Assembly: GCA_948144175.1 (NCBI GenBank)
Contig: CANXME010000317.1
Span: forward strand, 47,387-111,386
Source of the DNA: Closterium sp. NIES-65
Lineage: Eukaryota > Streptophyta > Zygnematophyceae > Desmidiales > Closteriaceae
Length of the DNA stretch: 64,000 bases
Direction of reading: 5' to 3'
Shown: positions 1 through 64,000 of the stretch, piece by piece
How the letters are laid out: every line of letters starts with the position of its first letter
Position numbering within the stretch: the stretch's first letter is position 1
Translations under genes and position numbers: made by a program
The notes under the pieces: model-generated
Database searches by the model: none
The model's input: the letters and a program-made list of their open reading frames with translations, nothing else
Told to the model about the DNA's origin: nothing

Positions 1-117
1 AAACTTTGCTTGCTTTCCTAAAAAAAGGTTCGGCGCTTCGCGCCTTTAGGGAAAGCTTTTTAGAACAAGCGGGGGAAAAGTTAATGGTTTGGACTCTCAA
101 AAAAAAGTAATATAAGC
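1..117. other. Intergenic leader upstream of nad3
   Basis: No gene is seen. The stretch holds a small GC-rich inverted repeat of the kind found throughout the window (GGCGCTTCGCGCC near position 33) and an A-rich run just before the nad3 start. No Shine-Dalgarno-like or promoter motif is recognised. Confidence 0.6.
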
Positions 118-3064
118 ATGGAATTTGCTCCCATTTCAGTTTATTTAGTTATAAGTTTAATACTTTCTTTAATTTTAGTTGGCGTGTCTTATCTATTTTC
201 ATCATCATCCAATCTGGCTTATCCTGAGAAATTATCAGCTTATGAATGTGGCTTTGACCCTTTTGATGATGCTAGAAGTCGATTTGACATACGTTTTTAT
301 CTTGTATCCATTTTATTTATTATATTCGGGGCGACCGTAAGTTTCCAAGTGAAATGAGGCTCCTTGTAGCTGCAAGCAAATCGAAGACGACTCTCCTTCG
401 ACGATTTGTTTAACCTAAGTGTATTCACATAAGATTACAAAATCGTTATTTTGATAATTGACCAATCTTTGTGGTCAATGAAATCAATAGAAGGGGCTTT
501 AGCACTGTCGTACCTTTGATCTTTTCTAGGCATACAGAAGCAGTTGAACAGGTTAATTGTGAAGGCTAGGTTTCAGGTGGCGGATAAATAAACCGAACGC
601 AGCACCTTTTTCTGCGCTTCGCGCCTATGGAATACCCGCAGGCACGAAGTGTTGTGCGAGCGTAAGCGAAGTAGGACAGGTGTCCGCAGTTAAAGAAAGA
701 ATGTCCGCAGTTAAAGAAAGAATGTCCGCAGCTGCTCTCCTTCGCACATGCAAACATTACTCCACTCCTTTCGGGGCATGTTATGTAACCGCGCGCAGTA
801 ACTGCAAGCTCGCACGCTCCCTAACGCACCGCTTGGTTTGCTTGCTTATTTCTACGAGACCTTCTCCGAAAGCGAGCCGGTCGGAAGGAGCGGCTAAACG
901 TCAGAATTTTGCTTGTGAACCTTTCATACATAACATAGTTGAATGCCTTTGCCCCGAGTTTGCAATCGTGCCCTACGTTGCGAGCGCAAGCGAAGCATCC
1001 CCTGCAAGGAACTTGCTTTCGCGTCCCCTTGGGTGCAAGCCTGCTTTGCAAGCGTAGTCGACGGAGACTTGATAGTTTCATAGACAACACGGACCAATCA
1101 GCGGATCTGCAGACACCTTCATGTGCTAAAGTAAAATTAGGCGCACCTAACGTTTTCGCGCTCTTCGAGAGTACTAACTATCTGCGGTTAGCGCTTTGAG
1201 AATATGCGTTTCATACTAAAGTTGCTTTAATCGAATAAAAGCAGCGAAAGGCTTGGGTAGAACTAGTCAGGACCACACTTCGAAAGGAACATCGATGAAG
1301 ACTGGAAGCACAGCTGCTTATGCATATGAGCTTAAACAAAGCAAATAAGAACACTTGGTAAAACCGGTGAACCACTTGTCTGAATTCAAATTATTTATCT
1401 TGGACTTTCCAAAGGAAAGTGCTTTCTCGCTACGCGATGACTTGAAAGGGCTTTTTTTCGCAAGAAAGGAAGGCGCGCAGCGGTGAAAAAAAAAGGCTTT
1501 GCTTGTGAAGGCGCGCAGCGGTGAGCTTGCGAAGCAAGCGAAGGAAGCACTTTTTTGAATGCTGTGCAAGGGGACAGAGGGCTCGTATTACCTGCTTACT
1601 CAAAAGATGCCTTGCAAAAGGAAAGCGCTGAGAATAGGTCAGCAGAAGGGAAGGAGCCTAGATTGATGGAAGTTAGTTCGGAATCGCATCGATTATTCAG
1701 TCGCTAGTTTGCTTGTAGGCGGCGCAGTTTCATGCGCTGAGCGTAAGCTGCTTCGGAAGAAGGCCAGGTATCATCTAAGGCGCGAAGCGTCGAAGATATG
1801 CTTGTGAATCCACTTGATCAAAAAAAAGATCACGTTGAAAACTCTGACGAGCCTTCAGTTGTCGGCGATAACGAATCCCATCAAGACTTCAAGTAGGCTG
1901 AAAGCCGTGACCATCTTTTTTTTTATTGAATACCTAAGCGGTTTGTCTGGGCAAAAGATGTAGCATATACAAGAGATACTTTAGTTAAAGCTTTAGTTTG
2001 GAATTTTTTTGAATGCCAACTATCCAATTTCCATGCTTTCTTTGCACTGTTTTTTTTGAACCTTTCACGTCGCTTTATGCGAAGTGGATCTAAAAACGCT
2101 AAAAGAATCTAGTAACTAGAAAAATCAATAGTTGATCTTTATGCTTTAATTGAAGCAAGATAACGCTAATTTTTCAAATAAACGAGAAAATTGCTAATTG
2201 GAGTGCTTTCAATGTTTTTCTAAAGTTAAAGCGGTAAGATAAAAAGTGGTAGTCTTTGTCACACTGCACCTTCTTAGTTGTAGAACAATTTCAATAATCT
2301 AAAGAGAGATGTATTTAGAAAACTTGAGTTGGAGAGCCGTGTGATGGGTGACTATCTAGCACGGTTCGGAGAGGACTTCAGTACACGAAGAACCAAATGA
2401 TGAATGTTTTCTTTCGCTTCCAAAAAGCTTCGCACATGTTTAGTTCTTTTATAACTTTATGCAAAGAAAAACGTTTGCAAAGCACCTTTCCCGACGTCCT
2501 AGCGGACCCTTTTCAAAACACAAAAGCTTCGTTCTAGCGGTGCTCCGCACCGCTAGGATGCTTCCTTAGAATGTGCGCCTTTGCTTGCTATGCTTGTAGC
2601 TTTTTCTTTCGCTTTCCCTAAGGCCGTCCTAACGGAAAAAAGGTTTGTAGGGCAACCTAACCTTCGGTGCCGGTTGCGAAAGAAGTAAGAACCTACAAGT
2701 AACGGCTTGAGTTTGCATGCACGCAAGTGAAATGGTATGCTTAGTTAGAATAGCACCGAAGCTCACACGCTCCGCGCCATGGGCAAAACTAGGGGAAAGA
2801 GGCGCAGCACTTTGCTTGGATCCGTAGCACGAAACAAAGCAACAAAGTGCTGCGCTTCGCGCCTTTATAAAAAAACAAGATTTTTTTTTGGTTCATTCAA
2901 GTACAGTTTTTACTCTATATTTAGAAGTGACCTTCCTTTTCCCTTGGGCAGTTTCTTTAAATAAAATTGGACTTTTTGGGTTTTGGTCTATGATGGTGTT
3001 TTTATTCATTTTAACCATTGGTTTTATATACGAATGGAAAAAAGGTGCTCTAGACTGGGAATAA
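118..3064 (+). CDS. nad3: nad3, NADH dehydrogenase (complex I) subunit 3, split by a group II intron
   Basis: Membrane subunit of respiratory complex I in the inner mitochondrial membrane. Exon 1 is 118-328 and exon 2 is 2919-3064. Joined, they give 357 nt, that is 118 codons plus TAA, the length I recall for plant nad3. Exon 1 encodes the first helix and the conserved loop [20 protein letters not shown], with the Cys involved in the active/deactive switch, and ends after the first base of a codon (TTC G). Exon 2 starts AT TTA GAA, so the split codon becomes GAT (Asp) and the conserved FDLEVTF motif is restored. Exon 2 then supplies the last two helices and ends in [10 protein letters not shown]. 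Read without splicing, exon 1 runs into a stop at 357 and would lack a third of the protein. The next recognised gene, trnV, is 1.7 kb downstream. Confidence 0.95.
2334..2367 (+). ncRNA. Domain V of the nad3 group II intron
   Basis: The 34-nt hairpin starts GAGCCGTGTG and ends GCACGGTTC. It has the AGC catalytic triad in the basal stem, a short upper stem (ATGG/CTAT) closed by a GTGA tetraloop (GNRA type), and the usual two-base bulge. This is the catalytic heart of the ribozyme and fixes the strand and identity of the intron. Confidence 0.9.
2381..2904 (+). other. Expanded domain VI stem with ~490-nt apical insertion
   Basis: The left arm at 2381-2397 (GTACACGAAGAACCAAA) pairs in two blocks with the right arm at 2887-2904 (TTTGGTTCATTCAAGTAC): AACCAAA with TTTGGTT and GTAC with GTAC. 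The 489 bases between them (2398-2886) are rich in the genome's GC-type hairpin repeats and carry no recognised gene. This accounts for the large distance between domain V and the 3' splice site. The pairing was found by eye. Confidence 0.6.
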
Positions 3065-4215
3065 GAATCCTGCGGAATGTTTCGCTTGCATAATAATCTT
3101 TCTCGCTTTTCTACGAGGTATCGAGACTTGCTCGGGTATTTTCTTGGTAGGCAAGCCAAATTCTTACGTTACGCAATCTTACGGACCTAGAAGAGGATAC
3201 CACCACCACGGTCCGTTAGGACACCGCTTGCTACGCAAGCGAAACAGAGACCTACGAACACCTTCAAGCGCTTCGGACCTTCAACTACCCGAAGTAGCAT
3301 GTACTTATGGTTAACTATGAGATTATCCTAATAGCAAAATGCCTTTGGTAGATACTTTGAGAGGTATTTTTGACAAAAACGCTTGGCTTTATTTCAAATA
3401 GCTAGCAAAAAAGAGTTCTTTTGGTGGAAGTAGGCCCAAAGGGCCTACGTTGTAAACTTTACCGCATAAAATTTGTTAGATTATTCTTTGGTTGGCTTGG
3501 CCCCCATAGATTAATGCTTCGCATCTTTTCTTTCGCAAGCGACATGCAAACGTTTGCGGTGCTGTATGTGTGTTCACTTGCAAAGCGAGTGCTTCGCACC
3601 ACATAATCATGTCGCAAGCTCGGACTCTTTCGCTTGTATTATGCTTGCATGATTATGCCGTGCGAAATTAGTTAAGATTCTGAGCACCTTAATGAATGAA
3701 TGTTTAATGCAAGCTCAATGCTTCGCATCTTTCGCACCATAAGTTTGGCGCTGGCTATATCTTGCTATTCTGCGAACCGCATAATAATGCAAATGCTTTT
3801 TCTGCGAAAATGTTTCGTGCTGCCTTTGTATTTGGCTAACTTTAAAGCTTTTGCCTTTCTCTCAACGGGACTTGCTTGCTCATAGAAAAAAAAAATCTTT
3901 CGCGCGCTCTTGTACTGTGCACGCAAGCCCATTTTTCTATGTTTCATGCGGAATGCATGCACGCAAGCTTATTTTTCGCACGTGGTTTATGTGTCGCTTT
4001 AAGGCAAGCTCATTCTACCTATTATTTGTTTTGCGCGGAGCATGCGAGCTTGCGTCTCCAAAGGTTCGAAGAAGGCTTCCGCTCCTGGCACGAATAGGGC
4101 GCGAAGCGCGAGCTTACGCCCGTACGCACCCCTCCCAGAAAGTTTCCTTGCGACGGATAAAAGCAAGCTCCTTTCTTCGGGGCATAATAAAACGCGCATG
4201 CACATTATAGAAGAC

Positions 4216-4267
4216 AGGCTCTTTCAAGAGTCGCACGCTCCGCGAGTTAGATCTTTTGAAAGAGCCT
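4216..4267. repeat. Inverted repeat, 12-bp arms
   Basis: AGGCTCTTTCAA (4216-4227) and its exact complement TTGAAAGAGCCT (4256-4267) enclose 28 bases. It lies in non-coding DNA and its role is unknown. Confidence 0.7.
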
Positions 4268-4294
4268 ATTATGTTATGCGCCACACGGTAGGGA

Positions 4295-4342
4295 AAAGCG
4301 CAGTAACATGCAAGCTTCCGTCGCAAGTTCTTCGAACCTTTC
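4295..4342 (+). repeat. 48-bp dispersed direct repeat, copy A
   Basis: This 48-base stretch, starting AAAGCGCAGTAACATGCAAG, recurs without change at 9913-9960 in the same orientation. A shorter match to its start (CGCAGTAACATGC) occurs near 9495. Pairs of repeats this long can support rare homologous recombination in plant-type mtDNA. Confidence 0.85.
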
Positions 4343-4394
4343 GAAGATAAGATAGGTTCTAGCTTGGCTTGTTTGAATGAAAAAAAAATAGGCT

Positions 4395-4480
4395 GATTCT
4401 AGTCTCTGCGGGGTTGCTTCCCATCCGCGCATTGTAGCCGGTACCTAGCGCGGTCTCTCTGCAAGCGATCGTCTCCGTTA
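4395..4480 (-). pseudogene. Possible relic of a group I intron core
   Basis: Read on the minus strand, the segment contains GGCTACAATGCGCGG followed by AACCCCGCAGAGACTAGA. These resemble the Q and R core elements (P4-P6 and the 5' strand of P7) of a group I intron. No S element (AAGATATAGTC-like) is found in the following ~300 bases, no exon is recognised beside it, and there is no homing-endonuclease frame. It is at best a fragment, and a chance match is possible. Confidence 0.25.
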
Positions 4481-4791
4481 AGAAAGCAAGCAAAGCTTGC
4501 GAAGGAGCCTAAAAAACGCACCCAATACTATCGCGCAGCGAGAGCACGTGCTTTCGTGCGCAGCAATGCAATTGTTTTTGCATGCTCGCTTCGCATGCGA
4601 AGCATTGAGCACATAATATAATAATGCCAGCGATTTCTGCGAAACCAGCAGACATCTTTTCTTCGGACAATTTTCATTCAATTCGGATAAAAATAAAAAC
4701 AACAAAACTCCGACTGCGCGAACCTTTTTTTTAGTGTATTATATCTTGAGTCTACATCAAAAATGAACAATAAATGCTTTGAAAATAATTT

Positions 4792-4863
4792 GGGTAATTA
4801 GCTCAGTGGTAGAGTACCTCGTTTACACCGAGAGAGTCAGCGGTTCGAATCCGTTATTACCCA
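4792..4863 (+). tRNA. trnV(uac): tRNA-Val (anticodon UAC)
   Basis: A full 72-nt cloverleaf. The acceptor GGGTAAT pairs with ATTACCC and is followed by discriminator A. The D arm is GCTC/GAGT. The anticodon arm CCTCG-TTTACAC-CGAGA has TAC at the anticodon, and the T arm has the loop TTCGAAT. CCA is not encoded as a full tail. Confidence 0.95.
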
Positions 4864-5000
4864 TATCCCTTGGCAACCTTTGCTTGCTCGGGTATTTTCT
4901 TGCTAGGCAAGCAAAATTATGACGAGACGTTAGCTTTCCAAAGCAAGCTTTAGGAATGCCTCTTTATGGGGCGCCTTCGGCGCACCTTTATAAAAAGCTA

Positions 5001-5042
5001 GTGCGTTACGCACCTTGTAGGCCTACAAGGTGCGTAACGCAC
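5001..5042. repeat. Perfect 42-bp palindrome
   Basis: The two 21-base halves are exact reverse complements with no spacer: the left half starts GTGCGTTACGCACC and the centre is GTAGGCCTAC. It lies in the 333-bp gap between trnV and trnD. As RNA it would fold into a long hairpin, so tRNA precursor processing or transcript 3'-end formation is possible. Confidence 0.9.
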
Positions 5043-5196
5043 AGAAATGTTAAGAGAAGTTTAAGTGTTCCAATTTCGCTTCGCACTTTATCGCTTCGCG
5101 CCTAGACTGAGAGTTTTCACTTGCTTTCGGAAAGCTCTGGTGAAAAGATAGTTCAGTTAACTACGCTCACACTTTACTAATAGAAAGCAAGGCAAC

Positions 5197-5270
5197 GGGG
5201 AAGTAGCTTAGTTGGTTAAAGCGCCAGCCTGTCACGCTGGAGATCACGGGTTCAAGTCCCGCCTTTCTCG
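5197..5270 (+). tRNA. trnD(guc): tRNA-Asp (anticodon GUC)
   Basis: A 74-nt cloverleaf. The acceptor GGGGAAG pairs with CTTTCTC (with G-U pairs) and is followed by discriminator G. The D arm is GCTT/AAGC. The anticodon arm CCAGC-CTGTCAC-GCTGG has GTC at the anticodon, and the T arm has the loop TTCAAGT. The outermost T-stem pair is an A/C mismatch. Confidence 0.93.
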
Positions 5271-5712
5271 CGCCTTCGGCGCCCTTGTCCGCAGGCGCGA
5301 AGCCAAAGTCATTTTATAAGACATTGCAACCACGAACAATTGGTTCTTTGATTCAAAAAGTGGCCTAAATGAAAATCTAAGAACGGAAGTTCATGTGCAC
5401 TTAAAGAAAGACTCTAATGAATTGAATATATGAATTTCTTTTTACGAGTTTCTATGGAACCTTCGTAACTTATTCTTTTTGAGAGCCTAAGCTTCTTTTA
5501 GGAGGTGAAGTAAAAGGCTTGTAGCGCAACCGGCGCCGCGTTGGAGCCGGAGCAGGTTCGTTCGTAAGAAGTACAAGGAAGCGTAAGCGAAGTGTGGCAT
5601 GGATTCGGTCCTTCGGGCCCCGTTTTCTATAACGCAAGCAAACCTTGCGATGGTTCCGTTCCCGTTTAGGGAGAGCAAGCTAAGCAAGCTCACCCAGGCG
5701 CGCAGCGGTGAG
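5271..5712. other. Spacer between trnD and the trnS repeat block
   Basis: No gene is seen. GC-rich short repeats (GCGCAGCGGTGAGCTTGCG and similar) dominate the second half. A minus-strand frame of about 68 codons consists of such repeats and is not supported as a gene. Confidence 0.55.
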
Positions 5713-5788
5713 CTTGCGTGGCCGTAAGGTTAGCTTGCGAAGCTTGCGTGGCCGTAAGGTTAGCAAGCTAACCTTACGGCCACGCAAG
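5713..5788. repeat. Duplicated repeat ending in a 22-bp-stem hairpin, directly before trnS
   Basis: The sequence CTTGCGTGGCCGTAAGG... (22 nt) occurs at 5713-5734 and again at 5743-5764, and its exact reverse complement is at 5767-5788. The second copy and the inverted copy form a 22-bp stem with a two-base loop that ends four bases before the 5' end of trnS(gcu). It may help mature the tRNA 5' end, or be a repeat that expanded there by chance. Confidence 0.85.
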
Positions 5789-5835
5789 GTTAGGAGGTAT
5801 GGCTGAGAGGCTGAAGGCATTGGTTTGCTAAATCA

Positions 5836-6934
5836 GTGTGACAAGCAGCCACAAAGTATAATAGGGTGAGATACCCTAGGGCACAACCACGGCCCTATCC
5901 TATCACGACCTACAAAACATAGGGAACTCGTGAGACAATGTAGTGTAGCTTAACTTCCGCAATAAGCTGTTATTACAAGGATAAGAGGATCAAAAAAAGC
6001 TGTTTTCAATGCATTAAGCTTCAAATAAGTTTGGTACCGAGAATAAAAAATAGTAAAAGTAAAGAATTTTAAGAAAGTAAAAAGTCTCTGCAAGAATGAA
6101 AGAACAAATCTAATCTCAAATTTATCTTCAAGATTCTTTATCTTTACTTTTCTCTAAGTATGTTATGAACAAGCTTATGATCCCCTTTTAACAAATGAAT
6201 AGTACATACGAATTAATGAAGAGGCCTCGTCACAAACAGTATAAAGCGGATCTCAGATCACCGAATGTGTCGCTGAGTATTTTCCTTTTGCTTTGCTGCG
6301 CACCGTGCGTTGCGACTTAGGTAAGGTTCGCAGGTGCTAAGCGCATTCCTTTAGGCGCGCAGCGGTGAGCAAGCTTTGCTTGCGAAGGAAAGGAGTGGTT
6401 GCTTTTTTTTACTAACAGCAAGAGTGAAGAAACTGCTGATTTAAGTTTCTTTGTGGTTTATTAAAAAATCTTGCCGGGGTTTAGTTAAGTTCATAATGTT
6501 AAAAGAAAAAGTGTACTTGGTGGAACTTGGGCACCTATCATTAAAAAAAACGGCAATGATAGGGCGCAAGCATAGCTTACTAAGCAATAATTAAGAAATA
6601 GGTTCGGTTCGTTAGAACTTTCTTTTCTAAACAGAAATATCTATCTTTCTTAATAAGATTGCTGACTAAAGCACAGGTAACCTGGTTTTGATTGAAGCGA
6701 ATATATTTTGATTTGCTTAATTTTTAAACAAATATCGTTGCGCATCTTTCGCAAGCGAAGTTTGCTGTATTCTGCCGGAGGCCACGGTTTGAAACAGGCA
6801 CTTAGGTTGTATTTTGAGCAATTTGCTTTCTTGGCAAGGGTGCGCAGCAATACAGGTTGCTTGAGCCGTATGCAAGAAAACTTGCCAGTACGGTTCTTAG
6901 GGGGGGAGCCCTTTTTAGGTGTACCTATCCCAAT
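5836..6934 (+). other. Group II intron in trnS(gcu)
   Basis: A 1099-nt intron with a consensus 5' end GTGTGAC and a 3' end CCCAAT (AY rule). Domain V is at 6863-6896. A domain VI hairpin follows, built on GGGGGG and TATCCC, with A6927 eight bases from the end as likely branch point. TGATTT at 6437-6442 could be EBS1, pairing with the exon end AAATCA. No maturase frame is present. A group II intron at this tRNA position is, from memory, known in liverworts and some charophytes, so this is probably an inherited intron. Confidence 0.9.
6863..6896 (+). ncRNA. Domain V of the trnS group II intron
   Basis: 34 nt, GAGCCGTATG ... GTACGGTTC, with the AGC triad at 6864-6866. The upper stem is CAAG/CTTG. 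The terminal loop is AAAA instead of the common GAAA. Confidence 0.9.
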
Positions 6935-6979
6935 ACATACAATACATTTGTATCATGGGTTCGAATCCCATTACCTCCG

Positions 6980-9342
6980 TTCTTTCATTTTCTTGTTCAA
7001 ACCTTTTTTTAGTGTGACTGGATCTCTAACGTAAAAATTTGAGTTTTCGCCCGCTTTGCACAGAAATGGCCTCCGGCAGAAAAAAATCCCCGCTTGCTGT
7101 GCGCGAACGTAAGCAAGCAACATTCTTGAGCGCAATGTTTCGCAGAAAATTTATGGTGCGAAACGAAGCATACTTTAATCATGCATCATTATGGTGTGAA
7201 ATATGCGAAGCACCGTTCTATAAATAAGGCGCGAAGACAGGGTGCGTAAGACACACGCAAGCGAAGTTCTTCGGGTAGGCGTGCCGCTTCCAAGAAGCTC
7301 GCACCTAAGGCGCCTTACAAAGAAAAGTTTACTAAAGCTTTAGTAAACGGCAAGCAAAATACCCGAAGTGCGCAGCCTAGAGGCGCGAAGCCTGCGAGCC
7401 TAAGCGGGGCCCGAAGAAGGCTTGCGTGTGCCTTACGCGCCTTCGGAGCGAGCTTAGGCTCGCATCCCCCGGTTGGCACAGAGCGTGTGAGCAAGCTTGC
7501 GAAACAAAGAAGCGATGGCTTTCCTTTAAGTAAGATACTTGCTTTGCAAACTCAAAGCTTCTTGCGGACCGTAGCATTGCTACGCAAAAAGACTCCCTAA
7601 TGAAAAGAAAGTTATTACTTTGTTGTAGCCTAGATGTACTTTTCACAAACCTCTCCCATTTGTCCAAAAATCTACTATTCCAAGGTGCGAAGCTTCGAAA
7701 GCTTTCTGTTTTCTTCTAATTAAACGGTTATGCAAAAACCAATGCTCCGCACGAACGGTGCGGAGCAATATTCTTCAATTCTATGCCACATAAGTTTGCC
7801 TTTCATACTCATCCGTAACTGGGTGCCTTTCTCTACAGTGAACATGGGCAGATCTTCTTATTGTGCTAGATCGTAAGTAGATTTTGTCTTTAGTTGATTA
7901 GCAAGGTACGACTGTTATTTGGGAAGCTGTATGCTTTCACATATTCCCTTTTTTAGCAAACAAGCAAGGCAGATATATTTCCAAGAAGTATATCGTGTGG
8001 ATTCGATTGATTGAACAAAAACGGAAGACCGGTTGCCCTTTTTTTTAAAGTCAACTAAAAGAGAATAGAATCCGGCCCTTCGCGTTTGAAATTTTTTTTT
8101 GCTCTATTTCCGTAGCATCGAATAGAACTATGTTCTGTTTACTTTAGTTTTTGTGGAAATTTTTCTAAGTGATTGGTATTTAATACCGATGGAGTGATAG
8201 ATCTGTGGTTACTTGTCTTTTCTTTTTCGCAAGTATGTTCTAAACTAAAGGAGTTATGTTTTCAAATCATTTCTAAAATCATTTATCTTGTCTTTTCAAC
8301 CAGACTATGAAAAGCTTTTCGATTTCTTGACAGAGTGTCTGATTTGTTTGTCACAGTATTTACAGGTATTTTGCATGAACTCATAGTGTATTTTCTGGAC
8401 TTACTTCACTTTCAAACCATTTTGCTTATTTTTTGTCATTTCGAGTTATCTTTTTTTATGAGTACTTTGAAAAATATGTTCTGTGTCTATTGAGTGGAAT
8501 CGATTGATTGAGTATCTCAGAGAGAGTTATATTTTGTGTCTTTATGTGCTTCGCACCTGCGGATCTACGAAAATCTTTCGCGCGCGTTCTTACGAACCTT
8601 AGGTTTCCGTCAGGCGCCGTCATAGCGAGCAAGCAAAGCTAACAAAAAAGAAAGCTTGCCAAGCCAGCGAAGCAAAACAGTTAGAATGAACTTGCTTTGC
8701 AAGCGAAACACATACTTGTTCCAAGGTTTAAAATACTTCTTTGGGATTATCATGGTTGTTAAACATCTTATAAAACAATCCCAAAGAAGGCGAGAAGCGT
8801 TGGCTGTAAAAAAAAGGCGCGTGATAACCAGTGAAAAGAAGATGTCCGCAGTGAAAAAATGTCGGCTGCTGCGCACGAACGCTTTGAAAAACGAAGCGAT
8901 TTCAGCGAAATGCTTGCAAAGCACGAACGCGAAAAGAAGTAAAGTTACGTGTGAAGTGTGCAAAGCACGTTGAGGTCTGTGTTTCACGGCATAAAAAAAC
9001 GCCAAATAATGAATGACGCAACTTTTAACGGTCTTTCGGACTCCGTTAGGTTCGTCAGAGCGAGCGAGCAAGCAAAGCTTGCGACGGAAAGCTTGCTACG
9101 CAAGCGACACATTTTTGGTTTGTAGGCGTGCATATTTTTTTTGTTTGTACGCGGGCGAAACATACGCGGAAGCGCAGCGCTTCGCGCCTCCGGCAGAAAA
9201 GGCTTGCATGCACATAATAAATAATGCATGCGGGCAAACATCTTGGCATAATACAGGCGGTTCGCAGATTTTCGCATAATACAGCAAGCCTTGCTTGCCA
9301 CATTATTTGAGCGAAGCGAAGCAATGTTTTTTGATTTGATAT
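6980..9342. other. 2.4-kb gene-free spacer between trnS and trnA
   Basis: No recognisable gene. The first part and the part after 8550 are rich in GC-type hairpin repeats; the open frames there (up to 153 codons on the minus strand at 8610-9071) overlap frames on the other strand and look repeat-derived. The middle (about 7700-8550) is AT-rich and mostly unique. It has two related segments, GGATTCGATTGATTGA near 7999 and GGAATCGATTGATTGA near 8498. Confidence 0.6.
8736..8789. repeat. Inverted repeat, 13-bp arms
   Basis: CTTCTTTGGGATT (8736-8748) and its exact complement AATCCCAAAGAAG (8777-8789) enclose 28 bases in non-coding DNA. Confidence 0.75.
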
Positions 9343-9415
9343 GGGGGCGTAGTTCAATTGGTAGAGCACATGCTTTGCACGCATGAAGTTATCGGTTCAA
9401 GTCCGTTCGCCTCCA
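9343..9415 (+). tRNA. trnA(ugc): tRNA-Ala (anticodon UGC)
   Basis: A 73-nt cloverleaf. The acceptor GGGGGCG pairs with CGCCTCC (one G-U) and is followed by discriminator A. The D arm is GTTC/GAGC, the anticodon stem CATGC/GCATG with TGC in the loop, and the T loop is TTCAAGT. Confidence 0.95.
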
Positions 9416-9554
9416 ATGTGCCTGGGGAAAAGCACAACTAGACTAGATTGGTCAACTTACTTACTACTTTGAATCTTCCCTTTCCTAAGGGATCGCAGTA
9501 ACATGCGCCCTAACAGCAGCGGCAGCTGCCATAAAGGGACCTGCTTCATTCAGG

Positions 9555-9627
9555 GCCCATGTAGCTCAGATGGTAGAGCATTCCCTTGGTAAGGGAAAGG
9601 TCTCCGGTTCAAGTCCGGTCGTAGGCA
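9555..9627 (+). tRNA. trnT(ggu): tRNA-Thr (anticodon GGU)
   Basis: A 73-nt cloverleaf: acceptor GCCCATG against CGTAGGC, discriminator A, D arm GCTC/GAGC, anticodon arm TTCCC-TTGGTAA-GGGAA with GGT, T loop TTCAAGT. The acceptor has a C4/A69 mismatch and the outermost T-stem pair is T/T. The tRNA may tolerate these, or C4 may be edited to U. Confidence 0.88.
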
Positions 9628-9912
9628 GATCCTTGACACAAAAAATCAAAAGTTTAATGAAGTCTTAAAATAGACATCAATTTAAATATTATCTCTTAGA
9701 AAAACTTAGATAGACCCACTCGACTTTTACTTAGAGCCACCGGTTCTTGCACAGGAAATGGGGATGAACTGTGAAGTGCTCCAGGTGCTGCACAACTAAA
9801 GTTCTAACGCATTGATTCATTTTGAATGCTTCGCATCTCTTCTCTGTGCATTGCATTTTTTTTTTAAGAAAGAACAATAAAAAAAATAAAGGCTCCGCGC
9901 CGGTGGTAGGCG

Positions 9913-9960
9913 AAAGCGCAGTAACATGCAAGCTTCCGTCGCAAGTTCTTCGAACCTTTC
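9913..9960 (+). repeat. 48-bp dispersed direct repeat, copy B
   Basis: Identical to 4295-4342 in the same orientation. Flanking sequence is unrelated on the left and diverges after the shared CCTTTC on the right. Confidence 0.85.
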
Positions 9961-10189
9961 TTCGAGGCGTGAAGAGAGGGCGCCTTCGGCGCCCCTCCCA
10001 GCAAAGCTTGCGACGGATACTTGCCGCCGCAAGCGCTTAAGTTTGACCGCGAGCTAATTTTGTAGGGCTTACCGCGCATAATACATGCGCCGTAGGCTTT
10101 CGCTTCGCGCCTGAGGATTTGCAAAGTTTGCCCTCTTTATCTGTAGGAAAAAGGAGTTTTGGAAAGTCATCGCTGTGAGTTGCGAGAAA

Positions 10190-10210
10190 GACTCTCGCTG
10201 CGCGAGAGTC
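10190..10210. repeat. Hairpin upstream of nad7
   Basis: GACTCTCGC and GCGAGAGTC form a 9-bp stem around the loop TGC. It lies 139 bp before the nad7 start. Confidence 0.75.
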
Positions 10211-10250
10211 CTTTCTTCGCAACGCAAAGCTTGCTCACCGCTGGGCGCCT

Positions 10251-10285
10251 TGCGTTGCTTTATCGCAACGCGATAAAGCAACGCA
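10251..10285. repeat. 16-bp-stem hairpin upstream of nad7
   Basis: TGCGTTGCTTTATCGC (10251-10266) and its exact complement (10270-10285) surround the loop AAC. It ends 64 bp before the nad7 ATG and would sit in the 5' leader of the nad7 transcript. Confidence 0.8.
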
Positions 10286-10349
10286 CTTGTCCAAGTTAGC
10301 AAGGTGAGACTTAGTAGGTAAATCTTTATGTAAGAAAATAGATCATAAT

Positions 10350-11531
10350 ATGGCTAAAACAAAAGAAATTAAGAATTTTACTTTAAATTTTGGACCACAA
10401 CACCCAGCAGCTCATGGTGTTTTACGTTTAGTTTTGGAAATGAATGGGGAAGTTGTAGAACGTGCGGAACCCCATATAGGTTTGCTTCATAGAGGGACTG
10501 AAAAATTAATTGAGTATAAAACCTATCTTCAAGCGCTACCTTATTTTGATCGTTTAGATTATGTTTCTATGATGGCGCAAGAACATGCTTTCTCTTTAGC
10601 TGTAGAAAAATTGTGTAATTCTGAAGTACCTTTGCGAGCTCAATACATACGAGTTTTATTTTGTGAGATAACCAGGATATTAAACCATTTACTTGCCCTA
10701 ACAACCCATGCCATGGATGTAGGTGCTTTAACGCCTTTTCTTTGGGCCTTTGAAGAACGAGAAAAACTTCTAGAATTCTATGAAAGAGTTTCCGGGGCCA
10801 GAATGCATGCTAATTATATCCGACCTGGAGGAGTTGCTCAAGATATGCCTTTAGGTTTAAGTGAAGACATCTTTCGTTTTGCTGAACAATTTGCTTCTCG
10901 AATTGATGAACTAGAAGAAATGTTAACTAATAATCGTATTTGGAAACAACGATTAGTTGATATTGGAGTCGTTACAGCACAACAAGCTTGTGATTGGGGC
11001 TTTAGTGGAGTTATGCTTAGAGGTTCAGGTATTCGTTGGGATTTACGAAAAGCAGCACCTTATGATGTCTATGACAAATTAGATTTTGATATACCTGTTG
11101 GCACAAGAGGAGATTGCTATGATCGCTATTGTATTCGTGTTGAAGAAATGCGACAAAGTATTCGAATCATAATACAATGCCTTAATGCAATGCCTGAGGG
11201 CCAAATAAAAGCGGATGATCGTAAATTATGTCCTCCATCACGATCTCAGATGAAAGAATCTATGGAATCTTTAATTCATCATTTCAAAAACTATACTGAA
11301 GGAGTAAGTCCATTGCCATCTTCAACTTATACTGCAGTAGAAGCACCTAAGGGAGAATTTGGTGTTTATTTAGTCAGTAATGGAACAAATCGTCCTTATC
11401 GCTGCAAAATACGAGCACCAGGTTTTGCTCACTTACAAGGACTTGACTTTATGTCTAAACATCATATGCTTGCGGACGTTGTAACAATAATAGGTACTCA
11501 AGACATTGTCTTTGGAGAGGTGGATAGATAA
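10350..11531 (+). CDS. nad7: nad7, NADH dehydrogenase (complex I) subunit 7 (49-kDa subunit)
   Basis: A 393-aa subunit of the complex I peripheral arm, homologous to the large subunit of NiFe hydrogenases. It helps form the quinone-binding site with the PSST subunit. Visible landmarks are [19 protein letters not shown] near the N-terminus (the conserved HxxxH region of the quinone cavity), [48 protein letters not shown], and the C-terminal [13 protein letters not shown], ending FGEVDR. Length and sequence agree with plant nad7 along the whole chain. There is no intron, unlike in seed plants. The ATG at 10350 gives the usual short lead before the conserved [12 protein letters not shown] strong hairpin follows 34 bp after the stop. 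Confidence 0.98.
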
Positions 11532-11565
11532 CATAGACTTAAGTATCTTTTCTTTTGACAGATTT

Positions 11566-11596
11566 AGCTTGCTTTATCTTACAGATAAAGCAAGCT
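11566..11596 (+). terminator. Stem-loop downstream of nad7
   Basis: AGCTTGCTTTATCT and its exact complement form a 14-bp stem with loop TAC, starting 34 bp after the nad7 stop. Stem-loops in this position commonly define or protect organellar mRNA 3' ends; that role is inferred. Confidence 0.5.
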
Positions 11597-11851
11597 CTTC
11601 AGTCCACCAACTGGTTCCTTTAGAACTTCCGGAGTCATTTGAGCAAAGCGTGCGAGCAAGCAAAGCTTGCTCGTTCTAGCAGGTTGGCGAAAGTTTGCTT
11701 GCTCGTTTTCGAAGATGGTCTCCTATTGAGACGAAAGCTCCCGGTCAAACTTAGGATTAGGGGCTTGCGGGCGCAAGTGTCCGTCGCAAGCTTTGTAGGA
11801 AAAGTAATTGAGTCTGTTAGCAAAGCGAATTAATTAAATGAAATAGAAAGA
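11597..11851. other. Spacer between nad7 hairpin and rps10
   Basis: GC-type repeats (GAGCAAGCAAAGCTTGCTCG and relatives). Small overlapping frames on both strands are not supported as genes. Confidence 0.5.
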
Positions 11852-12355
11852 ATGAAAGTTCAAGTTTCGATAGTATTAAAATCCTTTGAAGTACCTAATG
11901 GTAAAGAAGTTAGATCGAGTACATATGCGAGGGGCCGCCAGGAGCTTGCGTCGCCTCCGGGTGAGCAAAAAATTGCTTTGCAAGCGAAGGACTCTCAATT
12001 TTTAGTAGCTACCCAACTTCCAAAGGGTATCTTAGAATCCGAAAGAGTCCAGTTTTCTTCTCGGGAACATGGTGAAGTCCCGAAGCGTGATCGATCGATT
12101 TTAGCAGATAGATCAAGTTTCCTTTCGATTCGTTTACCTTTAAAACAATCAAACTACACAGTTTTACGATCACCTCATATAGATAAGAAATCTAGGGAAC
12201 AATTTGAAATGAAAATACATAAACAGTTAATTAAAATAAGCGCGGAAAGAAAAGAATTAGCCTCAAAGTTAGTCCATTTAAAAAATCATGAAATGTCTGG
12301 AGTTCAAATGAAAGTTCTTTTTCATTATAAAACACGTTTAAGCAGTAACATTTAG
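11852..12355 (+). CDS. rps10: rps10, small-subunit ribosomal protein S10
   Basis: A 167-aa S10/uS10 protein of the mitochondrial ribosome. The N-terminal [13 protein letters not shown] is the first beta strand of S10. The conserved core is [36 protein letters not shown], where [11 protein letters not shown] is the signature loop of S10. Between these, about residues 25-100 form a low-conservation insert. It starts with [22 protein letters not shown], encoded by sequence that looks like the genome's GC-type repeats, which explains why the protein is longer than bacterial S10 (about 100 aa). It is first in the cluster rps10-rpl2-rps19-rps3-rpl16, with rpl2 62 bp downstream. Confidence 0.93.
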
Positions 12356-12417
12356 TAACTGATTTCTTTTTATTGCTTTAGTTTAAGCTAGTTATACTAA
12401 GCAAGCCATTACAGAAC

Positions 12418-13443
12418 ATGAAAAAAAATAAGCTTATGAAGACTATAACTTGGAAAGGGAAACCCTTTAAACAATTAAGTTTTGGCAAAAGTAAGAGTGC
12501 CGGTCGAAATTCTTCGGGCTCTATAACTATATTTCATCGGGGAGGTGGTTCAAAAAGGTTGCAGCGAAGAATTGATTTTCTAAGAAATAGTCTATCCACA
12601 GGAGTTGTCGAAAGAATAGAATATGATCCTAATCGCTCCTCTCGAATCGCTTTAATACGTTGGTCCAACATTGAAATGGGTACGAAGGCGCGAAGCGTAG
12701 AAAATTACGAGTTAAAAGAAGAATTTGGGTCCGAAGGACCTAGCTTTTTCAGTTATATTTTAGCCTGTGATCAAATGAAAGTGGGTGATAATATTATGAA
12801 CAAGCATTTAGATTCGGCCGAAGGACCTACTATGAGTTTGGCTAAGGCTCAAAAGAAAACGTTCGTAGAAAACCATGCTTTGGTCAATGGAGCTTTAGAG
12901 CTTGTCTCTGCCAACCCCATGTTTCTTTATGGGTTACCCATAAAGAAAACGTTGGAAGATAGACAGTTGTACCAAAAAATAGGCACTAACTGTACATTAG
13001 CTCAAGCTACCTTAGGAAGTTTTCTACATAATGTCGAAAGAACCCCCGGGTTAGGTGGCACTCTTGTGCGGGCTGCTGGAACTTTTGGTCAACTTGTTCA
13101 AAAGTTTGAAAATAAGCGAGTCTGTGTTGTACGACTTCCCTCAGGGCGACAGTATTTACTGGATTTGCTATGTCGAGCAACTATCGGTGTTGTATCTAAC
13201 GCATCTCATAATACGCGAAAATTGACAAAAGCAGGTCAGAGTCGATGGTTAGGGAAACGTCCTGTGGTACGGGGCGTTGCTATGAATCCAATAGATCATC
13301 CGCATGGAGGTGGGGAAGGTCGTACAAAAGGTGGTAGACCTTCCGTTTCACCTTGGGGTAAACCGACAAAAGGTGCGCGAACCGCTTGCCGCAATCTAAG
13401 GCGAAAGGACCTTCGTTACACTTCTTCGCTTACCAAAGTCTAA
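12418..13443 (+). CDS. rpl2: rpl2, large-subunit ribosomal protein L2
   Basis: A 341-aa L2/uL2 of the mitochondrial ribosome, which binds 23S-type rRNA near the peptidyl-transferase centre. The N-terminal part has the RNA-binding fold (GKSKSAGRNSSGSITIFHRGGGSKRLQRRIDF). The C-terminal part has the signature GVAMNPIDHPHGGGEGRTKGGRPSVSPWGKPTKG, including the functional His of the HPHGGGEGR loop. The middle (about residues 85-190) is lineage-specific. An in-frame GGCGCGAAGCG repeat near 12688 encodes the segment KARS. The start at 12418 could also be the second ATG at 12436, which removes six residues and directly precedes the conserved KTITWKGKP. Land-plant rpl2 often has an intron; none is here. 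Confidence 0.96.
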   Translation: MKKNKLMKTITWKGKPFKQLSFGKSKSAGRNSSGSITIFHRGGGSKRLQRRIDFLRNSLSTGVVERIEYDPNRSSRIALIRWSNIEMGTKARSVENYELKEEFGSEGPSFFSYILACDQMKVGDNIMNKHLDSAEGPTMSLAKAQKKTFVENHALVNGALELVSANPMFLYGLPIKKTLEDRQLYQKIGTNCTLAQATLGSFLHNVERTPGLGGTLVRAAGTFGQLVQKFENKRVCVVRLPSGRQYLLDLLCRATIGVVSNASHNTRKLTKAGQSRWLGKRPVVRGVAMNPIDHPHGGGEGRTKGGRPSVSPWGKPTKGARTACRNLRRKDLRYTSSLTKV

Positions 13444-13939
13444 AGAACTACATAGCTGTTTTCGAATGCTTTACCTAAAGGCGCCCAACACGCGAAGAAA
13501 GCTGCTTCTTACTGCGCGACTCCTTCGCGCCTGGCGGGGGATAAATCACTTGCGTATGCGGGGTCGCGAAAGCTTACGCGCGTTCTAGCGAATCACACTT
13601 GTTTTTTTCGGTCCTTGAGATTCGGTTGAAAGCAAGCTTCTCCCTCTAACGGGTGGGGCTTCGCTTCCGCTCGCACCGAAGGCGGGGCATGTTCCGGGGT
13701 GAGACTTTGATGCAACCTCGCACGCTTTGCGCATCGCTTGCAAAGCAAGCTCGCTCGCACCGAAGGCGGTTTTGCGAAAGCTTTTGCTTGTAGGTTACGG
13801 CGACTTCGGCGCCGTACCGGTCCTTCGGCCCGCCTAAAAGGTTGGAAAAAGGTAGAGTCTTATTGCTCCATAGGACGAACCACAATGGACTCTATTAGAA
13901 TCTACGTTATTATTAAGAATAAAAAGACAAAGAAAAATT
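13444..13939. other. Spacer between rpl2 and rps19
   Basis: 496 bp with no gene. Rich in short GC-type inverted repeats such as TTCGGCGCCGTACC and CACCGAAGGCGG (the latter twice). It separates two genes that usually sit close together, so repeat expansion inside the operon is likely. Confidence 0.6.
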
Positions 13940-14221
13940 ATGACTCGTTCTGTATGGAAGGGGCCTTTTGTTGATCCTAGCTTACTTAGATCAACACAGA
14001 TTAAACGAAAAATTTGGTCAAGAAGATCATGTATTTTGCCTCAATTTGTAGGTTCTTTTACACAAATATATAATGGCACGAAGTGGATCGGATTAAAAAT
14101 AAGACCAGAAATGGTAGGTCATAAATTTGGTGAATTTGCTTCTACACGTACTAATCGCTCTGCCTTGGAGCCTTTGCGAAGCAAGAAAACCGAAAGGCCG
14201 GGGGCAAAAAAAGCGCGATAG
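13940..14221 (+). CDS. rps19: rps19, small-subunit ribosomal protein S19
   Basis: A 93-aa S19/uS19, which binds the head of the small ribosomal subunit together with S13. Almost the full family is visible: [17 protein letters not shown], then [42 protein letters not shown], the conserved signature region. The last 20 or so residues (after [14 protein letters not shown]) are a lineage-specific basic tail partly encoded by a GCGAAGC repeat. The ATG gives the standard plant N-terminus [12 protein letters not shown]. rps3 starts 101 bp later. Confidence 0.97.
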
Positions 14222-14322
14222 CTTCAATAGTCTAAAGTGGCGTTGGTATGAATTTACTCGTAGCTACTTTTTAGATCTTATTGCATAAAAAGACTAAATT
14301 AAAAGAAAAACTACAATAAACT

Positions 14323-15813
14323 ATGGCTCAAAAAGTGAATCCTATCGCAGTTAGATTGAGATTCAACCGAAGTTCGGATTCCAGTTGGTTCAGTGATTAT
14401 TACTATTCTACACTTCTTTACCAAGATCTCAATTTTAGAGATTACCTAAGCTCAATAAAAGAACCTAATGCAAACAAATTAGGTTTTCGGCTTGGTAAAT
14501 GCGTTATTCATCATTACCCGAAGAGAAGTCTTATTCACTTATTTTGCCTTGGTCGTAAATCGACGGTACCTGAGCAAAAGAACTCTAAGGCACGAAAGGC
14601 TATTGCAACTTTTGGGATGTTCCATGATGTAAATAGTGTGTCCCTTCCAGGTTCCCTACAAGCAGAGGCGCGAAGCGAGAAATCAAATAGCAGAAATAAG
14701 ATTGCTAACAGCTTCGCACCGAATCCAACGTCCGCAGCTGTTTCACGTTGGCAAGCTCATCAAGTTGGGCAGACCTCAGGCTCGTCAGAGTCTTGGTTAT
14801 CTTCTCCAATAAACAAAAAAAAAAAAGCTCTTGCCAACACTGCGCGTAAATCCTATAACTCTTCTAAACTATCATTAAATCAACTAGGAGATGTTTTTTT
14901 CCGCATCGCGCCAACCTTTTTTGGAAAAGAAGGTCATGCGAACCTTGCTATGAACATGTCTACTCTTAAGCTTACTAGCCACAGTGAAATGAAAAGTAGT
15001 ACTACACTTTTACAAAAAAAAGAAGAGGGATTTCTTGCGAATCTACTAGAATTACACAAGGTTGCTACTATGTCTACTAGAAGTTCTGCAAAAGACTTAG
15101 GCGCGAAGCGGAGAAAGCTGACATCCTATCCACTTAACAAAGAGAAAGCTGATTTATCTGAGTGCTTCGCGCACCTTCTTGGGAGTGGCTGGACTACTCT
15201 TGCTTTAAGTGCAGCAAACCACAGGCTCGTCAGAGAAGATCTACCTGGACGCAATGCTATGATGAAGCTAAAGCAGGTTCGTTTAGAGTCCTTGCGGACA
15301 CTTTCTTTTCATTATTATGCTATGCAATACTTCTTTCTTAAGAGAGCTAACGCACATGGCTCTGACAGATTTAGAAAGCAAGTCCAAGCTAACGTGTCGA
15401 CTAATTGCTTCGCACCTAGTTCTAAATGTCGTTACTTTTATTTGACCAATGTACAATCTATACTTTCTGATAAAACTAATACCTTGATTGATCTACGGCC
15501 TATTAAAGTTAGTTCTATTTTTCAAAGCGCTTCGCTTATTGCTCAGGAAATAGCTTGCAAATTAGAACAGAAAAAATCCTTTAGGCAAATTTGTCGATCG
15601 ATCTTTCAACAAATATCCAATTGTAAATATATAAAAGGAATTCGCATTAACTGTTCAGGTCGATTAAATGGTGCTGAAATTGCAAAAAGTTCATGTAGAA
15701 AAAATGGGGAAACGTCTTTACATGTTTTTTCAGATAAAATTGATTACGCACAGACAAGAGCATCGACTCCTTACGGAATTTTAGGTGTTAAAGTCTGGAT
15801 TTCTTATATATAA
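14323..15813 (+). CDS. rps3: rps3, small-subunit ribosomal protein S3
   Basis: A 496-aa S3/uS3 that lines the mRNA entry channel. The N-terminal domain is plant-like (MAQKVNPIAVRLRFNRSSDSSWFSDYYYS). The C-terminal domain contains IRINCSGRLNGAEIAKS and STPYGILGVKVWISYI, the diagnostic S3 C-domain motifs. Between them is a long, weakly conserved middle (about residues 85-370), as in other mitochondrial S3 proteins. It includes in-frame GC-type repeats (near 14666, 15099 and 15163) that encode segments such as EARSEK and GAKRRK. No intron is present, unlike land-plant rps3. The rpl16 start lies 17 bp after the stop, as expected for the plant cluster. Confidence 0.95.
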   Translation: MAQKVNPIAVRLRFNRSSDSSWFSDYYYSTLLYQDLNFRDYLSSIKEPNANKLGFRLGKCVIHHYPKRSLIHLFCLGRKSTVPEQKNSKARKAIATFGMFHDVNSVSLPGSLQAEARSEKSNSRNKIANSFAPNPTSAAVSRWQAHQVGQTSGSSESWLSSPINKKKKALANTARKSYNSSKLSLNQLGDVFFRIAPTFFGKEGHANLAMNMSTLKLTSHSEMKSSTTLLQKKEEGFLANLLELHKVATMSTRSSAKDLGAKRRKLTSYPLNKEKADLSECFAHLLGSGWTTLALSAANHRLVREDLPGRNAMMKLKQVRLESLRTLSFHYYAMQYFFLKRANAHGSDRFRKQVQANVSTNCFAPSSKCRYFYLTNVQSILSDKTNTLIDLRPIKVSSIFQSASLIAQEIACKLEQKKSFRQICRSIFQQISNCKYIKGIRINCSGRLNGAEIAKSSCRKNGETSLHVFSDKIDYAQTRASTPYGILGVKVWISYI

Positions 15814-15830
15814 AATAGAAAACACTCAAA

Positions 15831-15914
15831 ATGCTTTATCCAAAACGTACAAAATTTCGCAAATATCAAAAGGGTAGATGCAAGAGTGGAGCCCAAATCA
15901 AAAATTTTTTTTAA
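15831..15914 (+). pseudogene. rpl16: rpl16 5' fragment, interrupted by the 9.1-kb element
   Basis: The first 18 codons read MLYPKRTKFRKYQKGRCK, the invariant start of mitochondrial ribosomal protein L16, which normally has about 135 residues. The frame then continues SGAQIKNFF and stops at 15912-15914. The loss of similarity coincides with the left end of the tandem element: from C15894 on, the sequence is identical to the start of every later unit. The remaining ~115 codons of rpl16 are not in the window. Either the gene is broken in this molecule and an intact copy exists elsewhere or on empty-site molecules, or its 3' part lies beyond the array. Confidence 0.9.
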
Positions 15915-15954
15915 AAATTTTTGCAAAACAGGGCAAAATAACCACAAACAAGCC

Positions 15955-16004
15955 ACTACAAAACAAATGTTTTGTAGTCACTGCAAAACAAATGTTTTGT
16001 AGTG
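15955..16004 (-). terminator. Double hairpin downstream of the fusion integrase gene (unit 1)
   Basis: Two adjacent near-identical stem-loops. The first (15955-15978) has an 11-bp stem, ACTACAAAACA against TGTTTTGTAGT, around the loop AA. The second (15979-16004) has a 12-bp stem with one G-U pair. They lie 54 bases past the end of the minus-strand gene, as expected for transcript 3'-end structures. Copies are at 25088-25137, 34221-34270, 43354-43403, 52486-52535 and 61617-61666. Confidence 0.6.
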
Positions 16005-16058
16005 TTTAGGCATGATTGTTTGTTAGTTCCTAATTAAAGTCTGAAGCTAGATCCAATA

Positions 16059-17894
16059 TTATATAGAGTTTCTATTCTTGCTAATTTTGGGTTTCTTTTT
16101 TCTTCGGACAATATTGTGTTGAAGTGATCTGGCTTTCCATACTTTAGATATACTAGCTCGAACTTCTTTTAAAGTAGGGCTGGATCTGTCATATATAGCA
16201 GTAGATCCTATGTCTTTGTGCGCTACAATGTTTTTGACCTTGTGTATACTGACGTTGCTTTGTAGCAAATCGGTGATGAAACTTGCTCTAAAGCTGTGTG
16301 ATGTTAAGTTTTTGTTTAAAGAGACAGAAGCATGTTTTAAGACAGAGTTAACTTGTTTGCTAAAATTTACTCTATGTAAATGCGTGTGAGTCCTCTCTGC
16401 CTTGGAATCTTGAGCTGAGAATACAAAATTCTGAAGATGATAATTGCCAGAATTTTGAATAAGATGAACGTCGGAAGAGACTTTCTTTAGAACAGCTTGT
16501 CCGTAGTGTCCTATGTGCAGGGTCTGCGGGTAACCTCCCTTGTCTCCCTTAATGTGTATAAGCTGAGTTTCACCTTCATTAATAAGCTGAAGCAGCTGTG
16601 TCCACCTAAATAGAAGAATAGTAGAAATCCGCAGGCCAGAAATATACAGCAAAGTAATAGCCAGTCTCATTCGTGCACAAGTGAGTGCAGTTTTCCCGGA
16701 TGCGGGATAAACTGACTTAACGATATCTAAAGTGATTTCAAATTCTGAAGGCGTTATGTAATCACATGGTTGCTCTTTTTGAGCATTAATTCGTTTTAGC
16801 TGAGCAGCTTGTTTCGCGTTGTCTTTCTCAAGCCTTAATTGAGCATCTTTAACCAAGAAATCAATTTTCTGATGTAATTCAACATTTTGCTTCTGTAAAG
16901 TTCTCTTATCTTCGTATAAAGTGTGCTGTAACATAACAAGTCGTCTTTTAACTTGGATTGTTTCATCAAGAGTTTCTTCTGAAGTTTTCTTGTGCTCTAT
17001 AAAAAAATCTTTTAAGTTAGTAGCATGTTTTTCGACGACATTGGCTCTGAATTTCCGTATTTCCAGACTTTCCGGAGAATTATCATTAAAAGCTATAACT
17101 GCAGACTCTTCGTTGGTAGATCCTAGAAGCTCTCTCTCGCGCGCATCTGTGTCTGCAGACTCTTCGTTGGTAGATCTTAGAAGCTCTCTCTCGCGCGCAT
17201 CTGTGTCTAGAGCCTCGTCCATTTCATAAGGTGATAGACCATACATGTTTTGGCTTGTGTGCGGTTTATTGTTATAAGTAGTAACACATTGGGTAATTAA
17301 CCTGGCCAGTTCATGATGAGTGATAAGACAGGATAACTGAGCTAGGCTATATTTTGTTAAAGAGACTTGACGTTGACTTGGGGTATTTTTTAATAGAGAT
17401 AAAAGTTCTTTTCTTAATAACATTTTAATAGAACGATTAAGAGATTCAGAGGCTTGGTTTCCAAAATTTTTTCGTCCAGCGAGGTTCGAACTCAGTACGA
17501 TCTTATGATTGTCTGCAAAAGTCTTTAACTCATTTGCTTGAAATATACTTTCGCGATCAGAATGTATAACAACAGACCGCCCTTGGTTTCTAGGTATAAA
17601 AGCAGTCTGTAAAACGTGTATAACATCTTGTGTATTAAATCTTTTCTCTTGAGTAGCATGAAACACTATAAGCCTAGATCCAAGATCAATTCCAAGAAAA
17701 AGGAAAGCTTTCTTATTGATACAAGTAATGTCAATAGAATAATAACTCAGGTTGTGTTTGACTAAATAGCGACCCTTTAGAAAATCTTTTGAATTCATAA
17801 ATTTGTTGTTCTTTTTAAAACGTGCGTAGCACGCACGTCTTGTAAACAGTTCGGTTAGCGTTTTGTCGTACGAAGGGAGAAATATATCATTCAA
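16059..17894 (-). CDS. DDE integrase core fused to a tyrosine recombinase (unit 1)
   Basis: 611 aa with two different DNA-recombination domains. Residues ~45-225 are a retroviral/IS3-type integrase core: catalytic D55 (YYSIDITCI), D113 (IHSDRESIF) and E150 (GNQASESLNRSIK), the last two 36 residues apart, followed by YNNKPHTSQNMYGLSPYE, typical of the rve family. Residues 230-265 hold an 18-aa repeat in two copies (DTDARERELLRSTNEESA; R changes to G in the second). Residues ~280-375 look like a coiled coil. Residues ~378-590 are a tyrosine recombinase with R422 (SGLRIS), a lysine near 449-452, H533 and R536 (HSFR), H559 (VAHKD) and nucleophile Y568. Both active sites look intact. No upstream zinc-finger domain typical of integrases is seen. 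The C-terminus is basic. I know of no described family with this fusion. Confidence 0.93.
   Translation of the reverse strand: MNDIFLPSYDKTLTELFTRRACYARFKKNNKFMNSKDFLKGRYLVKHNLSYYSIDITCINKKAFLFLGIDLGSRLIVFHATQEKRFNTQDVIHVLQTAFIPRNQGRSVVIHSDRESIFQANELKTFADNHKIVLSSNLAGRKNFGNQASESLNRSIKMLLRKELLSLLKNTPSQRQVSLTKYSLAQLSCLITHHELARLITQCVTTYNNKPHTSQNMYGLSPYEMDEALDTDARERELLRSTNEESADTDARERELLGSTNEESAVIAFNDNSPESLEIRKFRANVVEKHATNLKDFFIEHKKTSEETLDETIQVKRRLVMLQHTLYEDKRTLQKQNVELHQKIDFLVKDAQLRLEKDNAKQAAQLKRINAQKEQPCDYITPSEFEITLDIVKSVYPASGKTALTCARMRLAITLLYISGLRISTILLFRWTQLLQLINEGETQLIHIKGDKGGYPQTLHIGHYGQAVLKKVSSDVHLIQNSGNYHLQNFVFSAQDSKAERTHTHLHRVNFSKQVNSVLKHASVSLNKNLTSHSFRASFITDLLQSNVSIHKVKNIVAHKDIGSTAIYDRSSPTLKEVRASISKVWKARSLQHNIVRRKKKPKISKNRNSI
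17100..17207 (-). repeat. 54-bp tandem duplication inside the fusion integrase gene
   Basis: Two in-frame 54-base copies encode residues 230-247 and 248-265 of the 611-aa protein. They sit between the DDE core and the coiled coil, so the linker has grown by duplication. The copies differ by one base (R versus G). Confidence 0.9.
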
Positions 17895-19251
17895 GGTTGG
17901 TTTTCTTTAAAAAGAATGCTTAATAGTTGAGAGAGCAGAAAACTAAACTAAAAAACCTAATATAAGTGCTAGCTTGCGAAGCCTATCTGTTTGTCTAAGC
18001 ACTACGCTTGCGCCTCCCCGGGGGGTTCTTGCTTGCGAACTTGCAAAAAACTAAATTGGTGTTTATATAATATTCTTTCAAAAGTCATTGCGTAAACTTA
18101 AAAAGGCAGACAACGTGGCTAAGTTTTCTGTATTTTCGGGCCAATTTGAATAAACGCTTGCGTTTATTTTGATTGTTAGCACCAGTTTTCAATAAATGCT
18201 TGCGTTTATTTATGGTGCAATGATTAGTATTTGGTTACGGGTTTGCCCTTGCTGTTAATATAAACCTTCACAAAAGAATGCTTAATAGTTGAGAAAGCAG
18301 GAAATTAAAGCTAAAAACCCTAAGATTCCCTTTCTCTTTGATCTAAGTGTGTCCTTTGGTTAAGTGTTTCGCTCAGGATTCTTTGCAAGCATGCTTGCAT
18401 GCTTGCTTGCATGCTTGCTCGACCGTCCTTCGGACCCTTTATCGACCGTCCTTCGGACCCTTTATGTTGTGATCTCGTAATCTAAGCGCCTTGCGTTCGC
18501 AAGCTCCTTGTTAAGAAGCAAGCTCGCAAGGGCGCGAGGCGCCTTGCGTTAGCAAGCTCGTTGTTAGCTTGCAAGCGTGTTCCTTAGAAAGCAAGCTCGC
18601 AAGGTTGCGAACGTCTTTCTTTAAAACAAGCGAGTAAGCTAAAGGTGGTTTTAGCTTGCGAGCGTCTTTCTTTAAAACAAAACAAGCGCCTTTCTTACGA
18701 ATTCAAAGCGCACGAACTTTTTTTCCTTCGGTTGCGAGCGCCTTTCTTAGGAAGTAAGAATCTTTTGTTATCAAGCAAGCAGTGTTCATTTTGTTTCGCG
18801 TGTTGCGCGCTTGCGTAGCACGCACTTTTTCTCCTGCGCGTTTTAGGGGTTCTTAATCTAGCGTACTTGCATTTTAGGGTTGCGAAGCTTGGTAACCGAA
18901 GCAGCTTAGGTTTGCGCCGCTTCGCTTGCTTGCTTGTCAACCGAACAAGCATAGTTTTTTGCTCGTCAACCGAAGGGCGCCTAGCAAGTTTGGTAGCTAG
19001 CGGACTTGCACTTTAGGGTTGCGAAGCTTGCACGCTTGTTGTTAAACTATGTGCTAGTCTTGCGAAGCCTAACGCGCAGTATATGATTTGGATCGGCGCG
19101 TTTTGATACGCGCTTCAAATGGTAGTTGCATCGCGCGAAGGTTTGGGTTCGCGCGAAGGTTCGCATTGCCTTGGTTTGCTTTGCATTACTTTACGCGATG
19201 TTTTTTTTAAGATCTTTTTAAGAACAAAAAACAGAAGACATACAATCGTTT
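17895..19251. other. Repeat-rich intergenic region between the two recombinase genes (unit 1)
   Basis: 1.36 kb between divergently oriented genes, so promoters for both probably lie here. It contains a 22-base repeat (AAAGAATGCTTAATAGTTGAGA at 17911-17932 and 18273-18294), hairpins AATAAACGC-TT-GCGTTTATT (18149-18168) and a relative near 18191, a 23-bp tandem repeat (18420-18442 and 18443-18465, containing GACCGTCCTTCGGACCC), GCTTGCAT repeats near 18388, and many TTGCGAAGC/GCAAGCTCGC elements. A minus-strand frame of 85 codons at 18695-18952 is made of these repeats; it is extended in unit 5 by one inserted T, and I do not support it as a gene. Confidence 0.7.
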
Positions 19252-20262
19252 ATGAAAACAAAAAAGAATTTCGAGGATCATCTACAAGGAAAATACTTAG
19301 TAGCTCACAATGATCAATCAGAAAAAGAGATACAATTATATAGAGACCAAGTTACAGTCGAACACACAAGCGATTGGGCTCAATACTTTGTTAACTGGAG
19401 ACAGAAGCAAGAGATAGAGCTCCAAGATGCAAAGCAAGAAAGAATTGCCATTTATAAACAGAATCAGGAGCTAATACGAAAAGTTGACTTGCAGAGCAGC
19501 CTTCTACATGATCAGCAACAGCAGATTCAGCAACTTACAGATGAATTGAACCAAAGACTAACCAAAGAAAAAGCCATAGAAGACAAAAGGGCCAAAAGAA
19601 AAGCTGCTAAGAAACAGCCCCTAAGAGACGCTATTACACCAGAAGAATTTCAGCTTATTATTGAAAACGTTTATCAACTTACTGACAAATCAGCACGCAT
19701 CAAAGTAGCTCTTACTCTATTGTATCTAACTGGCTTACGCGTTAGCAACTTGCTTCAATTTCATGTCAGTAATCTACAAGAATTAATCACAAAACAAAGC
19801 ACTCTAGTCCACATCATTAAACGAGGAGGTTCACGTAAAATCATACTGCCAAGCGACGCAAAGCACTGGCTTCAACGTGTTAAACATGAGATCGAACTCA
19901 TTACAAAAGGGAAAAGCCCTCAAGACCCCCTTTTCACTAACAAACAAGGCCATCTTATCTCACGTGAACAATTCAACAAACAACTCAATCAAACACTCAA
20001 GCTTGTCGCCATGAAAACTGGAAAGAGAATTTATACGCATAGCTTTCGAGTAACTATGGTCACTGAACTATTGCAACAGCAGCCCATACAAAACGTCAAA
20101 AATATAGTAGGCCATAAGGACATAAGGACCACTGAACTCTACAATAGAAACTTTATGGGAGAGCGCGAATTCAGAAAGGCCATTCAATATGTTTTTAAAA
20201 AAAGAAAAAGTCAATCTAAAGACTATCCTGATCAAGATCATCAAGATGATCAAGATTTTTAA
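19252..20262 (+). CDS. Tyrosine recombinase lacking the DDE core (unit 1)
   Basis: 336 aa. The C-terminal catalytic domain (about residues 125-315) has R163 (TGLRVS), candidate K190 (HIIKRGG), H263 and R266 (HSFR), H288 (VGHKD) and nucleophile Y297 nine residues later, the full tyrosine-recombinase set. Residues ~50-120 are a Gln/Glu/Lys-rich coiled coil. Residues 6-20 (NFEDHLQGKYLVAHN) match residues 34-48 of the 611-aa protein (NSKDFLKGRYLVKHN). The coiled coil (KQNQELIRKVD versus KQNVELHQKID) and the ITPxEF lead into the catalytic domain also match. The two proteins are therefore paralogues that differ mainly by presence or absence of the DDE segment. The C-terminus is acidic and repetitive (DQDHQDDQDF). 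The ATG follows an A-rich leader; the divergently oriented neighbour suggests a shared promoter region. Confidence 0.93.
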   Translation: MKTKKNFEDHLQGKYLVAHNDQSEKEIQLYRDQVTVEHTSDWAQYFVNWRQKQEIELQDAKQERIAIYKQNQELIRKVDLQSSLLHDQQQQIQQLTDELNQRLTKEKAIEDKRAKRKAAKKQPLRDAITPEEFQLIIENVYQLTDKSARIKVALTLLYLTGLRVSNLLQFHVSNLQELITKQSTLVHIIKRGGSRKIILPSDAKHWLQRVKHEIELITKGKSPQDPLFTNKQGHLISREQFNKQLNQTLKLVAMKTGKRIYTHSFRVTMVTELLQQQPIQNVKNIVGHKDIRTTELYNRNFMGEREFRKAIQYVFKKRKSQSKDYPDQDHQDDQDF

Positions 20263-20340
20263 CAATACGCTTTAAGTCCTTCTTTTGCTGATTAGTAACC
20301 CAAAGGGTCACGAACCTACAGTTCTATGATGTGAGGTAAT

Positions 20341-20368
20341 AGGTCACAAAACACATGTTCTGTGACCT
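20341..20368 (+). terminator. Hairpin downstream of the tyrosine recombinase gene (unit 1)
   Basis: AGGTCACAAAACA and TGTTCTGTGACCT form a 13-bp stem with one mismatch and a two-base loop, 78 bp past the stop codon. Its loop-side sequence (AAAACA...TGTT) resembles the hairpins at 15955-16004. Copies are at 29474-29501, 38607-38634, 47740-47767 and 56873-56900. Confidence 0.6.
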
Positions 20369-21324
20369 AAAACAACCATACATTTATACCGAAGATTTTA
20401 TTACACAAAAAATCTTTTTTTGTGCAAAACATTATAAAACAAAGTCTTACCTTTTGACAAATTTTTCAAAAAAGACAAAACCATTAACGATTATATGTCT
20501 TCTGTTTTCTGTTTGTCTGTGTCCTTTGCTTCAAATCTGTCTCTGAATAGCCTTCACAAAGGACAGCTTAAAAAAAGAGAAAAGAATAAACTAAAAAACT
20601 AATCTTCCCTTTCTCTTGTATCTAAGTCTTCCTTTGTGCTCTAAGGGTCGAGAATTGGCGCGTTTATTTATATATTATATATATTTCAATGGAATTTTAG
20701 CCCCCCTTGTCATATGTGCTAAGCTTGCGAACGCCTTTCTTAACAAACAAGCAAGGATCTTCCGTTCGCAAGCTCGTCGTTCTTAGCAAGCTCGTTTTTT
20801 AGCTCGCTTGCTCGTTGTTAGCAAGCAAGCGCCTTCCTTAGCAAGCTCGCAAGCTAAATAAGTATTAATTCTGTCCAATCTTGTTCTGAGTGTCCTTAGT
20901 TTGCTTAGATAGAAGAGGTAGTAAGCGCCTTTGGCGCGCAAGAAACAAAAAGGAAGAGGGGAAAGGCACTAGTTTGAATAAACGCTGCTTCCTTTATTTC
21001 TTGCATACGCAATGACTTGTCCTTCAAATGTATATAAATACATTTTTACTTTTTTTCAAATTTACGTAATGACTCGCTTGCTTCGCTTTGCGGTGCCCGC
21101 TTGCTTTGCGGCGCCTTTAACTCGCTTGCTTGCTTGCTTGCTTGCTAGTTAAAGCAAAGAAAAGTAGCAAGGAGCGTGCGTCCTAGGCACACGCTTTCTT
21201 TTAGCACGGGCAATCTTTCAAACACAAAATTGAGTCACTGCAAAAATTATATGAAGATACTAAGAGTCAACATAATGAAGGCCAAGTTTTTTATGAGTCT
21301 CAACGAAAAATTTACCATGATCTC
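20369..21324. other. Intergenic region upstream of the three-gene cluster (unit 1)
   Basis: No confident gene. Near 20565-20640 is a block (AAACTAAAAAACTAATCTTCCCTTTCTC and onwards) similar to the blocks after 17935 and 18300. An AT-rich patch TATATATTATATATATTTC lies near 20672. GC-type repeats follow, including CTTGC repeated in tandem near 21125. The frame of the next gene is open from just after a TAG at 21202-21204 without an ATG, so 21205-21324 may be coding. Confidence 0.55.
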
Positions 21325-22296
21325 ATGGAACAACTAAAGCTTGATCCCCATAATGCAGCTTTACATCAAGAATGTTATAACGCTCATGCTATCTTAGACG
21401 GTTATTATCGCCAACTGGAAGAACTAGACCGCTCTTTACACTATGTCAAAGGCAACCTCGAAGGGTACGTAAATATTCGAAATATTGTTACAGCGTCAGG
21501 TATGATCGTTACGCCTACATCTGCTATCACTTTCGATCAAGCAGTAATGAGTTCAAATCAAACACAAGGAGGGGGTCTTATCAGAATTCCAACAGAACCA
21601 ACTCCCGCTGCAGAAACAAGAACTCATTCTGCATCTACTAGTTCAGAAACAACAACTAGTTCAGAGACAAGAACTCATTCTGCGTCTAATGCTTCAGAGA
21701 TAACAACTCATCCTATATCTGGTGAAGGCATCATAAGTAATCCACTGTACTCGAGCTCTGGTGAAGGCATCATAAGTAATCCACTGTACTCGAGCTCTGG
21801 TAATCGCTCTGCCCTAATGACAGAGTCGATTCCTTTTAAGAGCAATCTTCATTCACTTGAAGATGAGACCGATCTTGAATTACTTCAAGAAATGTTACCC
21901 CAGTTAAATAACCGAGAGCTCGCGAGTCTATTAGTAAATAGCGATGAATGGAAAAAAAAGAACTTACTTTCTTTGTGTAATAAGATGAAGTTTCTACAAG
22001 ATCAAAAATTAATTTCTAATGACATGACAGAAGAACAGCTAGTGCTCAAACAGGAAATCAAAAGTGTTATATGCAATGATTTGTTAACTGAAAAAATAAA
22101 GACCAACGAAGAACTTGCATATTTTTTGTTAGATTGCATTTGCGGCATAGACTGTCTAGAAATACCTGCTTTAACCTTCTCCTTGTCTAAAATACAAAGT
22201 ATTGTCTCGTCAGATTTACCTGATAAAGAAAAAATAACAAATTGGTTAGAAAATGTAACCAATTTGGTATCGCAGGTTATTGTACCAAATATATGA
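21325..22296 (+). CDS. Unknown 323-aa protein with Ser/Thr-rich repeat region (unit 1)
   Basis: I do not recognise a family. Residues 1-55 are helical and charged (EQLKLDPHNAALHQE, YYRQLEELDRSLHYVKGNLE), probably a coiled coil. Residues 90-130 are Ser/Thr-rich with two ETRTHSAS copies. Residues 132-157 are a perfect 13-aa tandem repeat, SGEGIISNPLYSS. Residues 165-323 are mostly helical. The reading frame is open 40 codons further upstream (to TAG at 21202) and the extra residues continue the charged helical pattern (KLYEDTKSQHNEGQVFYESQ). The real start may therefore be a non-ATG codon, or this may be the 3' part of a larger gene. The next gene starts seven bases after the stop, implying co-transcription. 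Soluble, with no signal peptide seen. Confidence 0.75.
   Translation: MEQLKLDPHNAALHQECYNAHAILDGYYRQLEELDRSLHYVKGNLEGYVNIRNIVTASGMIVTPTSAITFDQAVMSSNQTQGGGLIRIPTEPTPAAETRTHSASTSSETTTSSETRTHSASNASEITTHPISGEGIISNPLYSSSGEGIISNPLYSSSGNRSALMTESIPFKSNLHSLEDETDLELLQEMLPQLNNRELASLLVNSDEWKKKNLLSLCNKMKFLQDQKLISNDMTEEQLVLKQEIKSVICNDLLTEKIKTNEELAYFLLDCICGIDCLEIPALTFSLSKIQSIVSSDLPDKEKITNWLENVTNLVSQVIVPNI
21718..21795 (+). repeat. 39-bp perfect tandem duplication in the 323-aa gene
   Basis: Two identical 39-base copies (21718-21756 and 21757-21795) encode SGEGIISNPLYSS twice. Unlike in the fusion integrase, the copies are identical, so the duplication is recent or constrained. Confidence 0.92.
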
Positions 22297-22303
22297 AATA
22301 CTT

Positions 22304-22948
22304 ATGCTATGGTTAATTTGTTTAATTATCAACATCTCAAATAGTTTATTAAACGCATATCATATATTTCAACTTAATTGCGGAATTGAAGTGCAGTCTA
22401 CGGTGTTACCACTTGAGATTGAATTAAGCCTAACAACCCCATCAATATTGCCAATCTTCATTGGTTTAAGCATTGCTGGTTTACTAACACTAAAGCATTT
22501 GTTACATATCTCCGAGTTAAAATATGTACCTTTACCAGAAGAAGAATTCTATACGCATCTATTAGCTACCAGTGATTTACCTTGGAAAGGACCACTTTTT
22601 ACAAAGGAGTTCTATGACTTTTGCCTTAGTATAGGCTACGATATTGCTCAAGTCAACAATTTTCATTATATCATACTTAAATATAACGAAGGCCTCCCGG
22701 GAGGCCTTGATAATCTGTTGGTTGGGTATGACTTGAATAGAGAAATTATCATTTCATCTTATTTACGAATTAATCAGGAACATAGATATGGCCTTTCTTC
22801 TATCGTCAACCTTTGGTGGCTATCACCAAGAGGTGCCGAATATATACTTTCACTAAAGCCTATTATTAAGAATATAGAAGACCTTGAAAAATGTGCTCAA
22901 ACATCCCTGCGCTATACTTTAAATCAACTTAAAACTTTAAGAGAATAA
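22304..22948 (+). CDS. Unknown membrane protein, two predicted helices (unit 1)
   Basis: 214 aa from the ATG at 22304, seven bases after the upstream stop. A TTG at 22280 in the same frame would add eight residues and overlap the upstream gene, which is less likely. Residues 1-22 (MLWLICLIINISNSLLNAYHIF) and about 45-67 (PSILPIFIGLSIAGLLTLKHLL) are hydrophobic and probably span the membrane. The remaining 145 residues are soluble, with aromatic-rich stretches (PWKGPLFTKEFYDFCLSIGYDI, VNLWWLSPRGAEYI). The family is not recognised. A perfect 20-bp palindrome lies inside the gene (22689-22708). Position two in a three-gene run suggests that it works with its neighbours at the inner membrane, perhaps in plasmid maintenance or transfer (speculative). 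Confidence 0.75.
   Translation: MLWLICLIINISNSLLNAYHIFQLNCGIEVQSTVLPLEIELSLTTPSILPIFIGLSIAGLLTLKHLLHISELKYVPLPEEEFYTHLLATSDLPWKGPLFTKEFYDFCLSIGYDIAQVNNFHYIILKYNEGLPGGLDNLLVGYDLNREIIISSYLRINQEHRYGLSSIVNLWWLSPRGAEYILSLKPIIKNIEDLEKCAQTSLRYTLNQLKTLRE
22689..22708. repeat. Perfect 20-bp palindrome inside the membrane-protein gene
   Basis: AAGGCCTCCCGGGAGGCCTT is its own reverse complement and encodes part of NEGLPGGLD. Copies are at 31822-31841, 40955-40974, 50088-50107 and 59221-59240. It is the most GC-rich spot in an otherwise AT-rich gene. Confidence 0.9.
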
Positions 22949-22961
22949 AATACTATCAAAT

Positions 22962-23477
22962 ATGAATACAAAAGAATCACAGCAAGTCCGTGCGAAAGGA
23001 ACAAGAACTAATAAATCAGTATATATACATTATTCTGTTTTCAGCTTTTTATTATTTTTGGAAAATATAGGATATTCCTTTGAACATAAGAATTTATTTA
23101 ATATAGCATTCAATTTCAAGTTAAAGGTTGGTGTTCGTAAAATTAAAGGATACACTCCGATAGAACCAAACAACCTTTTACGACGTAAATCGCACAATTA
23201 TGATTTGACATCTATCCCTGAAAGTAATGTACAAGAGGTTACTAATAGAATATCTCAATTGGTTTCGGAAGGCTATCAGTTTACAAAGATGGAACTTAAG
23301 GGTAAATTCATAGTTAAACCGACCGAAAAGGCCCAGAATGAGTACGCCAAGACCGTAATTGTTGCTTTAGGAGAGAGAGAGGCTTCAAACTTAAACTGGT
23401 TCAGTTATTGGAACTCACAGATGTATTTGTCGTCATCCGAATTTAAAGTGGACATAACATCCAATTTTGAATACTAG
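22962..23477 (+). CDS. Unknown 171-aa protein, last gene of the three-gene cluster (unit 1)
   Basis: Starts 13 bases after the membrane-protein gene. The family is not recognised. The first ~20 residues are polar and basic (MNTKESQQVRAKGTRTNKSV), followed by a hydrophobic patch (YSVFSFLLFLENIGYSF) too short and mixed to call a helix with certainty. The middle is basic (KLKVGVRKIKGYTPIEPNNLLRRKSHNYD). The C-terminal half has SNVQEVTNRISQLVSEGYQFTKMELKGKFIVKP and ends in ITSNFEY. Conservation of frame in units 1-4 supports a coding role. A hairpin follows 26 bp after the stop. Confidence 0.72.
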   Translation: MNTKESQQVRAKGTRTNKSVYIHYSVFSFLLFLENIGYSFEHKNLFNIAFNFKLKVGVRKIKGYTPIEPNNLLRRKSHNYDLTSIPESNVQEVTNRISQLVSEGYQFTKMELKGKFIVKPTEKAQNEYAKTVIVALGEREASNLNWFSYWNSQMYLSSSEFKVDITSNFEY

Positions 23478-23503
23478 ACTACATTTTGGGTAACTGAATA
23501 ATC

Positions 23504-23529
23504 AATGTGGGCGCGAAGCGCTCCACATT
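23504..23529 (+). terminator. Hairpin downstream of the three-gene cluster (unit 1)
   Basis: AATGTGG-GCGC, loop GAA, GCGC-(T)-CCACATT: an 11-bp stem with one bulged base, 26 bp past the 171-aa gene. Its apex is the genome-wide GCGCGAAGCGC repeat. Copies are at 32637-32662, 41770-41795, 50903-50928 and 60033-60058. Confidence 0.6.
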
Positions 23530-25026
23530 TGATTAGCACCCTAAAGCATTTCATTCTCAATATTATGCGCCGCTTACGCGCTCCGTTAAAGGTGTGAACA
23601 ACTTAACTAAGCAAGCAAAGCTTGCGAAGAGTATCACTTAAAGGAACAACCTTCGCAAGCCTGGCTACCAAACGTGCTAGGCCAACCAAGCCTAAAACGC
23701 ATAGGGCTAAGTGCGTGTTACGCGCTTGCGTAGCACGCGAAAGAAGTAACAACCTTCGCAAGCCTAACACTTTTGAAGGGGTTTCGCAGCTTAGCACTTA
23801 GAAAAACTAACAAGCTTCGCGAACGTAACACAACTAATCAAAAAACAAGTGTGATAGGCTTTGCCTCCCTAGCACTTTGAGAAATAGATAGGCTTCGCTT
23901 GCGTTTACATAAGCGAAGCTTCGGTCCCCTAAACGCGCATGGGATAGGCGCACGCTTTACGCAAGCGTGCGAGTCACTATGGTCACTGAACGGAAGGGTG
24001 CAAGCCTGCTAATAAAGAGTGCTTGGTTGTGAGCGGAAGGCGCTTGCGAAATGCGCTCGGAACCCAAAGGAGCTCGCTTGCTCGATAAGAAAGGCGTTTG
24101 TATCGTTTTCCTTTTAAGCGCGTTTGAGCGCTTGCTTCGGCTACCCTGGCAGGCACTTTGGGCTTGATTTCCTTTTAATCGCGTGTTAGGGTTAGTACGC
24201 CTACTCCGCTTGGTAGGAGGTAGGGTTAGTATGCAACTTCTTCTTTATATGAGTGTCAAGGTAAGTAAGCCTGACTCTCAGTTTTTTTTTCGCGTGCTAC
24301 GCAAGCGCATAACACGCACTTGCTCAGTAGGCTTGCTTAGGGTAGCACGGTTGGTCGGTAGGCTTACTCGGTAGGGGTGCGAAGCTTGTCTATTTATATA
24401 AATACAAGGCTCACGAAGTTTAGCACGCTATTTTCTTTAAGTGCTACGCTGGCTACCCCTATCTGTTGTATATCCCTAAGTATTAGGGTTGCGGTTGCGA
24501 ACGCTAGTGGGTTTTGTGTGTGGTGGGGTGACGAGGCCTAGCGCGGCGGGCAGTGTTGTCTTTGTCTTTTATTCGCGCGTCTTGATACGCGCTTCCATAA
24601 GTAGTTTTGTTTGTTTCGCGTTTCAGGCATTTCCCTAACAGACAAGCGTGTGTCCCTTTTCCTTTTTCTTGGCGCGTGTGAACGCGCTTGCTTTGCCTAT
24701 TATGCATGTCTCTTTTCAAACACATGTAAGTCGGTTACTTATTGCACATATTTAAGAATTGTTATCGGCGCGTCTTGCGCGCCTATGCACCTGCATTCCC
24801 AAACGCATTCATTAATTGATTCCAGCGGACATATCTTATCCTCTTTTGTTTTGTTTCGCGTTTTAGGCGTTTGCCTAACACGCAGAAGTGTGTCAGCATC
24901 TTCATAAAACTTCGTGTATTTTGTTTTTGTAGCAAGCTTAGCTTGCGAAACTTATTCTTTCGATTTTTCTTTTAAAAAAAAAAGGATTAAAAAAAATGTC
25001 CAACTGACTACACTTTTCTCCTCTGA
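23530..25026. other. Repeat-rich right end of unit 1
   Basis: 1.5 kb without a convincing gene. It contains many GC-type inverted repeats (GCGCTTGCGTAGCACGC near 23727, GCGTGCTACGCAAGC near 24292, GGCGCGTGTGAACGCGC near 24672, CGCGCGTCTTGATACGCGC near 24573), two TAGGGTTAGTA motifs (near 24187 and 24222), and at 23971-23991 a 21-base near-copy of the tyrosine-recombinase coding sequence at 20048-20068. The last ~70 bases are A/T-rich up to the junction with the next unit. Small frames here are repeat-derived. Confidence 0.6.
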
Positions 25027-25191
25027 CAAATCAAAAATTTTTTTTAAAAATTTTTGCAAAACAGGGCAAAATAACCACAAACAAGCCACTACAAAACAAA
25101 TGTTTTGTAGTCACTGCAAAACAAATGTTTTGTAGTGTTTAGGCATGATTGTTTGTTAGTTCCTAATTAAAGTCTGAAGCTAGATCCAATA

Positions 25192-27027
25192 TTATATAGA
25201 GTTTCTATTCTTGCTAATTTTGGGTTTCTTTTTTCTTCGGACAATATTGTGTTGAAGTGATCTGGCTTTCCATACTTTAGATATACTAGCTCGAACTTCT
25301 TTTAAAGTAGGGCTGGATCTGTCATATATAGCAGTAGATCCTATGTCTTTGTGCGCTACAATGTTTTTGACCTTGTGTATACTGACGTTGCTTTGTAGCA
25401 AATCGGTGATGAAACTTGCTCTAAAGCTGTGTGATGTTAAGTTTTTGTTTAAAGAGACAGAAGCATGTTTTAAGACAGAGTTAACTTGTTTGCTAAAATT
25501 TACTCTATGTAAATGCGTGTGAGTCCTCTCTGCCTTGGAATCTTGAGCTGAGAATACAAAATTCTGAAGATGATAATTGCCAGAATTTTGAATAAGATGA
25601 ACGTCGGAAGAGACTTTCTTTAGAACAGCTTGTCCGTAGTGTCCTATGTGCAGGGTCTGCGGGTAACCTCCCTTGTCTCCCTTAATGTGTATAAGCTGAG
25701 TTTCACCTTCATTAATAAGCTGAAGCAGCTGTGTCCACCTAAATAGAAGAATAGTAGAAATCCGCAGGCCAGAAATATACAGCAAAGTAATAGCCAGTCT
25801 CATTCGTGCACAAGTGAGTGCAGTTTTCCCGGATGCGGGATAAACTGACTTAACGATATCTAAAGTGATTTCAAATTCTGAAGGCGTTATGTAATCACAT
25901 GGTTGCTCTTTTTGAGCATTAATTCGTTTTAGCTGAGCAGCTTGTTTCGCGTTGTCTTTCTCAAGCCTTAATTGAGCATCTTTAACCAAGAAATCAATTT
26001 TCTGATGTAATTCAACATTTTGCTTCTGTAAAGTTCTCTTATCTTCGTATAAAGTGTGCTGTAACATAACAAGTCGTCTTTTAACTTGGATTGTTTCATC
26101 AAGAGTTTCTTCTGAAGTTTTCTTGTGCTCTATAAAAAAATCTTTTAAGTTAGTAGCATGTTTTTCGACGACATTGGCTCTGAATTTCCGTATTTCCAGA
26201 CTTTCCGGAGAATTATCATTAAAAGCTATAACTGCAGACTCTTCGTTGGTAGATCCTAGAAGCTCTCTCTCGCGCGCATCTGTGTCTGCAGACTCTTCGT
26301 TGGTAGATCTTAGAAGCTCTCTCTCGCGCGCATCTGTGTCTAGAGCCTCGTCCATTTCATAAGGTGATAGACCATACATGTTTTGGCTTGTGTGCGGTTT
26401 ATTGTTATAAGTAGTAACACATTGGGTAATTAACCTGGCCAGTTCATGATGAGTGATAAGACAGGATAACTGAGCTAGGCTATATTTTGTTAAAGAGACT
26501 TGACGTTGACTTGGGGTATTTTTTAATAGAGATAAAAGTTCTTTTCTTAATAACATTTTAATAGAACGATTAAGAGATTCAGAGGCTTGGTTTCCAAAAT
26601 TTTTTCGTCCAGCGAGGTTCGAACTCAGTACGATCTTATGATTGTCTGCAAAAGTCTTTAACTCATTTGCTTGAAATATACTTTCGCGATCAGAATGTAT
26701 AACAACAGACCGCCCTTGGTTTCTAGGTATAAAAGCAGTCTGTAAAACGTGTATAACATCTTGTGTATTAAATCTTTTCTCTTGAGTAGCATGAAACACT
26801 ATAAGCCTAGATCCAAGATCAATTCCAAGAAAAAGGAAAGCTTTCTTATTGATACAAGTAATGTCAATAGAATAATAACTCAGGTTGTGTTTGACTAAAT
26901 AGCGACCCTTTAGAAAATCTTTTGAATTCATAAATTTGTTGTTCTTTTTAAAACGTGCGTAGCACGCACGTCTTGTAAACAGTTCGGTTAGCGTTTTGTC
27001 GTACGAAGGGAGAAATATATCATTCAA
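25192..27027 (-). CDS. DDE integrase/tyrosine recombinase fusion (unit 2)
   Basis: 611 aa, identical in predicted sequence to the unit-1 protein: DDE triad D55/D113/E150 and tyrosine-recombinase residues R422, H533, R536, H559 and Y568 all present. The 18-aa linker duplication is also retained. Confidence 0.93.
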   Translation of the reverse strand: MNDIFLPSYDKTLTELFTRRACYARFKKNNKFMNSKDFLKGRYLVKHNLSYYSIDITCINKKAFLFLGIDLGSRLIVFHATQEKRFNTQDVIHVLQTAFIPRNQGRSVVIHSDRESIFQANELKTFADNHKIVLSSNLAGRKNFGNQASESLNRSIKMLLRKELLSLLKNTPSQRQVSLTKYSLAQLSCLITHHELARLITQCVTTYNNKPHTSQNMYGLSPYEMDEALDTDARERELLRSTNEESADTDARERELLGSTNEESAVIAFNDNSPESLEIRKFRANVVEKHATNLKDFFIEHKKTSEETLDETIQVKRRLVMLQHTLYEDKRTLQKQNVELHQKIDFLVKDAQLRLEKDNAKQAAQLKRINAQKEQPCDYITPSEFEITLDIVKSVYPASGKTALTCARMRLAITLLYISGLRISTILLFRWTQLLQLINEGETQLIHIKGDKGGYPQTLHIGHYGQAVLKKVSSDVHLIQNSGNYHLQNFVFSAQDSKAERTHTHLHRVNFSKQVNSVLKHASVSLNKNLTSHSFRASFITDLLQSNVSIHKVKNIVAHKDIGSTAIYDRSSPTLKEVRASISKVWKARSLQHNIVRRKKKPKISKNRNSI

Positions 27028-28384
27028 GGTTGGTTTTCTTTAAAAAGAATGCTTAATAGTTGAGAGAGCAGAAAACTAAACTAAAAAACCTAATATAAGT
27101 GCTAGCTTGCGAAGCCTATCTGTTTGTCTAAGCACTACGCTTGCGCCTCCCCGGGGGGTTCTTGCTTGCGAACTTGCAAAAAACTAAATTGGTGTTTATA
27201 TAATATTCTTTCAAAAGTCATTGCGTAAACTTAAAAAGGCAGACAACGTGGCTAAGTTTTCTGTATTTTCGGGCCAATTTGAATAAACGCTTGCGTTTAT
27301 TTTGATTGTTAGCACCAGTTTTCAATAAATGCTTGCGTTTATTTATGGTGCAATGATTAGTATTTGGTTACGGGTTTGCCCTTGCTGTTAATATAAACCT
27401 TCACAAAAGAATGCTTAATAGTTGAGAAAGCAGGAAATTAAAGCTAAAAACCCTAAGATTCCCTTTCTCTTTGATCTAAGTGTGTCCTTTGGTTAAGTGT
27501 TTCGCTCAGGATTCTTTGCAAGCATGCTTGCATGCTTGCTTGCATGCTTGCTCGACCGTCCTTCGGACCCTTTATCGACCGTCCTTCGGACCCTTTATGT
27601 TGTGATCTCGTAATCTAAGCGCCTTGCGTTCGCAAGCTCCTTGTTAAGAAGCAAGCTCGCAAGGGCGCGAGGCGCCTTGCGTTAGCAAGCTCGTTGTTAG
27701 CTTGCAAGCGTGTTCCTTAGAAAGCAAGCTCGCAAGGTTGCGAACGTCTTTCTTTAAAACAAGCGAGTAAGCTAAAGGTGGTTTTAGCTTGCGAGCGTCT
27801 TTCTTTAAAACAAAACAAGCGCCTTTCTTACGAATTCAAAGCGCACGAACTTTTTTTCCTTCGGTTGCGAGCGCCTTTCTTAGGAAGTAAGAATCTTTTG
27901 TTATCAAGCAAGCAGTGTTCATTTTGTTTCGCGTGTTGCGCGCTTGCGTAGCACGCACTTTTTCTCCTGCGCGTTTTAGGGGTTCTTAATCTAGCGTACT
28001 TGCATTTTAGGGTTGCGAAGCTTGGTAACCGAAGCAGCTTAGGTTTGCGCCGCTTCGCTTGCTTGCTTGTCAACCGAACAAGCATAGTTTTTTGCTCGTC
28101 AACCGAAGGGCGCCTAGCAAGTTTGGTAGCTAGCGGACTTGCACTTTAGGGTTGCGAAGCTTGCACGCTTGTTGTTAAACTATGTGCTAGTCTTGCGAAG
28201 CCTAACGCGCAGTATATGATTTGGATCGGCGCGTTTTGATACGCGCTTCAAATGGTAGTTGCATCGCGCGAAGGTTTGGGTTCGCGCGAAGGTTCGCATT
28301 GCCTTGGTTTGCTTTGCATTACTTTACGCGATGTTTTTTTTAAGATCTTTTTAAGAACAAAAAACAGAAGACATACAATCGTTT

Positions 28385-29395
28385 ATGAAAACAAAAAAGA
28401 ATTTCGAGGATCATCTACAAGGAAAATACTTAGTAGCTCACAATGATCAATCAGAAAAAGAGATACAATTATATAGAGACCAAGTTACAGTCGAACACAC
28501 AAGCGATTGGGCTCAATACTTTGTTAACTGGAGACAGAAGCAAGAGATAGAGCTCCAAGATGCAAAGCAAGAAAGAATTGCCATTTATAAACAGAATCAG
28601 GAGCTAATACGAAAAGTTGACTTGCAGAGCAGCCTTCTACATGATCAGCAACAGCAGATTCAGCAACTTACAGATGAATTGAACCAAAGACTAACCAAAG
28701 AAAAAGCCATAGAAGACAAAAGGGCCAAAAGAAAAGCTGCTAAGAAACAGCCCCTAAGAGACGCTATTACACCAGAAGAATTTCAGCTTATTATTGAAAA
28801 CGTTTATCAACTTACTGACAAATCAGCACGCATCAAAGTAGCTCTTACTCTATTGTATCTAACTGGCTTACGCGTTAGCAACTTGCTTCAATTTCATGTC
28901 AGTAATCTACAAGAATTAATCACAAAACAAAGCACTCTAGTCCACATCATTAAACGAGGAGGTTCACGTAAAATCATACTGCCAAGCGACGCAAAGCACT
29001 GGCTTCAACGTGTTAAACATGAGATCGAACTCATTACAAAAGGGAAAAGCCCTCAAGACCCCCTTTTCACTAACAAACAAGGCCATCTTATCTCACGTGA
29101 ACAATTCAACAAACAACTCAATCAAACACTCAAGCTTGTCGCCATGAAAACTGGAAAGAGAATTTATACGCATAGCTTTCGAGTAACTATGGTCACTGAA
29201 CTATTGCAACAGCAGCCCATACAAAACGTCAAAAATATAGTAGGCCATAAGGACATAAGGACCACTGAACTCTACAATAGAAACTTTATGGGAGAGCGCG
29301 AATTCAGAAAGGCCATTCAATATGTTTTTAAAAAAAGAAAAAGTCAATCTAAAGACTATCCTGATCAAGATCATCAAGATGATCAAGATTTTTAA
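28385..29395 (+). CDS. Tyrosine recombinase lacking the DDE core (unit 2)
   Basis: 336 aa, identical to unit 1, with R163, H263, R266, H288 and Y297. A hairpin follows at 29474-29501. Confidence 0.93.
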   Translation: MKTKKNFEDHLQGKYLVAHNDQSEKEIQLYRDQVTVEHTSDWAQYFVNWRQKQEIELQDAKQERIAIYKQNQELIRKVDLQSSLLHDQQQQIQQLTDELNQRLTKEKAIEDKRAKRKAAKKQPLRDAITPEEFQLIIENVYQLTDKSARIKVALTLLYLTGLRVSNLLQFHVSNLQELITKQSTLVHIIKRGGSRKIILPSDAKHWLQRVKHEIELITKGKSPQDPLFTNKQGHLISREQFNKQLNQTLKLVAMKTGKRIYTHSFRVTMVTELLQQQPIQNVKNIVGHKDIRTTELYNRNFMGEREFRKAIQYVFKKRKSQSKDYPDQDHQDDQDF

Positions 29396-30457
29396 CAATA
29401 CGCTTTAAGTCCTTCTTTTGCTGATTAGTAACCCAAAGGGTCACGAACCTACAGTTCTATGATGTGAGGTAATAGGTCACAAAACACATGTTCTGTGACC
29501 TAAAACAACCATACATTTATACCGAAGATTTTATTACACAAAAAATCTTTTTTTGTGCAAAACATTATAAAACAAAGTCTTACCTTTTGACAAATTTTTC
29601 AAAAAAGACAAAACCATTAACGATTATATGTCTTCTGTTTTCTGTTTGTCTGTGTCCTTTGCTTCAAATCTGTCTCTGAATAGCCTTCACAAAGGACAGC
29701 TTAAAAAAAGAGAAAAGAATAAACTAAAAAACTAATCTTCCCTTTCTCTTGTATCTAAGTCTTCCTTTGTGCTCTAAGGGTCGAGAATTGGCGCGTTTAT
29801 TTATATATTATATATATTTCAATGGAATTTTAGCCCCCCTTGTCATATGTGCTAAGCTTGCGAACGCCTTTCTTAACAAACAAGCAAGGATCTTCCGTTC
29901 GCAAGCTCGTCGTTCTTAGCAAGCTCGTTTTTTAGCTCGCTTGCTCGTTGTTAGCAAGCAAGCGCCTTCCTTAGCAAGCTCGCAAGCTAAATAAGTATTA
30001 ATTCTGTCCAATCTTGTTCTGAGTGTCCTTAGTTTGCTTAGATAGAAGAGGTAGTAAGCGCCTTTGGCGCGCAAGAAACAAAAAGGAAGAGGGGAAAGGC
30101 ACTAGTTTGAATAAACGCTGCTTCCTTTATTTCTTGCATACGCAATGACTTGTCCTTCAAATGTATATAAATACATTTTTACTTTTTTTCAAATTTACGT
30201 AATGACTCGCTTGCTTCGCTTTGCGGTGCCCGCTTGCTTTGCGGCGCCTTTAACTCGCTTGCTTGCTTGCTTGCTTGCTAGTTAAAGCAAAGAAAAGTAG
30301 CAAGGAGCGTGCGTCCTAGGCACACGCTTTCTTTTAGCACGGGCAATCTTTCAAACACAAAATTGAGTCACTGCAAAAATTATATGAAGATACTAAGAGT
30401 CAACATAATGAAGGCCAAGTTTTTTATGAGTCTCAACGAAAAATTTACCATGATCTC

Positions 30458-31429
30458 ATGGAACAACTAAAGCTTGATCCCCATAATGCAGCTTTACATC
30501 AAGAATGTTATAACGCTCATGCTATCTTAGACGGTTATTATCGCCAACTGGAAGAACTAGACCGCTCTTTACACTATGTCAAAGGCAACCTCGAAGGGTA
30601 CGTAAATATTCGAAATATTGTTACAGCGTCAGGTATGATCGTTACGCCTACATCTGCTATCACTTTCGATCAAGCAGTAATGAGTTCAAATCAAACACAA
30701 GGAGGGGGTCTTATCAGAATTCCAACAGAACCAACTCCCGCTGCAGAAACAAGAACTCATTCTGCATCTACTAGTTCAGAAACAACAACTAGTTCAGAGA
30801 CAAGAACTCATTCTGCGTCTAATGCTTCAGAGATAACAACTCATCCTATATCTGGTGAAGGCATCATAAGTAATCCACTGTACTCGAGCTCTGGTGAAGG
30901 CATCATAAGTAATCCACTGTACTCGAGCTCTGGTAATCGCTCTGCCCTAATGACAGAGTCGATTCCTTTTAAGAGCAATCTTCATTCACTTGAAGATGAG
31001 ACCGATCTTGAATTACTTCAAGAAATGTTACCCCAGTTAAATAACCGAGAGCTCGCGAGTCTATTAGTAAATAGCGATGAATGGAAAAAAAAGAACTTAC
31101 TTTCTTTGTGTAATAAGATGAAGTTTCTACAAGATCAAAAATTAATTTCTAATGACATGACAGAAGAACAGCTAGTGCTCAAACAGGAAATCAAAAGTGT
31201 TATATGCAATGATTTGTTAACTGAAAAAATAAAGACCAACGAAGAACTTGCATATTTTTTGTTAGATTGCATTTGCGGCATAGACTGTCTAGAAATACCT
31301 GCTTTAACCTTCTCCTTGTCTAAAATACAAAGTATTGTCTCGTCAGATTTACCTGATAAAGAAAAAATAACAAATTGGTTAGAAAATGTAACCAATTTGG
31401 TATCGCAGGTTATTGTACCAAATATATGA
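30458..31429 (+). CDS. Unknown 323-aa protein (unit 2)
   Basis: Identical to the unit-1 protein, including the perfect 13-aa tandem repeat. The same 40-codon open stretch lies upstream of the ATG. Confidence 0.75.
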   Translation: MEQLKLDPHNAALHQECYNAHAILDGYYRQLEELDRSLHYVKGNLEGYVNIRNIVTASGMIVTPTSAITFDQAVMSSNQTQGGGLIRIPTEPTPAAETRTHSASTSSETTTSSETRTHSASNASEITTHPISGEGIISNPLYSSSGEGIISNPLYSSSGNRSALMTESIPFKSNLHSLEDETDLELLQEMLPQLNNRELASLLVNSDEWKKKNLLSLCNKMKFLQDQKLISNDMTEEQLVLKQEIKSVICNDLLTEKIKTNEELAYFLLDCICGIDCLEIPALTFSLSKIQSIVSSDLPDKEKITNWLENVTNLVSQVIVPNI

Positions 31430-31436
31430 AATACTT

Positions 31437-32081
31437 ATGCTATGGTTAATTTGTTTAATTATCAACATCTCAAATAGTTTATTAAACGCATATCATATAT
31501 TTCAACTTAATTGCGGAATTGAAGTGCAGTCTACGGTGTTACCACTTGAGATTGAATTAAGCCTAACAACCCCATCAATATTGCCAATCTTCATTGGTTT
31601 AAGCATTGCTGGTTTACTAACACTAAAGCATTTGTTACATATCTCCGAGTTAAAATATGTACCTTTACCAGAAGAAGAATTCTATACGCATCTATTAGCT
31701 ACCAGTGATTTACCTTGGAAAGGACCACTTTTTACAAAGGAGTTCTATGACTTTTGCCTTAGTATAGGCTACGATATTGCTCAAGTCAACAATTTTCATT
31801 ATATCATACTTAAATATAACGAAGGCCTCCCGGGAGGCCTTGATAATCTGTTGGTTGGGTATGACTTGAATAGAGAAATTATCATTTCATCTTATTTACG
31901 AATTAATCAGGAACATAGATATGGCCTTTCTTCTATCGTCAACCTTTGGTGGCTATCACCAAGAGGTGCCGAATATATACTTTCACTAAAGCCTATTATT
32001 AAGAATATAGAAGACCTTGAAAAATGTGCTCAAACATCCCTGCGCTATACTTTAAATCAACTTAAAACTTTAAGAGAATAA
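31437..32081 (+). CDS. Unknown two-helix membrane protein (unit 2)
   Basis: 214 aa from the ATG seven bases after the preceding stop; identical to unit 1. It contains the 20-bp palindrome at 31822-31841. Confidence 0.75.
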   Translation: MLWLICLIINISNSLLNAYHIFQLNCGIEVQSTVLPLEIELSLTTPSILPIFIGLSIAGLLTLKHLLHISELKYVPLPEEEFYTHLLATSDLPWKGPLFTKEFYDFCLSIGYDIAQVNNFHYIILKYNEGLPGGLDNLLVGYDLNREIIISSYLRINQEHRYGLSSIVNLWWLSPRGAEYILSLKPIIKNIEDLEKCAQTSLRYTLNQLKTLRE

Positions 32082-32094
32082 AATACTATCAAAT

Positions 32095-32610
32095 ATGAAT
32101 ACAAAAGAATCACAGCAAGTCCGTGCGAAAGGAACAAGAACTAATAAATCAGTATATATACATTATTCTGTTTTCAGCTTTTTATTATTTTTGGAAAATA
32201 TAGGATATTCCTTTGAACATAAGAATTTATTTAATATAGCATTCAATTTCAAGTTAAAGGTTGGTGTTCGTAAAATTAAAGGATACACTCCGATAGAACC
32301 AAACAACCTTTTACGACGTAAATCGCACAATTATGATTTGACATCTATCCCTGAAAGTAATGTACAAGAGGTTACTAATAGAATATCTCAATTGGTTTCG
32401 GAAGGCTATCAGTTTACAAAGATGGAACTTAAGGGTAAATTCATAGTTAAACCGACCGAAAAGGCCCAGAATGAGTACGCCAAGACCGTAATTGTTGCTT
32501 TAGGAGAGAGAGAGGCTTCAAACTTAAACTGGTTCAGTTATTGGAACTCACAGATGTATTTGTCGTCATCCGAATTTAAAGTGGACATAACATCCAATTT
32601 TGAATACTAG
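32095..32610 (+). CDS. Unknown 171-aa protein (unit 2)
   Basis: Identical to unit 1; starts 13 bases after the membrane-protein gene and is followed by the hairpin at 32637-32662. Confidence 0.72.
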   Translation: MNTKESQQVRAKGTRTNKSVYIHYSVFSFLLFLENIGYSFEHKNLFNIAFNFKLKVGVRKIKGYTPIEPNNLLRRKSHNYDLTSIPESNVQEVTNRISQLVSEGYQFTKMELKGKFIVKPTEKAQNEYAKTVIVALGEREASNLNWFSYWNSQMYLSSSEFKVDITSNFEY

Positions 32611-34324
32611 ACTACATTTTGGGTAACTGAATAATCAATGTGGGCGCGAAGCGCTCCACATTTGATTAGCACCCTAAAGCATTTCATTCTCAATATTATG
32701 CGCCGCTTACGCGCTCCGTTAAAGGTGTGAACAACTTAACTAAGCAAGCAAAGCTTGCGAAGAGTATCACTTAAAGGAACAACCTTCGCAAGCCTGGCTA
32801 CCAAACGTGCTAGGCCAACCAAGCCTAAAACGCATAGGGCTAAGTGCGTGTTACGCGCTTGCGTAGCACGCGAAAGAAGTAACAACCTTCGCAAGCCTAA
32901 CACTTTTGAAGGGGTTTCGCAGCTTAGCACTTAGAAAAACTAACAAGCTTCGCGAACGTAACACAACTAATCAAAAAACAAGTGTGATAGGCTTTGCCTC
33001 CCTAGCACTTTGAGAAATAGATAGGCTTCGCTTGCGTTTACATAAGCGAAGCTTCGGTCCCCTAAACGCGCATGGGATAGGCGCACGCTTTACGCAAGCG
33101 TGCGAGTCACTATGGTCACTGAACGGAAGGGTGCAAGCCTGCTAATAAAGAGTGCTTGGTTGTGAGCGGAAGGCGCTTGCGAAATGCGCTCGGAACCCAA
33201 AGGAGCTCGCTTGCTCGATAAGAAAGGCGTTTGTATCGTTTTCCTTTTAAGCGCGTTTGAGCGCTTGCTTCGGCTACCCTGGCAGGCACTTTGGGCTTGA
33301 TTTCCTTTTAATCGCGTGTTAGGGTTAGTACGCCTACTCCGCTTGGTAGGAGGTAGGGTTAGTATGCAACTTCTTCTTTATATGAGTGTCAAGGTAAGTA
33401 AGCCTGACTCTCAGTTTTTTTTTCGCGTGCTACGCAAGCGCATAACACGCACTTGCTCAGTAGGCTTGCTTAGGGTAGCACGGTTGGTCGGTAGGCTTAC
33501 TCGGTAGGGGTGCGAAGCTTGTCTATTTATATAAATACAAGGCTCACGAAGTTTAGCACGCTATTTTCTTTAAGTGCTACGCTGGCTACCCCTATCTGTT
33601 GTATATCCCTAAGTATTAGGGTTGCGGTTGCGAACGCTAGTGGGTTTTGTGTGTGGTGGGGTGACGAGGCCTAGCGCGGCGGGCAGTGTTGTCTTTGTCT
33701 TTTATTCGCGCGTCTTGATACGCGCTTCCATAAGTAGTTTTGTTTGTTTCGCGTTTCAGGCATTTCCCTAACAGACAAGCGTGTGTCCCTTTTCCTTTTT
33801 CTTGGCGCGTGTGAACGCGCTTGCTTTGCCTATTATGCATGTCTCTTTTCAAACACATGTAAGTCGGTTACTTATTGCACATATTTAAGAATTGTTATCG
33901 GCGCGTCTTGCGCGCCTATGCACCTGCATTCCCAAACGCATTCATTAATTGATTCCAGCGGACATATCTTATCCTCTTTTGTTTTGTTTCGCGTTTTAGG
34001 CGTTTGCCTAACACGCAGAAGTGTGTCAGCATCTTCATAAAACTTCGTGTATTTTGTTTTTGTAGCAAGCTTAGCTTGCGAAACTTATTCTTTCGATTTT
34101 TCTTTTAAAAAAAAAAGGATTAAAAAAAATGTCCAACTGACTACACTTTTCTCCTCTGACAAATCAAAAATTTTTTTTAAAAATTTTTGCAAAACAGGGC
34201 AAAATAACCACAAACAAGCCACTACAAAACAAATGTTTTGTAGTCACTGCAAAACAAATGTTTTGTAGTGTTTAGGCATGATTGTTTGTTAGTTCCTAAT
34301 TAAAGTCTGAAGCTAGATCCAATA

Positions 34325-36160
34325 TTATATAGAGTTTCTATTCTTGCTAATTTTGGGTTTCTTTTTTCTTCGGACAATATTGTGTTGAAGTGATCTGGCT
34401 TTCCATACTTTAGATATACTAGCTCGAACTTCTTTTAAAGTAGGGCTGGATCTGTCATATATAGCAGTAGATCCTATGTCTTTGTGCGCTACAATGTTTT
34501 TGACCTTGTGTATACTGACGTTGCTTTGTAGCAAATCGGTGATGAAACTTGCTCTAAAGCTGTGTGATGTTAAGTTTTTGTTTAAAGAGACAGAAGCATG
34601 TTTTAAGACAGAGTTAACTTGTTTGCTAAAATTTACTCTATGTAAATGCGTGTGAGTCCTCTCTGCCTTGGAATCTTGAGCTGAGAATACAAAATTCTGA
34701 AGATGATAATTGCCAGAATTTTGAATAAGATGAACGTCGGAAGAGACTTTCTTTAGAACAGCTTGTCCGTAGTGTCCTATGTGCAGGGTCTGCGGGTAAC
34801 CTCCCTTGTCTCCCTTAATGTGTATAAGCTGAGTTTCACCTTCATTAATAAGCTGAAGCAGCTGTGTCCACCTAAATAGAAGAATAGTAGAAATCCGCAG
34901 GCCAGAAATATACAGCAAAGTAATAGCCAGTCTCATTCGTGCACAAGTGAGTGCAGTTTTCCCGGATGCGGGATAAACTGACTTAACGATATCTAAAGTG
35001 ATTTCAAATTCTGAAGGCGTTATGTAATCACATGGTTGCTCTTTTTGAGCATTAATTCGTTTTAGCTGAGCAGCTTGTTTCGCGTTGTCTTTCTCAAGCC
35101 TTAATTGAGCATCTTTAACCAAGAAATCAATTTTCTGATGTAATTCAACATTTTGCTTCTGTAAAGTTCTCTTATCTTCGTATAAAGTGTGCTGTAACAT
35201 AACAAGTCGTCTTTTAACTTGGATTGTTTCATCAAGAGTTTCTTCTGAAGTTTTCTTGTGCTCTATAAAAAAATCTTTTAAGTTAGTAGCATGTTTTTCG
35301 ACGACATTGGCTCTGAATTTCCGTATTTCCAGACTTTCCGGAGAATTATCATTAAAAGCTATAACTGCAGACTCTTCGTTGGTAGATCCTAGAAGCTCTC
35401 TCTCGCGCGCATCTGTGTCTGCAGACTCTTCGTTGGTAGATCTTAGAAGCTCTCTCTCGCGCGCATCTGTGTCTAGAGCCTCGTCCATTTCATAAGGTGA
35501 TAGACCATACATGTTTTGGCTTGTGTGCGGTTTATTGTTATAAGTAGTAACACATTGGGTAATTAACCTGGCCAGTTCATGATGAGTGATAAGACAGGAT
35601 AACTGAGCTAGGCTATATTTTGTTAAAGAGACTTGACGTTGACTTGGGGTATTTTTTAATAGAGATAAAAGTTCTTTTCTTAATAACATTTTAATAGAAC
35701 GATTAAGAGATTCAGAGGCTTGGTTTCCAAAATTTTTTCGTCCAGCGAGGTTCGAACTCAGTACGATCTTATGATTGTCTGCAAAAGTCTTTAACTCATT
35801 TGCTTGAAATATACTTTCGCGATCAGAATGTATAACAACAGACCGCCCTTGGTTTCTAGGTATAAAAGCAGTCTGTAAAACGTGTATAACATCTTGTGTA
35901 TTAAATCTTTTCTCTTGAGTAGCATGAAACACTATAAGCCTAGATCCAAGATCAATTCCAAGAAAAAGGAAAGCTTTCTTATTGATACAAGTAATGTCAA
36001 TAGAATAATAACTCAGGTTGTGTTTGACTAAATAGCGACCCTTTAGAAAATCTTTTGAATTCATAAATTTGTTGTTCTTTTTAAAACGTGCGTAGCACGC
36101 ACGTCTTGTAAACAGTTCGGTTAGCGTTTTGTCGTACGAAGGGAGAAATATATCATTCAA
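34325..36160 (-). CDS. DDE integrase/tyrosine recombinase fusion (unit 3)
   Basis: 611 aa, identical to unit 1, with both catalytic sets complete. Confidence 0.93.
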   Translation of the reverse strand: MNDIFLPSYDKTLTELFTRRACYARFKKNNKFMNSKDFLKGRYLVKHNLSYYSIDITCINKKAFLFLGIDLGSRLIVFHATQEKRFNTQDVIHVLQTAFIPRNQGRSVVIHSDRESIFQANELKTFADNHKIVLSSNLAGRKNFGNQASESLNRSIKMLLRKELLSLLKNTPSQRQVSLTKYSLAQLSCLITHHELARLITQCVTTYNNKPHTSQNMYGLSPYEMDEALDTDARERELLRSTNEESADTDARERELLGSTNEESAVIAFNDNSPESLEIRKFRANVVEKHATNLKDFFIEHKKTSEETLDETIQVKRRLVMLQHTLYEDKRTLQKQNVELHQKIDFLVKDAQLRLEKDNAKQAAQLKRINAQKEQPCDYITPSEFEITLDIVKSVYPASGKTALTCARMRLAITLLYISGLRISTILLFRWTQLLQLINEGETQLIHIKGDKGGYPQTLHIGHYGQAVLKKVSSDVHLIQNSGNYHLQNFVFSAQDSKAERTHTHLHRVNFSKQVNSVLKHASVSLNKNLTSHSFRASFITDLLQSNVSIHKVKNIVAHKDIGSTAIYDRSSPTLKEVRASISKVWKARSLQHNIVRRKKKPKISKNRNSI

Positions 36161-37517
36161 GGTTGGTTTTCTTTAAAAAGAATGCTTAATAGTTGAGAGA
36201 GCAGAAAACTAAACTAAAAAACCTAATATAAGTGCTAGCTTGCGAAGCCTATCTGTTTGTCTAAGCACTACGCTTGCGCCTCCCCGGGGGGTTCTTGCTT
36301 GCGAACTTGCAAAAAACTAAATTGGTGTTTATATAATATTCTTTCAAAAGTCATTGCGTAAACTTAAAAAGGCAGACAACGTGGCTAAGTTTTCTGTATT
36401 TTCGGGCCAATTTGAATAAACGCTTGCGTTTATTTTGATTGTTAGCACCAGTTTTCAATAAATGCTTGCGTTTATTTATGGTGCAATGATTAGTATTTGG
36501 TTACGGGTTTGCCCTTGCTGTTAATATAAACCTTCACAAAAGAATGCTTAATAGTTGAGAAAGCAGGAAATTAAAGCTAAAAACCCTAAGATTCCCTTTC
36601 TCTTTGATCTAAGTGTGTCCTTTGGTTAAGTGTTTCGCTCAGGATTCTTTGCAAGCATGCTTGCATGCTTGCTTGCATGCTTGCTCGACCGTCCTTCGGA
36701 CCCTTTATCGACCGTCCTTCGGACCCTTTATGTTGTGATCTCGTAATCTAAGCGCCTTGCGTTCGCAAGCTCCTTGTTAAGAAGCAAGCTCGCAAGGGCG
36801 CGAGGCGCCTTGCGTTAGCAAGCTCGTTGTTAGCTTGCAAGCGTGTTCCTTAGAAAGCAAGCTCGCAAGGTTGCGAACGTCTTTCTTTAAAACAAGCGAG
36901 TAAGCTAAAGGTGGTTTTAGCTTGCGAGCGTCTTTCTTTAAAACAAAACAAGCGCCTTTCTTACGAATTCAAAGCGCACGAACTTTTTTTCCTTCGGTTG
37001 CGAGCGCCTTTCTTAGGAAGTAAGAATCTTTTGTTATCAAGCAAGCAGTGTTCATTTTGTTTCGCGTGTTGCGCGCTTGCGTAGCACGCACTTTTTCTCC
37101 TGCGCGTTTTAGGGGTTCTTAATCTAGCGTACTTGCATTTTAGGGTTGCGAAGCTTGGTAACCGAAGCAGCTTAGGTTTGCGCCGCTTCGCTTGCTTGCT
37201 TGTCAACCGAACAAGCATAGTTTTTTGCTCGTCAACCGAAGGGCGCCTAGCAAGTTTGGTAGCTAGCGGACTTGCACTTTAGGGTTGCGAAGCTTGCACG
37301 CTTGTTGTTAAACTATGTGCTAGTCTTGCGAAGCCTAACGCGCAGTATATGATTTGGATCGGCGCGTTTTGATACGCGCTTCAAATGGTAGTTGCATCGC
37401 GCGAAGGTTTGGGTTCGCGCGAAGGTTCGCATTGCCTTGGTTTGCTTTGCATTACTTTACGCGATGTTTTTTTTAAGATCTTTTTAAGAACAAAAAACAG
37501 AAGACATACAATCGTTT

Positions 37518-38528
37518 ATGAAAACAAAAAAGAATTTCGAGGATCATCTACAAGGAAAATACTTAGTAGCTCACAATGATCAATCAGAAAAAGAGATACA
37601 ATTATATAGAGACCAAGTTACAGTCGAACACACAAGCGATTGGGCTCAATACTTTGTTAACTGGAGACAGAAGCAAGAGATAGAGCTCCAAGATGCAAAG
37701 CAAGAAAGAATTGCCATTTATAAACAGAATCAGGAGCTAATACGAAAAGTTGACTTGCAGAGCAGCCTTCTACATGATCAGCAACAGCAGATTCAGCAAC
37801 TTACAGATGAATTGAACCAAAGACTAACCAAAGAAAAAGCCATAGAAGACAAAAGGGCCAAAAGAAAAGCTGCTAAGAAACAGCCCCTAAGAGACGCTAT
37901 TACACCAGAAGAATTTCAGCTTATTATTGAAAACGTTTATCAACTTACTGACAAATCAGCACGCATCAAAGTAGCTCTTACTCTATTGTATCTAACTGGC
38001 TTACGCGTTAGCAACTTGCTTCAATTTCATGTCAGTAATCTACAAGAATTAATCACAAAACAAAGCACTCTAGTCCACATCATTAAACGAGGAGGTTCAC
38101 GTAAAATCATACTGCCAAGCGACGCAAAGCACTGGCTTCAACGTGTTAAACATGAGATCGAACTCATTACAAAAGGGAAAAGCCCTCAAGACCCCCTTTT
38201 CACTAACAAACAAGGCCATCTTATCTCACGTGAACAATTCAACAAACAACTCAATCAAACACTCAAGCTTGTCGCCATGAAAACTGGAAAGAGAATTTAT
38301 ACGCATAGCTTTCGAGTAACTATGGTCACTGAACTATTGCAACAGCAGCCCATACAAAACGTCAAAAATATAGTAGGCCATAAGGACATAAGGACCACTG
38401 AACTCTACAATAGAAACTTTATGGGAGAGCGCGAATTCAGAAAGGCCATTCAATATGTTTTTAAAAAAAGAAAAAGTCAATCTAAAGACTATCCTGATCA
38501 AGATCATCAAGATGATCAAGATTTTTAA
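37518..38528 (+). CDS. Tyrosine recombinase lacking the DDE core (unit 3)
   Basis: 336 aa, identical to unit 1. A hairpin follows at 38607-38634. Confidence 0.93.
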   Translation: MKTKKNFEDHLQGKYLVAHNDQSEKEIQLYRDQVTVEHTSDWAQYFVNWRQKQEIELQDAKQERIAIYKQNQELIRKVDLQSSLLHDQQQQIQQLTDELNQRLTKEKAIEDKRAKRKAAKKQPLRDAITPEEFQLIIENVYQLTDKSARIKVALTLLYLTGLRVSNLLQFHVSNLQELITKQSTLVHIIKRGGSRKIILPSDAKHWLQRVKHEIELITKGKSPQDPLFTNKQGHLISREQFNKQLNQTLKLVAMKTGKRIYTHSFRVTMVTELLQQQPIQNVKNIVGHKDIRTTELYNRNFMGEREFRKAIQYVFKKRKSQSKDYPDQDHQDDQDF

Positions 38529-39590
38529 CAATACGCTTTAAGTCCTTCTTTTGCTGATTAGTAACCCAAAGGGTCACGAACCTACAGTTCTATGATGTGA
38601 GGTAATAGGTCACAAAACACATGTTCTGTGACCTAAAACAACCATACATTTATACCGAAGATTTTATTACACAAAAAATCTTTTTTTGTGCAAAACATTA
38701 TAAAACAAAGTCTTACCTTTTGACAAATTTTTCAAAAAAGACAAAACCATTAACGATTATATGTCTTCTGTTTTCTGTTTGTCTGTGTCCTTTGCTTCAA
38801 ATCTGTCTCTGAATAGCCTTCACAAAGGACAGCTTAAAAAAAGAGAAAAGAATAAACTAAAAAACTAATCTTCCCTTTCTCTTGTATCTAAGTCTTCCTT
38901 TGTGCTCTAAGGGTCGAGAATTGGCGCGTTTATTTATATATTATATATATTTCAATGGAATTTTAGCCCCCCTTGTCATATGTGCTAAGCTTGCGAACGC
39001 CTTTCTTAACAAACAAGCAAGGATCTTCCGTTCGCAAGCTCGTCGTTCTTAGCAAGCTCGTTTTTTAGCTCGCTTGCTCGTTGTTAGCAAGCAAGCGCCT
39101 TCCTTAGCAAGCTCGCAAGCTAAATAAGTATTAATTCTGTCCAATCTTGTTCTGAGTGTCCTTAGTTTGCTTAGATAGAAGAGGTAGTAAGCGCCTTTGG
39201 CGCGCAAGAAACAAAAAGGAAGAGGGGAAAGGCACTAGTTTGAATAAACGCTGCTTCCTTTATTTCTTGCATACGCAATGACTTGTCCTTCAAATGTATA
39301 TAAATACATTTTTACTTTTTTTCAAATTTACGTAATGACTCGCTTGCTTCGCTTTGCGGTGCCCGCTTGCTTTGCGGCGCCTTTAACTCGCTTGCTTGCT
39401 TGCTTGCTTGCTAGTTAAAGCAAAGAAAAGTAGCAAGGAGCGTGCGTCCTAGGCACACGCTTTCTTTTAGCACGGGCAATCTTTCAAACACAAAATTGAG
39501 TCACTGCAAAAATTATATGAAGATACTAAGAGTCAACATAATGAAGGCCAAGTTTTTTATGAGTCTCAACGAAAAATTTACCATGATCTC

Positions 39591-40562
39591 ATGGAACAAC
39601 TAAAGCTTGATCCCCATAATGCAGCTTTACATCAAGAATGTTATAACGCTCATGCTATCTTAGACGGTTATTATCGCCAACTGGAAGAACTAGACCGCTC
39701 TTTACACTATGTCAAAGGCAACCTCGAAGGGTACGTAAATATTCGAAATATTGTTACAGCGTCAGGTATGATCGTTACGCCTACATCTGCTATCACTTTC
39801 GATCAAGCAGTAATGAGTTCAAATCAAACACAAGGAGGGGGTCTTATCAGAATTCCAACAGAACCAACTCCCGCTGCAGAAACAAGAACTCATTCTGCAT
39901 CTACTAGTTCAGAAACAACAACTAGTTCAGAGACAAGAACTCATTCTGCGTCTAATGCTTCAGAGATAACAACTCATCCTATATCTGGTGAAGGCATCAT
40001 AAGTAATCCACTGTACTCGAGCTCTGGTGAAGGCATCATAAGTAATCCACTGTACTCGAGCTCTGGTAATCGCTCTGCCCTAATGACAGAGTCGATTCCT
40101 TTTAAGAGCAATCTTCATTCACTTGAAGATGAGACCGATCTTGAATTACTTCAAGAAATGTTACCCCAGTTAAATAACCGAGAGCTCGCGAGTCTATTAG
40201 TAAATAGCGATGAATGGAAAAAAAAGAACTTACTTTCTTTGTGTAATAAGATGAAGTTTCTACAAGATCAAAAATTAATTTCTAATGACATGACAGAAGA
40301 ACAGCTAGTGCTCAAACAGGAAATCAAAAGTGTTATATGCAATGATTTGTTAACTGAAAAAATAAAGACCAACGAAGAACTTGCATATTTTTTGTTAGAT
40401 TGCATTTGCGGCATAGACTGTCTAGAAATACCTGCTTTAACCTTCTCCTTGTCTAAAATACAAAGTATTGTCTCGTCAGATTTACCTGATAAAGAAAAAA
40501 TAACAAATTGGTTAGAAAATGTAACCAATTTGGTATCGCAGGTTATTGTACCAAATATATGA
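39591..40562 (+). CDS. Unknown 323-aa protein (unit 3)
   Basis: Identical to unit 1, first of the three-gene cluster. Confidence 0.75.
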   Translation: MEQLKLDPHNAALHQECYNAHAILDGYYRQLEELDRSLHYVKGNLEGYVNIRNIVTASGMIVTPTSAITFDQAVMSSNQTQGGGLIRIPTEPTPAAETRTHSASTSSETTTSSETRTHSASNASEITTHPISGEGIISNPLYSSSGEGIISNPLYSSSGNRSALMTESIPFKSNLHSLEDETDLELLQEMLPQLNNRELASLLVNSDEWKKKNLLSLCNKMKFLQDQKLISNDMTEEQLVLKQEIKSVICNDLLTEKIKTNEELAYFLLDCICGIDCLEIPALTFSLSKIQSIVSSDLPDKEKITNWLENVTNLVSQVIVPNI

Positions 40563-40569
40563 AATACTT

Positions 40570-41214
40570 ATGCTATGGTTAATTTGTTTAATTATCAACA
40601 TCTCAAATAGTTTATTAAACGCATATCATATATTTCAACTTAATTGCGGAATTGAAGTGCAGTCTACGGTGTTACCACTTGAGATTGAATTAAGCCTAAC
40701 AACCCCATCAATATTGCCAATCTTCATTGGTTTAAGCATTGCTGGTTTACTAACACTAAAGCATTTGTTACATATCTCCGAGTTAAAATATGTACCTTTA
40801 CCAGAAGAAGAATTCTATACGCATCTATTAGCTACCAGTGATTTACCTTGGAAAGGACCACTTTTTACAAAGGAGTTCTATGACTTTTGCCTTAGTATAG
40901 GCTACGATATTGCTCAAGTCAACAATTTTCATTATATCATACTTAAATATAACGAAGGCCTCCCGGGAGGCCTTGATAATCTGTTGGTTGGGTATGACTT
41001 GAATAGAGAAATTATCATTTCATCTTATTTACGAATTAATCAGGAACATAGATATGGCCTTTCTTCTATCGTCAACCTTTGGTGGCTATCACCAAGAGGT
41101 GCCGAATATATACTTTCACTAAAGCCTATTATTAAGAATATAGAAGACCTTGAAAAATGTGCTCAAACATCCCTGCGCTATACTTTAAATCAACTTAAAA
41201 CTTTAAGAGAATAA
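40570..41214 (+). CDS. Unknown two-helix membrane protein (unit 3)
   Basis: 214 aa, identical to unit 1; palindrome at 40955-40974. Confidence 0.75.
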   Translation: MLWLICLIINISNSLLNAYHIFQLNCGIEVQSTVLPLEIELSLTTPSILPIFIGLSIAGLLTLKHLLHISELKYVPLPEEEFYTHLLATSDLPWKGPLFTKEFYDFCLSIGYDIAQVNNFHYIILKYNEGLPGGLDNLLVGYDLNREIIISSYLRINQEHRYGLSSIVNLWWLSPRGAEYILSLKPIIKNIEDLEKCAQTSLRYTLNQLKTLRE

Positions 41215-41227
41215 AATACTATCAAAT

Positions 41228-41743
41228 ATGAATACAAAAGAATCACAGCAAGTCCGTGCGAAAGGAACAAGAACTAATAAATCAGTATATATACATTATT
41301 CTGTTTTCAGCTTTTTATTATTTTTGGAAAATATAGGATATTCCTTTGAACATAAGAATTTATTTAATATAGCATTCAATTTCAAGTTAAAGGTTGGTGT
41401 TCGTAAAATTAAAGGATACACTCCGATAGAACCAAACAACCTTTTACGACGTAAATCGCACAATTATGATTTGACATCTATCCCTGAAAGTAATGTACAA
41501 GAGGTTACTAATAGAATATCTCAATTGGTTTCGGAAGGCTATCAGTTTACAAAGATGGAACTTAAGGGTAAATTCATAGTTAAACCGACCGAAAAGGCCC
41601 AGAATGAGTACGCCAAGACCGTAATTGTTGCTTTAGGAGAGAGAGAGGCTTCAAACTTAAACTGGTTCAGTTATTGGAACTCACAGATGTATTTGTCGTC
41701 ATCCGAATTTAAAGTGGACATAACATCCAATTTTGAATACTAG
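41228..41743 (+). CDS. Unknown 171-aa protein (unit 3)
   Basis: Identical to unit 1; hairpin at 41770-41795. Confidence 0.72.
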   Translation: MNTKESQQVRAKGTRTNKSVYIHYSVFSFLLFLENIGYSFEHKNLFNIAFNFKLKVGVRKIKGYTPIEPNNLLRRKSHNYDLTSIPESNVQEVTNRISQLVSEGYQFTKMELKGKFIVKPTEKAQNEYAKTVIVALGEREASNLNWFSYWNSQMYLSSSEFKVDITSNFEY

Positions 41744-43457
41744 ACTACATTTTGGGTAACTGAATAATCAATGTGGGCGCGAAGCGCTCCACATTTGATT
41801 AGCACCCTAAAGCATTTCATTCTCAATATTATGCGCCGCTTACGCGCTCCGTTAAAGGTGTGAACAACTTAACTAAGCAAGCAAAGCTTGCGAAGAGTAT
41901 CACTTAAAGGAACAACCTTCGCAAGCCTGGCTACCAAACGTGCTAGGCCAACCAAGCCTAAAACGCATAGGGCTAAGTGCGTGTTACGCGCTTGCGTAGC
42001 ACGCGAAAGAAGTAACAACCTTCGCAAGCCTAACACTTTTGAAGGGGTTTCGCAGCTTAGCACTTAGAAAAACTAACAAGCTTCGCGAACGTAACACAAC
42101 TAATCAAAAAACAAGTGTGATAGGCTTTGCCTCCCTAGCACTTTGAGAAATAGATAGGCTTCGCTTGCGTTTACATAAGCGAAGCTTCGGTCCCCTAAAC
42201 GCGCATGGGATAGGCGCACGCTTTACGCAAGCGTGCGAGTCACTATGGTCACTGAACGGAAGGGTGCAAGCCTGCTAATAAAGAGTGCTTGGTTGTGAGC
42301 GGAAGGCGCTTGCGAAATGCGCTCGGAACCCAAAGGAGCTCGCTTGCTCGATAAGAAAGGCGTTTGTATCGTTTTCCTTTTAAGCGCGTTTGAGCGCTTG
42401 CTTCGGCTACCCTGGCAGGCACTTTGGGCTTGATTTCCTTTTAATCGCGTGTTAGGGTTAGTACGCCTACTCCGCTTGGTAGGAGGTAGGGTTAGTATGC
42501 AACTTCTTCTTTATATGAGTGTCAAGGTAAGTAAGCCTGACTCTCAGTTTTTTTTTCGCGTGCTACGCAAGCGCATAACACGCACTTGCTCAGTAGGCTT
42601 GCTTAGGGTAGCACGGTTGGTCGGTAGGCTTACTCGGTAGGGGTGCGAAGCTTGTCTATTTATATAAATACAAGGCTCACGAAGTTTAGCACGCTATTTT
42701 CTTTAAGTGCTACGCTGGCTACCCCTATCTGTTGTATATCCCTAAGTATTAGGGTTGCGGTTGCGAACGCTAGTGGGTTTTGTGTGTGGTGGGGTGACGA
42801 GGCCTAGCGCGGCGGGCAGTGTTGTCTTTGTCTTTTATTCGCGCGTCTTGATACGCGCTTCCATAAGTAGTTTTGTTTGTTTCGCGTTTCAGGCATTTCC
42901 CTAACAGACAAGCGTGTGTCCCTTTTCCTTTTTCTTGGCGCGTGTGAACGCGCTTGCTTTGCCTATTATGCATGTCTCTTTTCAAACACATGTAAGTCGG
43001 TTACTTATTGCACATATTTAAGAATTGTTATCGGCGCGTCTTGCGCGCCTATGCACCTGCATTCCCAAACGCATTCATTAATTGATTCCAGCGGACATAT
43101 CTTATCCTCTTTTGTTTTGTTTCGCGTTTTAGGCGTTTGCCTAACACGCAGAAGTGTGTCAGCATCTTCATAAAACTTCGTGTATTTTGTTTTTGTAGCA
43201 AGCTTAGCTTGCGAAACTTATTCTTTCGATTTTTCTTTTAAAAAAAAAAGGATTAAAAAAAATGTCCAACTGACTACACTTTTCTCCTCTGACAAATCAA
43301 AAATTTTTTTTAAAAATTTTTGCAAAACAGGGCAAAATAACCACAAACAAGCCACTACAAAACAAATGTTTTGTAGTCACTGCAAAACAAATGTTTTGTA
43401 GTGTTTAGGCATGATTGTTTGTTAGTTCCTAATTAAAGTCTGAAGCTAGATCCAATA

Positions 43458-45293
43458 TTATATAGAGTTTCTATTCTTGCTAATTTTGGGTTTCTTTTTT
43501 CTTCGGACAATATTGTGTTGAAGTGATCTGGCTTTCCATACTTTAGATATACTAGCTCGAACTTCTTTTAAAGTAGGGCTGGATCTGTCATATATAGCAG
43601 TAGATCCTATGTCTTTGTGCGCTACAATGTTTTTGACCTTGTGTATACTGACGTTGCTTTGTAGCAAATCGGTGATGAAACTTGCTCTAAAGCTGTGTGA
43701 TGTTAAGTTTTTGTTTAAAGAGACAGAAGCATGTTTTAAGACAGAGTTAACTTGTTTGCTAAAATTTACTCTATGTAAATGCGTGTGAGTCCTCTCTGCC
43801 TTGGAATCTTGAGCTGAGAATACAAAATTCTGAAGATGATAATTGCCAGAATTTTGAATAAGATGAACGTCGGAAGAGACTTTCTTTAGAACAGCTTGTC
43901 CGTAGTGTCCTATGTGCAGGGTCTGCGGGTAACCTCCCTTGTCTCCCTTAATGTGTATAAGCTGAGTTTCACCTTCATTAATAAGCTGAAGCAGCTGTGT
44001 CCACCTAAATAGAAGAATAGTAGAAATCCGCAGGCCAGAAATATACAGCAAAGTAATAGCCAGTCTCATTCGTGCACAAGTGAGTGCAGTTTTCCCGGAT
44101 GCGGGATAAACTGACTTAACGATATCTAAAGTGATTTCAAATTCTGAAGGCGTTATGTAATCACATGGTTGCTCTTTTTGAGCATTAATTCGTTTTAGCT
44201 GAGCAGCTTGTTTCGCGTTGTCTTTCTCAAGCCTTAATTGAGCATCTTTAACCAAGAAATCAATTTTCTGATGTAATTCAACATTTTGCTTCTGTAAAGT
44301 TCTCTTATCTTCGTATAAAGTGTGCTGTAACATAACAAGTCGTCTTTTAACTTGGATTGTTTCATCAAGAGTTTCTTCTGAAGTTTTCTTGTGCTCTATA
44401 AAAAAATCTTTTAAGTTAGTAGCATGTTTTTCGACGACATTGGCTCTGAATTTCCGTATTTCCAGACTTTCCGGAGAATTATCATTAAAAGCTATAACTG
44501 CAGACTCTTCGTTGGTAGATCCTAGAAGCTCTCTCTCGCGCGCATCTGTGTCTGCAGACTCTTCGTTGGTAGATCTTAGAAGCTCTCTCTCGCGCGCATC
44601 TGTGTCTAGAGCCTCGTCCATTTCATAAGGTGATAGACCATACATGTTTTGGCTTGTGTGCGGTTTATTGTTATAAGTAGTAACACATTGGGTAATTAAC
44701 CTGGCCAGTTCATGATGAGTGATAAGACAGGATAACTGAGCTAGGCTATATTTTGTTAAAGAGACTTGACGTTGACTTGGGGTATTTTTTAATAGAGATA
44801 AAAGTTCTTTTCTTAATAACATTTTAATAGAACGATTAAGAGATTCAGAGGCTTGGTTTCCAAAATTTTTTCGTCCAGCGAGGTTCGAACTCAGTACGAT
44901 CTTATGATTGTCTGCAAAAGTCTTTAACTCATTTGCTTGAAATATACTTTCGCGATCAGAATGTATAACAACAGACCGCCCTTGGTTTCTAGGTATAAAA
45001 GCAGTCTGTAAAACGTGTATAACATCTTGTGTATTAAATCTTTTCTCTTGAGTAGCATGAAACACTATAAGCCTAGATCCAAGATCAATTCCAAGAAAAA
45101 GGAAAGCTTTCTTATTGATACAAGTAATGTCAATAGAATAATAACTCAGGTTGTGTTTGACTAAATAGCGACCCTTTAGAAAATCTTTTGAATTCATAAA
45201 TTTGTTGTTCTTTTTAAAACGTGCGTAGCACGCACGTCTTGTAAACAGTTCGGTTAGCGTTTTGTCGTACGAAGGGAGAAATATATCATTCAA
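43458..45293 (-). CDS. DDE integrase/tyrosine recombinase fusion (unit 4)
   Basis: 611 aa, identical to unit 1, with both catalytic sets complete. Confidence 0.93.
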   Translation of the reverse strand: MNDIFLPSYDKTLTELFTRRACYARFKKNNKFMNSKDFLKGRYLVKHNLSYYSIDITCINKKAFLFLGIDLGSRLIVFHATQEKRFNTQDVIHVLQTAFIPRNQGRSVVIHSDRESIFQANELKTFADNHKIVLSSNLAGRKNFGNQASESLNRSIKMLLRKELLSLLKNTPSQRQVSLTKYSLAQLSCLITHHELARLITQCVTTYNNKPHTSQNMYGLSPYEMDEALDTDARERELLRSTNEESADTDARERELLGSTNEESAVIAFNDNSPESLEIRKFRANVVEKHATNLKDFFIEHKKTSEETLDETIQVKRRLVMLQHTLYEDKRTLQKQNVELHQKIDFLVKDAQLRLEKDNAKQAAQLKRINAQKEQPCDYITPSEFEITLDIVKSVYPASGKTALTCARMRLAITLLYISGLRISTILLFRWTQLLQLINEGETQLIHIKGDKGGYPQTLHIGHYGQAVLKKVSSDVHLIQNSGNYHLQNFVFSAQDSKAERTHTHLHRVNFSKQVNSVLKHASVSLNKNLTSHSFRASFITDLLQSNVSIHKVKNIVAHKDIGSTAIYDRSSPTLKEVRASISKVWKARSLQHNIVRRKKKPKISKNRNSI

Positions 45294-46650
45294 GGTTGGT
45301 TTTCTTTAAAAAGAATGCTTAATAGTTGAGAGAGCAGAAAACTAAACTAAAAAACCTAATATAAGTGCTAGCTTGCGAAGCCTATCTGTTTGTCTAAGCA
45401 CTACGCTTGCGCCTCCCCGGGGGGTTCTTGCTTGCGAACTTGCAAAAAACTAAATTGGTGTTTATATAATATTCTTTCAAAAGTCATTGCGTAAACTTAA
45501 AAAGGCAGACAACGTGGCTAAGTTTTCTGTATTTTCGGGCCAATTTGAATAAACGCTTGCGTTTATTTTGATTGTTAGCACCAGTTTTCAATAAATGCTT
45601 GCGTTTATTTATGGTGCAATGATTAGTATTTGGTTACGGGTTTGCCCTTGCTGTTAATATAAACCTTCACAAAAGAATGCTTAATAGTTGAGAAAGCAGG
45701 AAATTAAAGCTAAAAACCCTAAGATTCCCTTTCTCTTTGATCTAAGTGTGTCCTTTGGTTAAGTGTTTCGCTCAGGATTCTTTGCAAGCATGCTTGCATG
45801 CTTGCTTGCATGCTTGCTCGACCGTCCTTCGGACCCTTTATCGACCGTCCTTCGGACCCTTTATGTTGTGATCTCGTAATCTAAGCGCCTTGCGTTCGCA
45901 AGCTCCTTGTTAAGAAGCAAGCTCGCAAGGGCGCGAGGCGCCTTGCGTTAGCAAGCTCGTTGTTAGCTTGCAAGCGTGTTCCTTAGAAAGCAAGCTCGCA
46001 AGGTTGCGAACGTCTTTCTTTAAAACAAGCGAGTAAGCTAAAGGTGGTTTTAGCTTGCGAGCGTCTTTCTTTAAAACAAAACAAGCGCCTTTCTTACGAA
46101 TTCAAAGCGCACGAACTTTTTTTCCTTCGGTTGCGAGCGCCTTTCTTAGGAAGTAAGAATCTTTTGTTATCAAGCAAGCAGTGTTCATTTTGTTTCGCGT
46201 GTTGCGCGCTTGCGTAGCACGCACTTTTTCTCCTGCGCGTTTTAGGGGTTCTTAATCTAGCGTACTTGCATTTTAGGGTTGCGAAGCTTGGTAACCGAAG
46301 CAGCTTAGGTTTGCGCCGCTTCGCTTGCTTGCTTGTCAACCGAACAAGCATAGTTTTTTGCTCGTCAACCGAAGGGCGCCTAGCAAGTTTGGTAGCTAGC
46401 GGACTTGCACTTTAGGGTTGCGAAGCTTGCACGCTTGTTGTTAAACTATGTGCTAGTCTTGCGAAGCCTAACGCGCAGTATATGATTTGGATCGGCGCGT
46501 TTTGATACGCGCTTCAAATGGTAGTTGCATCGCGCGAAGGTTTGGGTTCGCGCGAAGGTTCGCATTGCCTTGGTTTGCTTTGCATTACTTTACGCGATGT
46601 TTTTTTTAAGATCTTTTTAAGAACAAAAAACAGAAGACATACAATCGTTT

Positions 46651-47661
46651 ATGAAAACAAAAAAGAATTTCGAGGATCATCTACAAGGAAAATACTTAGT
46701 AGCTCACAATGATCAATCAGAAAAAGAGATACAATTATATAGAGACCAAGTTACAGTCGAACACACAAGCGATTGGGCTCAATACTTTGTTAACTGGAGA
46801 CAGAAGCAAGAGATAGAGCTCCAAGATGCAAAGCAAGAAAGAATTGCCATTTATAAACAGAATCAGGAGCTAATACGAAAAGTTGACTTGCAGAGCAGCC
46901 TTCTACATGATCAGCAACAGCAGATTCAGCAACTTACAGATGAATTGAACCAAAGACTAACCAAAGAAAAAGCCATAGAAGACAAAAGGGCCAAAAGAAA
47001 AGCTGCTAAGAAACAGCCCCTAAGAGACGCTATTACACCAGAAGAATTTCAGCTTATTATTGAAAACGTTTATCAACTTACTGACAAATCAGCACGCATC
47101 AAAGTAGCTCTTACTCTATTGTATCTAACTGGCTTACGCGTTAGCAACTTGCTTCAATTTCATGTCAGTAATCTACAAGAATTAATCACAAAACAAAGCA
47201 CTCTAGTCCACATCATTAAACGAGGAGGTTCACGTAAAATCATACTGCCAAGCGACGCAAAGCACTGGCTTCAACGTGTTAAACATGAGATCGAACTCAT
47301 TACAAAAGGGAAAAGCCCTCAAGACCCCCTTTTCACTAACAAACAAGGCCATCTTATCTCACGTGAACAATTCAACAAACAACTCAATCAAACACTCAAG
47401 CTTGTCGCCATGAAAACTGGAAAGAGAATTTATACGCATAGCTTTCGAGTAACTATGGTCACTGAACTATTGCAACAGCAGCCCATACAAAACGTCAAAA
47501 ATATAGTAGGCCATAAGGACATAAGGACCACTGAACTCTACAATAGAAACTTTATGGGAGAGCGCGAATTCAGAAAGGCCATTCAATATGTTTTTAAAAA
47601 AAGAAAAAGTCAATCTAAAGACTATCCTGATCAAGATCATCAAGATGATCAAGATTTTTAA
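46651..47661 (+). CDS. Tyrosine recombinase lacking the DDE core (unit 4)
   Basis: 336 aa, identical to unit 1. A hairpin follows at 47740-47767. Confidence 0.93.
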   Translation: MKTKKNFEDHLQGKYLVAHNDQSEKEIQLYRDQVTVEHTSDWAQYFVNWRQKQEIELQDAKQERIAIYKQNQELIRKVDLQSSLLHDQQQQIQQLTDELNQRLTKEKAIEDKRAKRKAAKKQPLRDAITPEEFQLIIENVYQLTDKSARIKVALTLLYLTGLRVSNLLQFHVSNLQELITKQSTLVHIIKRGGSRKIILPSDAKHWLQRVKHEIELITKGKSPQDPLFTNKQGHLISREQFNKQLNQTLKLVAMKTGKRIYTHSFRVTMVTELLQQQPIQNVKNIVGHKDIRTTELYNRNFMGEREFRKAIQYVFKKRKSQSKDYPDQDHQDDQDF

Positions 47662-48723
47662 CAATACGCTTTAAGTCCTTCTTTTGCTGATTAGTAACCC
47701 AAAGGGTCACGAACCTACAGTTCTATGATGTGAGGTAATAGGTCACAAAACACATGTTCTGTGACCTAAAACAACCATACATTTATACCGAAGATTTTAT
47801 TACACAAAAAATCTTTTTTTGTGCAAAACATTATAAAACAAAGTCTTACCTTTTGACAAATTTTTCAAAAAAGACAAAACCATTAACGATTATATGTCTT
47901 CTGTTTTCTGTTTGTCTGTGTCCTTTGCTTCAAATCTGTCTCTGAATAGCCTTCACAAAGGACAGCTTAAAAAAAGAGAAAAGAATAAACTAAAAAACTA
48001 ATCTTCCCTTTCTCTTGTATCTAAGTCTTCCTTTGTGCTCTAAGGGTCGAGAATTGGCGCGTTTATTTATATATTATATATATTTCAATGGAATTTTAGC
48101 CCCCCTTGTCATATGTGCTAAGCTTGCGAACGCCTTTCTTAACAAACAAGCAAGGATCTTCCGTTCGCAAGCTCGTCGTTCTTAGCAAGCTCGTTTTTTA
48201 GCTCGCTTGCTCGTTGTTAGCAAGCAAGCGCCTTCCTTAGCAAGCTCGCAAGCTAAATAAGTATTAATTCTGTCCAATCTTGTTCTGAGTGTCCTTAGTT
48301 TGCTTAGATAGAAGAGGTAGTAAGCGCCTTTGGCGCGCAAGAAACAAAAAGGAAGAGGGGAAAGGCACTAGTTTGAATAAACGCTGCTTCCTTTATTTCT
48401 TGCATACGCAATGACTTGTCCTTCAAATGTATATAAATACATTTTTACTTTTTTTCAAATTTACGTAATGACTCGCTTGCTTCGCTTTGCGGTGCCCGCT
48501 TGCTTTGCGGCGCCTTTAACTCGCTTGCTTGCTTGCTTGCTTGCTAGTTAAAGCAAAGAAAAGTAGCAAGGAGCGTGCGTCCTAGGCACACGCTTTCTTT
48601 TAGCACGGGCAATCTTTCAAACACAAAATTGAGTCACTGCAAAAATTATATGAAGATACTAAGAGTCAACATAATGAAGGCCAAGTTTTTTATGAGTCTC
48701 AACGAAAAATTTACCATGATCTC

Positions 48724-49695
48724 ATGGAACAACTAAAGCTTGATCCCCATAATGCAGCTTTACATCAAGAATGTTATAACGCTCATGCTATCTTAGACGG
48801 TTATTATCGCCAACTGGAAGAACTAGACCGCTCTTTACACTATGTCAAAGGCAACCTCGAAGGGTACGTAAATATTCGAAATATTGTTACAGCGTCAGGT
48901 ATGATCGTTACGCCTACATCTGCTATCACTTTCGATCAAGCAGTAATGAGTTCAAATCAAACACAAGGAGGGGGTCTTATCAGAATTCCAACAGAACCAA
49001 CTCCCGCTGCAGAAACAAGAACTCATTCTGCATCTACTAGTTCAGAAACAACAACTAGTTCAGAGACAAGAACTCATTCTGCGTCTAATGCTTCAGAGAT
49101 AACAACTCATCCTATATCTGGTGAAGGCATCATAAGTAATCCACTGTACTCGAGCTCTGGTGAAGGCATCATAAGTAATCCACTGTACTCGAGCTCTGGT
49201 AATCGCTCTGCCCTAATGACAGAGTCGATTCCTTTTAAGAGCAATCTTCATTCACTTGAAGATGAGACCGATCTTGAATTACTTCAAGAAATGTTACCCC
49301 AGTTAAATAACCGAGAGCTCGCGAGTCTATTAGTAAATAGCGATGAATGGAAAAAAAAGAACTTACTTTCTTTGTGTAATAAGATGAAGTTTCTACAAGA
49401 TCAAAAATTAATTTCTAATGACATGACAGAAGAACAGCTAGTGCTCAAACAGGAAATCAAAAGTGTTATATGCAATGATTTGTTAACTGAAAAAATAAAG
49501 ACCAACGAAGAACTTGCATATTTTTTGTTAGATTGCATTTGCGGCATAGACTGTCTAGAAATACCTGCTTTAACCTTCTCCTTGTCTAAAATACAAAGTA
49601 TTGTCTCGTCAGATTTACCTGATAAAGAAAAAATAACAAATTGGTTAGAAAATGTAACCAATTTGGTATCGCAGGTTATTGTACCAAATATATGA
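48724..49695 (+). CDS. Unknown 323-aa protein (unit 4)
   Basis: Identical to unit 1, with both 13-aa repeat copies. Confidence 0.75.
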   Translation: MEQLKLDPHNAALHQECYNAHAILDGYYRQLEELDRSLHYVKGNLEGYVNIRNIVTASGMIVTPTSAITFDQAVMSSNQTQGGGLIRIPTEPTPAAETRTHSASTSSETTTSSETRTHSASNASEITTHPISGEGIISNPLYSSSGEGIISNPLYSSSGNRSALMTESIPFKSNLHSLEDETDLELLQEMLPQLNNRELASLLVNSDEWKKKNLLSLCNKMKFLQDQKLISNDMTEEQLVLKQEIKSVICNDLLTEKIKTNEELAYFLLDCICGIDCLEIPALTFSLSKIQSIVSSDLPDKEKITNWLENVTNLVSQVIVPNI

Positions 49696-49702
49696 AATAC
49701 TT

Positions 49703-50347
49703 ATGCTATGGTTAATTTGTTTAATTATCAACATCTCAAATAGTTTATTAAACGCATATCATATATTTCAACTTAATTGCGGAATTGAAGTGCAGTCTAC
49801 GGTGTTACCACTTGAGATTGAATTAAGCCTAACAACCCCATCAATATTGCCAATCTTCATTGGTTTAAGCATTGCTGGTTTACTAACACTAAAGCATTTG
49901 TTACATATCTCCGAGTTAAAATATGTACCTTTACCAGAAGAAGAATTCTATACGCATCTATTAGCTACCAGTGATTTACCTTGGAAAGGACCACTTTTTA
50001 CAAAGGAGTTCTATGACTTTTGCCTTAGTATAGGCTACGATATTGCTCAAGTCAACAATTTTCATTATATCATACTTAAATATAACGAAGGCCTCCCGGG
50101 AGGCCTTGATAATCTGTTGGTTGGGTATGACTTGAATAGAGAAATTATCATTTCATCTTATTTACGAATTAATCAGGAACATAGATATGGCCTTTCTTCT
50201 ATCGTCAACCTTTGGTGGCTATCACCAAGAGGTGCCGAATATATACTTTCACTAAAGCCTATTATTAAGAATATAGAAGACCTTGAAAAATGTGCTCAAA
50301 CATCCCTGCGCTATACTTTAAATCAACTTAAAACTTTAAGAGAATAA
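49703..50347 (+). CDS. Unknown two-helix membrane protein (unit 4)
   Basis: 214 aa, identical to unit 1; palindrome at 50088-50107. Confidence 0.75.
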   Translation: MLWLICLIINISNSLLNAYHIFQLNCGIEVQSTVLPLEIELSLTTPSILPIFIGLSIAGLLTLKHLLHISELKYVPLPEEEFYTHLLATSDLPWKGPLFTKEFYDFCLSIGYDIAQVNNFHYIILKYNEGLPGGLDNLLVGYDLNREIIISSYLRINQEHRYGLSSIVNLWWLSPRGAEYILSLKPIIKNIEDLEKCAQTSLRYTLNQLKTLRE

Positions 50348-50360
50348 AATACTATCAAAT

Positions 50361-50876
50361 ATGAATACAAAAGAATCACAGCAAGTCCGTGCGAAAGGAA
50401 CAAGAACTAATAAATCAGTATATATACATTATTCTGTTTTCAGCTTTTTATTATTTTTGGAAAATATAGGATATTCCTTTGAACATAAGAATTTATTTAA
50501 TATAGCATTCAATTTCAAGTTAAAGGTTGGTGTTCGTAAAATTAAAGGATACACTCCGATAGAACCAAACAACCTTTTACGACGTAAATCGCACAATTAT
50601 GATTTGACATCTATCCCTGAAAGTAATGTACAAGAGGTTACTAATAGAATATCTCAATTGGTTTCGGAAGGCTATCAGTTTACAAAGATGGAACTTAAGG
50701 GTAAATTCATAGTTAAACCGACCGAAAAGGCCCAGAATGAGTACGCCAAGACCGTAATTGTTGCTTTAGGAGAGAGAGAGGCTTCAAACTTAAACTGGTT
50801 CAGTTATTGGAACTCACAGATGTATTTGTCGTCATCCGAATTTAAAGTGGACATAACATCCAATTTTGAATACTAG
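50361..50876 (+). CDS. Unknown 171-aa protein (unit 4)
   Basis: Identical to unit 1; hairpin at 50903-50928. Confidence 0.72.
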   Translation: MNTKESQQVRAKGTRTNKSVYIHYSVFSFLLFLENIGYSFEHKNLFNIAFNFKLKVGVRKIKGYTPIEPNNLLRRKSHNYDLTSIPESNVQEVTNRISQLVSEGYQFTKMELKGKFIVKPTEKAQNEYAKTVIVALGEREASNLNWFSYWNSQMYLSSSEFKVDITSNFEY

Positions 50877-52589
50877 ACTACATTTTGGGTAACTGAATAA
50901 TCAATGTGGGCGCGAAGCGCTCCACATTTGATTAGCACCCTAAAGCATTTCATTCTCAATATTATGCGCCGCTTACGCGCTCCGTTAAAGGTGTGAACAA
51001 CTTAACTAAGCAAGCAAAGCTTGCGAAGAGTATCACTTAAAGGAACAACCTTCGCAAGCCTGGCTACCAAACGTGCTAGGCCAACCAAGCCTAAAACGCA
51101 TAGGGCTAAGTGCGTGTTACGCGCTTGCGTAGCACGCGAAAGAAGTAACAACCTTCGCAAGCCTAACACTTTTGAAGGGGTTTCGCAGCTTAGCACTTAG
51201 AAAAACTAACAAGCTTCGCGAACGTAACACAACTAATCAAAAAACAAGTGTGATAGGCTTTGCCTCCCTAGCACTTTGAGAAATAGATAGGCTTCGCTTG
51301 CGTTTACATAAGCGAAGCTTCGGTCCCCTAAACGCGCATGGGATAGGCGCACGCTTTACGCAAGCGTGCGAGTCACTATGGTCACTGAACGGAAGGGTGC
51401 AAGCCTGCTAATAAAGAGTGCTTGGTTGTGAGCGGAAGGCGCTTGCGAAATGCGCTCGGAACCCAAAGGAGCTCGCTTGCTCGATAAGAAAGGCGTTTGT
51501 ATCGTTTTCCTTTTAAGCGCGTTTGAGCGCTTGCTTCGGCTACCCTGGCAGGCACTTTGGGCTTGATTTCCTTTTAATCGCGTGTTAGGGTTAGTACGCC
51601 TACTCCGCTTGGTAGGAGGTAGGGTTAGTATGCAACTTCTTCTTTATATGAGTGTCAAGGTAAGTAAGCCTGACTCTCAGTTTTTTTTTCGCGTGCTACG
51701 CAAGCGCATAACACGCACTTGCTCAGTAGGCTTGCTTAGGGTAGCACGGTTGGTCGGTAGGCTTACTCGGTAGGGGTGCGAAGCTTGTCTATTTATATAA
51801 ATACAAGGCTCACGAAGTTTAGCACGCTATTTTCTTTAAGTGCTACGCTGGCTACCCCTATCTGTTGTATATCCCTAAGTATTAGGGTTGCGGTTGCGAA
51901 CGCTAGTGGGTTTTGTGTGTGGTGGGGTGACGAGGCCTAGCGCGGCGGGCAGTGTTGTCTTTGTCTTTTATTCGCGCGTCTTGATACGCGCTTCCATAAG
52001 TAGTTTTGTTTGTTTCGCGTTTCAGGCATTTCCCTAACAGACAAGCGTGTGTCCCTTTTCCTTTTTCTTGGCGCGTGTGAACGCGCTTGCTTTGCCTATT
52101 ATGCATGTCTCTTTTCAAACACATGTAAGTCGGTTACTTATTGCACATATTTAAGAATTGTTATCGGCGCGTCTTGCGCGCCTATGCACCTGCATTCCCA
52201 AACGCATTCATTAATTGATTCCAGCGGACATATCTTATCCTCTTTTGTTTTGTTTCGCGTTTTAGGCGTTTGCCTAACACGCAGAAGTGTGTCAGCATCT
52301 TCATAAAACTTCGTGTATTTTGTTTTTGTAGCAAGCTTAGCTTGCGAAACTTATTCTTTCGATTTTTCTTTTAAAAAAAAAGGATTAAAAAAAATGTCCA
52401 ACTGACTACACTTTTCTCCTCTGACAAATCAAAAATTTTTTTTAAAAATTTTTGCAAAACAGGGCAAAATAACCACAAACAAGCCACTACAAAACAAATG
52501 TTTTGTAGTCACTGCAAAACAAATGTTTTGTAGTGTTTAGGCATGATTGTTTGTTAGTTCCTAATTAAAGTCTGAAGCTAGATCCAATA

Positions 52590-54425
52590 TTATATAGAGT
52601 TTCTATTCTTGCTAATTTTGGGTTTCTTTTTTCTTCGGACAATATTGTGTTGAAGTGATCTGGCTTTCCATACTTTAGATATACTAGCTCGAACTTCTTT
52701 TAAAGTAGGGCTGGATCTGTCATATATAGCAGTAGATCCTATGTCTTTGTGCGCTACAATGTTTTTGACCTTGTGTATACTGACGTTGCTTTGTAGCAAA
52801 TCGGTGATGAAACTTGCTCTAAAGCTGTGTGATGTTAAGTTTTTGTTTAAAGAGACAGAAGCATGTTTTAAGACAGAGTTAACTTGTTTGCTAAAATTTA
52901 CTCTATGTAAATGCGTGTGAGTCCTCTCTGCCTTGGAATCTTGAGCTGAGAATACAAAATTCTGAAGATGATAATTGCCAGAATTTTGAATAAGATGAAC
53001 GTCGGAAGAGACTTTCTTTAGAACAGCTTGTCCGTAGTGTCCTATGTGCAGGGTCTGCGGGTAACCTCCCTTGTCTCCCTTAATGTGTATAAGCTGAGTT
53101 TCACCTTCATTAATAAGCTGAAGCAGCTGTGTCCACCTAAATAGAAGAATAGTAGAAATCCGCAGGCCAGAAATATACAGCAAAGTAATAGCCAGTCTCA
53201 TTCGTGCACAAGTGAGTGCAGTTTTCCCGGATGCGGGATAAACTGACTTAACGATATCTAAAGTGATTTCAAATTCTGAAGGCGTTATGTAATCACATGG
53301 TTGCTCTTTTTGAGCATTAATTCGTTTTAGCTGAGCAGCTTGTTTCGCGTTGTCTTTCTCAAGCCTTAATTGAGCATCTTTAACCAAGAAATCAATTTTC
53401 TGATGTAATTCAACATTTTGCTTCTGTAAAGTTCTCTTATCTTCGTATAAAGTGTGCTGTAACATAACAAGTCGTCTTTTAACTTGGATTGTTTCATCAA
53501 GAGTTTCTTCTGAAGTTTTCTTGTGCTCTATAAAAAAATCTTTTAAGTTAGTAGCATGTTTTTCGACGACATTGGCTCTGAATTTCCGTATTTCCAGACT
53601 TTCCGGAGAATTATCATTAAAAGCTATAACTGCAGACTCTTCGTTGGTAGATCCTAGAAGCTCTCTCTCGCGCGCATCTGTGTCTGCAGACTCTTCGTTG
53701 GTAGATCTTAGAAGCTCTCTCTCGCGCGCATCTGTGTCTAGAGCCTCGTCCATTTCATAAGGTGATAGACCATACATGTTTTGGCTTGTGTGCGGTTTAT
53801 TGTTATAAGTAGTAACACATTGGGTAATTAACCTGGCCAGTTCATGATGAGTGATAAGACAGGATAACTGAGCTAGGCTATATTTTGTTAAAGAGACTTG
53901 ACGTTGACTTGGGGTATTTTTTAATAGAGATAAAAGTTCTTTTCTTAATAACATTTTAATAGAACGATTAAGAGATTCAGAGGCTTGGTTTCCAAAATTT
54001 TTTCGTCCAGCGAGGTTCGAACTCAGTACGATCTTATGATTGTCTGCAAAAGTCTTTAACTCATTTGCTTGAAATATACTTTCGCGATCAGAATGTATAA
54101 CAACAGACCGCCCTTGGTTTCTAGGTATAAAAGCAGTCTGTAAAACGTGTATAACATCTTGTGTATTAAATCTTTTCTCTTGAGTAGCATGAAACACTAT
54201 AAGCCTAGATCCAAGATCAATTCCAAGAAAAAGGAAAGCTTTCTTATTGATACAAGTAATGTCAATAGAATAATAACTCAGGTTGTGTTTGACTAAATAG
54301 CGACCCTTTAGAAAATCTTTTGAATTCATAAATTTGTTGTTCTTTTTAAAACGTGCGTAGCACGCACGTCTTGTAAACAGTTCGGTTAGCGTTTTGTCGT
54401 ACGAAGGGAGAAATATATCATTCAA
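52590..54425 (-). CDS. DDE integrase/tyrosine recombinase fusion (unit 5)
   Basis: 611 aa, identical to unit 1; last intact copy in the window. Confidence 0.93.
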   Translation of the reverse strand: MNDIFLPSYDKTLTELFTRRACYARFKKNNKFMNSKDFLKGRYLVKHNLSYYSIDITCINKKAFLFLGIDLGSRLIVFHATQEKRFNTQDVIHVLQTAFIPRNQGRSVVIHSDRESIFQANELKTFADNHKIVLSSNLAGRKNFGNQASESLNRSIKMLLRKELLSLLKNTPSQRQVSLTKYSLAQLSCLITHHELARLITQCVTTYNNKPHTSQNMYGLSPYEMDEALDTDARERELLRSTNEESADTDARERELLGSTNEESAVIAFNDNSPESLEIRKFRANVVEKHATNLKDFFIEHKKTSEETLDETIQVKRRLVMLQHTLYEDKRTLQKQNVELHQKIDFLVKDAQLRLEKDNAKQAAQLKRINAQKEQPCDYITPSEFEITLDIVKSVYPASGKTALTCARMRLAITLLYISGLRISTILLFRWTQLLQLINEGETQLIHIKGDKGGYPQTLHIGHYGQAVLKKVSSDVHLIQNSGNYHLQNFVFSAQDSKAERTHTHLHRVNFSKQVNSVLKHASVSLNKNLTSHSFRASFITDLLQSNVSIHKVKNIVAHKDIGSTAIYDRSSPTLKEVRASISKVWKARSLQHNIVRRKKKPKISKNRNSI

Positions 54426-55783
54426 GGTTGGTTTTCTTTAAAAAGAATGCTTAATAGTTGAGAGAGCAGAAAACTAAACTAAAAAACCTAATATAAGTGC
54501 TAGCTTGCGAAGCCTATCTGTTTGTCTAAGCACTACGCTTGCGCCTCCCCGGGGGGTTCTTGCTTGCGAACTTGCAAAAAACTAAATTGGTGTTTATATA
54601 ATATTCTTTCAAAAGTCATTGCGTAAACTTAAAAAGGCAGACAACGTGGCTAAGTTTTCTGTATTTTCGGGCCAATTTGAATAAACGCTTGCGTTTATTT
54701 TGATTGTTAGCACCAGTTTTCAATAAATGCTTGCGTTTATTTATGGTGCAATGATTAGTATTTGGTTACGGGTTTGCCCTTGCTGTTAATATAAACCTTC
54801 ACAAAAGAATGCTTAATAGTTGAGAAAGCAGGAAATTAAAGCTAAAAACCCTAAGATTCCCTTTCTCTTTGATCTAAGTGTGTCCTTTGGTTAAGTGTTT
54901 CGCTCAGGATTCTTTGCAAGCATGCTTGCATGCTTGCTTGCATGCTTGCTCGACCGTCCTTCGGACCCTTTATCGACCGTCCTTCGGACCCTTTATGTTG
55001 TGATCTCGTAATCTAAGCGCCTTGCGTTCGCAAGCTCCTTGTTAAGAAGCAAGCTCGCAAGGGCGCGAGGCGCCTTGCGTTAGCAAGCTCGTTGTTAGCT
55101 TGCAAGCGTGTTCCTTAGAAAGCAAGCTCGCAAGGTTGCGAACGTCTTTCTTTAAAACAAGCGAGTAAGCTAAAGGTGGTTTTAGCTTGCGAGCGTCTTT
55201 CTTTAAAACAAAACAAGCGCCTTTCTTACGAATTCAAAGCGCACGAACTTTTTTTTCCTTCGGTTGCGAGCGCCTTTCTTAGGAAGTAAGAATCTTTTGT
55301 TATCAAGCAAGCAGTGTTCATTTTGTTTCGCGTGTTGCGCGCTTGCGTAGCACGCACTTTTTCTCCTGCGCGTTTTAGGGGTTCTTAATCTAGCGTACTT
55401 GCATTTTAGGGTTGCGAAGCTTGGTAACCGAAGCAGCTTAGGTTTGCGCCGCTTCGCTTGCTTGCTTGTCAACCGAACAAGCATAGTTTTTTGCTCGTCA
55501 ACCGAAGGGCGCCTAGCAAGTTTGGTAGCTAGCGGACTTGCACTTTAGGGTTGCGAAGCTTGCACGCTTGTTGTTAAACTATGTGCTAGTCTTGCGAAGC
55601 CTAACGCGCAGTATATGATTTGGATCGGCGCGTTTTGATACGCGCTTCAAATGGTAGTTGCATCGCGCGAAGGTTTGGGTTCGCGCGAAGGTTCGCATTG
55701 CCTTGGTTTGCTTTGCATTACTTTACGCGATGTTTTTTTTAAGATCTTTTTAAGAACAAAAAACAGAAGACATACAATCGTTT

Positions 55784-56794
55784 ATGAAAACAAAAAAGAA
55801 TTTCGAGGATCATCTACAAGGAAAATACTTAGTAGCTCACAATGATCAATCAGAAAAAGAGATACAATTATATAGAGACCAAGTTACAGTCGAACACACA
55901 AGCGATTGGGCTCAATACTTTGTTAACTGGAGACAGAAGCAAGAGATAGAGCTCCAAGATGCAAAGCAAGAAAGAATTGCCATTTATAAACAGAATCAGG
56001 AGCTAATACGAAAAGTTGACTTGCAGAGCAGCCTTCTACATGATCAGCAACAGCAGATTCAGCAACTTACAGATGAATTGAACCAAAGACTAACCAAAGA
56101 AAAAGCCATAGAAGACAAAAGGGCCAAAAGAAAAGCTGCTAAGAAACAGCCCCTAAGAGACGCTATTACACCAGAAGAATTTCAGCTTATTATTGAAAAC
56201 GTTTATCAACTTACTGACAAATCAGCACGCATCAAAGTAGCTCTTACTCTATTGTATCTAACTGGCTTACGCGTTAGCAACTTGCTTCAATTTCATGTCA
56301 GTAATCTACAAGAATTAATCACAAAACAAAGCACTCTAGTCCACATCATTAAACGAGGAGGTTCACGTAAAATCATACTGCCAAGCGACGCAAAGCACTG
56401 GCTTCAACGTGTTAAACATGAGATCGAACTCATTACAAAAGGGAAAAGCCCTCAAGACCCCCTTTTCACTAACAAACAAGGCCATCTTATCTCACGTGAA
56501 CAATTCAACAAACAACTCAATCAAACACTCAAGCTTGTCGCCATGAAAACTGGAAAGAGAATTTATACGCATAGCTTTCGAGTAACTATGGTCACTGAAC
56601 TATTGCAACAGCAGCCCATACAAAACGTCAAAAATATAGTAGGCCATAAGGACATAAGGACCACTGAACTCTACAATAGAAACTTTATGGGAGAGCGCGA
56701 ATTCAGAAAGGCCATTCAATATGTTTTTAAAAAAAGAAAAAGTCAATCTAAAGACTATCCTGATCAAGATCATCAAGATGATCAAGATTTTTAA
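55784..56794 (+). CDS. Tyrosine recombinase lacking the DDE core (unit 5)
   Basis: 336 aa, identical to unit 1. A hairpin follows at 56873-56900. Confidence 0.93.
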   Translation: MKTKKNFEDHLQGKYLVAHNDQSEKEIQLYRDQVTVEHTSDWAQYFVNWRQKQEIELQDAKQERIAIYKQNQELIRKVDLQSSLLHDQQQQIQQLTDELNQRLTKEKAIEDKRAKRKAAKKQPLRDAITPEEFQLIIENVYQLTDKSARIKVALTLLYLTGLRVSNLLQFHVSNLQELITKQSTLVHIIKRGGSRKIILPSDAKHWLQRVKHEIELITKGKSPQDPLFTNKQGHLISREQFNKQLNQTLKLVAMKTGKRIYTHSFRVTMVTELLQQQPIQNVKNIVGHKDIRTTELYNRNFMGEREFRKAIQYVFKKRKSQSKDYPDQDHQDDQDF

Positions 56795-57856
56795 CAATAC
56801 GCTTTAAGTCCTTCTTTTGCTGATTAGTAACCCAAAGGGTCACGAACCTACAGTTCTATGATGTGAGGTAATAGGTCACAAAACACATGTTCTGTGACCT
56901 AAAACAACCATACATTTATACCGAAGATTTTATTACACAAAAAATCTTTTTTTGTGCAAAACATTATAAAACAAAGTCTTACCTTTTGACAAATTTTTCA
57001 AAAAAGACAAAACCATTAACGATTATATGTCTTCTGTTTTCTGTTTGTCTGTGTCCTTTGCTTCAAATCTGTCTCTGAATAGCCTTCACAAAGGACAGCT
57101 TAAAAAAAGAGAAAAGAATAAACTAAAAAACTAATCTTCCCTTTCTCTTGTATCTAAGTCTTCCTTTGTGCTCTAAGGGTCGAGAATTGGCGCGTTTATT
57201 TATATATTATATATATTTCAATGGAATTTTAGCCCCCCTTGTCATATGTGCTAAGCTTGCGAACGCCTTTCTTAACAAACAAGCAAGGATCTTCCGTTCG
57301 CAAGCTCGTCGTTCTTAGCAAGCTCGTTTTTTAGCTCGCTTGCTCGTTGTTAGCAAGCAAGCGCCTTCCTTAGCAAGCTCGCAAGCTAAATAAGTATTAA
57401 TTCTGTCCAATCTTGTTCTGAGTGTCCTTAGTTTGCTTAGATAGAAGAGGTAGTAAGCGCCTTTGGCGCGCAAGAAACAAAAAGGAAGAGGGGAAAGGCA
57501 CTAGTTTGAATAAACGCTGCTTCCTTTATTTCTTGCATACGCAATGACTTGTCCTTCAAATGTATATAAATACATTTTTACTTTTTTTCAAATTTACGTA
57601 ATGACTCGCTTGCTTCGCTTTGCGGTGCCCGCTTGCTTTGCGGCGCCTTTAACTCGCTTGCTTGCTTGCTTGCTTGCTAGTTAAAGCAAAGAAAAGTAGC
57701 AAGGAGCGTGCGTCCTAGGCACACGCTTTCTTTTAGCACGGGCAATCTTTCAAACACAAAATTGAGTCACTGCAAAAATTATATGAAGATACTAAGAGTC
57801 AACATAATGAAGGCCAAGTTTTTTATGAGTCTCAACGAAAAATTTACCATGATCTC

Positions 57857-58828
57857 ATGGAACAACTAAAGCTTGATCCCCATAATGCAGCTTTACATCA
57901 AGAATGTTATAACGCTCATGCTATCTTAGACGGTTATTATCGCCAACTGGAAGAACTAGACCGCTCTTTACACTATGTCAAAGGCAACCTCGAAGGGTAC
58001 GTAAATATTCGAAATATTGTTACAGCGTCAGGTATGATCGTTACGCCTACATCTGCTATCACTTTCGATCAAGCAGTAATGAGTTCAAATCAAACACAAG
58101 GAGGGGGTCTTATCAGAATTCCAACAGAACCAACTCCCGCTGCAGAAACAAGAACTCATTCTGCATCTACTAGTTCAGAAACAACAACTAGTTCAGAGAC
58201 AAGAACTCATTCTGCGTCTAATGCTTCAGAGATAACAACTCATCCTATATCTGGTGAAGGCATCATAAGTAATCCACTGTACTCGAGCTCTGGTGAAGGC
58301 ATCATAAGTAATCCACTGTACTCGAGCTCTGGTAATCGCTCTGCCCTAATGACAGAGTCGATTCCTTTTAAGAGCAATCTTCATTCACTTGAAGATGAGA
58401 CCGATCTTGAATTACTTCAAGAAATGTTACCCCAGTTAAATAACCGAGAGCTCGCGAGTCTATTAGTAAATAGCGATGAATGGAAAAAAAAGAACTTACT
58501 TTCTTTGTGTAATAAGATGAAGTTTCTACAAGATCAAAAATTAATTTCTAATGACATGACAGAAGAACAGCTAGTGCTCAAACAGGAAATCAAAAGTGTT
58601 ATATGCAATGATTTGTTAACTGAAAAAATAAAGACCAACGAAGAACTTGCATATTTTTTGTTAGATTGCATTTGCGGCATAGACTGTCTAGAAATACCTG
58701 CTTTAACCTTCTCCTTGTCTAAAATACAAAGTATTGTCTCGTCAGATTTACCTGATAAAGAAAAAATAACAAATTGGTTAGAAAATGTAACCAATTTGGT
58801 ATCGCAGGTTATTGTACCAAATATATGA
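57857..58828 (+). CDS. Unknown 323-aa protein (unit 5)
   Basis: Identical to unit 1. Confidence 0.75.
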   Translation: MEQLKLDPHNAALHQECYNAHAILDGYYRQLEELDRSLHYVKGNLEGYVNIRNIVTASGMIVTPTSAITFDQAVMSSNQTQGGGLIRIPTEPTPAAETRTHSASTSSETTTSSETRTHSASNASEITTHPISGEGIISNPLYSSSGEGIISNPLYSSSGNRSALMTESIPFKSNLHSLEDETDLELLQEMLPQLNNRELASLLVNSDEWKKKNLLSLCNKMKFLQDQKLISNDMTEEQLVLKQEIKSVICNDLLTEKIKTNEELAYFLLDCICGIDCLEIPALTFSLSKIQSIVSSDLPDKEKITNWLENVTNLVSQVIVPNI

Positions 58829-58835
58829 AATACTT

Positions 58836-59453
58836 ATGCTATGGTTAATTTGTTTAATTATCAACATCTCAAATAGTTTATTAAACGCATATCATATATT
58901 TCAACTTAATTGCGGAATTGAAGTGCAGTCTACGGTGTTACCACTTGAGATTGAATTAAGCCTAACAACCCCATCAATATTGCCAATCTTCATTGGTTTA
59001 AGCATTGCTGGTTTACTAACACTAAAGCATTTGTTACATATCTCCGAGTTAAAATATGTACCTTTACCAGAAGAAGAATTCTATACGCATCTATTAGCTA
59101 CCAGTGATTTACCTTGGAAAGGACCACTTTTTACAAAGGAGTTCTATGACTTTTGCCTTAGTATAGGCTACGATATTGCTCAAGTCAACAATTTTCATTA
59201 TATCATACTTAAATATAACGAAGGCCTCCCGGGAGGCCTTGATAATCTGTTGGTTGGGTATGACTTGAATAGAGAAATTATCATTTCATCTTATTTACGA
59301 ATTAATCAGGAACATAGATATGGCCTTTCTTCTATCGTCAACCTTTGGTGGCTATCACCAAGAGGTGCCGAATATATACTTTCACTAAAGCCTATTATTA
59401 AGAATATAGAAGACCTTGAAAATGTGCTCAAACATCCCTGCGCTATACTTTAA
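58836..59453 (+). pseudogene. Membrane-protein gene with a late frameshift (unit 5)
   Basis: Identical to the other copies until the run GAAAAATG, which here has four A bases instead of five (near 59420). The frame shifts and ends in VLKHPCAIL, losing the last ~20 native residues. Because the change is in a homopolymer and the surrounding area is full of similar changes, a sequencing error is more likely than a real mutation. Confidence 0.7.
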
Positions 59454-59492
59454 ATCAACTTAAAACTTTAAGAGAATAAAATACTATCAAAT

Positions 59493-60006
59493 ATGAATAC
59501 AAAAGAATCACAGCAAGTCCGTGCGAAAGGAACAAGAACTAATAAATCAGTATATATACATTATTCTGTTTTCAGCTTTTTATTATTTTTGGAAAATATA
59601 GGATATTCCTTTGAACATAAGAATTATTTAATATAGCATTCAATTTCAAGTTAAAGGTTGGTGTTCGTAAAATTAAAGGATACACTCCGATAGAACCAAA
59701 CAACCTTTTACGACGTAAATCGCACAATTATGATTTGACATCTATCCCTGAAAGTAATGTACAAGAGGTTACTAATAGAATATCTCAATTGGTTTCGGAA
59801 GGCTATCAGTTACAAAGATGGAACTTAAGGGTAAATTCATAGTTAAACCGACCGAAAAGGCCCAGAATGAGTACGCCAAGACCGTAATTGTTGCTTTAGG
59901 AGAGAGAGAGGCTTCAAACTTAAACTGGTTCAGTTATTGGAACTCACAGATGTATTTGTCGTCATCCGAATTTAAAGTGGACATAACATCCAATTTTGAA
60001 TACTAG
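59493..60006 (+). pseudogene. 171-aa gene broken by two single-base losses (unit 5)
   Basis: The ATG is kept, but one T is missing near 59623 (GAATTTATTT reads GAATTATTT) and another near 59810 (CAGTTTACAAAG reads CAGTTACAAAG). Only the final 62 residues, from MELKGKFIVKP on, remain as an uninterrupted native frame. Both losses are in T runs, so a sequencing artefact is likely. Confidence 0.7.
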
Positions 60007-61555
60007 ACTACATTTTGGGTAACTGAATAATCAATGTGGGCGCGAAGCGCTCCACATTTGATTAGCACCCTAAAGCATTTCATTCTCAATATTATGCGCC
60101 GCTTACGCGCTCCGTTAAAGGTCGTGAACAACTTAACTAAGCAAGCAAAGCTTGCGAAGAGTATCACTTAAAGGAACAACCTTCGCAAGCCTGGCTACCA
60201 AACGTGCTAGGCCAACCAAGCCTAAAACGCATAGGGCTAAGTGCGTGTTACGCGCTTGCGTAGCACGCGAAAGAAGTAACAACCTTCGCAAGCCTAACAC
60301 TTTTGAAGGGGTTTCGCAGCTTAGCACTTAGAAAAACTAACAAGCTTCGCGAACGTAACACAACTAATCAAAAAACAAGTGTGATAGGCTTTGCCTCCCT
60401 AGCACTTTGAGAAATAGATAGGCTTCGCTTGCGTTTACATAAGCGAAGCTTCGGTCCCCTAAACGCGCATGGGATAGGCGCACGCTTTACGCAAGCGTGC
60501 GAGTCACTATGGTCACTGAACGGAAGGGTGCAAGCCTGCTAATAAAGAGTGCTTGGTTGTGAGCGGAAGGCGCTTGCGAAATGCGCTCGGAACCCAAAGG
60601 AGCTCGCTTGCTCGATAAGAAAGGCGTTTGTATCGTTTTCCTTTTAAGCGCGTTTGAGCGCTTGCTTCGGCTACCCTGGCAGGCACTTTGGGCTTGATTT
60701 CCTTTTAATCGCGTGTTAGGGTTAGTACGCCTACTCCGCTTGGTAGGAGGTAGGGTTAGTATGCAACTTCTTCTTTATATGAGTGTCAAGGTAAGTAAGC
60801 CTGACTCTCAGTTTTTTTTTCGCGTGCTACGCAAGGCATAACACGCACTTGCTCAGTAGGCTTGCTTAGGGTAGCACGGTTGGTCGGTAGGCTTACTCGG
60901 TAGGGGTGCGAAGCTTGTCTATTTATATAAATACAAGGCTCACGAAGTTTAGCACGCTATTTTCTTTAAGTGCTACGCTGGCTACCCCTATCTGTTGTAT
61001 ATCCCTAAGTATTAGGGTTGCGGTTGCGAACGCTAGTGGGTTTGTGTGTGGTGGGGTGACGAGGCCTAGCGCGGCGGGCAGTGTTGTCTTTGTCTTTTAT
61101 TCGCGCGTCTTGATACGCGCTTCCATAAGTAGTTTTGTTTGTTTCGCGTTTCAGGCATTTCCCTAACAGACAAGCGTGTGTCCCTTTCCTTTTTCTTGGC
61201 GCGTGTGAACGCGCTTGCTTTGCCTATTATGCATGTCTCTTTTCAAACACATGTAAGTCGGTTACTTATTGCACATATTTAAGAATTGTTATCGGCGCGT
61301 CTTGCGCGCCTATGCACCTGCATTCCCAAACGCATTCATTAATTGATTCCAGCGGACATATCTTATCCTCTTTTGTTTTGTTTCGCGTTTTAGGCGTTTT
61401 GCCTAACACGCAGAAGTGTGTCAGCATCTTCATAAAACTTCGTGTATTTTGTTTTTGTAGCAAGCTTAGCTTGCGAAACTTATTCTTTCGATTTTTCTTT
61501 TAAAAAAAAAGGATTAAAAAAAATGTCCAACTGACTACACTTTTCTCCCTCTGAC

Positions 61556-64000
61556 CAAATCAAAAATTTTTTTTAAAAATTTTTGCAAAACAGGGCAAAA
61601 TAACCACAAACAAGCCACTACAAAACAAATGTTTTGTAGTCACTGCAAAACAAATGTTTTGTAGTGTTTAGGCATGATTGTTTGTTAGTTCCTAATTAAA
61701 GTCTGAAGCTAGATCCAATATTATATAGAGTTTCTATTTCTTGCTAATTTTGGGTTTCTTTTTTCTTCGGACAATATGTGTTGAAGTGATCTGGCTTTCC
61801 ATACTTTAGATATACTAGCTCGAACTTCTTTTTAAAGTAGGGCTGGATCTGTCATATATAGCAGTAGATCCTATGTCTTTGTGCGCTACAATGTTTTTGA
61901 CCTTGTGTATACTGACGTTGCTTTGTAGCAAATCGGTGATGAACTGCTCTAAAGCTGTGTGATGTTAAGTTTTGTTTTAAGAGACAGAAGCATGTTTTAA
62001 GACAGAGTAACTGTTTGCTAAAATTTACTCTATGTAAATGCGTGTGAGTCCTCTCTGCCTTGGAATCTTGAGCTGAGAATACAAAATTCTGAAGATGATA
62101 ATTGCCAGAATTTTGAATAAGATGAACGTCGGAAGAGACTTTCTTTAGAACAGCTTGTCCGTAGTGTCCTATGTGCAGGGTCTGCGGGTAACCTCCCTTG
62201 TCTCCCTTAATGTGTATAAGCTGAGTTTCACCTTCATTAATAAGCTGAAGCAGCTGTGTCCACCTAAATAGAAGAATAGTAGAAATCCGCAGGCCAGAAA
62301 CTATACAGCAAAGTAATAGCCAGTCTCATTCGTGCACAAGTGAGTGCAGTTTTCCCGGATGCGTGACTAAACTGACTTAACGATATCTAAAGTGATTTCA
62401 AATTCTGAAGGCGTTATGTAATCACATTGGTTGCTCTTTTTGAGCATTAATTCGTTTTAGCTGAGCAGCTTGTTTCGCGTTGTCTTTCTCAAGCCTTAAT
62501 TGAGCATCTTTAACAAGAAATCAATTTTCTGATGTAATTCAACATTTTGCTTCTGTAAAGTTCTCTTATCTTCGTATAAAGTGTGCTGTAACATAACAAG
62601 TCGTCTTTAACTTGGATTGTTTCATCAAGAGTTTCTTCTGAAGTTTTCTTGTGCTCTATAAAAAATCTTTTAAGTTAGTAGCATGTTTTTCGACGACATT
62701 GGCTCTGAATTTCCGTATTTCCAGACTTTCGGAGAATTATCATAAAAGCTATAACTGCAGACTCTTCGTTGGTAGATCCTAGAAGCTCTCTCTCGCGCGC
62801 ATCTGTGTCTGCAGACTCTTCGTTGGTAGATCTTAGAAGCTCTCTCTCGCGCGCATCTGTGTCTAGAGCCTCGTCCATTTCATAAGGTGATAGACCATAC
62901 ATGTTTTGGCTTGTGTGCGGTTTATTGTTATAAGTAGTAACACATTGGGTAATTAACCTGGCCAGTTCATGATGAGTGATAAGACAGGATAACTGAGCTA
63001 GGCTATTTTTGTTAAAGAGATGACGTTGACTTGGGGTATTTTTTAATAGAGATAAAGTTCTTTTCTAATAACATTTTAATAGAACGATTAAGAGATTCAG
63101 AGGCTTGGTTTCCAAAATTTTTTCGTCCAGCGAGGTTCGAACTCAGTACGATCTTATGATTGTCTGCAAAAGTCTTTAAACTATTGCTTGAAATATACTT
63201 TCGCGATCAGAATGTATAACAACAGACCGCCCTGGTTTCTAGGTATAAAAGCAGTCTGTAAAACGTGTATAACATCTTGTGTATAAATCTTTCTTTGAGT
63301 AGCATGAAACACTATAAGCCTAGATCCAAGATCAATTCCAAGAAAAAGGAAAGCTTTCTTATTGATACAAGTAATGTCAATAGAATATAACTCAGGTTGT
63401 GTTTGACTAAATAGCGACCCTTTAGAAAATCTTTGAATTCATAAATTGTTGTTCTTTTTAAAACGTGCGTAGCACGCACGTCTTGTAAACAGTTCGGTTA
63501 GCGTTTTGTCGTACGAAGGGAGAAATATATCATTCAAGGTTTTCTTTAAAAAGAATGCTTAATAGTTGAGAGAGCAGAAAACTAAACTAAAAAACCTAAT
63601 ATAAGTGCTAGCTTGCGAAGCCTATCTGTTTGTCTAAGCACTACGCTTGCGCCTCCCGGGGGGTTCTTGCTTGCGAACTTGCAAAAAAATAAATTGGTGT
63701 TTTATAATATCTTTCAAAAGTCATTGCGTAAACTTAAAAAGGCAGACAACGTGGCTAAGTTTTCTGTATTTTCGGGCCAATTTGAATAAACGCTTGCGTT
63801 TATTTTGATTGTTAGCACCAGTTTTCAATAAATGCTTGCGTTTATTATGGTGCAATGATTAGTATTTGGGTACGGGTTTGCCCTTGCTTTATATAAACCT
63901 TCACAAAAGAATGCTTAATAGTTGAGAAAGCAGGAAATTAAAGCTAAAAACCCTAAGATTCCCTTCTCTTTGATCTAAGTGTGTCCTTTGGTTAAGTGTT
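61556..64000. mobile_element. Tandem element, unit 6, partial (cut by window end) and error-rich
   Basis: 2445 bases matching the first part of the unit: hairpins at 61617-61666, the fusion integrase gene and part of the following repeat-rich gap up to the segment with CTTTGGTTAAGTG. Compared with units 1-5 there are dozens of indels and some substitutions, for example GATGAACTGCTCT for GATGAAACTTGCTCT near 61938 and GCGTGACTAAAC for GCGGGATAAAC near 62362. The error density is much higher than in any other part of the window. Confidence 0.88.
61721..63533 (-). pseudogene. Fusion integrase gene with many frameshifts (unit 6)
   Basis: Start (63531-63533) and stop (61721-61723) codons of the 611-aa gene are both recognisable, but numerous single-base indels break the frame throughout. 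The longest remaining native piece is about 75 codons around the 18-aa linker repeats (62675-62902). The pattern of many short indels rather than nonsense mutations suggests unpolished sequence. No restored reading is claimed. Confidence 0.8.

Follow-up and report, generated by a model that had tools for sequence, protein, structure and literature searches.

A DDE integrase core and a tyrosine recombinase domain joined in one polypeptide encoded beside mitochondrial-type genes of Closterium

In the DNA described here, a 64,000-nt stretch of the Closterium sp. NIES-65 assembly (contig CANXME010000317.1; hereafter the window), we find a gene for one member of a protein family in which a DDE core of the rve type is joined to a tyrosine-recombinase (YR) catalytic domain resembling that of XerD. 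The chemistry of a recombinase decides its class, and enzymes of different classes are normally separate proteins. The fusion protein holds both domains in one frame, together with both catalytic sets, which is what defines this DDE-YR family.

Results

A single frame encodes two recombinase domains

The fusion ORF (Table 1) is one continuous frame, as an earlier note on this DNA had claimed when it described one polypeptide with two recombinase cores. It is read from the minus strand; the plus-strand reading of the same interval is full of stops. In the 9,133-bp unit that contains the gene the longest stop-free run reaches 615 codons, and none of 100 dinucleotide shuffles gave one beyond 149. 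The list of open reading frames holds five 611-codon ORFs, spaced 9,133, 9,133, 9,133 and 9,132 bp apart, of which this is the first. The TTG from which the 611 codons are counted is a doubtful start. Judged by sequence comparison, the ATG at codon 33 is the likely one and fits the relatives better, placing the N terminus of the protein close to their starts. An alternative genetic code was considered and is unnecessary, nad7, rpl2 and rps3 being open under table 11; both recombinase ORFs of the unit, the fusion ORF and the 336-aa ORF described below, are the same under table 4.

Table 1. Features of the array and its left border (positions in the window)
Feature	Position	Strand	Evidence or remark
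Probable rpl16 5' end (MLYPKRTKFRKYQKGRCKSGA), cut at array junction	15832..15893	plus	Sequence and position after rps3
Head-to-tail array: five units, then a partial sixth	15894..64000		Runs off the window
First 9,133-bp unit	15894..25026		Array left end at 15894
Twin palindrome/hairpin between fusion gene and junction	15954..16004		Inverted repeat I11; z -4.9
DDE-YR fusion ORF	16059..17894	minus	579 aa from the likely start, ATG 17798; 611 codons if counted from TTG
YR catalytic domain, residues 405-572	16179..16682	minus	Pfam PF00589; XerD and XerA-like structures
54-bp tandem duplication giving repeated acidic linker	17099..17206	minus	Repeat family D11, 98% identity
rve/DDE core, residues 51-150 (D55, D113, E150)	17445..17744	minus	Pfam PF00665, NCBIfam IS3, family profile against PDB
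Left terminal inverted repeat, 32 nt, around 336-aa gene	19223..19254		29/32 paired
336-aa sister YR without rve	19252..20262	plus	Pfam PF00589, 88 bits
Palindrome 3' of 336-aa gene, resembling one 3' of fusion gene	20341..20368
Right terminal inverted repeat, 32 nt, around 336-aa gene	20482..20513		Inverted repeat I4
323-aa ORF	21325..22296	plus	No Pfam family above cut-off; short internal repeats
222-aa ORF	22280..22948	plus	No Pfam family above cut-off
171-aa ORF	22962..23477	plus	No Pfam family

The two Pfam domains to which the earlier note had pointed differ in strength. PF00589 matches residues 405-572 at 61.4 bits, above its cut-off of 27.1; PF00665 matches residues 51-135 at 29 bits (E 1.3e-6), which falls slightly below its cut-off of 32.6. 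NCBIfam returns XerD (52.6 bits, cut-off 329.6) and IS3 transposase (35.3 bits, cut-off 160), both far below threshold, and PHROGs assigns an integrase family to one half of the protein and a transposase family to the other. A profile built from ten family members and compared with the PDB resembles retroviral integrase cores in its first part and XerD structures in its last part; the single fusion protein, searched at E 0.1 in the same database, matched two YR structures but none of the integrase cores. The residues named in the earlier note (D55, D113 and E150 of the DDE core; R422, H533, R536, H559 and Y568 of the YR set) all lie on conserved alignment columns, as does K449.

As for the region between the two domains, the duplicated acidic linker of the earlier note was confirmed as the product of the tandem duplication in Table 1. 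The coiled coil proposed beside it was not, since the heptad periodicity was equalled in 202 of 1000 shuffles, and across the family just two of nine members tested fell below 5% in the same heptad shuffle test. In the nine proteins tested, the inter-domain region is free of proline and glycine over about 70 residues. Pfam gave no match to a core-binding (SAM-like) domain at E 1 in the fusion protein or the scanned relatives, and the match to the XerD structure 1a0p in the PDB profile search begins at 1a0p residue 114. The NCBIfam XerC/XerD models do cover this region, XerD aligning from profile position 12 in the fusion protein and from position 26 in the 336-aa sister. No helix-turn-helix was matched by Pfam in the 611-aa frame or in the six fused relatives scanned.

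The fusion recurs in metagenome proteins that mostly keep both active sites

A protein search with the 336-aa sister yielded 23 homologues, seven of which hold PF00665 and PF00589 in one polypeptide (P0001, P0002, P0004, P0009, P0010, P0011 and P0013). These seven are metagenome proteins, and the recurrence of the same fusion among them makes the enzyme family look real and little described, not an accident. We rescanned six of them (all except P0011), plus P0015, with Pfam: the rve domain scored above its cut-off in all six fused proteins, and so did PF00589, which was the only one of the two found in P0015. Among the NCBIfam matches listed, the sole DDE model was IS3, in five of the six fused proteins scanned (none listed for P0009), with a best score of 67.7 bits (P0010; cut-off 160).

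Family members are some 25-32% identical to the fusion protein. The DDE triad is nonetheless whole in nine of the ten proteins that cover all three positions, the fusion protein included. P0015 has lost all three residues as aligned and keeps its YR set, and P0012, which starts past the first D, still has the second D and the E. Fused members that cover the YR region have a whole YR set, except for P0001, in which S and N replace the first YR arginine and the lysine and the DDE triad is kept. Among the relatives without rve, a status judged from protein sequences, the 336-aa sister (W336) and P0008 have a complete YR set, P0016 has no YR tyrosine as aligned, and P0006 misses several YR residues as aligned. 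By these alignments either site can be lost separately, so that not every member need have two working sites, but fused proteins usually keep both.

In a tree of the YR region, the 15 family members, with and without rve, group in a single clade (support 100/100) apart from three XerD-like outgroups (P0018, P0021 and P0024); left out were the fragments P0006, P0007, P0014 and P0017 and the weak matches P0019, P0020, P0022, P0023 and P0025. Within this clade, W336 and P0016 fall in separate supported groups and P0008 in an unresolved fork. Constraining the rve-less W336, P0016 and P0008 to group together was rejected (p-AU 1e-50), as was a grouping of the 12 rve-bearing or rve-derived rows (p-AU 8e-10), values that are overstated because the groups were chosen after inspection of the tree. 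Rejection of a single rve-less group probably means that rve was lost more than once, and the simplest reading of the sequences would be one fusion followed by at least two losses, repeated gain being a less simple alternative. The fusion protein itself stands on a long branch in both trees. In the rve tree (11 rows, midpoint root) it lies beside P0001, P0002, P0004 and P0014 (83/87), and in the midpoint-rooted YR tree beside P0009-P0013, P0015 and P0016 (90/98); neither position is informative.

Searches that started from other queries returned little. The direct protein search with the 611-aa frame gave no homologue, and a search with alignment A2 gave two XerD-like proteins without recovering the known relatives; because the alignment search missed its own members, empty direct searches say little about absence. 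Scans of genome contigs found no relative. P0002 matched 56 of 72,556 plasmid records, but in none of them did a single place account for 80% of the query, and neither P0010 nor the 222-aa ORF had a match in 50,697 phage records. The sole match in the scans of viral contigs, locus L001, was set aside: it is 28% identical over residues 505-602 only, and its ORFs look bacterial or phage-like. Among the open-licence papers that literature searches listed, no title or abstract opening describes a DDE-YR fusion, in agreement with the earlier note, which put the architecture forward as a candidate for an undescribed system.

The gene lies in a tandem array that borders mitochondrial-type genes

An organellar location, also proposed in the earlier note, is supported by the mitochondrial-type genes to the left of the array. 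The window starts with nad7, rps10, rpl2, rps19 and rps3, identified with Pfam, and this part also holds four tRNAs. Two group II intron domain matches lie there as well, at 2332-2460 and 6861-6934. We take the frame MLYPKRTKFRKYQKGRCKSGA that follows rps3 to be the start of rpl16, normally a needed gene; Pfam found no match for this 28-residue piece. The probable rpl16 is broken after about 21 codons, at 15893, and a motif search detected the remainder nowhere else in the window.

The array that begins at the next base consists of units of 9133, 9133, 9133, 9132 and 9131 bp, followed by a 2445-bp remainder. Units 1-3 are identical to the letter, unit 4 has one gap, unit 5 has twelve single-base gaps, and the partial sixth unit has 79 listed differences, at least nine of which are overhang at the cut end. 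This rise in units 4-6 looks like consensus error toward the contig end. In the ORF list, five units have the fusion gene, the 336-aa gene and the 323-aa ORF, and four have the 222-aa and 171-aa ORFs as well; in the fifth, the 222-aa ORF is shortened and the 171-aa ORF is not listed. Either the array truly exists in mitochondria, or the assembly rendered a circular plasmid as a concatemer.

One junction of the array is present within the window. It is a single clean break, 165 bp from the stop codon of the fusion gene, and to its left the rpl16 side mismatches the unit-unit junction at all 12 successive positions examined. Attachment sites beside integrase genes are described as usual in temperate viruses (PMC4642659). 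The array, the junction in the probable rpl16 and the rve-less sister were all absent from the earlier note.

A sister recombinase without rve is framed by inverted repeats

The second recombinase of the unit, the 336-aa sister, shares 31% identity with the fusion protein over the latter's linker and YR region. It retains the short N-terminal segment found ahead of rve in P0002 (FEDHLQG), after which comes the segment found behind rve, an order that would be expected of an in-frame internal deletion.

The 32-nt inverted repeats around this gene span 1,291 bp end to end. Their score is 49, whereas the best of 500 mononucleotide shuffles scored 32. Each of the five units has two copies of the repeat, and the rest of the window has none. 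TG...CA ends are a feature of rve elements; by eye, neither such ends nor a target duplication are visible at these repeats. Around the fusion gene no inverted repeats were found, the best score there being 19 and the shuffle maximum 31. The palindromes 3' of the two genes are alike to a degree equalled in 18 of 1000 mononucleotide shuffles, a likeness that is suggestive only, and both could be RNA 3' hairpins.

Viewed as a whole, 19223-20513 is an element-like stretch, composed of the 336-aa YR gene, its palindrome and the 32-nt terminal repeats, which recurs in five units. The spacers of the unit (18380-19060, 20700-20860 and 23600-24900) contain many short GC-rich repeats of the types GCTTGCGAAGC and CGTGCTACGCA, in both orientations.

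Discussion

That the fusion protein is the recombinase of a mitochondrial mobile element, whether an integrating plasmid or a transposon, in which the YR half would integrate, circularize or resolve units and the DDE half would join ends, is a reading to which we would give an even chance. We infer the chemistry of the two halves and the split of roles between them. The YR half would integrate a circular unit at a site adjoining its own gene, repeated integration at that one site would give a head-to-tail array, and the same half would also excise or resolve the array. A YR gene adjoining the junction of a tandemly integrated unit has the layout of a site-specific integrating element; a DDE core together with inverted repeats has that of a transposon. 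Joining of element ends to new targets by the DDE half, the least supported step of the model, would account for the short inverted repeats that frame the gene of the sister, and the sister would be a derivative that lost its DDE part and kept its YR part. The earlier note had suggested that the DDE part could serve dispersed insertion and the YR part circularization or resolution of concatemers. The observations point both ways on this: the position of the gene beside the junction fits YR integration at its own site and the repeats of the sister gene fit a DDE-type element, but the fusion gene itself showed no repeats. It is conceivable, if a little short of an even prospect, that a distinct bifunctional recombinase class arose from one DDE and YR fusion, and that an organelle element uses both sites, the DDE site for end joining and the YR site for integration or resolution of circles, with the rve-less sister as a dedicated YR.

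The same observations have been weighed against readings in which one half does the work. If the YR did all the moving, rve would be an often-discarded passenger with a part in binding DNA, forming oligomers or inhibition. The rve-less W336 and P0008 speak for this with their complete YR sets, as does P0015 despite its lost triad; moreover, the rve-less proteins are not one clade, rve is the weaker domain in this copy, and the array and the gene-beside-junction layout require just a YR. Nevertheless, D, D and E are retained almost throughout the family at low identity, and a domain for binding alone would have no need of metal ligands. Moreover, a protein that has lost rve need not retain a functional YR, to judge from P0016, whose tyrosine is absent as aligned, and we consider the passenger role unlikely, if well worth keeping in mind. 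Still less probable, in our estimation, is that the DDE core is a working transposase to which the YR contributes mainly by recognizing ends or occasionally by resolving products. Such a transposase would suit the inverted repeats around the sister gene and the state of P0001, which keeps its triad without the first YR arginine and lysine. It would also suit the contigs of 1.7-2.3 kb that carry six of the seven fused relatives, which resemble multi-copy 2-kb elements after assembly, short contigs being common anyway. It is at odds with the conservation of the YR residues in all other fused members that extend over them, with the long open frame of the YR-only sister in five units and with the lack of inverted repeats found at the fusion gene.

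Two further explanations concern the DNA itself. The array, or its joint to mitochondrial DNA, could be an assembly product, arising from a free 9,133-bp circle that was read as a concatemer and attached through a chimeric read; the fusion gene would still be real, and this explanation is compatible with the others. We think it a serious possibility, although somewhat more doubtful than not, for the distribution of differences, none in units 1-3, one in unit 4, twelve in unit 5 and 79 in the sixth, is like that of a thinning long-read consensus and the junction would disrupt a probable rpl16, whereas the break is clean, single and beside a recombinase gene, where integration is expected. That the fusion is an accident, produced by chance, by an error in sequencing or by the running together of two genes, might be suspected from the direct search with the 611-aa protein and its empty result, but it is extremely improbable given seven distinct fused homologues reached via the sister protein and a frame that is open in five units.

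Each half of the protein has familiar counterparts. It is like XerC/XerD-type recombinases in the R, K, H-x-x-R, H and Y of its catalytic domain, and differs from them by the rve domain in front, the lack of a Pfam core-binding domain and a XerD score far below cut-off. With IS3-family transposases and retroviral integrases it shares the D, D(36)E rve core; it differs from both by the attached YR and scores below the IS3 cut-off. The helix-turn-helix of IS3 transposases, for which a separate orfA often codes, was not found in the frame. As for the inverted repeats and target duplication of IS3, none was found at the fusion gene, and the 32-nt repeats at the 336-aa gene come without visible duplication.

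The transposase TnpA of Tn4430 is not known to be of the rve type. In this Tn3-family transposon TnpA makes the cointegrate and the tyrosine recombinase TnpI resolves it (PMC7157771), and these are two proteins of a bacterial element, unlike the single fusion protein here. Tec, Sardine and Thon transposons likewise have both enzyme kinds, encoded as separate proteins (PMC3464196). Tec is from Euplotes and Sardine and Thon from Paramecium; they have separate ORFs with a DDE enzyme of the IS630/Tc1 type and belong to germline nuclear genomes, whereas the fusion is a single frame with an rve-type core. The statement in the earlier note that elements normally use one chemistry or the other was therefore too strong, as these four encode both in separate proteins. 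By analogy with the two enzymes of Tn4430, and perhaps with those of Tec and Sardine, the DDE core may join ends to a new target while the YR acts on circles.

Polinton-like viruses and virophages use an rve integrase or a YR, either one, and in a survey of 8,300 elements the two co-occur in 12, each time via an inserted retrotransposon (PMC12220804). Pfam identified no capsid, packaging ATPase or PolB of the Polinton-like kind in the five unit ORFs of at least 171 aa, nor a polymerase such as those of linear mitochondrial plasmids (invertrons); an inverted repeat of at least 60 nt, a trait of invertrons, was not present in the window. Closer in setting is int (orf512) of Oedogonium chloroplast DNA, which has mitochondrial relatives in Prototheca and Chaetosphaeridium and is thought, in the passages compared, to come from mitochondrial mobile elements (PMC2442088). 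It is a green-algal organelle YR whose length of 512 aa is one that would suit a fused protein by their range of sizes, and the published description, in the portion compared, covers its C-terminal YR region only.

A conserved fusion of DDE and tyrosine sites would let one protein perform both end joining and site-specific resolution, and two reactions on different DNA sites in one protein raise the question of how they are kept apart. The fusion family suggests that a class of mobile elements has been overlooked, which may reside in the organelles of algae or protists. It also gives a definite form to a question about the 'int' genes in organelles of green algae, which are long known but unexplained. 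Should the YR of Oedogonium int have an rve domain in front of it, a member of the family would have been in print since 2008, its fusion undescribed in the portion compared (PMC2442088).
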